38,203 nucleotides of DNA. It comes from a virus. Every line of letters begins with the position of its first letter. The first letter of the stretch is position 1. The notes beneath the pieces were generated by a model that worked only from the letters and a program-made list of their open reading frames with translations, was not told the DNA's origin and searched no databases. The position numbers and the translations under genes are program-made. The stretch lies in the IMG/VR virus record IMGVR_UViG_3300045242_000106, positions 1-38,203 of that record, one strand, 5' to 3'. Shown in pieces: positions 1 through 38,203 of the stretch.

Positions 1-127
1 CCATGACTGCAGCATCTCGGTTGCGTTTGAAGTTGCCGCCTGATAGCCTGCCGCCTTTGCGACCAGCAGCGACCTTCTTCGGATCTTTGCGTCTGAATGT
101 TTTGCTCACAGTTCTATCCTCTCTTCC
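1..127. repeat. Terminal direct repeat, left copy (assembly overlap)
   Basis: These 127 bases are identical to the last 127 bases of the window. The repeat covers the 5' end of the minus-strand gene whose complete copy is at 37925-38185, so 1-109 is only a truncated duplicate of that gene. A repeat of exactly 127 bases inside a coding sequence is typical of a short-read assembler closing a circle at its k-mer length. It implies a circular or circularly permuted molecule rather than true terminal repeats. Confidence 0.95.
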
Positions 128-339
128 TTGAGCACATTGCCCTGCCATTTCAGAGCATCACATCCACAGTGCTCACATACCTTCTTAATTTTCTTTGTCG
201 GATCATTTTGCTTGTAATAGCCAGAGCCGATTCGTGCGTCACTGGCATTCACCCATCGACAGCCTCTTCGGACGGTCGTGGTCTGATCCAGTTTGCAATT
301 CATGCATCGGACTTCAATCTCATACGTTAGTGTTGGCAT
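106..339 (-). CDS. Small zinc-ribbon protein (77 aa)
   Basis: Short cysteine-rich protein with two zinc-knuckle-like pairs, CMNC near residues 12-15 and CEHCGC near residues 55-60, the usual spacing of a zinc ribbon. The ATG at 339 is chosen because GGAGG lies 7 bases upstream; a longer frame to 399 lacks such a site. It overlaps the end of the upstream gene by 20 bases, and its own TGA overlaps the GTG start of the next gene across the circle junction (the gene at 37925-38185). It belongs to the early operon behind recT. A nucleic-acid-binding or adaptor role is possible, but no family is recognised. Confidence 0.75.
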   Translation of the reverse strand: MPTLTYEIEVRCMNCKLDQTTTVRRGCRWVNASDARIGSGYYKQNDPTKKIKKVCEHCGCDALKWQGNVLKEERIEL

Positions 340-613
340 GATCAGCCTCCGCCGCACAGAAGAGACAGTCAGCCCCTTCCATATATTTATGAGCTCCACA
401 CTTCTCGCACTGGTAGACAGCCATCAGCTTCTCCTGCAGATCAATGTCTTGAGCCGTCATGGTGACGATCTCGATCTGAGCGAAGCGGTCCGACAATGCC
501 AGGACCATTCTGCCTATGTATGAGTCAATGAACTTCTCCATGAAATGATTCGTGGTGATTCCCTTGATCTCGATCGTGTAGCGTCTCTTGAATACTTTGT
601 TTCGATCACTCAT
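320..613 (-). CDS. Hypothetical protein with C-terminal zinc ribbon (97 aa)
   Basis: Early-operon protein. The C-terminal third carries CEKC and CLFC pairs about 16 residues apart, a zinc-ribbon pattern; the N-terminal part (YTIEIKGITTNHFMEKFIDS) looks like a small alpha/beta domain. The ATG at 613 is chosen because it overlaps the TGA of the upstream gene as ATGA; an in-frame start nine codons earlier lies inside that gene. Function is not recognised. Two zinc-ribbon proteins in a row suggests DNA- or RNA-binding accessory factors. Confidence 0.75.
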   Translation of the reverse strand: MSDRNKVFKRRYTIEIKGITTNHFMEKFIDSYIGRMVLALSDRFAQIEIVTMTAQDIDLQEKLMAVYQCEKCGAHKYMEGADCLFCAAEADHANTNV

Positions 614-801
614 CAGAATGGCATCCTCTCGAATGTGCACTTGATATTCAATCGCTCCATGAGAGCCACGACCTGCTGCACGACCTCTTCGGCGGCATCT
701 GCATCGTAGTGGCAGACTAGATCGCCATTGCCGTCTGTGAATAGAGTGCAGCGGAAGCCTGGAAGCTCTTCAGCCACAATCGTGCTGATGTCCTTCTTCA
801 T
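613..801 (-). CDS. Hypothetical protein (62 aa)
   Basis: Small acidic protein directly downstream of the RecT-like gene; its ATG overlaps the recT stop (ATGA) and its TGA overlaps the next start. The sequence has an alternating beta pattern (CTLFTDGNGDLVCHYDAD) followed by a helix (AAEEVVQQVVALMERLN). No family is recognised. Tight coupling suggests co-expression with recombination functions. Confidence 0.7.
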   Translation of the reverse strand: MKKDISTIVAEELPGFRCTLFTDGNGDLVCHYDADAAEEVVQQVVALMERLNIKCTFERMPF

Positions 802-1838
802 GATTTGATCTCCTGCTGACCGTCTTTGACGTATTCTTCGGGTAGTTGAACATCACCGCCGAGAATATCTTCACAGCGGATGTAGAGAGCTCGCCACTGC
901 TCATCCTTCTTCAGTGAGTTGCGAGTGATCACTCCAGTCACATCCTTCAGGAAGCGGAGCTTGTATTGAGCCTTGATCGGCAATGATTCGAACATCTCCC
1001 AGGCAGTATCACGAACTTCGTCAGTGATCGCCATCGGAGCTTCGACTTCCTCTTCGGGCTCAGCAGCCGCTGGCTCTTCTGGAGCAGGTTCTGCGGCAGC
1101 TTCGATCTCTTCCTGTGATGGCTCATTCGGATCAGTGATGTCAGGATGGTCTTCAGTGCCTTCATTCTCGTAGTGTGGTGTCTGATCAATATCTGCGTCC
1201 ACTGCTTCAGTCTCCTTCTTTGATTTTGGTGCGGCAGGCTTCGCAGGTGATGTCACCTCGCCTGTCTCTGGTTCTATATCAATGACTTCGCCTGAGACAT
1301 CCACACGAGCATTGAGCTCATCTGGCGTGTATACAAGCATGCCACTGAACACGTCAGGGCAATATGTGCGAGTGCCGTTGCTTATGCAGCGAGCGAACAT
1401 CATTGCCTTCGGATACTTTTGCCAGTTCTGCTTATTCAATAGACCTGCGGACTTTGCTTCGGACTCGTCAAATGACTCAGTGCCGATCTTCGTCCGCTTG
1501 CCTTTGATGATCTCGTAGAAGTCGATGACACAGCCGTCCACTTCCTTCTTCACGACCGTGTAGTCGTAGCGTCCAGAGCTCTTGATCATGCCAGCCATCG
1601 TGTTTGCCGATAGCGTGGCATTCCCTTCGATCACATGGACAGCTCGCATTGAAGCGAATGGAGCGAGCCCGAGCTCCTGACCTGCCATGATCTTTGTGAT
1701 GCCCTTTGAGATCTTATCGACATCTCTGCCGAACATACCCGAAGCGACAAATGCCTTTGAGATCTGCTCGATCTCGGCATAGCTTAATTGTTTTTTGACG
1801 AGTTGGCTTCCGCCCGCTACGTCAGAGTTATTCCCCAT
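798..1838 (-). CDS. recT: RecT/Bet-like single-strand annealing protein
   Basis: Probable phage recombinase that anneals complementary single strands in recombination-dependent replication and repair (family knowledge). Visible features: an N-terminal block with AGQELGLAPFASMRAVHVIE and LSANTMAGMIKSSG (about residues 52-90), then AGLLNKQNWQKYPKAMMFAR and PDVFSGMLVYTPDEL (about 130-175), the usual order of RecT-type core motifs. After residue ~190 follows a long low-complexity E/P/A-rich linker and a C-terminal helical region (about 268-346), reminiscent of an SSB-like acidic tail or partner-binding domain. The ATG at 1838 has AGGAGGT 8 bases upstream and a strong promoter at 1865-1894. No RecE/lambda-Exo-type nuclease is adjacent; a DnaQ-type exonuclease lies further down the same operon. 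Confidence 0.85.
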   Translation of the reverse strand: MGNNSDVAGGSQLVKKQLSYAEIEQISKAFVASGMFGRDVDKISKGITKIMAGQELGLAPFASMRAVHVIEGNATLSANTMAGMIKSSGRYDYTVVKKEVDGCVIDFYEIIKGKRTKIGTESFDESEAKSAGLLNKQNWQKYPKAMMFARCISNGTRTYCPDVFSGMLVYTPDELNARVDVSGEVIDIEPETGEVTSPAKPAAPKSKKETEAVDADIDQTPHYENEGTEDHPDITDPNEPSQEEIEAAAEPAPEEPAAAEPEEEVEAPMAITDEVRDTAWEMFESLPIKAQYKLRFLKDVTGVITRNSLKKDEQWRALYIRCEDILGGDVQLPEEYVKDGQQEIKS

Positions 1839-1864
1839 TAGTTTGCACCTCCTCTGGTGGTTCT

Positions 1865-1894
1865 AGTATATTCTGCTTCGTTAGCCATTGTCAA
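1865..1894 (-). promoter_or_regulatory. Sigma-70-type promoter of the early (recT) operon
   Basis: On the minus strand TTGACA (1894-1889), an 18-base spacer and TATACT (1870-1865) lie 26 bases before the recT ATG, with AGGAGGT between. The -35 is consensus and the -10 is one base off. It should start the operon that runs through the circle junction to the RusA-like gene. Confidence 0.85.
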
Positions 1895-1935
1895 TAGTGA
1901 TTATGGCTTCCGCTTGTAACATCTATAATTGAAGT

Positions 1936-1977
1936 AGAGATCGCCGTCTGTAGTTGCACCTCCAGACGGCGATCTCT
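1936..1977 (-). terminator. 15-bp perfect hairpin between the 102-aa gene and recT
   Basis: Arms 1936-1950 and 1963-1977 are perfectly complementary over 15 bases with a 12-base loop. The hairpin immediately follows the stop of the 1983-2291 gene and precedes the recT promoter, so it most likely terminates or punctuates the upstream transcript. No good T-run follows on either strand, so an RNA-stability or processing role is also possible. On the minus strand the loop reads GAGGTGCAACTA, containing a ribosome-binding-like sequence. Confidence 0.6.
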
Positions 1978-1982
1978 GTATT

Positions 1983-2291
1983 TCAGGCTGCTTTGCGGAG
2001 CAGGTGGCTGAAATACTTCCGAGCGTCCTTGCCGTCCTGCCGAGCCAGGCTTGCGAGCTGCAGCACACGATCCTTGCCGAGTGCGTAGAACATTTTGCAG
2101 TACCAGGCTTTGAAGCTCTGATTTACGAGATCGGGTAGCATATCGAATAAGTGATCTGCATCGAACTTCCGCCCCTGTCCGACCTCATCTTTGACAGTTG
2201 TATCAGTTGAAATAACTTTGTTATTTCCAGTTGGTATCAGTTGTCTTGATACTGATGACCTCTGTTGCATGCTGTGGAATATAGCTTCCAT
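1983..2291 (-). CDS. 102-aa protein beside the putative origin
   Basis: Not recognised. The N-terminal half is polar and probably flexible; the C-terminal ~60 residues form a compact helical domain rich in aromatic and basic residues (FKAWYCKMFYALGKDRVLQL and a basic KYFSHLLRK end). ATG 2291 is preferred because GGAGGT (2302-2307) lies 10 bases upstream; a frame extension to 2348 has no such site. It is flanked by a perfect hairpin downstream and, upstream, by a candidate antisense RNA and DnaA-like boxes. That context makes a replication initiator, helicase-loader helper or copy-control protein a reasonable guess, but this rests on position only. Confidence 0.7.
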   Translation of the reverse strand: MEAIFHSMQQRSSVSRQLIPTGNNKVISTDTTVKDEVGQGRKFDADHLFDMLPDLVNQSFKAWYCKMFYALGKDRVLQLASLARQDGKDARKYFSHLLRKAA

Positions 2292-2296
2292 AAAAT

Positions 2297-2326
2297 TTGA
2301 CACCTCCATAGAATCCCCTGTATAAT
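2297..2326 (+). promoter_or_regulatory. Consensus sigma-70 promoter on the plus strand
   Basis: TTGACA (2297-2302), an 18-base spacer and TATAAT (2321-2326): both hexamers match the consensus fully. Transcription would start near 2333 and run rightward, away from the 1983-2291 gene. The -35 box overlaps that gene's ribosome-binding site on the opposite strand. The nearest downstream signal is an intrinsic terminator at 2366-2397. Confidence 0.85.
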
Positions 2327-2332
2327 GGAGAC

Positions 2333-2397
2333 TGAATCCACCTTTCATGACAATGAAAAGCAGAGCCTCTGGTTACAGCCAGGGGTTTTGTTATTTT
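2333..2397 (+). ncRNA. Candidate ~65-nt antisense small RNA
   Basis: Defined by the consensus promoter at 2297-2326 and the intrinsic terminator ending near 2397. The RNA would be complementary to the 5' leader of the minus-strand 102-aa gene if that gene is transcribed from the weak promoter near 2468-2497. A tiny frame opening at ATG 2348 has no ribosome-binding site at useful distance, so a non-coding role is favoured. Antisense control of a leader beside an origin resembles plasmid copy-number control. Leader attenuation of the plus-strand lysin gene is an alternative. Confidence 0.55.
2366..2397 (+). terminator. Intrinsic terminator, plus strand
   Basis: CCTCTGG (2366-2372) pairs with CCAGGGG (2379-2385), with one G-T wobble and a 6-base loop, followed by TTTTGTTATTTT. 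Good Rho-independent terminator layout about 35 bases after the expected start of the transcript from the 2297-2326 promoter. Confidence 0.75.
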
Positions 2398-2429
2398 GCA
2401 CCTTTGGATCGATCCTTGAATTCCACCTT

Positions 2430-2544
2430 CCATCAAAATTTTTGGTTTTGAATAGATAGGTGAATCTACTATACACCACGAATTGCTGCGTGTGCAAGCT
2501 GCTTAAGTTTGCCTGTGCAGAAGTCCTGTGGATAGTGTGGACAA
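2430..2544. other. Candidate replication origin: DnaA-box-like cluster and AT-rich stretch
   Basis: Three 9-mers on the minus strand are each one base off the DnaA box TTATNCACA: TTCTGCACA (2522-2514), CTATCCACA (2535-2527) and TTGTCCACA (2544-2536), the last two directly adjacent. An AT-rich stretch lies at about 2430-2475 and could be the unwinding element. The whole 2398-2579 stretch is gene-free. The phage shows no replication initiator, helicase or primase I recognise, so a host-DnaA-dependent origin is plausible; unproven. Confidence 0.5.
2468..2497 (-). promoter_or_regulatory. Possible weak promoter for the 102-aa gene
   Basis: Minus-strand TTGCAC (2497-2492), an 18-base spacer and TATAGT (2473-2468). 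The -10 is one base off consensus and the -35 matches three of six. If used, it gives a leader of about 170 bases that crosses the candidate antisense RNA. No better minus-strand promoter was seen between here and ATG 2291. Confidence 0.35.
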
Positions 2545-2579
2545 CTCGATTCTGGACCACTGTGGCATCCCGCTGATGC

Positions 2580-2610
2580 TTGACTTTAGATGCAGATGGC
2601 ATGATATAAT
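2580..2610 (+). promoter_or_regulatory. Promoter of the plus-strand lysin gene
   Basis: TTGACT (2580-2585), a 19-base spacer and TATAAT (2605-2610), the latter full consensus. Transcription would begin near 2617, only about 11 bases before the GTG start at 2628, so the leader is very short and carries no clear ribosome-binding site. Confidence 0.65.
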
Positions 2611-2627
2611 CGTGAAGCAAATAAACG

Positions 2628-3278
2628 GTGGAACGTGTTATTCGTAAGAAATTCAAAGTGCTGGCGGTTGCAGCGTCAGCTCTCATCATCGCATCAGGAG
2701 GTACTGCAGCCCTCAATAACTATCAGCAGGTCCGTCAGACGAAGGACCATATTCAGATGCTTGAAATTCAGAAGCTGGATCTCGAGAAGAGTACTGATCA
2801 GCTTGAGCAAAAGAATACTGAGTCTCAGAAGCTGATCGAGCAACAGAAAAAGACTGAAGAGGATCTCAAAAAACAGATCGAAGATCTTCAGGCTGTGAAG
2901 GCAGAGCAGTCCAGAGTGGCTGCTCTTTCAATTTCTGGCTCTGCAGAAGCCGCAGCAGCCCCTCAGACTGGTTCTGGCGGTGGATGGCATGGAGATTGCA
3001 GATCGCAGATGGAAGCCGTCCACAGTGCCGTCATTGAGCTCGGACTGCAGGACAACTGGCAGTATATGGAATATATCTTCAGGCATGAGTCGTGTGGCGA
3101 TCCAGGACGAGAGAATAGTGGCGGTTGCCGAGGTCTCGGACAAGCGTGTCCAGGATCGAAGCTGCCATGTGGACCAGAAGACATCCAGTGTCAGATAGCA
3201 TTCTTCAATCGATATGCAGCAGGGAAGGGAGGCTGGCAAGCCTCATACAACTTCTGGCTGGCGAATAACTGGTGGTAG
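2628..3278 (+). CDS. Secreted or anchored lytic-transglycosylase-like protein
   Basis: The only plus-strand gene. Residues 1-10 are basic, 11-28 form a hydrophobic signal or anchor (VLAVAASALIIASGG), 35-97 a Q/K/E-rich coiled coil, 100-120 a flexible A/G/S linker, and 121-216 a cell-wall domain. That domain has FRHESCG (candidate catalytic Glu154), GLGQ (169-172), six cysteines (124, 156, 167, 174, 181, 188) able to form three disulfides, and the ending SYNFWLANNWW. This matches compact SLT-type peptidoglycan hydrolases secreted by Patescibacteria and Gram-positives. The start is GTG, with a promoter immediately upstream and a terminator at 3373-3410, so it is an independent unit opposite to all neighbours. 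Possible roles: remodelling of the host wall, or a moron benefiting the infected cell. It is not in the lysis cassette. Confidence 0.8.
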   Translation: MERVIRKKFKVLAVAASALIIASGGTAALNNYQQVRQTKDHIQMLEIQKLDLEKSTDQLEQKNTESQKLIEQQKKTEEDLKKQIEDLQAVKAEQSRVAALSISGSAEAAAAPQTGSGGGWHGDCRSQMEAVHSAVIELGLQDNWQYMEYIFRHESCGDPGRENSGGCRGLGQACPGSKLPCGPEDIQCQIAFFNRYAAGKGGWQASYNFWLANNWW

Positions 3279-3280
3279 TG

Positions 3281-3354
3281 TGAATTAGCTCACAGACATG
3301 TGAGCACAGGCGGTTCATAATATAAGTCTCTTGAGCTTATTATGAGCTAACTCA
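3281..3354. repeat. Inverted repeats after the lysin gene
   Basis: TGAATTAGCTCA (3281-3292) and TGAGCTAACTCA (3343-3354) are inverted copies matching 11 of 12. Between them GCTCACA (3288-3294) and TGTGAGC (3299-3305) form a separate 7-bp hairpin. The gene-free stretch 3279-3402 therefore holds alternative hairpins or a dyad operator, just ahead of the terminator at 3373-3410. Confidence 0.5.
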
Positions 3355-3372
3355 AGGGAGCTTCCATCGTTT

Positions 3373-3410
3373 GAGAGAGCAGACTGCATCCTGCTCTCTC
3401 TTCTATTTCT
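3373..3410 (+). terminator. Intrinsic terminator of the plus-strand lysin gene
   Basis: Perfect 10-bp stem GAGAGAGCAG (3373-3382) with CTGCTCTCTC (3391-3400), 8-base loop, followed by TTCTATTTCT on the plus strand. On the minus strand A-rich sequence follows instead, so it acts for the plus-strand transcript. Confidence 0.8.
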
Positions 3411-3543
3411 GGAATAATTGCTTGATCTTGTAGACGATGAATTGATTGCGATTGCGGAGCTCGCCACCTTCCCATATAGGGAGGAATTCACCAGGCTTGT
3501 ATGTGTAGAATCGATCTTCGAATGTTTGTTTTATGTATTGCAT
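3403..3543 (-). CDS. Small protein (46 aa), possibly leaderless
   Basis: Open frame starting MQYIKQTFEDRFYTYKPG and rich in aromatic and charged residues, ending YKIKQLFQK. No ribosome-binding site precedes ATG 3543; instead TATAAT lies only 6 bases upstream, so an mRNA would begin at or near the start codon. The frame is open for its full length and lies in otherwise empty space, but a protein this short is hard to prove. Function unknown. Confidence 0.45.
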   Translation of the reverse strand: MQYIKQTFEDRFYTYKPGEFLPIWEGGELRNRNQFIVYKIKQLFQK

Positions 3544-3549
3544 AACACT

Positions 3550-3581
3550 ATTATAGTATCACACAGCAGGAGAATTGTCAA
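3550..3581 (-). promoter_or_regulatory. Promoter ahead of the 46-aa gene
   Basis: Minus-strand TTGACA (3581-3576) followed either by TACTAT at 17-base spacing (3558-3553) or by TATAAT at 20-base spacing (3555-3550). Either gives a transcript starting within a few bases of ATG 3543. It overlaps the 3' end of the upstream 70-aa gene. Confidence 0.55.
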
Positions 3582-3771
3582 TAGCTGTGCTTCCTACCAT
3601 CCGCAGCAGATCTGCGTACTCATCGATGGCTTCATTCATATGCACTTCTCGCCTGTGATATGTGATCGGATCGCCTTCAGGATCGATCAGCTTCTTGCGA
3701 GCCAGACGCTCCATCATTTCGTTCTCTAGCCAGGACCGCTCCATCTCGATTTCTTTTTGTTCTCGGCTCAT
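3559..3771 (-). CDS. Hypothetical helical protein (70 aa)
   Basis: Charged, helix-rich protein (MSREQKEIEMERSWLENEMM and later RREVHMNEAIDEYADLLRMV). ATG 3771 is chosen for the GAGGGAG site 5 bases upstream; a frame extension to 3792 lacks one. Upstream is one copy of the recurring TATAAT-like plus AGAGGGAG module (CATAAT at 3796-3791). The strong terminator at 3826-3861 isolates it from the late operon, so it probably has its own transcription. No family recognised. Confidence 0.65.
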   Translation of the reverse strand: MSREQKEIEMERSWLENEMMERLARKKLIDPEGDPITYHRREVHMNEAIDEYADLLRMVGSTAIDNSPAV

Positions 3772-3825
3772 AAGATCTCCCTCTGCTTCCATTATGCAAC
3801 AGATCTGGAGGTCCGATAGGTATCA

Positions 3826-3861
3826 AAAAAAGCACAGCGGTGGAACGATCTGTGCTTTTTT
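3826..3861. terminator. Bidirectional intrinsic terminator at the end of the late operon
   Basis: AAAAAAGCACAG (3826-3837) is the perfect complement of CTGTGCTTTTTT (3850-3861), with a 12-base loop. A T-run follows the stem on both strands. It closes the long leftward head-tail-lysis operon, 65 bases after the holin stop. The stretch 3862-3926 holds nothing else visible. Confidence 0.9.
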
Positions 3862-3926
3862 ATTTTGAAGAAGCCGAGAGCTCACACTCCCTCACTCCAT
3901 CTCACGAATAGATCATATCACAGATT

Positions 3927-4235
3927 CTATTGTGGCGTAGTAGTTTTGCCTTCACCTTCGATCGACTTGAGCTGAGCCCATTTGCCGAGAAGCTGATTGT
4001 ATGCGATCGCTGCAGTCACTGCGACTGTGCCGACCTGCACCGCTAGATGCCCGATGTTATCCCAGGACCATTGAACAGGCACGAGCACGATCGTTGCCAC
4101 AATGCTGAGCAAGATATTTGTCGGCACTGGATAGCGATTTGCGAATGCCAGCGGCACGATATTGAGCTTCAATATTTGCTGCACCAGTAGCACAACACCT
4201 GAAGCCACGAGAGCTGCTTGAGTTAGGAATTCCAT
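3927..4235 (-). CDS. Putative holin
   Basis: 102-residue membrane protein with three hydrophobic segments (about residues 4-25, 38-58 and 62-80: LTQAALVASGVVLLVQQ, TNILLSIVATIVLVPV, LAVQVGTVAVTAAIAY) and a short polar C-terminus (KSIEGEGKTTTPQ). Size, topology and position directly downstream of the CHAP endolysin, as the last gene before the terminator, fit a phage holin that opens the membrane for endolysin release. Strong site GGAGG lies 6 bases before ATG 4235. The exact holin family is not identified. Confidence 0.75.
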   Translation of the reverse strand: MEFLTQAALVASGVVLLVQQILKLNIVPLAFANRYPVPTNILLSIVATIVLVPVQWSWDNIGHLAVQVGTVAVTAAIAYNQLLGKWAQLKSIEGEGKTTTPQ

Positions 4236-4249
4236 ATGATTGTCCTCCG

Positions 4250-5050
4250 TTACTTATTTTTGCTGAAGAATGACTTGATTGCATCGAATGCTGCAGCCCA
4301 GCCACTCTTCGTGATCACGATTGAATCTGGATCGACCACTGGCTGACCTGCATCAGCGAGCTTCTTTGTCAGATCGGAGATCGTTTGATCCCGCTTCGTG
4401 ATCTCTTCATCGAAGTGGCTTGCCTTCCAGCGGACCACTTCATTGCCCTGATAGATCTGCTTCGCCATTGCGGGAGCATATCCAGGATCAGCGAGAATGT
4501 GAGCCACATCTCCCGCATTGTTTGCGTTTGCCTTGTCGAGCGTATCGTTTGCTGCCAGCCTCATGTAGAGTGCGAGCTGTGATGCTTGATCTTTGTTCAT
4601 GTCTCCTCCTAGATTATTATTTCGTAGATAGCCGAGCATCTCACTGAAGCGGTGGAATACCCTCGCTGGTGGTGATCCCTTATCGAGTGAGCTGTTGTAG
4701 TAGTTCTGATCCCAGGACCAGAAGCCGCCATTCGCCGCATCCAGCGATTCGACAGTACCAGTGTGACCATAGTTCACACCACCGATGATCGCATTCTTGA
4801 CGAACACATCACCAGGCTTCGGATCTGAGACCTTCGTCCAGCCAGGCTGATCGACTTGCCAGAGTGCGATCGCATTGCCTGCAGTGAATGGATCACCGAG
4901 GAATGCTGCGTATCCGTTGGACCAGTCTTTGCACTGGAAGCCATAGAGTCCATCGACATCGATGCCTGTGAGCCCGCTGATCGTCTTCGCATATGGACTG
5001 GAGTGCCAGTCTCCCTTCATCCATCCGACTGCCTCTTGTAATGATTTCAC
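4250..5050 (-). CDS. CHAP-domain endolysin
   Basis: 266 residues. The N-terminal ~130 residues are a CHAP amidase/endopeptidase: GFQCKDWSNGYAA with nucleophile Cys40, GYGHTGTV-like NYGHTGTV with His96, and the KPGDVFV strand between. CHAP enzymes cut peptidoglycan peptide or amide bonds. The middle (about 150-215) is helical and A/N-rich (DQASQLALYMRLAANDTLDK) and may bind the wall; residues ~218-235 are a coiled coil (DQTISDLTKKLADAG). There is no signal peptide, consistent with holin-dependent export. The start is GTG at 5050 with GGGAGGTG just upstream. Its neighbour downstream is the holin. Confidence 0.85.
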   Translation of the reverse strand: MKSLQEAVGWMKGDWHSSPYAKTISGLTGIDVDGLYGFQCKDWSNGYAAFLGDPFTAGNAIALWQVDQPGWTKVSDPKPGDVFVKNAIIGGVNYGHTGTVESLDAANGGFWSWDQNYYNSSLDKGSPPARVFHRFSEMLGYLRNNNLGGDMNKDQASQLALYMRLAANDTLDKANANNAGDVAHILADPGYAPAMAKQIYQGNEVVRWKASHFDEEITKRDQTISDLTKKLADAGQPVVDPDSIVITKSGWAAAFDAIKSFFSKNK

Positions 5051-5063
5051 GATGCACCTCCCT

Positions 5064-5552
5064 CTATTTTTTTACTGATTCGGTGACACCGAATGTCTCG
5101 CTATAGACCTTCTTCTGAATAGTTTGCAATGAGTTCACCTCAAAATTGATCGAGAATTCGATCTTGTAATTGCCTGGAGGAGTCTCTTCGGGCAGCACGA
5201 TCGGTGGTGGCGAGAATGTATAGCAGCCGAGGGGAGCTTCCGTGTCAGTCGATCCCAGCGGGATATAGAGATCCTTCCGATCCTGGCTGATCAGCTTGCG
5301 GATCACATGAGCATTCGCCGTGGTGTAGCGACACTGATGGACCGAGTACTCGACAACAGTGCCAGCGGGCACAGGCTTGTTCGTGATCAGGATCGGCTCA
5401 GTGATGTCTGCAGTCCTGAAGGGATATGCTGCCAGATAGACTGAATAGAAAACAATCGCCGCTACAACAAAAAGCAGCGGCAGTGTGATTTTGTACATGA
5501 TCCTGCTCGTTTTGGGAGCTCCATGCATGTCAGTCATGCCACCTTCGTGCAT
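5064..5552 (-). CDS. Membrane-anchored protein of the lysis region (162 aa)
   Basis: Short polar N-terminus, one transmembrane segment (ITLPLLFVVAAIVFYSVYLA, about residues 21-40), then about 120 residues predicted outside the membrane, beta-rich, with two cysteines and a proline-rich strand (SPPPIVLPEETPPG). ATG 5552 is chosen because GGAGG lies 8 bases upstream, within the end of the XhlA-like gene. It sits between XhlA-like protein and endolysin, so it may help disrupt or shield the envelope. It does not resemble a known spanin. Function open. Confidence 0.7.
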   Translation of the reverse strand: MHEGGMTDMHGAPKTSRIMYKITLPLLFVVAAIVFYSVYLAAYPFRTADITEPILITNKPVPAGTVVEYSVHQCRYTTANAHVIRKLISQDRKDLYIPLGSTDTEAPLGCYTFSPPPIVLPEETPPGNYKIEFSINFEVNSLQTIQKKVYSETFGVTESVKK

Positions 5553-5553
5553 A

Positions 5554-5823
5554 TCATCGTCCTCCGCTACGGACGACAAGTGCGATGAGTGCACCGAAGA
5601 CCGCAAAGAGGATAATTCCGACTGCACCGTAGACAATCCTCTCAAGCATTTTGATTCGATTATTGAGTGCGGTGATGTCCGTCTTTTTTGCGTAATCATT
5701 GCCGAGTAACTCCTTGACCTCTTTGAGATCTCCCTGCACCTGCGACAAGACGACAGCAAAAACTGCCTGTGCGGTTTTTGAGTCGGTCTTCCCTCTTGCG
5801 ACCTTTTGCAATTCGTCTTCCAT
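5554..5823 (-). CDS. XhlA-like (haemolysin XhlA family) lysis accessory protein
   Basis: 89 residues: a helical coiled-coil N-terminal part (VQGDLKEVKELLGNDYAKK, ALNNRIKMLERIVYG), then one transmembrane helix (AVGIILFAVFGALIALVV) and a short basic tail. This is the architecture of XhlA proteins, which work with holin and endolysin in Gram-positive phages. The earliest in-frame ATG is at 5823, after an in-frame TAA. There is no good ribosome-binding site, but TACAAT lies 8 bases upstream. Confidence 0.75.
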   Translation of the reverse strand: MEDELQKVARGKTDSKTAQAVFAVVLSQVQGDLKEVKELLGNDYAKKTDITALNNRIKMLERIVYGAVGIILFAVFGALIALVVRSGGR

Positions 5824-5869
5824 CTGTTCTTATTGTATCTGATATATGCATGAGCAATAACCTCCCCGA

Positions 5870-6301
5870 TCAGTTGGCGAGCTGGTAGTCGATGAAGGTG
5901 ATCGGGATCAGGTATGTATCGTGGAAGATCGTGACTGCACCGAAGCCAGCTCGGGAGAGCCGCATGGTGAAGCTCACGACATTGCCGACAATTTGCATTT
6001 TGATCGTATAGCTCAGCAGTCCGCTACTGGACCGCAGCAGATAGTCAGCATTCTCGTTCACCACCCGCCAGGCATCATGGTATGCAGAGTCCAGATATAG
6101 GAAGTAGTCACCATAGTCGGTGGCGTATGAGTACCCCTGGATGAAGGCTGCAGGGTTCGTGAGCGTGAAGCTGACGGTGTTCGTATAGACAGAGCCCGCT
6201 CCGACTGAAGCAGGGATCACGAGATTATTCCTCTGGACCGAGTTATTCTTGAAGCTGTTGTATGAGCTGTGCAGAGCCAGCTTGTCGAGATCTACTGCCA
6301 T
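5870..6301 (-). CDS. Beta-rich tail-tip protein (143 aa)
   Basis: No family recognised. Aromatic-rich alternating strands suggest a small beta-sandwich (IQGYSYATDYGDYFLYLD, GNVVSFTMRL, IPITFIDYQLAN). It is the last of three similarly sized proteins (143, 140, ~133 aa) that follow the C1q-like fibre; ATG 6301 overlaps the upstream TAA by one base. The position after the fibre gene suggests a receptor-binding or baseplate decoration protein. Confidence 0.65.
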   Translation of the reverse strand: MAVDLDKLALHSSYNSFKNNSVQRNNLVIPASVGAGSVYTNTVSFTLTNPAAFIQGYSYATDYGDYFLYLDSAYHDAWRVVNENADYLLRSSSGLLSYTIKMQIVGNVVSFTMRLSRAGFGAVTIFHDTYLIPITFIDYQLAN

Positions 6302-6723
6302 TATGCCGCCGCTCCATAATCTTGATAGATGATCACATGGACATTGAATGGTGTGGCTGAGTAGATATTCTGCGTGAAGAAGAGCCTGAGTGTGATATTT
6401 ATGTCATCAGCGAATGCCAGCATAGTCGGTGCGTCTTCTGTGCCGCCGTATGTATTGATCGGGTTGCTGTAGTAGTACTGCGTGTCCTGGAAGCACTCGA
6501 AGACTTTGCCGTCTCTGAACGGCTCATAGAATGCTCGGAACATCGGCACTTTGCGAGTGGTCTTGCCGACATTCAAGCCATGCGGGATCTGCAGATCGTT
6601 CGTGTAGAAGCTACCCGAGAAGCGTGAAGTGATCGGACCGAGCATGGTGGTAGAGACGGATGTGGTGGTCCGCTTCATAGTGTTCTTCTGGCTGTTGTAT
6701 TGCAGCTTGCCTGTGATGCTCAT
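6301..6723 (-). CDS. Beta-rich tail-tip protein (140 aa)
   Basis: Second of three similar-sized proteins. It contains LQIPHGLNVGKTTRKVPMFR, reminiscent of the IPHGLG-type strand of small tail-fibre and baseplate domains, then ADDINITLRLFFTQ and VHVIIYQDYG near the end, a pattern shared with its neighbours. The start ATG 6723 overlaps the upstream stop as ATGA. Role inferred from context: virion tip, possibly receptor contact. Confidence 0.65.
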   Translation of the reverse strand: MSITGKLQYNSQKNTMKRTTTSVSTTMLGPITSRFSGSFYTNDLQIPHGLNVGKTTRKVPMFRAFYEPFRDGKVFECFQDTQYYYSNPINTYGGTEDAPTMLAFADDINITLRLFFTQNIYSATPFNVHVIIYQDYGAAA

Positions 6724-7121
6724 AGTATGTTGTCCAGTATCCAGAAGAGCTGGAAGTTAAGCGTGAAGCCATAATAGTGTGTGAAGTAGAAGGTGATATT
6801 GTTGGCATCGACAGACGCTCCTGCGACCGCACCGAGAGCACCATCAGGCACAGGGTTGCCAGGCTGATATAGTCGGTACTTCTGCGGGTAGTATGTTGTG
6901 CCGCCATCGTATGAGTACACCATATTGATCAGACACTTCTTGCCTGCAGGGTTCGGGATCACCAGTGAGTCAGCCTTCGGGATATAGAAGCCGCCTGAGA
7001 GCGTTGCTGCAGCCACGTTGTATGAAGTCGTGTTGCCATCGAAGTCACTCAGTACACGGTCCACAGAGCCGTTCGTGAGAAGAGCCAGCAGATCGATGTT
7101 CGTGAGACTAGGAGAAGGCAC
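6720..7121 (-). CDS. Beta-rich tail-tip protein (~133 aa)
   Basis: First of the three similar proteins: NNITFYFTHYYGF and LFWILDN at the C-terminus, SGGFYIPKADSLVIPNPAG in the middle. The start is uncertain: GTG 7121 has AGGA about 8 bases upstream and overlaps the upstream gene by 14 bases; a TTG at 7154 would add 11 residues but has no ribosome-binding site and a 47-base overlap. Probably a virion tip component. Confidence 0.6.
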   Translation of the reverse strand: MPSPSLTNIDLLALLTNGSVDRVLSDFDGNTTSYNVAAATLSGGFYIPKADSLVIPNPAGKKCLINMVYSYDGGTTYYPQKYRLYQPGNPVPDGALGAVAGASVDANNITFYFTHYYGFTLNFQLFWILDNIL

Positions 7122-7299
7122 TGAATACGTCCTGTCCAGCTTTGCTGATCGCAATGCCGACAGTACCGTCTGGAAGAATTCCGATGATCATCCTGAAGAC
7201 AGTACCGTCATGCAGCGTCAGTCTGCCATTCGATTGCTCGAGAATCAGGTTGCCTGCAAGTGTAGGAGTGAGTTGTTGCCCTTCATTTTTTTGAGCCAT
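7108..7299 (-). CDS. Small tail-fibre-associated protein (63 aa)
   Basis: Short protein with a beta pattern (LILEQSNGRLTLHDGTVFRM, IIGILPDGTVGIAISKAGQD). It resembles the repeat unit of short tail-associated proteins in which a sample or parameter value is described by strands, but no firm family is recognised. ATG 7299 has GGAGG 5 bases upstream. It lies between the C1q-like fibre and the three tip proteins. Confidence 0.65.
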   Translation of the reverse strand: MAQKNEGQQLTPTLAGNLILEQSNGRLTLHDGTVFRMIIGILPDGTVGIAISKAGQDVFSAFS

Positions 7300-7308
7300 G
7301 AGAGCCTC

Positions 7309-7914
7309 CTATGTCCTACATACCAGGTACATGCTTGCGTATGAGTTGCTATTTGATGCCGCTCCGACAATAGCGGCGGTGCTTGAGTCAGAGGTGTCCA
7401 CCGTAGCGAACCAGTCAATCACATCGGCTGCAGCGAGCTGAATACAATCGATGATCTTTGCGGTGTGGTCTCCATAAGTTGTGACAGATGGATATGGTGA
7501 TTCGAGATCCGTATTGATCGCAGTACCATTCTTCTTCATTTCGAAGGTATAGCTCACACCCTTCGTAGTGCTCATACGACATTGTGAATTCACCTGGTAG
7601 AAGCCCGCCACAGGTGCGGTGTACTGGTTACTGGCGAAGTTGTTGTTCGTATCATAGTCTTCAGTACCCATCGTCATGCGGGCAGCGGTGATGTCCGAGA
7701 TAGTCTGGTTACTGGCGGCATGAGCCTTGAATTTATACGGGTTCGAATCAGTAGTCATGTTGCTCTTGTCAAGCCCCAGGACGTGACGAGCCAGGATCGC
7801 ATCGTCTGCGATACCAGTGCCATCATTGAAGCTGGCATCGTTGGTCCAGAGCTTATTCCATTTTGCTGTAGTCGGTTGCTCGTCCGCTACGAATGTATCT
7901 GCTGAATATGCCAT
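7309..7914 (-). CDS. C1q-like tail fibre protein
   Basis: 201 residues. The N-terminal ~50 residues (VADEQPTTAKWNKLWTNDAS, ILARHVL) resemble attachment regions of short fibres. The C-terminal ~120 residues fit a C1q/TNF-like jelly roll: NNFASNQYTAPVAGFYQVNS, TFEMKKNGTAIN, IQLAAADVIDWFATVD, ending YASMYLVCRT. Such domains usually trimerise at the fibre tip and bind surface ligands, so it is a good candidate receptor-binding protein. The start ATG 7914 lies just after the upstream TAA with AGGGTGA ahead. Confidence 0.75.
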   Translation of the reverse strand: MAYSADTFVADEQPTTAKWNKLWTNDASFNDGTGIADDAILARHVLGLDKSNMTTDSNPYKFKAHAASNQTISDITAARMTMGTEDYDTNNNFASNQYTAPVAGFYQVNSQCRMSTTKGVSYTFEMKKNGTAINTDLESPYPSVTTYGDHTAKIIDCIQLAAADVIDWFATVDTSDSSTAAIVGAASNSNSYASMYLVCRT

Positions 7915-7915
7915 G

Positions 7916-8593
7916 TTATGTCACCCTTTCGACTGTGAATGTTTCAAAATGCTTTGTGTTGCCGACCTTCTTGAAGTCTGGCTTGTGCTTTGTGTTCTGC
8001 AGGATCTTCTCTCGGATCTGATGCTTCTCGAATGGAGAGAGTGATGTCTGCATCGCACCCACAGGCACAAGACCTCGCTCTGCATCGCTGATACGAGTAT
8101 CATTGCCGCACTCGATCATCTCAGGCACTGGAGGCATCACAGGCGGATCGTAGACAGGTGATGTCGGCATAGCCACATCAGCGTCAGGCTTCTTCTCGAG
8201 TTTGGCGATCACTTGCTTCGACTTCTTGCTATAGTCAGCCTGTTCAGCAGCATACTTCTTCTCATAATCAGCAAGGTTCTTCTCATACTCCCGCTTCACT
8301 GCAGGGAATAGCGGGTTCGGCACTGGAGCTCCGCACTGGTAGCCGATCATCCGCTCGCCTGTTGGAGCTTCGTCCAGGCGGACACGGTGGCTGAGTAGAT
8401 TGTCTCCGATCGATATGACGTATTTGCCGAGCTCGTTCGGTGCGAGCCCCATGCTATCGCCACCAGAACACTCGAGTGCCAGGAAGCTGCCACACTTGCC
8501 GCACGTCACCACTTCCACGACAGCAAAATTCTGCTTGTAGAATTCAAGCATTTGCTGTGCGTCTGCTGATGTGGTCTCGCTGGATAGTATCAT
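7916..8593 (-). CDS. Hypothetical tail-region protein with zinc knuckle (~226 aa)
   Basis: No family recognised. A CGKCGSFLALEC block near residue 30 looks metal-binding; the middle is a charged helix (REYEKNLADYEKKYAAEQAD) followed by a P-rich linker (SPVYDPPVMPPVPEM); the C-terminus is basic. ATG 8593 is chosen for GAGGAG just upstream; the longer frame would begin at a TTG. The upstream module TATAAT plus AGAGGAG is one of the recurring copies. It sits between the hub protein and the fibre, so a structural or assembly role is likely. Confidence 0.65.
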   Translation of the reverse strand: MILSSETTSADAQQMLEFYKQNFAVVEVVTCGKCGSFLALECSGGDSMGLAPNELGKYVISIGDNLLSHRVRLDEAPTGERMIGYQCGAPVPNPLFPAVKREYEKNLADYEKKYAAEQADYSKKSKQVIAKLEKKPDADVAMPTSPVYDPPVMPPVPEMIECGNDTRISDAERGLVPVGAMQTSLSPFEKHQIREKILQNTKHKPDFKKVGNTKHFETFTVERVT

Positions 8594-8611
8594 TCGATCT
8601 CCTCTGTTCTC

Positions 8612-8617
8612 ATTATA
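8612..8617 (-). promoter_or_regulatory. Recurring TATAAT + AGAGGAG module (copy at 8.6 kb)
   Basis: Minus-strand TATAAT 18 bases before ATG 8593 with AGAGGAG between. Similar modules stand before ATGs 3771, 13002, 13996, 15936 and 18825, each with TATAAT or CATAAT 17-21 bases before the ATG. No -35 box at 17-18 bases was seen, so they are either extended or activator-dependent promoters or a shared translation-start design. Confidence 0.5.
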
Positions 8618-8626
8618 TGTCAATTT

Positions 8627-10228
8627 CTATGGTGCGATAGCGTCAGTGCCACCGATCCTGGACTGATTGATCGTGAAGTATTTCTTGATGGTCCGCTCTT
8701 CCACCTCCAGCGTCTGCTGATAATCTGCATTGCGTTGGATCACATTCGTCAGTCCAGTGATGTATACATTTTTGAGCTCGTTCGTGTCCTGGATCAGTAG
8801 TAGTCCTGCATCTCCGATCTGCAGAGCAGGATCAGACTGGAAGCTGACAGGCAGCACATACCGCTTGCCAGGAGACTTGTATTCCTTCACCAGAGTAGTT
8901 GCCAGCGAGCGGGCTGTGAATTTGTCCTGGATCAGATCATTGTCAATGGTGATCGGCTCGCCACTGTTGGCAGGGTTGCGACCGAAGGCATCGATGCTCG
9001 TGGCATCCTGCTGCCGCTCTTCAATGACAGTCGTGACTCGAGCAGGTGTGCCATAGATCGCAAGCTGTGTCAGGAAGACTGAGCTCGTGAAGCTGTTGCC
9101 GAAGGTGAGCTTGTATGTGTTGCCGAAGGAATATGCACTCTTCAGCGTCAGGTATGATGCCATGTCTCGACCAGTACCATCACTGAATTCGTTCGCTTTG
9201 TAGCGGCTCGTGACTCCCGATGCAGTCGTATAATTGAGCGGCACTGAGACATTTGTCACAGGCAGATCGCCATAATCATCGGTGAAGCTGATGAAGTAGT
9301 CGGTATCAGTACCCGCCAGGAGCTCGACTGCAGACTGATTCTCCCACACCTTCTGCTGTGCCTGGACCGCACGAGGCTTCGCCGTGACGATCACATCATT
9401 GATCACAGGGGTGTTTTGCCACTTGATGTCCGAGATCTTGCTGTAACTGAGCTGGAAGCGTAGCTGTCCGCTTGCCGTCAAAAAGTGCTGGCGATTCCAG
9501 AAGCGGAGTATACCGTTCTCATCCACCTGCATGATCGCCTGCTCTGCTTCACAGCCATCACGGAAGATGTCTCCCCACTTCTTGTCATTCGTGGCAAGGT
9601 AGCCGATATTGCCCTGCAATGATTTGTCCACCACGAACTGCGTGGCACTGAAGCCCATCTCCTGCATGCCTGAAGCGACAATGTTATGGAATGGTGCATT
9701 CGTGAATGCTCCGCTGAGTGTGGAGCGGAAGCCATTGATGAAGTTGAAGGCATCGAAGGCATGGAGCTGAACAGTTCTATTGTTCAATGTCACAGTCGGC
9801 TGCGAGGTATAGCCAGTGAAGAGTTTCATGTACTCATCCTCGACACCGATGCTCAGCTTGATCGGACGGTTCGGCAGGATGCCTGATCCGATGGTGGTGT
9901 CGTAGTTCGGCAGGAACTTCTTGCTCGTATTGTCGAGCTCCACGTCAGCTTGAGCCATGATCACACCGTATGGATATTGCCCGAGGTTCTTCTGGACCGA
10001 GATGCTCATGGCGAACTGCGACACGTCATCATAGCGGAACTTGTCGAAGAACGTCACGAAGTCACCGCCACCCTTCAGGATGTCAGGACCACCGATGCGG
10101 CTTTGATTGATGGTGAAATAGCGAATGCCAGTGGCAGTGGTCCGCATCCAGGCTACGAGAACACCGAAGCCGATATTCCTCTTGCCCTGTGCAGTCTTAT
10201 TGCCCCAGCCGCTTGATACCGTTTGCAT
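8627..10228 (-). CDS. Tail hub / distal tail protein
   Basis: 533 residues. The region about residues 75-165 (GVIMAQADVELDN, ILPNRPIKLSIGV, MKLFTGYTSQPTV) follows the pattern of the first domain of phage tail-hub proteins, with LDN strand and a ...LFTG...strand. The middle and C-terminal parts are beta-rich. The sequence YFTINQSRIGG occurs twice, near residue 37 and again at the extreme C-terminus, with different codons. The gene follows the tape measure and a 124-aa tail protein and precedes the fibre genes, the normal place for the hub that anchors the fibres. Confidence 0.7.
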   Translation of the reverse strand: MQTVSSGWGNKTAQGKRNIGFGVLVAWMRTTATGIRYFTINQSRIGGPDILKGGGDFVTFFDKFRYDDVSQFAMSISVQKNLGQYPYGVIMAQADVELDNTSKKFLPNYDTTIGSGILPNRPIKLSIGVEDEYMKLFTGYTSQPTVTLNNRTVQLHAFDAFNFINGFRSTLSGAFTNAPFHNIVASGMQEMGFSATQFVVDKSLQGNIGYLATNDKKWGDIFRDGCEAEQAIMQVDENGILRFWNRQHFLTASGQLRFQLSYSKISDIKWQNTPVINDVIVTAKPRAVQAQQKVWENQSAVELLAGTDTDYFISFTDDYGDLPVTNVSVPLNYTTASGVTSRYKANEFSDGTGRDMASYLTLKSAYSFGNTYKLTFGNSFTSSVFLTQLAIYGTPARVTTVIEERQQDATSIDAFGRNPANSGEPITIDNDLIQDKFTARSLATTLVKEYKSPGKRYVLPVSFQSDPALQIGDAGLLLIQDTNELKNVYITGLTNVIQRNADYQQTLEVEERTIKKYFTINQSRIGGTDAIAP

Positions 10229-10229
10229 G

Positions 10230-10604
10230 TTAGAACTGCCTTATTTTGACTTTGTAATTCGTCAGCAGCGATTCCCCAGGACCGTAGTCATCAGTCTCAT
10301 CAGGGTATGGCAAGCCACTGAAGCTCAATACTCCATATTTACTTGAAGGGTTGTAGTAGTTCACGCCAGATCCTGCGGTGAAGAAGGCATCGAGTAGCTG
10401 GAAGTCAGTCACAGCGATGTCTTCGAATGTCATCTCGACATTGTATTTGAAGCCGAGCGGGTTTGCGGCAGTGCGGATGCGGTTGCGTTGGACCGCTCCA
10501 TCGATCGCAAATTTGTCGGTTTGAATATACTCACGGTACTCTCTCAGCTTTGACGGCTGCCGAGGGAGCGTACCTGAATTGACGGTGATCGGTTGTATAG
10601 CCAT
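10230..10604 (-). CDS. Small tail protein after the tape measure (124 aa)
   Basis: Beta-rich protein (NVEMTFEDIAVTDFQLLDAF, SLLTNYKVKIRQF) with a proline-rich N-terminus. The start ATG overlaps the tape-measure TAA by one base (TAATG). Its place between tape measure and hub is that of a distal tail or hub-accessory protein. No specific family recognised. Confidence 0.65.
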   Translation of the reverse strand: MAIQPITVNSGTLPRQPSKLREYREYIQTDKFAIDGAVQRNRIRTAANPLGFKYNVEMTFEDIAVTDFQLLDAFFTAGSGVNYYNPSSKYGVLSFSGLPYPDETDDYGPGESLLTNYKVKIRQF

Positions 10605-12460
10605 TATTGAGTCCTTGCCCCGAGCGTTGGTAGCTTCACGCCATTAGTTTGTGCGATGCGAGTGAACTCAGTCCAGAGACGCTCAGCCATCTCACGGTAC
10701 TCTGTTGGCATACCTGCGAACATGCCGACCTGGATCTGTGGATCGAAGTTTATGGTGACGCTCGGACCGCCTGCAGTATCTTGTCCGCCACTAGAAGCCA
10801 GGGATCGTCCGCTGAAGCTAGTCGGCAGATCAGTATTCGGGATCACGTCAGAGCCACGAGGTAGATTGACGAGCTCTGGACCACGTTCACCGACTATGGC
10901 GAGACCGCCTGAGAAGTTCGTGACACCAGAAGCGAAGCCAGGGATCACATCCTTCACCTTGCCGAGCGGTCCAGGAATATCCCAGTCTCCCAGTTTGTCG
11001 TGCAGGAGCTGTCCGATATTGCCGACTGCTCCGACAATCTTTCCAGGGATGTCTTTGATGAAGTCGAATGCCTTGCTGAATGGCTTTGTCATGTTGTCGT
11101 AGATCGAGCTGAAGGCAGAACTGATCATGCTCGGGATCTTCCCGAACCAGTCTGCGAGCCCCTTCACCCAGTTGATCGCATTGCCGATCCAGTTCACGAT
11201 ATTGCTCAGCCAGCTTATACCGATCTCCAGTGCCTTCACGAATAGCATGATCTGAGCGATGATGACCACACCGATGATAATGCCGAGTGCTTTGAGTACT
11301 GGCATCAATACAGGCTCGAGGATAGCCCACAGCCGCTGCAGTGATGGCAGGAGACGCTCTGAGAAGGCTTTCCAGACCTCAGTCAGTGCTGGAAGCAACA
11401 TCTGCGACCAGAATTGATGTAGAGCCTGGAAGACAGGCTGAAGCTGCTTCATGACGTTGCCGAGTCCACCGAAGTGATCGATCAGGAGCTTCACACCTAA
11501 GCCGAGTGCTGCACCTGCAGCAATGAATGGCAGCAGCGGAGCGAGTGCGGTCCATATTGATACACCGAGAGCTACGAACGCAGGCACAAGACCTCCGATA
11601 ATAGCACCCGCAATGATCGGGAAGTATGGCTCGAGCTCTTTGATCTTGTCTCCGATCGATTTGAGTATGCCGTCTGGTCCACCCATAGAGTCCACCCAGT
11701 CGCTCATCGCATTGATCACTGGACCGATTGCCTTGTTCACAAGACCTCCGATTGCCTCCTGGACATTGCCGAGCTGGACCTTCATGTGAGCCAGACCACC
11801 TTCGCCAGTTTGACGAGCCACTTCGTTCGTATATTTCAAGTTCTGTGCGAAGCCAGCATTGATCGCAGCGACCTTCTCTGTCTCTGTACCGAATTGAATC
11901 GTTTGCTTCTGTGCCTCTGTGAAGCGGATACCGCTCTTCTCAAGCACACCGAATTGACCATTCAATGCTTTGGCGATCATGTTGGCAGATTGTGATAATT
12001 GATCACCGCTGGCAGACACCCCGAACTGGTTCACTGCGAGATCTGCTAGTGAGCCGCCCAGTGCCTGAACAGCTTTGTTACTCAGACCGAATGTGGAGAG
12101 CTGTGCGAGTCCGACCTTGATATTATCACCATCCAGCACACCCTTCTTCTCGAGTGCGTCTGATAGTGCGGCAGTCTGATCGAGCTGCTCCTTTGTGGCA
12201 TGTGTGACACCGATGACAGCATGCTCGAGCTGAGCCTGTGATGCCTGTGCGTCATTGAATGCGGACATGGCTTTGACACCGAAGAATGTCGCACCTGCAG
12301 CCGCTGCAGTCAGTCCACCGAGCAATGCAAAAGAGCCGCCCTTCGCTTTGTCGAGAGCTTCACCGAACCCACCTGAAGACTTGCCAGCTTTGTCGAGAGC
12401 CTTCTCGAGCCCGCTGGTGTCTCCATTGATTCGTACTGTCAGATCTCTTGTGGCTGCCAT
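10604..12460 (-). CDS. Tape measure protein
   Basis: 618 residues. The N-terminal ~260 residues are A/G/Q-rich helices with the usual tape-measure opening (VRINGDTSGLEKALDKAGKS) and glycine-alanine hydrophobic stretches; about 265-420 hold several hydrophobic segments (PIIAGAIIGGLVPAFVALGV, IIGVVIIAQIMLFVKALEIG) that may interact with the host membrane; the C-terminal part contains FASGVTNFSGGLAIVGERGP and VNLPRGSDVIP, a motif common at the end of tape measure proteins. At about 1.5 angstrom per residue the tail would be near 90 nm. It directly follows the frameshifted assembly-chaperone frame. Confidence 0.92.
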   Translation of the reverse strand: MAATRDLTVRINGDTSGLEKALDKAGKSSGGFGEALDKAKGGSFALLGGLTAAAAGATFFGVKAMSAFNDAQASQAQLEHAVIGVTHATKEQLDQTAALSDALEKKGVLDGDNIKVGLAQLSTFGLSNKAVQALGGSLADLAVNQFGVSASGDQLSQSANMIAKALNGQFGVLEKSGIRFTEAQKQTIQFGTETEKVAAINAGFAQNLKYTNEVARQTGEGGLAHMKVQLGNVQEAIGGLVNKAIGPVINAMSDWVDSMGGPDGILKSIGDKIKELEPYFPIIAGAIIGGLVPAFVALGVSIWTALAPLLPFIAAGAALGLGVKLLIDHFGGLGNVMKQLQPVFQALHQFWSQMLLPALTEVWKAFSERLLPSLQRLWAILEPVLMPVLKALGIIIGVVIIAQIMLFVKALEIGISWLSNIVNWIGNAINWVKGLADWFGKIPSMISSAFSSIYDNMTKPFSKAFDFIKDIPGKIVGAVGNIGQLLHDKLGDWDIPGPLGKVKDVIPGFASGVTNFSGGLAIVGERGPELVNLPRGSDVIPNTDLPTSFSGRSLASSGGQDTAGGPSVTINFDPQIQVGMFAGMPTEYREMAERLWTEFTRIAQTNGVKLPTLGARTQ

Positions 12461-12463
12461 AGT

Positions 12464-13002
12464 TTACGGTCTCGGCTGGTTCGCTTGTGCTTCCAGGTTT
12501 TCGAATTCTCCCTCTATCCTTATTATAGTCAAGAATTGCCGTATCCTATCCGATGGCTGCTCATCGAGCTGGCTCGGAGTCCATCCGAATTTCTTACACA
12601 GCAGATAATCGACTAGAGGAGCGGGCACAAGCCGCTTCGGATCGTCACTGCTGTAGTAGGAGATTAGCTCTTTGGTGAGTTTTTTTTTGACTTGACGGCT
12701 TCAGCCTCATCCGCACCAGATTCTCTTGCAAGATATAGAGCGTCTTCTGGCTCGAGCCTGTCGATGTTTTCGACAGTGATCGGCAGGATGTCACCCTTCT
12801 CATCGTCCAGATTCCAGGACACGATCAGCATATTGAGCAGTTTGTCGGCAGAGATGACGAGATCGATCCCGCCATCCGCATCTAGCTTGAGTGCATGCTT
12901 TGTCTGCCCCCACTTGATGTCAGTGTAGAGCTCGACTTCATACTGCGGGTTTGATGGCAGTTTGACCTTGCGAGTCTCTCGTCCTTCTTTGAAATATCCC
13001 AT
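12464..13002 (-). CDS. Tail assembly chaperone, -1 frameshift product (GpG-GpT type, ~179 aa)
   Basis: The frame of the 112-aa gene (12664-13002) can switch to the -1 frame at A9C (12688-12679), where the zero-frame codons AAA AAA AAC match the A AAA AAC slippery type. The new frame stays open for about 67 more codons to TAA 12464-12466, 3 bases before the tape measure ATG, adding LLCKKFGWTPSQLDEQPSDR and an acidic C-terminus (EGEFENLEAQANQPRP). This is the classic arrangement of siphovirus tail chaperones, where a minority product carrying the T domain recruits tail tube and tape measure. No stem or pseudoknot has been checked. Confidence 0.85.
12664..13002 (-). CDS. Tail assembly chaperone, short form (112 aa)
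   Basis: Zero-frame product ending ...SKKNSPKS just after the slippery run. Globular, acidic protein placed between the tail tube and tape measure genes, the fixed position of GpG-like chaperones that coat the tape measure before tube assembly. ATG 13002 has GAGAGGTGCAAAC upstream and a CATAAT element 20 bases before it. The longer product is described at 12464-13002. Confidence 0.85.
   Translation of the reverse strand: MGYFKEGRETRKVKLPSNPQYEVELYTDIKWGQTKHALKLDADGGIDLVISADKLLNMLIVSWNLDDEKGDILPITVENIDRLEPEDALYLARESGADEAEAVKSKKNSPKS
12679..12688 (-). other. Programmed -1 ribosomal frameshift site
   Basis: Nine consecutive A followed by C on the minus strand; in the zero frame the codons are TCA AAA AAA AAC, so both tRNAs can re-pair after a -1 slip. 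The zero-frame stop is 12 bases further on, the -1 frame stop about 200 bases further on. Position and effect match tail-chaperone frameshift sites. Confidence 0.85.
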
Positions 13003-13030
13003 ATTGTTTGCACCTCTCTTTGATTATGTT

Positions 13031-13996
13031 CTAGTAACTTGCTCGCACGTTTCGCAGGACCGCATCCACGCTCTTCGCCAGAGCATTGTCGTAGTCACAG
13101 CGGATCTTGAACTTCTCTGCATAGAAGTTGGACAGACCTGTCTCCAGTTCGAAGCCATCATAGTGAGTCCGATACAAGCGGAACTCGAGGCTCGAGCTGT
13201 ATCCACCGCCCAGTCCATAGCCATTCAGCTTGAAGGAAGCAGCATTCTTTTGCATGTTGTAGTAGTAGTCACGCTGCGTAGTGTTCTCGAAGTAGAGAGT
13301 GCCTTCTGCAGTAGCTTCGAATTCACCGTGATTGATCGTGTCTGGCTCGTATGAACCATGACGGAATTGAGCTGTGGTGTTGTTCTCGAGAGTCAGCTTC
13401 ATATCGTGTGGCTTCAGGTTCGTGGCAGAGCCTGCAGCAGCGACAGTCGCACCGAATGCGAATTGTGCATCACCGAATGAGTAGAGCCCGCCTGAAGCGG
13501 TTGTCAGTGTACCTGAAGCGGTAGTGACAGGGAACTTGCCGATCAGTTTTGCCTTCGCATCTACGAGAGCATCGCTGACGCTGAATTCCAGAGTCTTGAC
13601 CGCTACACTGCGGTAGTATTGACGATCCACACCACCACGATCCATTGTGATCGTATAAGTTTGTGGAGTATTGCTGTTGTTGCGTGTGATGACGTGATCA
13701 TAAACTGAGCCCGCTACGTTCGCAGGGGTGTCAGTACCGAGAGCACCGATCAGGAAGAAGCCGATGTCATCAGAATCACAGTTGATCGAGATGTCACCTT
13801 CGGACCATTTCTTGCCGAGTTGTGCATCGAAGGTCTTCTCACGAACACCGTATGCTGCCTCGTTTGGGATAGGCTCGTGCATTCCCTTGAGAGTGTTTTC
13901 ATTGAATGGAACATAGTCAGCGATGACAGCGGGAACACCAGGACTCGACTCTGTGCCGATTCCGATCCATCCCTTGCGTCCGATATTTAGTGCCAT
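13031..13996 (-). CDS. Major tail tube protein
   Basis: 321 residues. The N-terminus MALNIGRKGWIGIGTESSPG is typical of tail tube proteins, followed by a beta-sandwich (GDISINCDSDDIGFFLIGAL), strand pairs around YDHVITRNNSNTPQTYTITM, and a conserved-looking C-terminal segment with LEFRLYRTHYDGFELETG. Position between the terminator-like connector and the assembly chaperone is the standard one. It forms the hexameric rings of the tail tube. ATG 13996 has AGAGGAG upstream and the TATAAT module at 14018-14023. Confidence 0.85.
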   Translation of the reverse strand: MALNIGRKGWIGIGTESSPGVPAVIADYVPFNENTLKGMHEPIPNEAAYGVREKTFDAQLGKKWSEGDISINCDSDDIGFFLIGALGTDTPANVAGSVYDHVITRNNSNTPQTYTITMDRGGVDRQYYRSVAVKTLEFSVSDALVDAKAKLIGKFPVTTASGTLTTASGGLYSFGDAQFAFGATVAAAGSATNLKPHDMKLTLENNTTAQFRHGSYEPDTINHGEFEATAEGTLYFENTTQRDYYYNMQKNAASFKLNGYGLGGGYSSSLEFRLYRTHYDGFELETGLSNFYAEKFKIRCDYDNALAKSVDAVLRNVRASY

Positions 13997-14035
13997 ATGT
14001 TCATCTCCTCTATTCGTATTATATTTGAATTCTTG

Positions 14036-14455
14036 CTATTGAATAACCACGCACGAGATTATAATCTCCGCCATTCGGGTATTCGGGAGCTCTCCCTGGA
14101 CGTATTGCCAGGTGCTCGGGATCGGTTTTGCGAAGCCCCGCCCCTGAAGAGTGGTGTTCAGGTAGAGATCCGCATCAAAAATACTGATCAGATCATCGAC
14201 AATGGTCCGCATGATCCGCTCCGCAGCTTCTTCACCCTGCTCCATTCGCTCCTGATAGACACGAATTGCGAAGTTATAGGACCGCTGATTCCTCTGAGTA
14301 TCAGCGAATATAGCGTCCTGGTTCTCTGCGGGAGTGACGCTGATTGTTGGATAATGATCCATCTTGCTTTTTGCATAGTCAATGACAGCGGCAGAGTCCA
14401 CTTTGCCTGAAGTCTTGATCATCGCCACGATTGCGGCGGATAGAGTATTCCACAT
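14036..14455 (-). CDS. Tail terminator / tail completion protein (139 aa)
   Basis: Small alpha/beta protein (YPTISVTPAENQDAIFADTQ, YNFAIRVYQERMEQGEEAAE, ILATE-free region, AEIIISCVVIQ end) in the slot between the gp10-like protein and the tail tube, the usual place of the tail terminator that caps the tube. ATG 14455 has GGAGG 8 bases upstream. Assignment rests on position, size and fold-like pattern. Confidence 0.65.
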   Translation of the reverse strand: MWNTLSAAIVAMIKTSGKVDSAAVIDYAKSKMDHYPTISVTPAENQDAIFADTQRNQRSYNFAIRVYQERMEQGEEAAERIMRTIVDDLISIFDADLYLNTTLQGRGFAKPIPSTWQYVQGELPNTRMAEIIISCVVIQ

Positions 14456-14456
14456 A

Positions 14457-14933
14457 TCAGCGTCCTCCCCCTGCGAGCACTGCGACCAGTCGCTCTGTTA
14501 CTTTGTCAAATTGATCAATAATGTACTGTTGCGAAGCCTCCCAGCCAGGCTTGAAGAATGGCTGTGCTTTTGTACCCTTCTTCTTGATCGAATTCACGAT
14601 CGCATAGCTGATCCCCTTCGGGATGCCCTTCTTCTGAGCCCATCGTTCAATTGCCTCATGCGGTACAGCATGCGGACCAGTGCCCTCTTCGACATCCCTG
14701 CCGTATGATTCATTCACTGCGACATCACCATACGGATAATGTACCTCTGGAAGAACGGATCGCTGCAGTGTACCGAAGGCATGTGGAGCTCGGGATCGGA
14801 CCTCTTCTGTGACGTGCTGCGTGGAGTTGGCAAGAGCTGCAGTCACGAGCGGAGTGGCATCGCCTCCCGCTTTTTTGACATCACGAACTAGCTCGGGCAG
14901 ACCGTCTATGGTGACATCAATTCGCATGCTCAT
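14457..14933 (-). CDS. HK97 gp10-like head-tail connector
   Basis: 158 residues beginning with IDVTIDGLPELVRDVKKAG and containing HVTEEVRSRAPHAFGTLQRS, then VHYPYGDVAVNESYGRDVEEGTGP and a C-terminal FFKPGWEAS-type segment: the sequence order of HK97-gp10-like proteins (residues that read pRtG.L..S...., Y..yvEfGT). It links head completion to tail joining. ATG overlaps the upstream TGA (ATGA). Confidence 0.85.
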   Translation of the reverse strand: MSMRIDVTIDGLPELVRDVKKAGGDATPLVTAALANSTQHVTEEVRSRAPHAFGTLQRSVLPEVHYPYGDVAVNESYGRDVEEGTGPHAVPHEAIERWAQKKGIPKGISYAIVNSIKKKGTKAQPFFKPGWEASQQYIIDQFDKVTERLVAVLAGGGR

Positions 14934-15277
14934 CGCTTGTCCTTCGTGAGTATCAGCTCATAATGCCTCGGCAGTATGCCATTATCGTGCACCTCACGCC
15001 CTCTGACGAAGTATTGAGCACCAGTGCCACTCACAGTCACTTGCATGCCTTCGACCACACCAGAGGCACTTGTGAAGGCTCTGTACGTCTTGCCGAAGAT
15101 GCCATCCACCAGGACCGTAGTCTCAGCGGAAGCAGGCTGGATGTTCATGCGGACTGCAGACGTGGCGATTTGCCCTGGTCCGAGATAGCCTGAATGTGCG
15201 GTGTAGATTTCTTTGTCCACATCCGCTGTCTTCGCCAGCCGAGCTACGAATACGATCTTATCGAGTACAGGTGGCAT
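14930..15277 (-). CDS. Head-tail stopper / head closure protein (115 aa)
   Basis: Small beta-rich protein (DKIVFVARLAKTADVDKEIY, FRAFTSAS-like YRAFTSASGVVEGMQV, PRHYELILTK end) located between the adaptor and the gp10-like protein, the standard slot for the stopper that closes the connector. It overlaps both neighbours by one to four bases. Assignment from order and size. Confidence 0.7.
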   Translation of the reverse strand: MPPVLDKIVFVARLAKTADVDKEIYTAHSGYLGPGQIATSAVRMNIQPASAETTVLVDGIFGKTYRAFTSASGVVEGMQVTVSGTGAQYFVRGREVHDNGILPRHYELILTKDKR

Positions 15278-15936
15278 CAGATCACCCTTCTGACGAAGTT
15301 GCCAGCAGAGAGAATCGCTTCAGCCTCCTGGACGTTTTGATCCTTCCCGCCTTTGTTGCCACTGAAGCTCATTGATACTGATCCTTGTGAGAAGCCAGAA
15401 GCTCCTGCAGGGTTGAACTTCTTGCCGAGCATTGAGCGGATGTATAGCGTAGTGGCTTCCTTCAGATCTGGAGGCAGATCAGCAATATCGGTGGCATAGC
15501 CGCCAGTGTAATCCATTTCATACATCAGATCAGATGCTTTGAGCGTGAGCAGTCCTCTACCCATAGCAATGACGTAGCTCGATGGATAGATCAGGTATGT
15601 GCCAGGATCGGGGATCAGGAAGACTGATTCACCGCCCTGCTGCAGTGTGAGTGTCTGATTGATTCCAGAACTACGCAGACGGATCGCTGAGATGTCTGCA
15701 GCCACGACTGGACGGCGGCGGAATGATATGACGAGCTCGCCTTGCGGGTTGATCAGAACACGATCACGCTCGCTGACTTCGGCTGCTTTGAAGAAGCCCT
15801 TCACGTTGCAGTAGCTGATCACCTTCGCTGAAGCACGAGAGATCATCCCTGATATAGTGGCAGCACTGTACTGTGACAGGTCCAGATCAGGGGCATATGC
15901 TTCGATTTCAGCTTGTGTGATCAAGTTCTCTGTCAT
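15277..15936 (-). CDS. Head-tail adaptor protein (gp6/gp15-like, 219 aa)
   Basis: Helical protein starting MTENLITQAEIEAYAPDLDL and containing ISGMISRASAKVISYC, a pattern of connector adaptors with N-terminal helices, a middle beta insertion (LVISFRRRPVVAADISAIRL), then DLPPDLKEATTLYIRSML. It binds below the portal. First gene after the capsid; ATG 15936 has GAGAGGT upstream and the TATAAT module at 15954-15959. Confidence 0.8.
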   Translation of the reverse strand: MTENLITQAEIEAYAPDLDLSQYSAATISGMISRASAKVISYCNVKGFFKAAEVSERDRVLINPQGELVISFRRRPVVAADISAIRLRSSGINQTLTLQQGGESVFLIPDPGTYLIYPSSYVIAMGRGLLTLKASDLMYEMDYTGGYATDIADLPPDLKEATTLYIRSMLGKKFNPAGASGFSQGSVSMSFSGNKGGKDQNVQEAEAILSAGNFVRRVI

Positions 15937-15969
15937 AGTACCTCTCTATTTTGATTATAGCTCAGACTG

Positions 15970-15992
15970 CTGCCCCTCATAGAGAGGGGCAG
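15970..15992. repeat. Hairpin after the major capsid gene
   Basis: CTGCCCCTC (15970-15978) and GAGGGGCAG (15984-15992), a perfect 9-bp stem with a 5-base loop, lie 18 bases after the capsid stop. No T-run follows on the minus strand, so it looks like an mRNA-stabilising or partial-termination hairpin rather than a full terminator. Confidence 0.6.
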
Positions 15993-16009
15993 TGTGTCCA
16001 GGCTACCGA

Positions 16010-16993
16010 CTAGGAGGTAGCTAGTCCGCCGACCTTGTACTGGTAGACTTCGCCGATCACCTTCAGCACTGTGGTCTCGTATACACGAGATTGGATGCTG
16101 TGGTTAGCGGTAGGAACATCGTAGATGCTCATTGCTTCGAGGTCTTCCATTTCGATCCAGTTCTGACCTGCAGCACTGCGTACAGAGAGCAAGAATGCCC
16201 ATGACTGTGCGTAGCGTGATGTCACGACCTTGATCAAGTTGCCAGTGTTGCCATCGACAATGTTGCTCAAGTGCTGACCGCCAGTTACTGCACCCTGATC
16301 ACCGACTACGATCCGTTGGATGCTACCTGATTGCTCAAGCTGATCAGCCAGTGCTCGGTTCTGACGAGGGTTCAAGACAAGGTGTGATACCAGGTCTGAG
16401 CCGTTCTGGAACAGAGTCTGTGCGTAGCTTGAGACACCGCTTGCAGACAATAGACCAGCAGTACCTGAGTTGGTAGTGATCAATTTGCTGAAGCCAGAGT
16501 ACTCTGTGCTGTACAGAGCAGCATCACCAGTGAGAGTCATTACCTCTTCACCGAGCAAGACTTCTGTGGTCTTGATAAGCTCTTCACGAGCTCGGATGTC
16601 TTCCAGGTTGCTTCCACGATTGGCAGCGATTTGCTGACGACCGATTTCCACGTCACGTCCGAGGTTCTTGTATGGATATGCCGTGAAGACATATGTCTGA
16701 GACGTTTGTGATGGCTGACCTGCATCAGCGAAGCCGACACGAGTACCAGTACCAGTGGCGGTACTGTCCAGCTTGCTTGTGAGCATCTGGAAGCCTGTTG
16801 CTTCACCCTTACCAGGAACACGAGTCAGAATGTTTCGAACTGGTGTTGCCGTAGGAACTACGGTCTTGATGACAGGATCAAGGTTCTCGGGAGAGTAGAT
16901 TGATCGTGCTGTCGGACTGAAGGTGTATGTACCTTGAGTCACCGCTTTGCGGATTTCGTCTTGCACTTGCTGTGCGATTGCTTCTGCATCCAT
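16010..16993 (-). CDS. Major capsid protein (HK97 fold)
   Basis: 327 residues from ATG 16993 (a GTG eight codons earlier is possible but without a ribosome-binding site; AGG lies 9-11 bases before the ATG). The N-terminal helix (AIAQQVQDEIRKAVTQG) is short, then an E-loop-like region, an A-domain stretch around AGLLSASGVSSYAQTLFQNG and DLVSHLVLNPRQNRALADQL, and a beta C-terminus (VYETTVLKVIGEVYQYKVGG). It follows the protease-scaffold gene and precedes the adaptor, as in HK97-like phages. No obvious long N-terminal scaffold, which instead is carried by the neighbour. Confidence 0.85.
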   Translation of the reverse strand: MDAEAIAQQVQDEIRKAVTQGTYTFSPTARSIYSPENLDPVIKTVVPTATPVRNILTRVPGKGEATGFQMLTSKLDSTATGTGTRVGFADAGQPSQTSQTYVFTAYPYKNLGRDVEIGRQQIAANRGSNLEDIRAREELIKTTEVLLGEEVMTLTGDAALYSTEYSGFSKLITTNSGTAGLLSASGVSSYAQTLFQNGSDLVSHLVLNPRQNRALADQLEQSGSIQRIVVGDQGAVTGGQHLSNIVDGNTGNLIKVVTSRYAQSWAFLLSVRSAAGQNWIEMEDLEAMSIYDVPTANHSIQSRVYETTVLKVIGEVYQYKVGGLATS

Positions 16994-17040
16994 GATGGAT
17001 ATACCTATTCTTTGCACCTCATAAAATTGAGTTGAATGTT

Positions 17041-18825
17041 CTATTGACCACGATTGAAGGTGGCTCGTACAGCAGCGTTTTGTGCCACTGAAGCAGGATC
17101 GAGCTGTCGAGACAGTTTGCGGAGCTTGAATGCTACCTGCAGACGCTCATCGTGTGTGCCAGCATCGGGTGATGCAGCCAGCTCATCAGCTCGTTTGTTG
17201 AGCTGATCGAATTCTGCTTTGAGTTTACCTTCAGCGGAATCGTCTTCAGATTGTGATCCGTCCACGGCTTCCCCCTTTTTCACTGTGTATGTCTTGCGTA
17301 CTTTAGAGGCAGCAGGCTGCTTCTTCAGTTCGGCAATCTGCTCTTCTAGTGGAGCAACTGCTTTCGCAATTCCTTCCGCTACTGCAGCAGATACCATTTT
17401 TGCTAGATCATCATTTCCAGTGGACTTCTTCAATGTGGAGACAGGTGCGAATTTCTTCGGCTTGTCATCCTCGCCAGATGTAGGATCTGCAGCAGGAGCT
17501 TCTGGCTCTTCTTCCTCTGCTTCGGGTGTTTCAGGCTCTTCAGCGGCTGGAGCTTCGACAGGATCGCCGTTTTCATCGACTTCTGCAAGCTCTTCACCAT
17601 CAGCATTGACAAGCGGCTGAGTGACTGTGACAGTCTCCTTCTCGCCTGTTGGCTGACCGTCTTCACCGAGCACATCTTGCTCGACTTCGACTTCAGCACC
17701 TGCTACTGGTACACCAGCTTCTGCAGCAGCCTCTTCAGTGTCATTGACAGGAAGATCAGCACTCTTCTGAGTAGTGGTGACTCCATCTTTGGCATATACC
17801 TTCTTCGGTACAGCAATGGCTGCTGGCTTCACTGGTGCTGTGCCAGCGACTACTTCAGTGACAGATGCAGCATTTGTGTCTCGGGCATCGCCATCGACTA
17901 CATTGCTACCAGTTTTCACGATTGATTTCTTTGCTTCCTTGCGATCGGTGATCATGGTGACAAGCTCCTCTTTTTTGCTAATATTCAATGCTCTGCATGC
18001 GTTTTCGATAGCGACAGAGACCACTTCAGGGAAGTTCTCAGGCTCTTCGAGCTCTGCGATGGCAGCTTGTTTGATAGACTCAAGTGCAGCCTTCAGTTCA
18101 GCATTGTCTTCACCTTCATACGATTTCCAGTAAATAAAGTCGGCTAGACACTCAGCAAGATCGACAAGCATATCTGCTTCCCACAGGCTCTTCGCTAGAG
18201 TTGTCTTTTTATCGCTCATACTATTCTCATTGTATGTCATAAAGTCCGCCTTCATAATGTTTTGTGAATCACTGAACTTGAATTGCTTCTCCCACCAGTG
18301 TACAGGTCTGCCGAGCCCCTTCTGAATTTCTTCAGTCTGCTCGAGCTTACCATCCACTGATTTGACCATCTGGAATATTGCTGAAGGACAGGCAGGATTG
18401 TCCACCAGGCTCACTTCACCGAGATCGTAGTCGGTGATCACTGTGACAGATTTCTTCTTGCCATCGACAGACATGGTGCGGACCTCCGCATCATTGATCT
18501 TCCCACCGATACTGAAGCCAGAATACACGCCCTCTTTGACTTTGATCCAGGCTTGCTCGCCATCATCGGACTCGGAGATCTTTGCTCCGATCCAGACACC
18601 CTTCGCTTCATCATCGAATTCGGTCTCCATGTTCTTGCCGACAGCGATGTCCTGGTGCATGTCACGAATGTTGCCGATCCACGCACCGAATGCCTTCTTG
18701 CTGGCATCGTATCCGATGATCTCGCCATGAGCATCGATCTCTTCGACCGTTGCATAGCCATAGACCATTCTCTGATCTTCATCGATCTTTGCGATCGGAA
18801 TTGTGACGTGTAGTGGTTTATTCAT
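17041..18825 (-). CDS. Prohead protease fused to a long scaffold-like region
   Basis: 594 residues. Residues 1-160 fit the HK97-type (S78/U35) prohead protease: YGYATVEEIDAHGEI, DMHQD (His57), VYSGFSIGG (Ser102/105) and LGEVSLVDNPACPSAIF. Residues ~200-290 are helical; ~300-500 form an acidic, A/P/E/V-rich low-complexity region; the C-terminal ~100 residues are helical and charged with VKKGEAVDGSQSEDDSAEGK. Family knowledge: the protease cuts the scaffold and itself during head maturation. An internal ATG at 18219 (Met203) begins a scaffold-like part and lies just after a TACAAT motif, so an independent scaffold product is possible. SD GAGGGAG and a TATAAT module precede ATG 18825. Confidence 0.85.
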   Translation of the reverse strand: MNKPLHVTIPIAKIDEDQRMVYGYATVEEIDAHGEIIGYDASKKAFGAWIGNIRDMHQDIAVGKNMETEFDDEAKGVWIGAKISESDDGEQAWIKVKEGVYSGFSIGGKINDAEVRTMSVDGKKKSVTVITDYDLGEVSLVDNPACPSAIFQMVKSVDGKLEQTEEIQKGLGRPVHWWEKQFKFSDSQNIMKADFMTYNENSMSDKKTTLAKSLWEADMLVDLAECLADFIYWKSYEGEDNAELKAALESIKQAAIAELEEPENFPEVVSVAIENACRALNISKKEELVTMITDRKEAKKSIVKTGSNVVDGDARDTNAASVTEVVAGTAPVKPAAIAVPKKVYAKDGVTTTQKSADLPVNDTEEAAAEAGVPVAGAEVEVEQDVLGEDGQPTGEKETVTVTQPLVNADGEELAEVDENGDPVEAPAAEEPETPEAEEEEPEAPAADPTSGEDDKPKKFAPVSTLKKSTGNDDLAKMVSAAVAEGIAKAVAPLEEQIAELKKQPAASKVRKTYTVKKGEAVDGSQSEDDSAEGKLKAEFDQLNKRADELAASPDAGTHDERLQVAFKLRKLSRQLDPASVAQNAAVRATFNRGQ

Positions 18826-18872
18826 GGAGCTCCCTCTGTTTTCATTATATGGTATATGCGATCAGTCAATAA

Positions 18873-19730
18873 TCAAGAGCCATCCCAGAGTATGTCGATG
18901 GAGTCCAGATCTATCGGCTCGCCTGAGTCTTCGTAGCACTCGCAGCCTGGATGTCCAGGAGGATGCATGTCACCTGTACTGAAGGGCTCATCCAGTGCGA
19001 TCGGACCATCATCTTCATTCTGTTGGCAGTATGCACAGGTGTTCGGACCAGCACCCACCCACTGCTTTGTCTTGAAGCCATTCTCCACCAGGAAGGCTTG
19101 CTGTGCTGAGCTCATGGCTTGATTCGCTTCAGTGTTGGCAATGCCGAATGCTCGAGTCGCTGAGATCCCCTCGAATTCACTCTCGATCATCTCTGCCAGA
19201 TCATTCAGGTCCACCAGCGAGAGACGAGCATCTCGGATCAGATTGATCATCCGCTTGCGTGTGGTCTCATCGATGCTGGAGTTATTGAGCAGGTAGTTTG
19301 CTTGATTCTTGAGTGCGGCAATATAGTTCGGGTTCGTCAGTTCGAAGTCCACGAATGGATCAGCCGACTTCGCCAGGGCAATGCTGTGGCGGGTATATGA
19401 TGCCTTCACAGAGAACACGAAGCCATTGTGCAGATAGGCATATACCTTCTCACTGGAGACGTATGAGCCGATGGCGGGCATCTCGTTATTCAGCCAGCCT
19501 CCGAGCTTTGCCTCAAATTCAGAGTCCTTGAGATCATCCTGCAGGAAGGTGATCTGGTCCAGGTTCTTCGCCAGCCACTTCGCCTGTTTCATGATCCCCG
19601 CCTCGAGTTTGTCCACAAGCAGCGTGAAGCTGTCCGTCTGACGGAAGGCTTCGAGCGGTTCATTCACACGGTTTGCTTTTTGGATGAATTGCGAGACTGC
19701 AGCATCAGCCTTCCGCAATTTGTCGATCAT
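18873..19730 (-). CDS. Minor head protein, Mu F/SPP1 gp7-like
   Basis: 285 residues. The C-terminal half contains the signature region: ISATRAFGIANTEANQAMSS, KQWVGAGPNTCAYCQQNEDD and GDMHPPGHPGCECY, that is CxxC, HPxGHPGC, the zinc-coordinating set of this family. The N-terminal half is helical and may contact the portal. The protein is packaged in low copy and acts in head assembly or DNA ejection. Its ATG overlaps the portal stop (ATGA), as usual for portal-minor head pairs. Downstream 18826-18872 is a short gap with a TATAAT module. Confidence 0.9.
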   Translation of the reverse strand: MIDKLRKADAAVSQFIQKANRVNEPLEAFRQTDSFTLLVDKLEAGIMKQAKWLAKNLDQITFLQDDLKDSEFEAKLGGWLNNEMPAIGSYVSSEKVYAYLHNGFVFSVKASYTRHSIALAKSADPFVDFELTNPNYIAALKNQANYLLNNSSIDETTRKRMINLIRDARLSLVDLNDLAEMIESEFEGISATRAFGIANTEANQAMSSAQQAFLVENGFKTKQWVGAGPNTCAYCQQNEDDGPIALDEPFSTGDMHPPGHPGCECYEDSGEPIDLDSIDILWDGS

Positions 19731-21454
19731 AGTACCCTGTTGAGTGACTGCTTGAGATCGATGGTGTCTGCCAGGAATTTGACCTGGTAGTCCTTCATGT
19801 AGTCAGAGAAGATCACACGCACTGCCTCAGTATCTGCTGCTTTGCTGAGTCTGGTGTTCATCTCCTGGACCACGTTCTCTGGTAGCACTTCAGATTTGAA
19901 TTCACGAAGAGACTTGTTCGCCTTCTTGCGAGCGATGGCGTATTTGCGGAAGGTCCGCAGCTCAGTGACTAGCTTGATATGGATGTCATCTGCAGCGGCT
20001 GATTTGGTAGCATCACCTGAAGCATCTTCTGCAGGTGGATCTTCCTTCGTAGCGTCCGCTGCAGGCGTTGCAGCGTTCTGTGCGGCAAGAGCATCAGCTT
20101 GAGCTTGCTTTGCGTCTGCAGCAGCCTGTGCTGTAGCGTTGCGTGACTCTTCATCAATGAATGTCGGAGTACCGATGACATATGGCTTGTCCACGCCGAT
20201 CGGCTCTTTGCCCTGTGCCTGGCGTACTTCATCGACAGTCGTTTGACCAGAGCGGAGCAAGATCTCATTCTTCTCTGCTTCAGCACGTTCGTCAATCTGG
20301 TCCAGACCAGTATATTTGAACTTCAGATTCTCGAAGCCGAGATCTGTTTGAATAACGTCTGTGAAGATCTCCTCGAAGAATGATGCCAGCGGCACGAGTC
20401 CACTATTGAGACCGATATTCTGCTGGACCTCTCCAGTCGATTTGTTCACCTTGTCTGTGAAGCCGAGCTCATTCGGCGGGATCTCGAAGAGCATACACGT
20501 TTTGTGCATCAGCCACTCCTGGAGCTCTTTGTACTTCATGTCTTCAGGCTTGAGAGCTGGAGTGTATCCAGTAGCACCCTTGCCAGATGGCACGAATTTG
20601 AGCTTGCTCGTGGCACGAGTGTCACCTGCGAGAGCTGCATCCCACAATGTCTGGAATTCCTTGATCTGATCTGGAGTCCAGTCATCAGGTACACCGAAGA
20701 AGCCCTCTGGAATGTTGCCTTCAGTGAGCATGTGGAGATTGTACATGTCGCTCTTGAGTGCTGCAGATACACCGAGGACCAGTGATTCAAGCGGGCTCAA
20801 GCCATATGGAGTGTATGTGCGAGAGTTCATCATTTCGTAGTACATCTCATCTGCAGTGAATGAAGCGACTTCCTTGCCACGAATGATCTGTCGGTATGCT
20901 GTTTCAGGAGGCATCGGAGTGCCACCATTCTCATCGACATTCAGGACGATTGTTGCTGCATCCACAGGCTCGAGGCTGTAGACACCGCCTCCCATGTTTG
21001 GACGCTTGTATATTGCCAGAGCATCGAGGACCAGAAGATCATCCACCATCGTGTCCACAAGCTCTCGGAATCGTACCCGATAGCCACCGATGCTTTTGAA
21101 TTCCTTCTTCAGAGGACGGACTACATCCTTGTAGTCGGTGTCATCATCATCTTCTGCAGCAACAATATCCCACTCGAGCATATTGAGCTGCCGCTTCCTT
21201 CGATTGATCGCCGCACGAGCTACGTCATACTGCACAGAGAATCTGCGAAGTGTAGCGAAGTCAATGCCCGATCCAGGCTTCTGACGAGTTTGGCTCTGAT
21301 TGACGAATGGCATGGTGTCACGCATGACAGCACCCATTCCAGTGCCTGCATCCTTGTTCAAGTCACCACCTGCAGTCATCTTCAGGTAGTCCGCAAGAGG
21401 TCTCAGCACTACATTCGTGTAGATCGATTTCCCCGCATCTTTGAATATTCCCAT
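19727..21454 (-). CDS. Portal protein
   Basis: 575 residues. Recognised by order and motifs: the N-terminal clip or wing region (YDVARAAINRRKRQLNMLEW), YTPYGLSPLESLV, MLTEGNIPEGFFGVPDD, KTCMLFEIPPNELGFTD and a C-terminal extension from ~440 that is A/D/P-rich (ATPAADATKEDPPAEDASGD) followed by a basic helical tail. The family forms the dodecamer at the packaging vertex. ATG 21454 is preceded by AGAGGGATAT. It sits directly after the terminase and before the minor head protein. Confidence 0.92.
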   Translation of the reverse strand: MGIFKDAGKSIYTNVVLRPLADYLKMTAGGDLNKDAGTGMGAVMRDTMPFVNQSQTRQKPGSGIDFATLRRFSVQYDVARAAINRRKRQLNMLEWDIVAAEDDDDTDYKDVVRPLKKEFKSIGGYRVRFRELVDTMVDDLLVLDALAIYKRPNMGGGVYSLEPVDAATIVLNVDENGGTPMPPETAYRQIIRGKEVASFTADEMYYEMMNSRTYTPYGLSPLESLVLGVSAALKSDMYNLHMLTEGNIPEGFFGVPDDWTPDQIKEFQTLWDAALAGDTRATSKLKFVPSGKGATGYTPALKPEDMKYKELQEWLMHKTCMLFEIPPNELGFTDKVNKSTGEVQQNIGLNSGLVPLASFFEEIFTDVIQTDLGFENLKFKYTGLDQIDERAEAEKNEILLRSGQTTVDEVRQAQGKEPIGVDKPYVIGTPTFIDEESRNATAQAAADAKQAQADALAAQNAATPAADATKEDPPAEDASGDATKSAAADDIHIKLVTELRTFRKYAIARKKANKSLREFKSEVLPENVVQEMNTRLSKAADTEAVRVIFSDYMKDYQVKFLADTIDLKQSLNRVL

Positions 21455-21462
21455 ATATCCCT

Positions 21463-23211
21463 CTATGCTCCGTTATTCGCTGATGCTATAGCTGCGGCTT
21501 TTGCGGTTGCTTCGGCTTTGGCTCTCTCATCGGCTTCATTTTGATAGTGCTGGCGAATGCCACTACTTATATTATAGCTGTCATAGGCGTAGTTCATAAG
21601 AGCGGTTGCATCTGGATGATCATCGTGTGCTTCGGCAGAATCAGGATGAGCCACGACCATGAGATCACCGATGTACCGCTTCTCAAGATCAATGAATTCA
21701 TCCTCGAATTCTTCAGCCGATGCTGCAGTGAATTGCTCCTCTGATAGTTGTGTGCCTGGAGCGATCGCCTTCACAGGGTATTCCAGCACGTCCTGCCAGT
21801 AGTAGCAGAAATTCCCATTGATCATCTTCTGGTAGAGAGCTTTGTATATGATGTCCTTGCTCATGCGTGAGAATTTGAGCCGATAGACCTTATATGGTGT
21901 ATGCCTCTCGAATTTGTCTGGCATGAAGTCACCCTGTCCAGTGGAGTCAATCGAGCCCGCAGCAATTTTGAACCACTTCAGCTCCTCCACGAGCGTCTCG
22001 AATTGATCCTCATAATTTGTGCCACGCATGCCGCCGACTGAGCGGACGATCGTCAGCTTGCCATTGATCATGCGACCGATCTTCAGGATCGTCTGGTCCG
22101 AGCTCTTCGCTGTGTCGATCCCGAAGTAGTGATCTTGCTCCAGCCATGCCCGATATTGCTCATATACCTCTGTCGGAATATTGTGCGACATAGCATATTC
22201 ATCGCATTGTGGCAGTGACCTTCGTCCTGCTTTGTACCATTCACGATATTCTCGGAAGACTGGATCTGCAGCAGGGTTTTCGAAGACCTTCTTCACACGA
22301 CCACGCAATAGCTGAGCCGAATCAATGAACATACCGCCCGATAGTTGCCAGACATTGAAATATGGCTTCTGGATCTCAGGACTCATCAAGCCATGACGCT
22401 CGATCTTCTGCTTCACGTTCTGCTCATAGACCAGGTGACGTGCATCGCCATCCATTTCGAACATTCGGCGGCGGTCCGCTGCGATCTCAGGAGCTGTCAT
22501 CACATAGGCTCTGCCCTTCTGGATGTCCTTGTAGAATACGCACTTCTTATCGCCTGCAGTGCCGACCTTCACCACAACGGCGTTCGTGGCAGTACCCATC
22601 GGCAGAATGTCTTCATCGACAATCTCGTCATTTATGTCTTGTGCTTCTTCGATAATGATCACATGCAGCGTCTTTGATTCTGGCTTGCTGGCTGGAGTCA
22701 CAGGGAATATGTAGCATGAAGATCCATTGCCGAGTGTGATCGTTTTGGCATTGCTCTCTTCTTTGGCTTGCTGATTCGCCTCATGGTCCACTATGATCAG
22801 ATCCTTGCGAGACTTCTGCAGGGCATTCTTGAGACGCTTGAAGTCGGTATTCGCCTGCTCCCGCTGTGGTGCGAAGATCCCGATCTCGATCGGCATGCCG
22901 AAGAGACGTGTCACGAAGAGCATGATCGACTCCACAATATGCACGATCGATGTGGTCTTGCCGCTCTGACGTGTATATTCGAAGTTCAGGACCGTTGCAT
23001 CAAGCTGAGCAATATCCTCTTCAGTGACTTCCATGCGTGTCAGGACCAGCAAATTCTGCACAAGCGGAATCATGATCATTCGCCAGATTCGCCACTGGTA
23101 GCGGTAGAATCTACGCTTGTGATACTTCCACAGATGTGCCGCTGTCAGCCTCTGCAGTCTCAGCACTATCTGCTCGACTGATAAGCCCGCTGTCTTCTTC
23201 TGGTGCGTCAT
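21463..23211 (-). CDS. terL: Terminase large subunit
   Basis: 582 residues. Packaging ATPase-nuclease: Walker A TRQSGKTT (residues 80-87), Walker B VIIIEEA (184-190), then nuclease Asp366 in HYFGIDTAKSSD and a second acidic site in AGSIDSTGQGD (about 430). N-terminal RRFYRYQWRIW fits the usual upstream segment of TerL, supporting the long start ATG 23211, which has GGAG 9 bases upstream and overlaps the small-subunit gene by 101 bases. A later ATG at 23079 would cut that segment. Acts at the procapsid portal. Confidence 0.92.
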   Translation of the reverse strand: MTHQKKTAGLSVEQIVLRLQRLTAAHLWKYHKRRFYRYQWRIWRMIMIPLVQNLLVLTRMEVTEEDIAQLDATVLNFEYTRQSGKTTSIVHIVESIMLFVTRLFGMPIEIGIFAPQREQANTDFKRLKNALQKSRKDLIIVDHEANQQAKEESNAKTITLGNGSSCYIFPVTPASKPESKTLHVIIIEEAQDINDEIVDEDILPMGTATNAVVVKVGTAGDKKCVFYKDIQKGRAYVMTAPEIAADRRRMFEMDGDARHLVYEQNVKQKIERHGLMSPEIQKPYFNVWQLSGGMFIDSAQLLRGRVKKVFENPAADPVFREYREWYKAGRRSLPQCDEYAMSHNIPTEVYEQYRAWLEQDHYFGIDTAKSSDQTILKIGRMINGKLTIVRSVGGMRGTNYEDQFETLVEELKWFKIAAGSIDSTGQGDFMPDKFERHTPYKVYRLKFSRMSKDIIYKALYQKMINGNFCYYWQDVLEYPVKAIAPGTQLSEEQFTAASAEEFEDEFIDLEKRYIGDLMVVAHPDSAEAHDDHPDATALMNYAYDSYNISSGIRQHYQNEADERAKAEATAKAAAIASANNGA

Positions 23212-23731
23212 CGATAATCACTCCATCCTTCATCAAGCCATATTCCTCCAGGAGAGCTTCGACTGGATCTCTCGCTTCTGCAGGTGGCAAGTCTTTGACA
23301 TTTGTCGGCTCTCGGAGTTCGACCTTCAGGATCTCATAGCAGAGCTTTTTGTCCATCATGTTCAAGCGATCCCACCTTCCGACATCCTTCACAATGTTTG
23401 CGATGAGCTGTGCTTTTGCAGCTCGGAGTGTCGGAATGTTCTGTCGCTCGATTTCGAGTGCCTTCTCGATAGCTTTTTGTGTTTTTTTGTGCTCTAGTTG
23501 TGCTCGCTGCTTGCCCCATCCAGCGACATGTTTTCTAGTATTGCCATTCAAGATCCGCTTCGTATCCCAGCCCATGACTTGCTGCAGCCATGTGCCGACC
23601 ATTGTGTGAGTGGTATTCAGAAGGAAGGCACGTCTGAGAGCCTCCCAGTCGGTCCAGACTGTGAGTGCGTTTGTGGCATGCTCAGGATTGCGAGAGATGC
23701 CATCAGTTGCGATCTGTGGCTTCTTTGGCAT
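23111..23731 (-). CDS. terS: Terminase small subunit
   Basis: 206 residues. The N-terminal part has a helix-turn-helix-like region (MVGTWLQQVMGWDTKRILNG, VAGWGKQRAQ), the middle is a long basic coiled-coil helix (KKTQKAIEKALEIERQN, RAAKAQLIANIVKDVGRWDR), and the C-terminal ~55 residues are acidic and flexible (DDAPEEDSGLISRADSAETA). TerS binds the packaging site in DNA and regulates TerL. The tail end is encoded in DNA shared with the first 100 bases of terL. AAGGGA lies upstream of ATG 23731. Confidence 0.75.
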   Translation of the reverse strand: MPKKPQIATDGISRNPEHATNALTVWTDWEALRRAFLLNTTHTMVGTWLQQVMGWDTKRILNGNTRKHVAGWGKQRAQLEHKKTQKAIEKALEIERQNIPTLRAAKAQLIANIVKDVGRWDRLNMMDKKLCYEILKVELREPTNVKDLPPAEARDPVEALLEEYGLMKDGVIIDDAPEEDSGLISRADSAETAEADSGTSVEVSQA

Positions 23732-23734
23732 CTC

Positions 23735-23929
23735 TTATCCCTTCTTTAGATCTGGACGCTTGTCTCCAGTCAGCTCCTCGATCCCCACGATTGAATAATT
23801 CGTGCGTTGCTTGATGACTCTGGCTCGCTCGATAGCGGCATCCTCATCAGGTGCTTGCACGACAATATGAATGATATTGAGCTTGCCGACATCCGATTCA
23901 TCGAATGCCTCCACTGTGTATTTATACAT
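23735..23929 (-). CDS. Small hypothetical protein (64 aa)
   Basis: Short alpha/beta protein: YKYTVEAFDESD, IIHIVVQAPDEDAAIERARV, YSIVGIEELTGD. ATG 23929 is chosen for GGAG 6 bases upstream; it overlaps the methyltransferase end by 8 bases. It looks like the small beta-alpha proteins found beside phage DNA-processing genes, but no family is recognised. It precedes terS. Confidence 0.65.
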   Translation of the reverse strand: MYKYTVEAFDESDVGKLNIIHIVVQAPDEDAAIERARVIKQRTNYSIVGIEELTGDKRPDLKKG

Positions 23930-25118
23930 TTGATACTCCTTCCTTCTTATAGCATACCTTGAATAAACTCGATGCAACGGCTTCGACCGTATTGACCGTC
24001 ACTGCATTCCCCGCCATTTTGTAGCGTTGTGAGTCACTGATCTCGACACTATCATCTGAATATCGTGTCCAGTCATCGGGGAAGCCCTGCAGACGCTCAC
24101 ATTCTCTCGGAGTGAGCCTTCTGATCCTCCTGCCATCGAATATGCCCTGACGATCAGATGACGTGACAGTATAGGCAGGATCTCCGTTTTCTTTGAATCG
24201 TCTTCCGTTCTGGCTTTTATTGATTCGATCAGGAGTCTGCACAGGTATTGCTACAAATTGCTGCTGATCGGTGTCGAGTGTTCCGACACGCTCTTCTTTG
24301 ACTATGCCTCGTCTGGTGGACGAATTCACGCTCTTGCGATCAATGCTCATCACTGCAGTACGCTGTCCATGATTGTCGAGCCCCTTGAAGTAGTTCGCAT
24401 CGACAGTGTGAGCAATCTCCTCGCTCTGTGGCACGACCTCTCCATGTAGCTTGTGGACCGCATAGAGCCCTGTTTTTGCACCGAGACCGCCACCGAGAGC
24501 TTTGAGTGTCCTACCGACACCATTCGTGTCATATATCCTCAGAGCATCAGAGGTGTTTATCGTAAGTTCTTGAGCAATTTTTGCGTTTGTTCCGAAGATA
24601 GGAAATACTTCTCCTCCACATGATCCTCCAGAATGTCCGACAATATAGACACGCTCTCTGCTTTGGGGTACTCCGAAGTCTTTGCTATTGCACACCTGCC
24701 ATTCCACGAGATACCCCATGTCGGCAAGAATTTCAAGAATTGTCTGGAAAGTTTTGCCCTCGTCATGAGTAAGTAGACCCTTGACGTTTTCGAGAATAAA
24801 ATGTCGGGGTCTTTTGTCGGCGAGTATCCTTGCAACGTCAAAAAAGAGAGTGCCTCTTGCTTCTTCGAATCCCCTTCGTTTGCCTGCAACGCTGAATGCC
24901 TGACAAGGGAAGCCACCGACAAGGAGCTCGAAGTCAGGGAGTTCTGTGGTATCAATTCTTGTTGCGTCTCCATAGTTCTTCCCTCCGATTTGTTTATTGA
25001 ATACTGATATTGCATACTTGTCAATCTCTGAATATCCGACACTCTCAGCATCTGGTATTGCTTTTTTGATGCCGAGCTCGAAGCCGCCGATCCCTGTGAA
25101 CATTGAGAAGTATTTCAT
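23922..25118 (-). CDS. DNA (cytosine-5) methyltransferase
   Basis: 398 residues with all main motifs of the Dcm family in order: FTGIGGFELG (motif I, residues 7-16), GGFPCQAFS (IV, catalytic Cys72), ILENVKGL (VI), PQSRERVYIVG (VIII), then the target-recognition region, and RLTPRECERLQGFPDDW and YKMAGNAVTVN (IX-X). It transfers a methyl group from S-adenosylmethionine to cytosine in a specific site. No restriction enzyme is adjacent, so it is probably an orphan methylase that protects phage DNA from host restriction or marks it. Target not readable from sequence. Confidence 0.93.
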   Translation of the reverse strand: MKYFSMFTGIGGFELGIKKAIPDAESVGYSEIDKYAISVFNKQIGGKNYGDATRIDTTELPDFELLVGGFPCQAFSVAGKRRGFEEARGTLFFDVARILADKRPRHFILENVKGLLTHDEGKTFQTILEILADMGYLVEWQVCNSKDFGVPQSRERVYIVGHSGGSCGGEVFPIFGTNAKIAQELTINTSDALRIYDTNGVGRTLKALGGGLGAKTGLYAVHKLHGEVVPQSEEIAHTVDANYFKGLDNHGQRTAVMSIDRKSVNSSTRRGIVKEERVGTLDTDQQQFVAIPVQTPDRINKSQNGRRFKENGDPAYTVTSSDRQGIFDGRRIRRLTPRECERLQGFPDDWTRYSDDSVEISDSQRYKMAGNAVTVNTVEAVASSLFKVCYKKEGVSNV

Positions 25119-25480
25119 TTGAGCCTCACGATGATATTCTTGTCCGCCAGTCCGAATGCCTGCTGATCGTCTATAGCGATGTCCACATGGAATGTACGGT
25201 CCTTCGCCATATACTTCCAGACATACTCATCCAGCGACAATCTACGCCCCCACATCTCAGCATACTCCTTGCCGCCACCGCTCCAGACTACTATGCGGAC
25301 ATTCTTCGAGAGCTTTGAGAGAGTTTGAAGCATCCAGATATATTGCATGCAGGGCACATCATCCTCTGAGACGAGCGTACCATCCACATCGAAGGCGATG
25401 ATCAGCTTCTGCATTCTGTCGGCTATTACGCCGTCCAGACCGAGCTCTGGTGTGGCTTTGCGTTCTGTAGTGGCATTCAT
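25115..25480 (-). CDS. HAD-superfamily phosphatase-like protein (121 aa)
   Basis: Contains the HAD signature IIAFDVDGTLV (Asp31, Asp33), IVVWSGGG (motif II) and a late acidic pair in HVDIAIDDQQ. This is a small, cap-less HAD enzyme; substrates of such proteins in phage glycan or nucleotide clusters are usually sugar phosphates or nucleic-acid ends. Its ATG overlaps the upstream TGA by one base, and its end overlaps the methyltransferase start (ATGA). Confidence 0.8.
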   Translation of the reverse strand: MNATTERKATPELGLDGVIADRMQKLIIAFDVDGTLVSEDDVPCMQYIWMLQTLSKLSKNVRIVVWSGGGKEYAEMWGRRLSLDEYVWKYMAKDRTFHVDIAIDDQQAFGLADKNIIVRLK

Positions 25481-25785
25481 CAGAATGTGCTCCCTGTGCT
25501 TCCATCCCTGAGAGCCATTCGTGCTTCGAGTATCAGGCGGAGCTTGCCATCAGCGAGCTTGAAGCGAAGCCTCCTGACGCTGCTGGAGATACTAGGCTGC
25601 GAGACATCGAACACAGAGCCGATCTCGGCATGTGTCCATCCAGCACACAGCAGATCGACTATGAGCTGCTCACGGAGCGTCAGCAAGTCATACGTCTCCT
25701 CTGCTACAAGGAAGCCGACCGCCTGCTCTAATGGTGTGATAGTTTTGAACATATCATTCTGGTCCACGTCTTCGAGTTTTTGCAT
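25480..25785 (-). CDS. HTH regulator, sigma-70 region 4-like (101 aa)
   Basis: Residues ~35-80 read LTLREQLIVDLLCAGWTHAE IGSVFDVSQPSISSSVRRLR (split here into two parts), a helix-turn-helix of sigma region 4/LuxR type: LTLREQ then AEIGSVFDVSQPSISSSV. There is no region 2 and no DNA-binding partner domain. Placed just ahead of the methyltransferase and head genes, it could be a late-gene activator. The start ATG 25785 lies within the upstream zinc-ribbon gene. Confidence 0.75.
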   Translation of the reverse strand: MQKLEDVDQNDMFKTITPLEQAVGFLVAEETYDLLTLREQLIVDLLCAGWTHAEIGSVFDVSQPSISSSVRRLRFKLADGKLRLILEARMALRDGSTGSTF

Positions 25786-25981
25786 CTGTGTTTTCCCGCC
25801 TCAGAACACCGACTTGTCCGTCAGCCTCCCTGATTTTGATTGATTTGTCTCGGATCTGCCTTGCCTCTACATCACGCCCGCACCGATAACACGGCACGAT
25901 GATCCGATCCTTCTCGACATTCTCGAGGAAGATCTCCTGATCGAAGCCACACCATTCGTGCTTATAGCGGAAGACAGCCAT
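25754..25981 (-). CDS. Small zinc-ribbon protein (75 aa)
   Basis: Contains PCYRCGRDVEARQ with a CxxC pair and one more cysteine in the N-terminus (WCGFDQEIF), and a very basic C-terminus (RRENTDAKTRRRGPE). A CxxC-type knuckle with a basic tail suggests nucleic-acid binding. It overlaps the HTH gene by 32 bases, so the two may work together. No family recognised. Confidence 0.65.
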   Translation of the reverse strand: MAVFRYKHEWCGFDQEIFLENVEKDRIIVPCYRCGRDVEARQIRDKSIKIREADGQVGVLRRENTDAKTRRRGPE

Positions 25982-25982
25982 G

Positions 25983-27389
25983 CTACTTCTTGCCCTTCTT
26001 CTCGAGCTTGCGTCTCTGAGCCCGATTCATGAATGACGAGCCAGCCTGTTGCTTTGCCAGGATGTCAGCATTCTCTTTTGCTGCTTCGATTGCAGCTTGC
26101 TCCACCAGTCCGATCCAGAGCTGGCAGATGTTGGACCAGTCAAGCTCACGCACCCACTTGTACGCTCCCTCGACATCAGGAAGGTTCTTGCCGTCCATGA
26201 TCTCTTCGATGCGATCTGCAGCAGCCTTCACGTCCATGAGAGGACGGATGCGATCATTGTCCATTTCTTTGACGATCCACATGCTCGGATCTGCTCCACT
26301 CGGAATCAGTGCGGCACGATTGTCTGCACCCATTTCATTGAAGCTAGTGTTGCCAGGGATCAGCAGCGGTGTCTTTGTTGCCATTGCTTCTGTGGCACTC
26401 AAGCCCCAGCCTTCACCGAGAGTTGTGGAGATCACGAGGTCCGCTGAGTTGTAGATCCGATTCAAGTCATCAAGTGGCATGCCCTGATTCGCATTGAAGA
26501 TCTTCGGTGATGGCAGGAAGTACTCATACTCTTTGCCGAGCCCGAGCTGATTTGCCATCGTGAAGATGTTGCCGCCTGAGTCCTCGTACTGCATGTGCAG
26601 GTACATCATCGGCTTGCGTCCACGATCCCATAGCTCCTTGAGTATCATCAGGCTTCTGGCTACGTCCTTGCGTGGCTGATTGCGGTTCACATTGACGATC
26701 AGGAAGCGATCCTTCGCACGATCATTGAAGTATGACTTGCGGAAGTTCTTCACGTCCTGGCGATCCTCTATGTGGAAGAAGGTATCAGGGTTGTTGCCGT
26801 GATAGATCACTCGGAGGCGTTCATCGAGCTCTGGCATGTGCTTGAGTACTTCTTCTCGTCCGAACTGTGTATATACGACAGGGAAGTCAGCCTCTGATAC
26901 TGCCTGCACCCATTCTTTTTTGAGCTGAGCATCGACAGGGAAGTACCAGATAGTCTTGAAGGTCTTGTGACCGTTCTCCACGAGAGCAGCCTGTGTCTTC
27001 TTCACTTCTGGCATGATCGGCTCGAGCACGAAGCTGTCCTGGATCATGTACACCACATCATATTTGCCAGTACCCATGAGATCGAGCAATCGCTGCCGAC
27101 CATAGACATCGCCATACGGACCAGCGTTCATCATGCCGCCAGGCATTGCAGGGAAGACTTCTCCCACCCACTTGTCACGATCATACGGATCGCCTGAGTA
27201 GTTTATGCCGAGGACATCGATCTCATATTTGCCAGTGGCGTGTAGCTGCCGAGCAATATTCCCCAGGACCATGCCGAAGCCAGTCGCACAGCAATAGTCT
27301 CCATAGAGCAGCAGACGTGTCTTCTGTTCTGGCTCTCCCACGATCCGCTTCTGTGCGTCATCAATGACGGCTTCAGCTATAGCATCCAT
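25983..27389 (-). CDS. GT4-type glycosyltransferase (468 aa)
   Basis: Two-domain GT-B enzyme. N-terminal domain: LLLYGDYCCATGFGMVLGNI (the acceptor-side glycine-rich turn), YDVVYMIQD; C-terminal domain: RFLIVNVNRNQPRKDVARSL and EGWGLSATEAMATKTPLLIP, the E-x7-E donor-binding motif of GT4 family retaining enzymes. The C-terminus is basic (RRKLEKKGKK). Transfers a sugar from a nucleotide donor to an acceptor glycan or protein. ATG 27389 is chosen for GGAG 8 bases upstream, giving a 13-base overlap with the dehydratase gene; a frame to 27458 is also open. Confidence 0.85.
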   Translation of the reverse strand: MDAIAEAVIDDAQKRIVGEPEQKTRLLLYGDYCCATGFGMVLGNIARQLHATGKYEIDVLGINYSGDPYDRDKWVGEVFPAMPGGMMNAGPYGDVYGRQRLLDLMGTGKYDVVYMIQDSFVLEPIMPEVKKTQAALVENGHKTFKTIWYFPVDAQLKKEWVQAVSEADFPVVYTQFGREEVLKHMPELDERLRVIYHGNNPDTFFHIEDRQDVKNFRKSYFNDRAKDRFLIVNVNRNQPRKDVARSLMILKELWDRGRKPMMYLHMQYEDSGGNIFTMANQLGLGKEYEYFLPSPKIFNANQGMPLDDLNRIYNSADLVISTTLGEGWGLSATEAMATKTPLLIPGNTSFNEMGADNRAALIPSGADPSMWIVKEMDNDRIRPLMDVKAAADRIEEIMDGKNLPDVEGAYKWVRELDWSNICQLWIGLVEQAAIEAAKENADILAKQQAGSSFMNRAQRRKLEKKGKK

Positions 27390-28435
27390 TGCGGGTTCTC
27401 CAGTGTCCATTCGACTGTCTTTGCGAGTGATTCCTTGAAGCTGATCGGTGGCTGCCATCCGAGTGCGAAGAGCTTTGAGCCGTCCAGAGCATAGCGGCGA
27501 TCATGTCCAGGACGTGTGCTGTGGAAGTCTTCCAGGTGGTAGATCAATGGCTTGCCGACAAGCTCTGCGATTTCTTGTGCGAGCTCGAGGTTGTTCTTCT
27601 CGGTGTCTCCGACCACGTTGTAGCGATCAGGGAAGACGATTTCATTGTTGTCCACATACTTTGTTGGAGTGCCACGATTGATCAGGAAGAGCATTGCATC
27701 TGCGTGATTGCGAGCGTGGAGGTAGAAGCGAGAGCCGACATATTCCTTGTTGCCGTGAATGGTGACATCCCTGCCTTCGTGGATACCCTTGATCAGCATC
27801 GGCACGAACTTCTCTGGATCTTGCATCTCTCCGAAGTTGTTCATGGTGTTTGTGATGATCAGCGGCAAGCCGAAGGTCCGCCAGTATGATATAGCGATAG
27901 CTTCCTGAGATGCCTTGCTTGCTGAGTATGGATTCGATGGCAGGATCACATCCCATTCAGGGTGATCGAGCTGCGGTGCTGCACCATAGACTTCATCAGT
28001 CGAGATCTGCACGAAGACAGAGCCCTCTGGTGCTGTGGTGTTGCCGTCTCGGAGCTTCCAGATCGTGCGAGCGTACTCCAGGACGTTCAGTGTCAGAGCG
28101 ACATTGTTCTCGATGAATGGCACTGGATCATCGATACTGCGGTCCACATGGCTCTCTGAAGCCATATTGACGATATGATCGATATGTCCGATGCGGTGGA
28201 TCATCTGCTCGCTGAATGGAGCATTGAGATCGTGAGTGACTACTGAGACACGTTCACGCCAGTCAGGGTGTGCTTCCAGCATCTCTGCGATGCGGTCCGT
28301 CTTGCCCTTGTGTCTGAATGAATCGACACAGACCAGATGCCAGTCAGTATTGTGCATAATGTGTGCCAGTGTGTGTGCTCCGATGAAGCCGCCTGCCCCT
28401 GTCAATAATGCTCGTTTGTGTGTATTAGATTCCAT
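27377..28435 (-). CDS. dTDP-glucose 4,6-dehydratase-like (RmlB family)
   Basis: 352-residue extended SDR enzyme. TGAGGFIG (12-19) binds NAD; MASESHVDRSI (91-101); STDEVYG (145-151); SNPYSASK with Tyr170 and Lys174; NNFGEMQDPEKFVP; and TRPGHDRRYALD near the C-terminus. These are RmlB hallmarks, and conversion of a nucleotide-glucose to 4-keto-6-deoxy sugar is the first step toward deoxy- and amino-deoxysugars. Its likely partner is the DegT aminotransferase (32779-33894). The nucleotide used (dTDP or other) is not certain. Overlaps its upstream and downstream neighbours by 11 and 13 bases. Confidence 0.9.
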   Translation of the reverse strand: MESNTHKRALLTGAGGFIGAHTLAHIMHNTDWHLVCVDSFRHKGKTDRIAEMLEAHPDWRERVSVVTHDLNAPFSEQMIHRIGHIDHIVNMASESHVDRSIDDPVPFIENNVALTLNVLEYARTIWKLRDGNTTAPEGSVFVQISTDEVYGAAPQLDHPEWDVILPSNPYSASKASQEAIAISYWRTFGLPLIITNTMNNFGEMQDPEKFVPMLIKGIHEGRDVTIHGNKEYVGSRFYLHARNHADAMLFLINRGTPTKYVDNNEIVFPDRYNVVGDTEKNNLELAQEIAELVGKPLIYHLEDFHSTRPGHDRRYALDGSKLFALGWQPPISFKESLAKTVEWTLENPQWML

Positions 28436-28694
28436 AGTGATTTCTGAATTTCTCCAGCTCCTCTTCTTTTAGTTGATCGACAGCCTCCGAGAGACGCTCT
28501 TCCACATCTTCCATGTAGTCATTCGCTTCCTTCTCGATAGCATCCCACTTTGCAGCCTTATTTTTTGGAAGGCAGGTATTGATCTTGCTGGCAGTGCGAG
28601 CCCAGTTTTGCGATCTTTGATAGTCATCATAGAGAGCAATCGTCTCAGCGAGCGTGTACTCTTTTATCTTCATCAGCATCGGTACAGCATTCAT
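28425..28694 (-). CDS. Hypothetical helical protein (89 aa)
   Basis: Highly charged, helix-rich protein (SQNWARTASKINTCLPKNKA, YMEDVEERLSEAVDQLKEEE). No domain recognised. The ATG 28694 has GGAGG upstream; it overlaps the downstream dehydratase gene by 11 bases. It lies within the glycan block, with no visible link to it. Confidence 0.65.
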   Translation of the reverse strand: MNAVPMLMKIKEYTLAETIALYDDYQRSQNWARTASKINTCLPKNKAAKWDAIEKEANDYMEDVEERLSEAVDQLKEEELEKFRNHYGI

Positions 28695-28879
28695 GATTTT
28701 GCCTCCTTATTTTCAAGACCCAGTTTTGCCAGTAGTTTTGCATAGTGTTTGTTGCACACATACACAGTCTCTTCCCATGTTCTGTCAGAGTTTGCCAGAT
28801 ATTTCCTTCCAGTGTCGATCACACCGAGCTTGCGATCTGCAACTCTCTTGCAACGCTTGACTGAACAATATGGCATCAT
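28691..28879 (-). CDS. Small zinc-binding protein (62 aa)
   Basis: Cysteine and histidine pairs CSVKRC near the N-terminus and CNKHY later suggest a small zinc-stabilised domain, separated by a basic helix-rich stretch. Starts with ATGATG at the end of the upstream glycosyltransferase gene. Function unknown; overlaps the next gene by 4 bases (ATGA). Confidence 0.6.
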   Translation of the reverse strand: MMPYCSVKRCKRVADRKLGVIDTGRKYLANSDRTWEETVYVCNKHYAKLLAKLGLENKEAKS

Positions 28880-29610
28880 GACTTCTTCTCCAGCGGACCG
28901 ACTACTACACCGTCATCTCGTGTCCAGGTATCAGGACTGATTGATGGATCATTGAATGGTGTCTGGTAGATCTCTGATTCAGGGTATGGAATGCCACCCC
29001 ATTTGCGGACATAGTATGCTGCAGAGTCTGCACTGTTTGGATTCTCCATCATTGAGGTTGCAACACCTCCGAAGTGGACCATCGGTGCAAGGTTCGTGCA
29101 GATCTCACGGTAGCCGAGGAGCTTGCTGCGGCGGTGTGAGTCGTTGTCTTCGTACCAGGCAGGGATGAAGTTCTCATCGAAGAAGCCGATCTTCTCGAAG
29201 TAGTCACGAGCGATCAGGAAGCATGAGAAGTTCGGGTGATCACTGTGGCTGGCTGGAGTGCCTTCAGGAAGCTGATATGATGCGATGTCATACGGATTCG
29301 ATAGCTCCAGCTTGATGTTGTTCGGTGTGACCATTACAACACCCTGCTCATTGAGTTCTTTGTGGACCTCGACCATTGCATCGATCGTCACTGAGCTGAA
29401 GAGGATGTCATCATTGCAGACAAGTGCGTAGTCACAGCCGTCATTGAAGGCAGCCATCGCTGATTCATTCCAGGCTCGAGCCAGAGGACGGTTGTATCGC
29501 CACTGATCAATAATATAGAGACGATAGTCATGCTTCGTCTGGATGCTGTAGAGAGTCTCTGACAGCCCCTTGAAGTTATTCAATACTGCGAAGCAGATGC
29601 CGATCTTCAC
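28876..29610 (-). CDS. GT2-type glycosyltransferase (244 aa)
   Basis: GT-A fold: KIGICFAVLNNFKGLSETLY at the N-terminus, YRLYIIDQW, and YALVCNDDILFS containing the metal-binding DxD-like NDD; a late segment YEDNDSHRRSKLLGYREICTN resembles the acceptor loop. Small inverting-type transferase. In the operon directly upstream are an FkbM methyltransferase and two membrane proteins; it adds a sugar to a growing glycan, acceptor unknown. Confidence 0.8.
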   Translation of the reverse strand: MKIGICFAVLNNFKGLSETLYSIQTKHDYRLYIIDQWRYNRPLARAWNESAMAAFNDGCDYALVCNDDILFSSVTIDAMVEVHKELNEQGVVMVTPNNIKLELSNPYDIASYQLPEGTPASHSDHPNFSCFLIARDYFEKIGFFDENFIPAWYEDNDSHRRSKLLGYREICTNLAPMVHFGGVATSMMENPNSADSAAYYVRKWGGIPYPESEIYQTPFNDPSISPDTWTRDDGVVVGPLEKKS

Positions 29611-29921
29611 TTGCTTGTCTCCCCTTCAGTTTTGAGCTCTTTGATGAGATGGTCCACGAGGGCACTGCGATCGGTGAATTCACGGATCTTGCTCTTCGCA
29701 CGTCCAGCAATGAACACGAACCACAGAATGATGATCGTGATCCCCATGTACCAGTGACCGCCCCAGTACATAAAATTGAGCGTGGTGATCAGGATCAAGA
29801 TCCCGAATGTGAAGATGTCAGCTACGATCGACTGAGCTGCACTCTCTCGCACATAGTAGATCTTTGGCTTCGGTTGTTGAAATGTATATGAAGCCGTTGA
29901 TGTTTTTGGTTCTTCTCCCAT
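29607..29921 (-). CDS. Small membrane protein (104 aa)
   Basis: Two transmembrane segments (ADIFTFGILILITTLNFMYW and MGITIIILWFVFIAG, about residues 36-56 and 61-76) with a basic cytosolic loop and C-terminus (RAKSKIREFTDRSALVDHLI). ATG 29921 is chosen since GGGAGG lies 8 bases upstream. Sandwiched between an FkbM methyltransferase and a glycosyltransferase, it may help anchor glycan assembly at the membrane. Unrecognised. Confidence 0.65.
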   Translation of the reverse strand: MGEEPKTSTASYTFQQPKPKIYYVRESAAQSIVADIFTFGILILITTLNFMYWGGHWYMGITIIILWFVFIAGRAKSKIREFTDRSALVDHLIKELKTEGETSK

Positions 29922-29923
29922 GA

Positions 29924-30667
29924 CTAGCACCTCCCTTTGTAGATTTCGTCACTTGTTGGTTTAATATCAGATCGGACAAAAAAGCAATCATTGTGCTCAT
30001 AGATCGGACTATCCAGCGTGAAGCCTTGAGTCTTGAGCCATGCAGCTACTTCAGCACCTGGAGTCTCACCTTTGTATACAGGAGTCACTGAGAGCTCGAT
30101 GCAGAGGTATTTGAATTGCTTCAGCCACTTCCCCATCCCGAGTAGAATCTCCATCTCATTGCCCTGTGTGTCGAGTTGCAGCGTGTCGTATTGAGCGAGA
30201 TCGATGAGCCGCTTGTTGCCACGACTGTCGATATAATGCTTGTTGTTGAACTGCTTCGCCCATGTGTCGAAGCGGACCAGCTCGACTTCTTCGTGTGCCA
30301 CGATCGCCGCCTGCCCTTGATTCCAGTTCTTTGTGACTTCAGGATGATCCCACACGCCATCGAATAATGATGAGCCTTTGCCATCGCCTGCAGTCACCTG
30401 CAGATCGCCAGTGCTGTTTGTATCGTGGAGACCGAGCTTGAAGACATGTGCATTCAGACCATACTTCTCGTCCAGGATCTCGAATGCGGATGTCAGTGGC
30501 TCGAAGCCGATCAAATGCTCGACACCCATGCGGATGAAGTTCTCGATCTCTTCGCCATCGTTTGCTCCGCCCTGGACCACACCATTCAGATCGAAGCCCT
30601 GAACAGTAAAATGACTCAATTTGTTGCGTTCTTCAGCTTCGTAGAAGCCTGGTAGTTCTCGCTTCAT
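29924..30667 (-). CDS. FkbM-family methyltransferase
   Basis: 247 residues. VVQGGANDGEEIENF and HLIGFEPLTSAFEIL match the SAM-binding part of FkbM-type O-methyltransferases (VDVGANxG..., EP...); the later strand FDTWAKQF, DTLQLDTQGNEMEIL and the cysteine-rich C-terminus also fit. Such enzymes methylate sugar or lipid hydroxyls. Its neighbours are membrane proteins and glycosyltransferases, so it probably caps or decorates the phage-specified glycan. Confidence 0.85.
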   Translation of the reverse strand: MKRELPGFYEAEERNKLSHFTVQGFDLNGVVQGGANDGEEIENFIRMGVEHLIGFEPLTSAFEILDEKYGLNAHVFKLGLHDTNSTGDLQVTAGDGKGSSLFDGVWDHPEVTKNWNQGQAAIVAHEEVELVRFDTWAKQFNNKHYIDSRGNKRLIDLAQYDTLQLDTQGNEMEILLGMGKWLKQFKYLCIELSVTPVYKGETPGAEVAAWLKTQGFTLDSPIYEHNDCFFVRSDIKPTSDEIYKGRC

Positions 30668-30852
30668 GACTTCTTCCCCATATCATTACCGATCGTCAAG
30701 AATATTGATCCTATAGATCCGAGCATCAATGCTGAGATCCATTGCTGGAGCGTTGCATCCTTACCGAACAGTGTGAAGTATAGGAATGCAATGCCCGATG
30801 TGAGAATCAGCATTCCACCGACTACAAAATAAAATACTTGTGTGCTTTTCAT
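30664..30852 (-). CDS. Small membrane protein (62 aa)
   Basis: Two hydrophobic helices (VFYFVVGGMLILTSGIAFLY and WISALMLGSIGSIFLTIG) and a short basic end. ATG 30852 is chosen since it overlaps the upstream stop as ATGA; longer frames would need to run through that gene. Function unknown; lies within the glycan block. Confidence 0.65.
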   Translation of the reverse strand: MKSTQVFYFVVGGMLILTSGIAFLYFTLFGKDATLQQWISALMLGSIGSIFLTIGNDMGKKS

Positions 30853-31142
30853 TCGACTATTCCATCCTTTTGATTCCACCAGCGGAAGCTGATCGGCTTG
30901 AGCTCGGGTATCGGAGATCCGAGCTTCACCTGTTTGAACGTGCTTGATATACATACGAGTGCGAACACCTGGCGATTCTGATCAAAATATACATGGTGGA
31001 ATACCACGTCTTCAGGCAGGTGTCCTTCATTGATCACGAAGCGGGAGCTCGTCATGAAGTGGAGCAATGCTTCAGGGTGCAGCCAGATCAATGCCTGGCG
31101 GCTCATATCGATGTTACCGTCTGCTTTTTTGCCGAACATCAC
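30849..31142 (-). CDS. Hypothetical protein (97 aa)
   Basis: Unrecognised mixed alpha/beta protein. Sequence: MMFGKKADGNIDMSRQALIW start, then HVYFDQNRQVFALVCISSTF and a C-terminal RWWNQKDGIVE. Begins with ATGATG at the end of the acetyltransferase gene, so it is translated with it. May be a small partner of the acetyltransferase. Confidence 0.6.
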   Translation of the reverse strand: MMFGKKADGNIDMSRQALIWLHPEALLHFMTSSRFVINEGHLPEDVVFHHVYFDQNRQVFALVCISSTFKQVKLGSPIPELKPISFRWWNQKDGIVE

Positions 31143-31627
31143 GCTGCCTCCGCTTCCTGGTGGACCTGTGAGTGGACCATCACCAGAAGCTCTGCAGTAT
31201 CATTGACTGCCACATAGCCGAGCTTCCTGTACAGATTGATTGCGACCTCATTGCCCCGCAGCACATCGAGCCAGGCTTCTTCCGATCGGAGATCTTCGTG
31301 GATGAATTGTGTCATCTCCTGGAATAAGAAGTGCCCTGCTCCCTTGCCTCGTGCATCCTCTGTCAGACCGCCTGACACCCACCATTTGCCATCACGTTTG
31401 CTGATGAGCCCATAGCCGATTGGATCTTGCTCATCGGTGCGTAGTATGTACCCGAAGAGATCGCCACGCTCACGGGCAGGCAGGTATGTGTCTTCGAACC
31501 ACTTGAGCTGATCGGATGGCATGATCTCGGCAATGTTGTGCGTCATGAAGCCACGCACTTCATTGCGAACTTCCATCATCACATACGCTTCATTCTCGGT
31601 TTCCATTTCATGCAAGATGAGTGACAT
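31139..31627 (-). CDS. GNAT-family N-acetyltransferase
   Basis: 162 residues. DPIGYGLISKRDGKWWVSGG (strands 4-5), LTEDARGKGAGHFLFQEM holding the acetyl-CoA motif (RxxGxG, here RGKGAG), WLDVLRGNEVAINLYRKLGY (motif B). Transfers an acetyl group to an amine. Placed between a glycosyltransferase and the 97-aa gene, it likely N-acetylates the amino sugar made by the DegT enzyme. ATG 31627 has GGAGGT 5 bases upstream and lies within the end of the upstream gene; the frame is open to 31762 without a start signal. Confidence 0.85.
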   Translation of the reverse strand: MSLILHEMETENEAYVMMEVRNEVRGFMTHNIAEIMPSDQLKWFEDTYLPARERGDLFGYILRTDEQDPIGYGLISKRDGKWWVSGGLTEDARGKGAGHFLFQEMTQFIHEDLRSEEAWLDVLRGNEVAINLYRKLGYVAVNDTAELLVMVHSQVHQEAEAA

Positions 31628-32528
31628 CATAACCTCCGTCTCTAATAATTGCGGGTATCCATCGCTTCTGCCACTTGTATTCCTGCAGGTAGCGATCTTC
31701 AGCGACAAGGTACATCTGCGTCTCGGGGTTGCCGCATGGTTTGATTCGATAATCAGGATCAAGAGACATGTTCGGTGCTTCCTCGCCTGGCTTCAGCCGC
31801 CATTCGATTCCACGATCGTCCAGGAATTTGATGCAGTCATTGCGGTATCGCTCATTGCCAGTGGTAGTCATGCCACCGATGTGATCATTGTCTGAGCCCA
31901 TTGTGATGACGTGGTAGCCAGCTTCAATGGTCCTGATCGGCATAATGCGATCGTAGAAGTGAGCCAGGGTGATGTCGGACCACTTCTCGTGCTCTCTGAC
32001 GAGCTGTGGAATGACTTCCCTGCGGAATAGCATGAAGAGAGAGTCGAGCACAATGGCGGGCTCTATGCCATCGATCCTGCGTCCTGCAGACGGATCTTGC
32101 CCCTTCCATATCTGCTCACCCACCTTGACATCTCTCCCCATGAAGTTGCAGACGGTGTATGATCCACGACCACCCATTGCATCGACTTCCTTGCTGCCGC
32201 AGAGTCCGATCAGACCGAGCTGTGGATCTTGCACGAAGGCATCCTGCATTCGTTTGTCGAAGCCCTTCTCGTAGAGCATCAGGTCATTGTGCATAATGCC
32301 GATATATTCTTCGTCTGGATATGCATTGTAGAGCTCCAGGAGTGGCTGATAGAAGCCGATATTCTCGTCACTGTAGATGGTGTCGATCTGATAATTGTCA
32401 TACTTCTTCTCTGAAGCATTGTCGAAGATCACAGGCTTCGTAGAATCGAAGACACGATTCTTGAGTATGTGATCAATAGCCACTGCTGTGAGCTCGTGAC
32501 CTTCCACCACTGGCAAGCCGAGGATCAT
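31608..32528 (-). CDS. GT2-like glycosyltransferase (306 aa)
   Basis: N-terminal strand MILGLPVVEGHELTAVAIDH, then VIFDNASEKKYDNYQIDTIY and NIGFYQPLLELYNAY, EEYIGIMHNDLML: the NxG...N..., MHND pattern matches a GT-A fold with DxD-like HND. Second half has GLIGLCGSKEVDAMGGRGSY and EPAIVLDSLFMLFRRE, like GT2-type enzymes acting on surface sugars. The 20-base end overlap carries the acetyltransferase ribosome-binding site. Confidence 0.8.
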   Translation of the reverse strand: MILGLPVVEGHELTAVAIDHILKNRVFDSTKPVIFDNASEKKYDNYQIDTIYSDENIGFYQPLLELYNAYPDEEYIGIMHNDLMLYEKGFDKRMQDAFVQDPQLGLIGLCGSKEVDAMGGRGSYTVCNFMGRDVKVGEQIWKGQDPSAGRRIDGIEPAIVLDSLFMLFRREVIPQLVREHEKWSDITLAHFYDRIMPIRTIEAGYHVITMGSDNDHIGGMTTTGNERYRNDCIKFLDDRGIEWRLKPGEEAPNMSLDPDYRIKPCGNPETQMYLVAEDRYLQEYKWQKRWIPAIIRDGGYDVTHLA

Positions 32529-32782
32529 TTCCAGACCGCTTTCTTGAAGTGCATCCAGCGAGTCAGCGGTTGCGGGTATGTGCGGTGATGCTTCTTCCAG
32601 TGCTCCACTGCCTTCACACGCTCCAGGCTGATCATAATTGCGAGTGATGTGATCTTCGCTTCACGCTTTCCCTTCTTTTTGTCGATGGCATACTCCAGGT
32701 ATCGACCAGCTCGCTCTTTCAAGCGGACCAGCTCTTCCTGTGACTCAGGGAATTGATCTTCGTTCATCTGGTGATGTGTCAT
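32525..32782 (-). CDS. Hypothetical basic protein (85 aa)
   Basis: Highly charged helix-rich protein (EELVRLKERAGRYLEYAIDK, RVKAVEHWKKHHRTY) with a basic C-terminus. ATG 32782 is chosen since it overlaps the DegT stop as ATGA. No family recognised; may be an accessory in the glycan block. Confidence 0.6.
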   Translation of the reverse strand: MTHHQMNEDQFPESQEELVRLKERAGRYLEYAIDKKKGKREAKITSLAIMISLERVKAVEHWKKHHRTYPQPLTRWMHFKKAVWK

Positions 32783-33894
32783 GATCGAGCCTTCTGAGCA
32801 AATTCGTTGCACGATTCGATGATTTGATTGAGGTCCATTATTGAGAGCCCCCAGTGGACAGGAATGCAGATCATGCGATCACTGAAGTAGTCCACGCCAT
32901 CGAGACCATTATTCTTCACGTCTTTGAACACAGTATATTTGTCATTGCGTTTGTGGACCTGAGACACCTGGATGCCTCGCTCCGTCATGAAGTCCTTGAA
33001 TTGATCCCGCTCGACTTTGGATGGCAACAATAATGTATACAGCCAGTATGCTGAGACACGATCACCGCCCTGATTTTGCCGAACAAAATATTTATCCAGT
33101 GCGTCATCGTACACTGCAGCATGCTTGCGGTGATTGCGAAGCACCTGCTCGATGTAGTCCATCTGGACAATGCCGATTGCCGCATTCAAGTCATTCATGT
33201 GGAATTTGTATCCCCATTCCACGATGTCTTGATCAATGCGGGAATCGAGACTGTCTGTGTCTCGCTTGATCCCGAACCAGCGGAGCGTCTTTGCCCGCTC
33301 TGCATCGGCAGGATCTTTGCACGTTAGTATGCCGCCGTCACCAGTAGTGATGTGCTTGATTGCCTGAAGACTGAAGCAGGTGAAGTCCGCTATTTGACCG
33401 ACCTTCTTGCCCTTGTATTCAGCACCGAATGAATGTGCTGCGTCCTCGACTACCTTGAGATCATGAGCCCTCGCAACGCCCATGATCTCATCGAGATCCG
33501 CTGGCATTCCACCCCAGTCCACGAACAATATTGCTTTCGTTTTTGGTGTTATCAGCTTTTCGACTGACTCTGCCGATATGTTTCCACTTATCGGATCAGC
33601 GTCTGCGAATAGCAACGTGCCACCGAGAGATAATACTGGAAGATTTGTGGCTGTGCAAGTCATAGCGGTGGAGATCACTTCGTCTCCAGGACCGACTCCA
33701 GCGAGGCGTAGAGCCATCGTCAGAGCGGATGTGCCGCTATTGAGTGTCACCACGTTCGGAGTGCCGAGGAATTCAGCGATCCGCCCTTCAAATTCTTCTA
33801 CCTTTGGACCTTGCGTGATGTAGCCACTGTGAAGCGTACCGATCACAGCGTCATCTACTGCCGCAGGCATGTGTACTTTGAAGAGCGGGATCAT
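32779..33894 (-). CDS. DegT/DnrJ/EryC1/StrS-family aminotransferase
   Basis: 371 residues, PLP-dependent sugar aminotransferase. TLNSGTSALTMALRLAGVGP (PLP phosphate contact), VVEDAAHSFGAEYKG (Asp151), and FSLQAIKHITTGDGG with Schiff-base Lys180: motif order of the DegT/ArnB family. It converts a 4-keto or 3-keto nucleotide sugar, such as the product of the RmlB-like enzyme, to an amino sugar. Followed by glycosyltransferase and acetyltransferase genes, which makes an N-acetylated amino-deoxysugar the most coherent product. The gene starts 2 bases after the GroEL stop. Confidence 0.92.
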   Translation of the reverse strand: MIPLFKVHMPAAVDDAVIGTLHSGYITQGPKVEEFEGRIAEFLGTPNVVTLNSGTSALTMALRLAGVGPGDEVISTAMTCTATNLPVLSLGGTLLFADADPISGNISAESVEKLITPKTKAILFVDWGGMPADLDEIMGVARAHDLKVVEDAAHSFGAEYKGKKVGQIADFTCFSLQAIKHITTGDGGILTCKDPADAERAKTLRWFGIKRDTDSLDSRIDQDIVEWGYKFHMNDLNAAIGIVQMDYIEQVLRNHRKHAAVYDDALDKYFVRQNQGGDRVSAYWLYTLLLPSKVERDQFKDFMTERGIQVSQVHKRNDKYTVFKDVKNNGLDGVDYFSDRMICIPVHWGLSIMDLNQIIESCNEFAQKARS

Positions 33895-33896
33895 GG

Positions 33897-35555
33897 CTAG
33901 AGTTTCTCCGAATCGTCTTCAGTGTTGGCAATTACGCCTTCAGTGATGACGAATAGTGCAGCTTCAGATGCCGCATTCTTGACTGCAGACACTGTGACCA
34001 GGCTCGGATCAATGATGCCAGCATCGAATGCGTTCACCACTTCACCAGTATAGAAGTCGATCGTCAGCTTTTTGTCCTCAGACACACGCTTCAGATCAGC
34101 CTTGTCGAGCTCCAGACCACTATTGAGAGCCATCTGCTTGATCGGTTCGAAGCAAGCCTTCACGACTGCGAGCAGCCCTGAGATCTCTTCATTGCTGAGC
34201 TTCAGATCAGTACGGATGGAATCTTGAGCCTTGACTGCTGCACGATAGAGAGCAGCACCGCCACCAGCGATCACACCGTTCGACATTGCTGCCTTTGATG
34301 CATTGATAGCATCCTCGACTCGGAGCTTCCGCTCTTCACGCTCTGTCTCAGCCACACCGCCGACTCGGATGACACCGACTCCGCTGCGTAGTTTGGCGAT
34401 TCGCTCCTGCAGCAAGTTCTTCTCATATGCTTTGACCAGGCTCGGGATCTGAGCTTCTAGCTCTGCGATCCGCTCGTCTGCATCGCCTGCTCCACCGAGA
34501 ATAGTCGTGCGGTCCTTGCTGGCGATCACTCGCTCAGCGTGTCCGAAGATATTGAAGTCGGTTGCCAGGTGTGTGCTCGGAGTGGCACTGGTCCTGTATG
34601 AATCATTCATTGATGCGGGCAGCTTGTAGCCTTCGTCACGAGCGTAGAAGATGCCGCCAGTAGCAGCAGCCATATCTCGCAGCACAGCCTGTCCTTGCTC
34701 ACCGAGAGCCATCACACGGATCGGGATCATGGTGAATTTGCCCTGTGCTTTGTTCACGGCACAGGCAGCCATTGCTTCGCCAGTCACTGAGTTTGCGATC
34801 AGGACCGCTTGCTTGTAGCCTTCAGTGGCACATGCTTCCATCAGCTTGACGATCTCGACACCGTTTGTGATGTCGTGGTCCGTCACGAAGATCGGCACAT
34901 CTGACACGTCAGCTTCCTGTCTGGCAGGGTTTGTGATAAAGATCGGAAGCTGGATGCCTCCACGCAATTCGATGCCTTCAGCGACTCGTGCGGTGGTCTC
35001 TTCGACTTCAGAGTCTTCTATAGTGACCACACCACCTTCACCGACCTTCTGGACTGTCTCAGCCACGAGCTTGCCGATCACTGGATCGCCACATGAGATC
35101 GTAGCGACATTGATCAGAGCTTCGAGATCTTTGGTCTCGACTATCTCATCCTGCAGTGCAGTGATGACGGCTTCTGCAGCCTTCTCGATGCCCCTGCGGA
35201 GCAGCACTGGATCAGCTCCATTGTTTATTTGCTGAAGCCCATGAGTAGTCATTGCCTGCAGCAAGACGCTGGCTGTGGTAGTACCATCACCAGCCACATC
35301 GTTCGTTTTGTTGGCTGCAGCTTTGACGATCTTCACACCGACTTCCATGTGATCTTCGCCTGCAGGTGCGTGGAGCTCACGAGCAATGGTGACACCATCA
35401 TTCGTATTGAGCGGGTTTGCATAAGGGTTCGTATCGAGCACAATATTTCGTCCTCGTGGACCGAGCGTGGTCTTCACCACATTTGCGACAAGATCGATTC
35501 CTGCTTTGATTTTCTGTCTGGCAGGATCGCCAGTCACGACTACTTTATGGCTCAT
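33897..35555 (-). CDS. groEL: Phage-encoded chaperonin GroEL (552 aa)
   Basis: Full-length group I chaperonin. KTTLGPRGRN (29-37), NDGVTIAREL (52-61), GDGTTTASVL (89-98, ATPase Asp90), apical region with GGIQLPIFITN, and the hinge-ATP region VAETEREERKLRVEDAINAS. The C-terminus EDDSEKL lacks the GGM repeat of the usual bacterial chaperonin. The co-chaperonin gene overlaps its start (ATGA). Family role: ATP-driven folding in a double ring. In this phage it probably helps fold capsid, portal or tail proteins; it may be preferred over or replace host GroEL. SD GGAGGG precedes ATG 35555. Confidence 0.95.
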   Translation of the reverse strand: MSHKVVVTGDPARQKIKAGIDLVANVVKTTLGPRGRNIVLDTNPYANPLNTNDGVTIARELHAPAGEDHMEVGVKIVKAAANKTNDVAGDGTTTASVLLQAMTTHGLQQINNGADPVLLRRGIEKAAEAVITALQDEIVETKDLEALINVATISCGDPVIGKLVAETVQKVGEGGVVTIEDSEVEETTARVAEGIELRGGIQLPIFITNPARQEADVSDVPIFVTDHDITNGVEIVKLMEACATEGYKQAVLIANSVTGEAMAACAVNKAQGKFTMIPIRVMALGEQGQAVLRDMAAATGGIFYARDEGYKLPASMNDSYRTSATPSTHLATDFNIFGHAERVIASKDRTTILGGAGDADERIAELEAQIPSLVKAYEKNLLQERIAKLRSGVGVIRVGGVAETEREERKLRVEDAINASKAAMSNGVIAGGGAALYRAAVKAQDSIRTDLKLSNEEISGLLAVVKACFEPIKQMALNSGLELDKADLKRVSEDKKLTIDFYTGEVVNAFDAGIIDPSLVTVSAVKNAASEAALFVITEGVIANTEDDSEKL

Positions 35556-35818
35556 TTTTTGCCCTCCGTTACTTTTGCTAGAACATCGAATGTCTCGATT
35601 TGCGTCACCATTTCATTCTCAAAAAAGAAGCCAGGGTATGTACCTGGCTTGAGTAGCACGAGCGAGTCGGCTGAGAATGAAGATTCGGCTGGAGCGTGAA
35701 GCACACGATAGACAGCACCACGCTTGTCAGTATCGCCACCAGTGTCAAATTGTGACTCGGCTTTTGCTTCCACTTTTTGGACGAGCATATACTCGCCGCA
35801 CATTTCTATTTGATACAC
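35552..35818 (-). CDS. groES: GroES-like co-chaperonin (88 aa)
   Basis: Short beta-barrel protein with GroES-type order: MLVQKVEAKAESQFDTGGDT with the mobile-loop position, RGAVYRVLHAPAES strand, VLLKPGTYPGFFFENEM, and a final IETFDVLAKV. The mobile-loop stretch lacks the hydrophobic Ile-Val-Leu triplet used by GroES to dock on GroEL, so docking may differ. GTG 35818 is chosen for GGAGGTGCAGA just upstream. Its stop overlaps the groEL start. Inside its coding sequence lies an intrinsic-terminator-like hairpin at 35621-35650. Confidence 0.8.
   Translation of the reverse strand: MYQIEMCGEYMLVQKVEAKAESQFDTGGDTDKRGAVYRVLHAPAESSFSADSLVLLKPGTYPGFFFENEMVTQIETFDVLAKVTEGKK
35621..35650 (-). terminator. 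Intrinsic-terminator-like hairpin inside the GroES gene
   Basis: On the minus strand AAGCCAGG (35650-35643) and CCTGGCTT (35635-35628) form a perfect 8-bp stem with a 7-base loop, followed by CTTTTTT. The layout is a textbook Rho-independent terminator, yet lies within the coding sequence (KPGTYPGFFF). It could make part of the transcripts stop before groEL. If translation covers it, termination is reduced. Confidence 0.65.
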
Positions 35819-35844
35819 TCTGCACCTCCTTCGTATCAATTTTG

Positions 35845-35874
35845 AGTGTAGCACAAGCACTTTTATAATTGCAA
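35845..35874 (-). promoter_or_regulatory. Possible promoter of the chaperonin operon
   Basis: Minus-strand TTGCAA (35874-35869), 18-base spacer, TACACT (35850-35845), about 27 bases before GTG 35818 and AAGGAGGT. Both hexamers match four of six positions. Best promoter candidate for the chaperonin-glycan-structural operon in an otherwise gene-free region. Confidence 0.45.
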
Positions 35875-35884
35875 CAACAATCAT

Positions 35885-36104
35885 TATCGAAGTGTGTGAT
35901 GTGTGCTAATTACTACTATATAGCGTTATTCATAAGCACTCCCCTACTCTCCCCCCTGTGTCACCCCAAAAAACACGACAACACCTTGCGAGCCTGTCAA
36001 AAAAATGATGTGATAGGGCAGGGGAGTGCCCTTCACCCCTGTTAGCTGTTGCAATGCATACAACACCACTTTTTGCCCTAAAATGCCAGCAGGGGAGTGG
36101 TATT
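35885..36104. promoter_or_regulatory. Intergenic control region with repeats
   Basis: 220 bases without a gene. Contains AGGGGAGTG three times: direct copies within GCAGGGGAGTG at 36018-36028 and 36089-36099, and an inverted copy at 35937-35945; the inverted and first direct copy could form a stem over a ~75-base loop. GTTGCAATGCATACAAC at 36048-36064 is a pseudo-palindrome centred on ATGCAT, operator-like. TTGACA lies at 36000-35995 on the minus strand without a good -10. This region separates the RusA gene end from the chaperonin operon. Confidence 0.55.
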
Positions 36105-36485
36105 TCAGGCTTCTATGATAGAGACTTCGGTCCGAGGGTTGTCTCGATCCAGGAGAACACGAGAGCCGTCATGCCCGATGACTATGGTGTAGTTATCATC
36201 AGCCAGGATCTCCATCTTCACGAGCGTATCCTGAATGCCTTCGTATAGAGCAGAGAGATCCGTGACTCTTTTTGTCTGCATAAAAAATGTGCACATCAGT
36301 ATGATCGGACGATCGATCGGCTGCTCTGGTCTGCGTTGCAGAGCGAGCTCATCCATTGCCCGATGAAGCCATTCTTTGTATTGTGGCGAATATGCCACGA
36401 AGGTCCGACCACGAGATCGAACCACCTTCTGTGTGTTCTTCTTGACGATCGGCTGACCGCTTACTGTGTATTTGAGCAGGATCAT
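36105..36485 (-). CDS. RusA-like Holliday junction resolvase
   Basis: 126 residues from ATG 36485, which overlaps the upstream TGA (ATGA); the frame is open 53 codons further without a start signal. RusA-type features: YTVSGQPIVKKNTQKVVRSR, VTDLSALYEGIQDTLVKMEILADD with the acidic metal ligands (TD...D..., DD), and the final IVIGHDG, NPRTEVSIIEA. RusA cuts four-way junctions, here of the RecT recombination pathway or packaging substrates. Last gene of the early operon. Confidence 0.85.
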   Translation of the reverse strand: MILLKYTVSGQPIVKKNTQKVVRSRGRTFVAYSPQYKEWLHRAMDELALQRRPEQPIDRPIILMCTFFMQTKRVTDLSALYEGIQDTLVKMEILADDNYTIVIGHDGSRVLLDRDNPRTEVSIIEA

Positions 36486-36682
36486 AGATCGATGCTCAGC
36501 AGCTTCCAGTAGACTCCGAAGAGTATGAAGCCGATTGTGCCTGACAGTATGATGCCGCCCTTGTCCTCGTAGATCAAATTCATCAGGACCAGCCAGAATG
36601 CATACACGATTCCCCAGGAGACTGCAGCGAGTGCTGCAGCCCATAATAACGCTTTGAGTATTCTTTTTGTTTGAGCCACCAT
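36482..36682 (-). CDS. Small membrane protein (66 aa)
   Basis: Two hydrophobic segments (LLWAAALAAVSWGIVYAFWL and GIILSGTIGFILFGVYW). ATG 36682 (MVAQTKRILK) is chosen with GAG near; a longer frame begins within the exonuclease gene. Function unknown; early-operon membrane proteins often alter the host envelope or exclude other phages. Confidence 0.6.
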   Translation of the reverse strand: MVAQTKRILKALLWAAALAAVSWGIVYAFWLVLMNLIYEDKGGIILSGTIGFILFGVYWKLLSIDL

Positions 36683-36689
36683 GATGTCT

Positions 36690-37310
36690 CTATGCTCCCA
36701 CTGCTTTGAGTTTGTGAAGTTCGAAGAACACGTCACGGCAGGCTCGCACGTCAGCCATTGCATCGTGAGCACCCTCGAAGTCTTTGTGGAAGAAGTGCTG
36801 ATATGCTTCGATCAGCCGAGGGTTCTTGAATTTCTGATCGTTGCCAGTGTCACGGAAGAATCGTGCTTGAGCATCGCTCAGCGGCATCATCAATGTGTCA
36901 CGGCTATTGACCATAGTACAGAATGCTTCTGGTCCATTGATCGCACGAAGCCATGACTCAGCCTGCAGTGCATCGGTCTGGCGGCGGTAGTCGATCTCGA
37001 TATTCACGAGGTCCATATCATATTCGATATTGTGAGCCACGATCGTATCAGCCACATTCACCAGCTCGAAGAATGCATCGAGCCCGATATTGCGATCGAT
37101 GCCGTTCTTTTTGATGGTCTCAATGTCGAAGCCATGCACGTTTGCTGCAGCCTGCGGCACTTCATCGAAGCCGACTGGCTTCAGGAGCACATTCAGCTCA
37201 CCGAACGTCCGTCCTTCATTGTCTGTCAATAATGCACCGATCTGGACTACTCGTGGCACGAAGCCATTCTGCCTGATTCCTGTGGTCTCTGTGTCAAAAA
37301 ATAGTATCAC
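36690..37310 (-). CDS. DnaQ-like DEDDh 3'-5' exonuclease
   Basis: 206 residues. ExoI ILFFDTETTG (Asp6, Glu8), ExoII VAHNIEYDMDLV (Asp), ExoIII GAHDAMADVRACRDVF (His, Asp): the DEDDh exonuclease set of DnaQ-type proteins. It trims 3' ends of DNA or RNA. In this operon with RecT and RusA it may provide the nuclease activity that complements strand annealing. The start is GTG 37310 overlapping the stop of the 36-aa gene (GTGA), with GGAG upstream. Confidence 0.9.
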   Translation of the reverse strand: MILFFDTETTGIRQNGFVPRVVQIGALLTDNEGRTFGELNVLLKPVGFDEVPQAAANVHGFDIETIKKNGIDRNIGLDAFFELVNVADTIVAHNIEYDMDLVNIEIDYRRQTDALQAESWLRAINGPEAFCTMVNSRDTLMMPLSDAQARFFRDTGNDQKFKNPRLIEAYQHFFHKDFEGAHDAMADVRACRDVFFELHKLKAVGA

Positions 37311-37417
37311 TTCTTCGTCTCCTTCAATTTGTTTGGTTCACGCTTTCCCTGTGCCAGTCCGATCGCATAGCCTATGAAGCCTGCAGCGACTGCCACCGAG
37401 AATATTATCAAGATCAT
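37307..37417 (-). CDS. Tiny membrane protein (36 aa)
   Basis: Frame starting MILIIFSVAVAAGFIGYAIG and ending QGKREPNKLKETKK: one transmembrane helix with a basic cytosolic tail. Strong ribosome-binding site GGGGAGGTGCA directly before ATG 37417, and GTGA overlap with the exonuclease gene. The strong translation signal and conserved operon coupling support a real gene; function unknown. Confidence 0.7.
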   Translation of the reverse strand: MILIIFSVAVAAGFIGYAIGLAQGKREPNKLKETKK

Positions 37418-37428
37418 TGCACCTCCCC

Positions 37429-37722
37429 TCAGACTCTCTCGAGCCGTTGTATGTGTTCGAATGGAATTATAGCAAGGTATGTGCCCTTTACTGCCTGCCG
37501 TTCGAAGTCGATCTCTTTGAGCAGATCTCCATCGAAGTAGTACTTGTCTGGCATGGACAATTCACCATCGCTCTTGCGGATGTATGTGAACCATATTTCG
37601 TTATGCTTTGAGATCCGCCGCATATCGAGTCCGACCATTCGCTTACCGCCATTCCAGATCGGAGCTCGGATCTTGAAGAGAGTGCAGACTGTGGTCCGAC
37701 TCAATTCTTTGACATCGCTCAT
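37429..37722 (-). CDS. Hypothetical protein (97 aa)
   Basis: Mixed alpha/beta protein (TVCTLFKIRAPIWNGGKRMV, NEIWFTYIRKSDGELSM, YLAIIPFEHIQRLERV). No family recognised. ATG overlaps the upstream stop (ATGA). Early-operon member between two unknown small genes and the tiny membrane protein. Confidence 0.6.
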   Translation of the reverse strand: MSDVKELSRTTVCTLFKIRAPIWNGGKRMVGLDMRRISKHNEIWFTYIRKSDGELSMPDKYYFDGDLLKEIDFERQAVKGTYLAIIPFEHIQRLERV

Positions 37723-37928
37723 GACGATTGCCGTTGCCCCTTCTTGAGCCCGATCTGATAGCCTTTGCGAGCTGCTTCCATCACAAGCTGTTTGATTACA
37801 TCTATATTGCCGATGATCTGGATCTGCTCGGTTATGAGCAAGCCATGTCCACCATCCAGAATGCCCTCAATCAATGTGCGATCTGGTGTGAGCGGCGTGG
37901 TCCGCTGCTTCTCTTTGAATGGCTTCAT
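37719..37928 (-). CDS. Hypothetical small protein (69 aa)
   Basis: Basic protein with a central hydrophobic beta-alpha pattern (HGLLITEQIQIIGNIDVIKQ, LVMEAARKGYQIGLKKG). It may form a small nucleotide- or DNA-binding fold, but no family is recognised. Overlaps neighbours as ATGA on both sides. Confidence 0.6.
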   Translation of the reverse strand: MKPFKEKQRTTPLTPDRTLIEGILDGGHGLLITEQIQIIGNIDVIKQLVMEAARKGYQIGLKKGQRQSS

Positions 37929-38185
37929 ACTCCTGCCCTCCGCCTCAGTGGTGGTACTTTGCGAGGTGGCACACTCGGATCATTCAGTGGTGTCATATCA
38001 CCATCTGGCGTGATCAGCGGCAGCGGGAATTCTCCGAGTTGCCGCTCGCTGCGATTCCAGGCAGACTTTTGTCCTGCCATGACTGCAGCATCTCGGTTGC
38101 GTTTGAAGTTGCCGCCTGATAGCCTGCCGCCTTTGCGACCAGCAGCGACCTTCTTCGGATCTTTGCGTCTGAATGTTTTGCTCAC
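37925..38185 (-). CDS. KGG-motif-rich basic protein (86 aa)
   Basis: Very basic protein: RRKDPKKVAAGRKGGRLSGG and NFKRNRDAAVMAGQKSAWNR resemble glycine-lysine KGG repeats of small stress-type proteins and may bind DNA; a P-rich tail follows (DPSVPPRKVPPLRRR). The start is GTG 38185, overlapping the stop of the zinc-ribbon gene (the same gene on the other end of the circle, 106-339). The first 109 bases of its coding sequence are duplicated at 1-109. Confidence 0.6.
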   Translation of the reverse strand: MSKTFRRKDPKKVAAGRKGGRLSGGNFKRNRDAAVMAGQKSAWNRSERQLGEFPLPLITPDGDMTPLNDPSVPPRKVPPLRRRAGV

Positions 38186-38203
38186 AGTTCTATCCTCTCT
38201 TCC
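38077..38203. repeat. Terminal direct repeat, right copy
   Basis: 127 bases identical to positions 1-127. See the left copy: likely assembly overlap of a circular or permuted genome. Confidence 0.95.

Follow-up and report, generated by a model that had tools for sequence, protein, structure and literature searches.

We conclude that a 38 kb siphophage carries an operon for glycosylation, and that the virion is its most likely target. We put the probability of this reading at about 0.6, on the basis of gene position, which points to the acceptor, and of precedent in other phages. Known substrates of phage glycosyltransferases are DNA, the host surface and the virion. Few systems of tailed phages have so far been shown to glycosylate their virions, and the operon described here would be a variant of that known modification. 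It takes up about a fifth of the genome, as the initial annotation had estimated (the span 25983-33894 is 20.7%, its seven enzymes 17.0%), includes predicted enzymes for making a rare amino-sugar donor, and keeps its arrangement over several phage lineages.

A complete genome with glycan genes beside the head genes

The window, by which we mean the whole stretch of 38,203 nucleotides that was analysed, is a complete, circularly closed genome, because its first and last 127 bp match exactly. The same kind of overlap was found in two relatives, G005 (37,426 bp) and G022 (39,493 bp). The siphophage gene set includes a RecT-like protein, a CHAP endolysin, tail genes, a protease, head morphogenesis, portal and terminase (Table 1), and GC content is even along the window, at 0.48-0.53. 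The concern that the block might be host DNA joined by misassembly is ruled out by the terminal overlap, the even GC and the synteny in independent contigs; the block is a regular constituent of this phage. Its genus-level relatives (G001-G005) have terminases 69-76% identical to that of the window, and relatives beyond the genus have capsid proteins 51-60% identical (G007, 54%; G022 and G023, 59-60%). No close phage isolate was found, the best terminase match being about 22% identical, and capsid relatives gave no host assignment among 84,980 genomes scanned. Among isolated phages, the best matches to GT4 and to the RmlB-like protein are in actinobacterial phages, and the lysin carries a CHAP domain; as a pointer to the host, these observations are only suggestive.

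All genes of the glycan block lie on the minus strand, in a run of 26 same-strand genes that extends from a GroES-like gene to the capsid gene. The run holds the GroES-like/GroEL pair, the glycan genes and then terminase, portal, protease and capsid; 4-bp overlaps are frequent, and a 313-bp gap lies ahead of the GroES-like gene. Because this single-strand run contains no gap above 47 bp, the glycan and head genes are probably co-transcribed. A promoter and terminator scan gave sites no more numerous than in shuffled sequence, and tRNA and Rfam searches of the window matched nothing. Two assignments in the run depend on context. The only family match of the capsid gene is a weak phrog of unknown function, so its identity is taken from position and conservation; the GroES-like gene has no Pfam match in the window, and Cpn10 was matched (E=0.026) in relative G022 only. 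GroEL adjoins the block in G002, G003, G005, G007, G022 and G023, and the 101-aa HTH protein on its other side is conserved in the family (G001-G005, G007, G022 and G023).

Table 1. Features of the window discussed in the text
Feature	Position	Strand	Basis
Terminal overlap	1..127	.	exact match to last 127 bp
Major capsid protein (inferred), distal end of gene run	16010..17017	-	position after protease/portal; 85-97% identity in relatives
Portal protein	19727..21454	-	phrog_2662 E=1e-64
Terminase large subunit	21463..23211	-	tblastn to annotated Streptomyces phage terminases
C5-cytosine DNA methyltransferase, accessory insertion	23922..25118	-	PF00145 2e-83
HAD-like protein, outside conserved system	25115..25480	-	below Pfam cut-offs
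101-aa HTH protein between terminase and glycan genes	25480..25785	-	weak HTH/sigma-region-4 matches
GT4, family 4 glycosyltransferase (likely start near 27410)	25983..27458	-	PF00534; phrog_2170 E=2e-39
RmlB-like NDP-glucose 4,6-dehydratase	27377..28435	-	PF16363 1e-50
GT2a, GT-A-fold glycosyltransferase	28876..29610	-	phrog_29879 4e-11
107-aa two-TM protein, genus-restricted, optional	29607..29930	-	hydropathy
FkbM-family methyltransferase	29924..30667	-	PF05050 5e-11; TIGR01444
GNAT N-acetyltransferase	31139..31630 (end approximate; longest ORF to 31762)	-	PF00583 2.5e-9
GT2b, nucleotide-diphospho-sugar-transferase-like glycosyltransferase	31608..32528	-	PF13712 above cut-off
DegT-family sugar aminotransferase	32779..33894	-	PF01041 2e-92
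GroEL chaperonin, head of gene run	33897..35555	-	NF000592 above cut-off
Possible GroES-like co-chaperonin (weak)	35552..35791	-	position and size

The enzymes and their predicted product

Profile searches and intact catalytic residues confirmed that the seven glycan enzymes of the initial annotation are real. Curated Pfam cut-offs were passed by GT4, the RmlB-like protein, FkbM, GNAT, GT2b and DegT. Loss of active sites, which the annotation had named as a point against the pathway, was checked in four of the enzymes. Motifs are intact in the RmlB-like protein (GxxGxxG, TDE and YxxxK), DegT (the PLP-binding Lys180, in QAIKHITTGDGG), GT4 (EX7E) and GT2a (NDD and EDND), and in aligned relatives TDE, YxxxK, Lys180 and the motifs of both glycosyltransferases are invariant.

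We propose that the RmlB-like dehydratase, whose best PDB matches are dTDP-glucose 4,6-dehydratases, would convert dTDP-glucose to dTDP-4-keto-6-deoxyglucose. The family of RmlA-type nucleotidylyltransferases (NTP_transferase, PF00483) had no match in any of the genomes searched, every control being positive; as no such enzyme is encoded, the dTDP-glucose would therefore have to come from the host. DegT, which passes the PF01041 cut-off with 310.8 bits, would then aminate the keto sugar at C4. Its nearest PDB structures are 4zwv/4xau and CalS13 (4zas), followed by ArnB and perosamine synthetases, all of which we take to be aminotransferases acting at C4. Among curated sugar aminotransferase families, the top-scoring one is TIGR03588 (PseC-type C4 aminotransferase), at 252.4 bits against a cut-off of 423.5. 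A C3-amino sugar is less likely, because there was no match to FdtA, the isomerase on which 3-amino sugars depend. GNAT, with 37.9 bits against a PF00583 cut-off of 20.7, would acetylate the amine to give a 4-acetamido-4,6-dideoxyhexose donor (Qui4NAc- or Fuc4NAc-like). Its top curated family is PseH (TIGR03585, 2e-8, 34.7 bits, below the cut-off of 93.1), and it matches RimI-type protein acetyltransferases too. For the RmlB-like protein, DegT and GNAT, sequence comparison thus gives a secure family and an uncertain exact substrate, because none of them reaches a specific NCBIfam equivalog cut-off; the dehydratase, at 243.4 bits, is not certified as RmlB.

GT4, GT2a and GT2b, which are predicted to be soluble, would assemble a short glycan on at least one virion protein, and FkbM would O-methylate it. 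FkbM scores above both of its cut-offs (TIGR01444, 44.8 against 37.7 bits; PF05050, 43.4 against 22.7 bits) and is 78-89% identical within the genus. GT2a is weak in Pfam; phrog_29879 is a phage galactosyltransferase family, and the Foldseek matches of its AlphaFold model (pLDDT 72) are PDB GT-A glycosyltransferases. Matches to solved structures agree with the initial annotation for the RmlB-like protein, DegT and the fold of GT2a. For GT2b, Foldseek is ambiguous between glycosyltransferase and nucleotidylyltransferase, and the model is of low confidence (pLDDT 64). GT2b was considered as the missing nucleotidylyltransferase and rejected: KdsB came first in Foldseek, but with a TM of about 0.37 and from a poor model, PF00483 matches nothing in any genome, and PF13712 keeps GT2b among the glycosyltransferases.

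The chain that had been proposed from the sequence, from dehydratase through aminotransferase, N-acetyltransferase and glycosyltransferases to methyltransferase, is supported by homology, active sites, synteny and the co-occurrence of DegT and GNAT. Its HAD phosphatase did not stand as a pathway step and was rejected as not conserved: the HAD-like protein scores under the Pfam cut-offs and most relatives lack it, with a single 33% match among G001-G005, in G001.

The same enzymes might place a glycan on a host protein or small molecule, and so disarm a defence or redirect host processes independently of virion and envelope. Their predicted solubility would fit such a role, the sequence does not name the acceptor, and GNAT enzymes acetylate many amines. 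However, the block is placed and conserved with head genes, and a set of three glycosyltransferases and a methyltransferase would suit an oligosaccharide better than the addition of one sugar. We consider this explanation quite improbable.

Gene position and the target of the glycan

Because the glycan genes share a run with chaperonin, packaging and capsid genes, including terminase, portal and protease, the glycan would be built as virions assemble, and it might serve in shielding, stability or altered adsorption. The position of GT4 in other phages is consistent with this. Fifty viral records carry a GT4 homologue; phrog_12 recognises the portal in 14 of them, the other 36 being positionally uninformative. 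In all 14, GT4 lies upstream of the portal gene, co-oriented and 0.9-4.1 kb away. A naive placement model predicts such an arrangement in 3-4% of cases per record, for contigs of at least 30 kb, although the records are related to each other. In G065 and G076, terminase lies 8-9 kb from GT4.

Precedent points the same way. In mycobacteriophages, the capsid and the tail tube are modified by phage glycosyltransferases and by an O-methyltransferase (Freeman et al. 2023, described in PMC11600133 and PMC12619734). In the passages of PMC11600133, PMC11256854 and PMC12619734 drawn on here, Che8-type virion glycosylation pairs phage-encoded glycosyltransferases with a methyltransferase, a mark of such systems that is present in the window. 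Its targets are capsid and tail proteins. Those passages describe no donor-sugar biosynthesis for the mycobacteriophage system, whereas it is predicted here; and the glycosyltransferase genes of phage Maravista lie near the genome end, whereas those of the window join the packaging and head run with GroEL.

Among isolated phages, TJE1, S-CBS4, phiPsal1 and Zuko have glycosyltransferase and methyltransferase genes within or beside the head module. Tetrasphaera phage TJE1 (NC_019930, orf9-orf14) has, upstream of its terminase and portal genes, a GT4 homologue (38%) together with a nucleotide-sugar epimerase and a methyltransferase; unlike the window, it has an annotated nucleotidyl transferase and guanylate kinase, and in the stretch compared neither DegT nor GNAT is annotated. 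Streptomyces phage Zuko, in genes 4-8, has an RmlB homologue (44%), a glycosyltransferase, an HTH protein, terminase and portal in the same order as the window, but DegT, GNAT and FkbM are not annotated among these genes and the glycosyltransferase has no recognisable homology. In Synechococcus phage S-CBS4 and Pontimonas phage phiPsal1, group 1/GT4, GT2 and methyltransferase genes lie amid head genes, although nucleotide-sugar biosynthesis is not annotated beside the glycosyltransferases. Flavobacterium phage immuto clusters a DegT (38%), several glycosyltransferases and a methyltransferase, and it also encodes GroEL; this is a 160 kb phage, and in the stretch compared its glycan cluster is flanked by non-structural genes.

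The initial annotation had offered either virion glycosylation or a change of the host surface, and the run and the GT4-portal position favour the virion. The idea that the operon alters the surface of the infected cell, through its teichoic acid, a glycolipid or a cell-wall polysaccharide, and so prevents superinfection or stops progeny from adsorbing again, has precedent: serotype conversion through phage glycosyltransferases is well known, prevention of superinfection has been proposed for freshwater actinophage glycosyltransferases (PMC10202952), and nucleotide-sugar genes are commonly interpreted as surface-modifying (PMC12911398). Two small membrane proteins do lie inside the block, as had been noted, but neither is kept outside the genus, and the 107-aa one is missing from G001, G007, G022 and G023. 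Hydropathy identified no multi-TM enzyme, and hence no multi-TM glycosyltransferase, in the block, and the GtrA flippase required for GtrABC-type serotype conversion (PF04138, controls positive) was not found. Tyrosine integrase (PF00589) is absent from the complete window, G005 and G022, which makes lysogenic conversion less likely; this search covered integrases of the tyrosine type only, and found matches in G020 and G023. Finally, the glycan genes are linked to the packaging and head genes (terminase, portal and capsid), not to early genes. We therefore consider host-surface modification unlikely. Because these nucleotide-sugar genes stand in one run with capsid and packaging genes, we also advise caution against automatically reading such genes in phages as host-surface modifiers or auxiliary metabolism.

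A C5-cytosine methyltransferase adjoins the block and hints at modified cytosine, which raises the idea that the phage glycosylates its own DNA against nucleases. DNA glycosylation is established in phages (PMC12619734, citing Pyle et al. 2024), and relative G007 has thymidylate-synthase-family and UDG-family genes. However, the thymidylate synthase/hydroxymethylase family (PF00303) is absent from the window and all listed relatives except G007, in a search whose controls worked; Tet/JBP (PF12851) gave no match, in a search that had no positive control; and the methyltransferase has no homologue in G001-G005, which retain the glycan block. Glycosylation of phage DNA is thus the least probable of the explanations considered.

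Variation among related phages

If the virion is the target, the arrangement in relatives suggests how its sugars might vary. Block order is the same in four of the five genus-level relatives (G002, G003, G004 and G005), G001 covering part of it only. G007 has the order GroEL-DegT-GT2b-GNAT-GT2a-RmlB-GT4-HTH, ahead of a terminase that could not be aligned to that of the window. G022 and G023 have GroEL-GT2b-FkbM-second methyltransferase-GT2a-GT4-HTH and lack DegT and GNAT; RmlB is present in G022 (69%) and absent in G023. In G026, GT4 adjoins the portal gene, and GT2a, RmlB, GT2b and several further enzymes are present, again without DegT and GNAT. The most constant glycan genes in phages with this capsid protein are therefore the three glycosyltransferases; RmlB and FkbM are variable, and DegT and GNAT come and go together. 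Seven genomes (G000, G002-G005, G007 and G008) have the two genes and three (G022, G023 and G026) have neither; the genomes behind this co-occurrence are few, and some are close relatives of each other.

The glycosyltransferases would thus form a conserved core, around which donor and decoration genes could be exchanged among related phages. We suggest, tentatively and with less than even confidence, that tailed phages alter the sugar coat of the virion by swapping RmlB, the DegT and GNAT pair and methyltransferases, while the glycosyltransferases remain as a fixed core that moves together with chaperonin and head/packaging genes. Such swapping would be the viral counterpart of O-antigen cassette exchange and would produce virion glycotypes. 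If it is true, particle sugars should differ between genomes with and without DegT and GNAT.

Local replacement of RmlB is likely in G001: the identity of RmlB is 55% there and 79-83% in the other relatives, yet the nearby FkbM of G001 reaches 89%. The genes also occur in a different phage, G008 (62 kb, GC 0.62), in which GT4, RmlB, GT2a, DegT, GT2b and GNAT have terminase/portal/head-like genes on one side and tape-measure-like genes on the other, these structural genes being read by eye.

Probable gene replacement and insertion at the glycan block

The NDP-glucose 4,6-dehydratase (RmlB) of G001, a genus-level relative of the window phage, is an outlier at 55% identity, whereas the genes that flank it are well conserved; this disparity suggests that the gene was swapped in place by gene replacement. 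The window phage carries a C5-cytosine methyltransferase gene, found in none of its genus relatives, that was likely inserted recently and together with the HAD gene. GroEL has been kept adjoining glycosyltransferase genes in the gene order of G007, G022 and G023, relatives beyond the genus.

Coordinates of the genes discussed
Feature	Coordinates	Location
C5-cytosine methyltransferase	23922-25118	window phage
GroEL and possible GroES partner	33897-35791	window, start of gene run
RmlB	L092:12799-13809	G001
Tyrosine integrase	L208:6628-7467	G023
Tyrosine integrase	L213:220-1059	G020
ThyX cluster	L105:9078-11429	G007
Portal reading frame	G066:C1:8432-9913	G066
Portal reading frame	G067:C1:18486-19916	G067
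Protease/scaffold gene	L100:3029-4618	G006

Integrases and nucleotide metabolism in relatives

Tyrosine integrase genes occur in G023 and G020, and none was found in the genomes of the window phage, G005 or G022; one capsid family is common to temperate and apparently non-integrating phages. The side-by-side arrangement in G007 of genes for ThyX, a thymidylate-synthase-family protein, a UDG-family protein and a kinase suggests that thymine in its DNA is hypermodified.

Interrupted structural genes

The portal reading frames of two viral contigs with a homologue of the family 4 glycosyltransferase each contain one in-frame stop (TAG in G066, TAA in G067), which may reflect sequencing error, a split gene or recoding. 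In G006, the closest relative, the protease/scaffold gene is broken into two ORFs.
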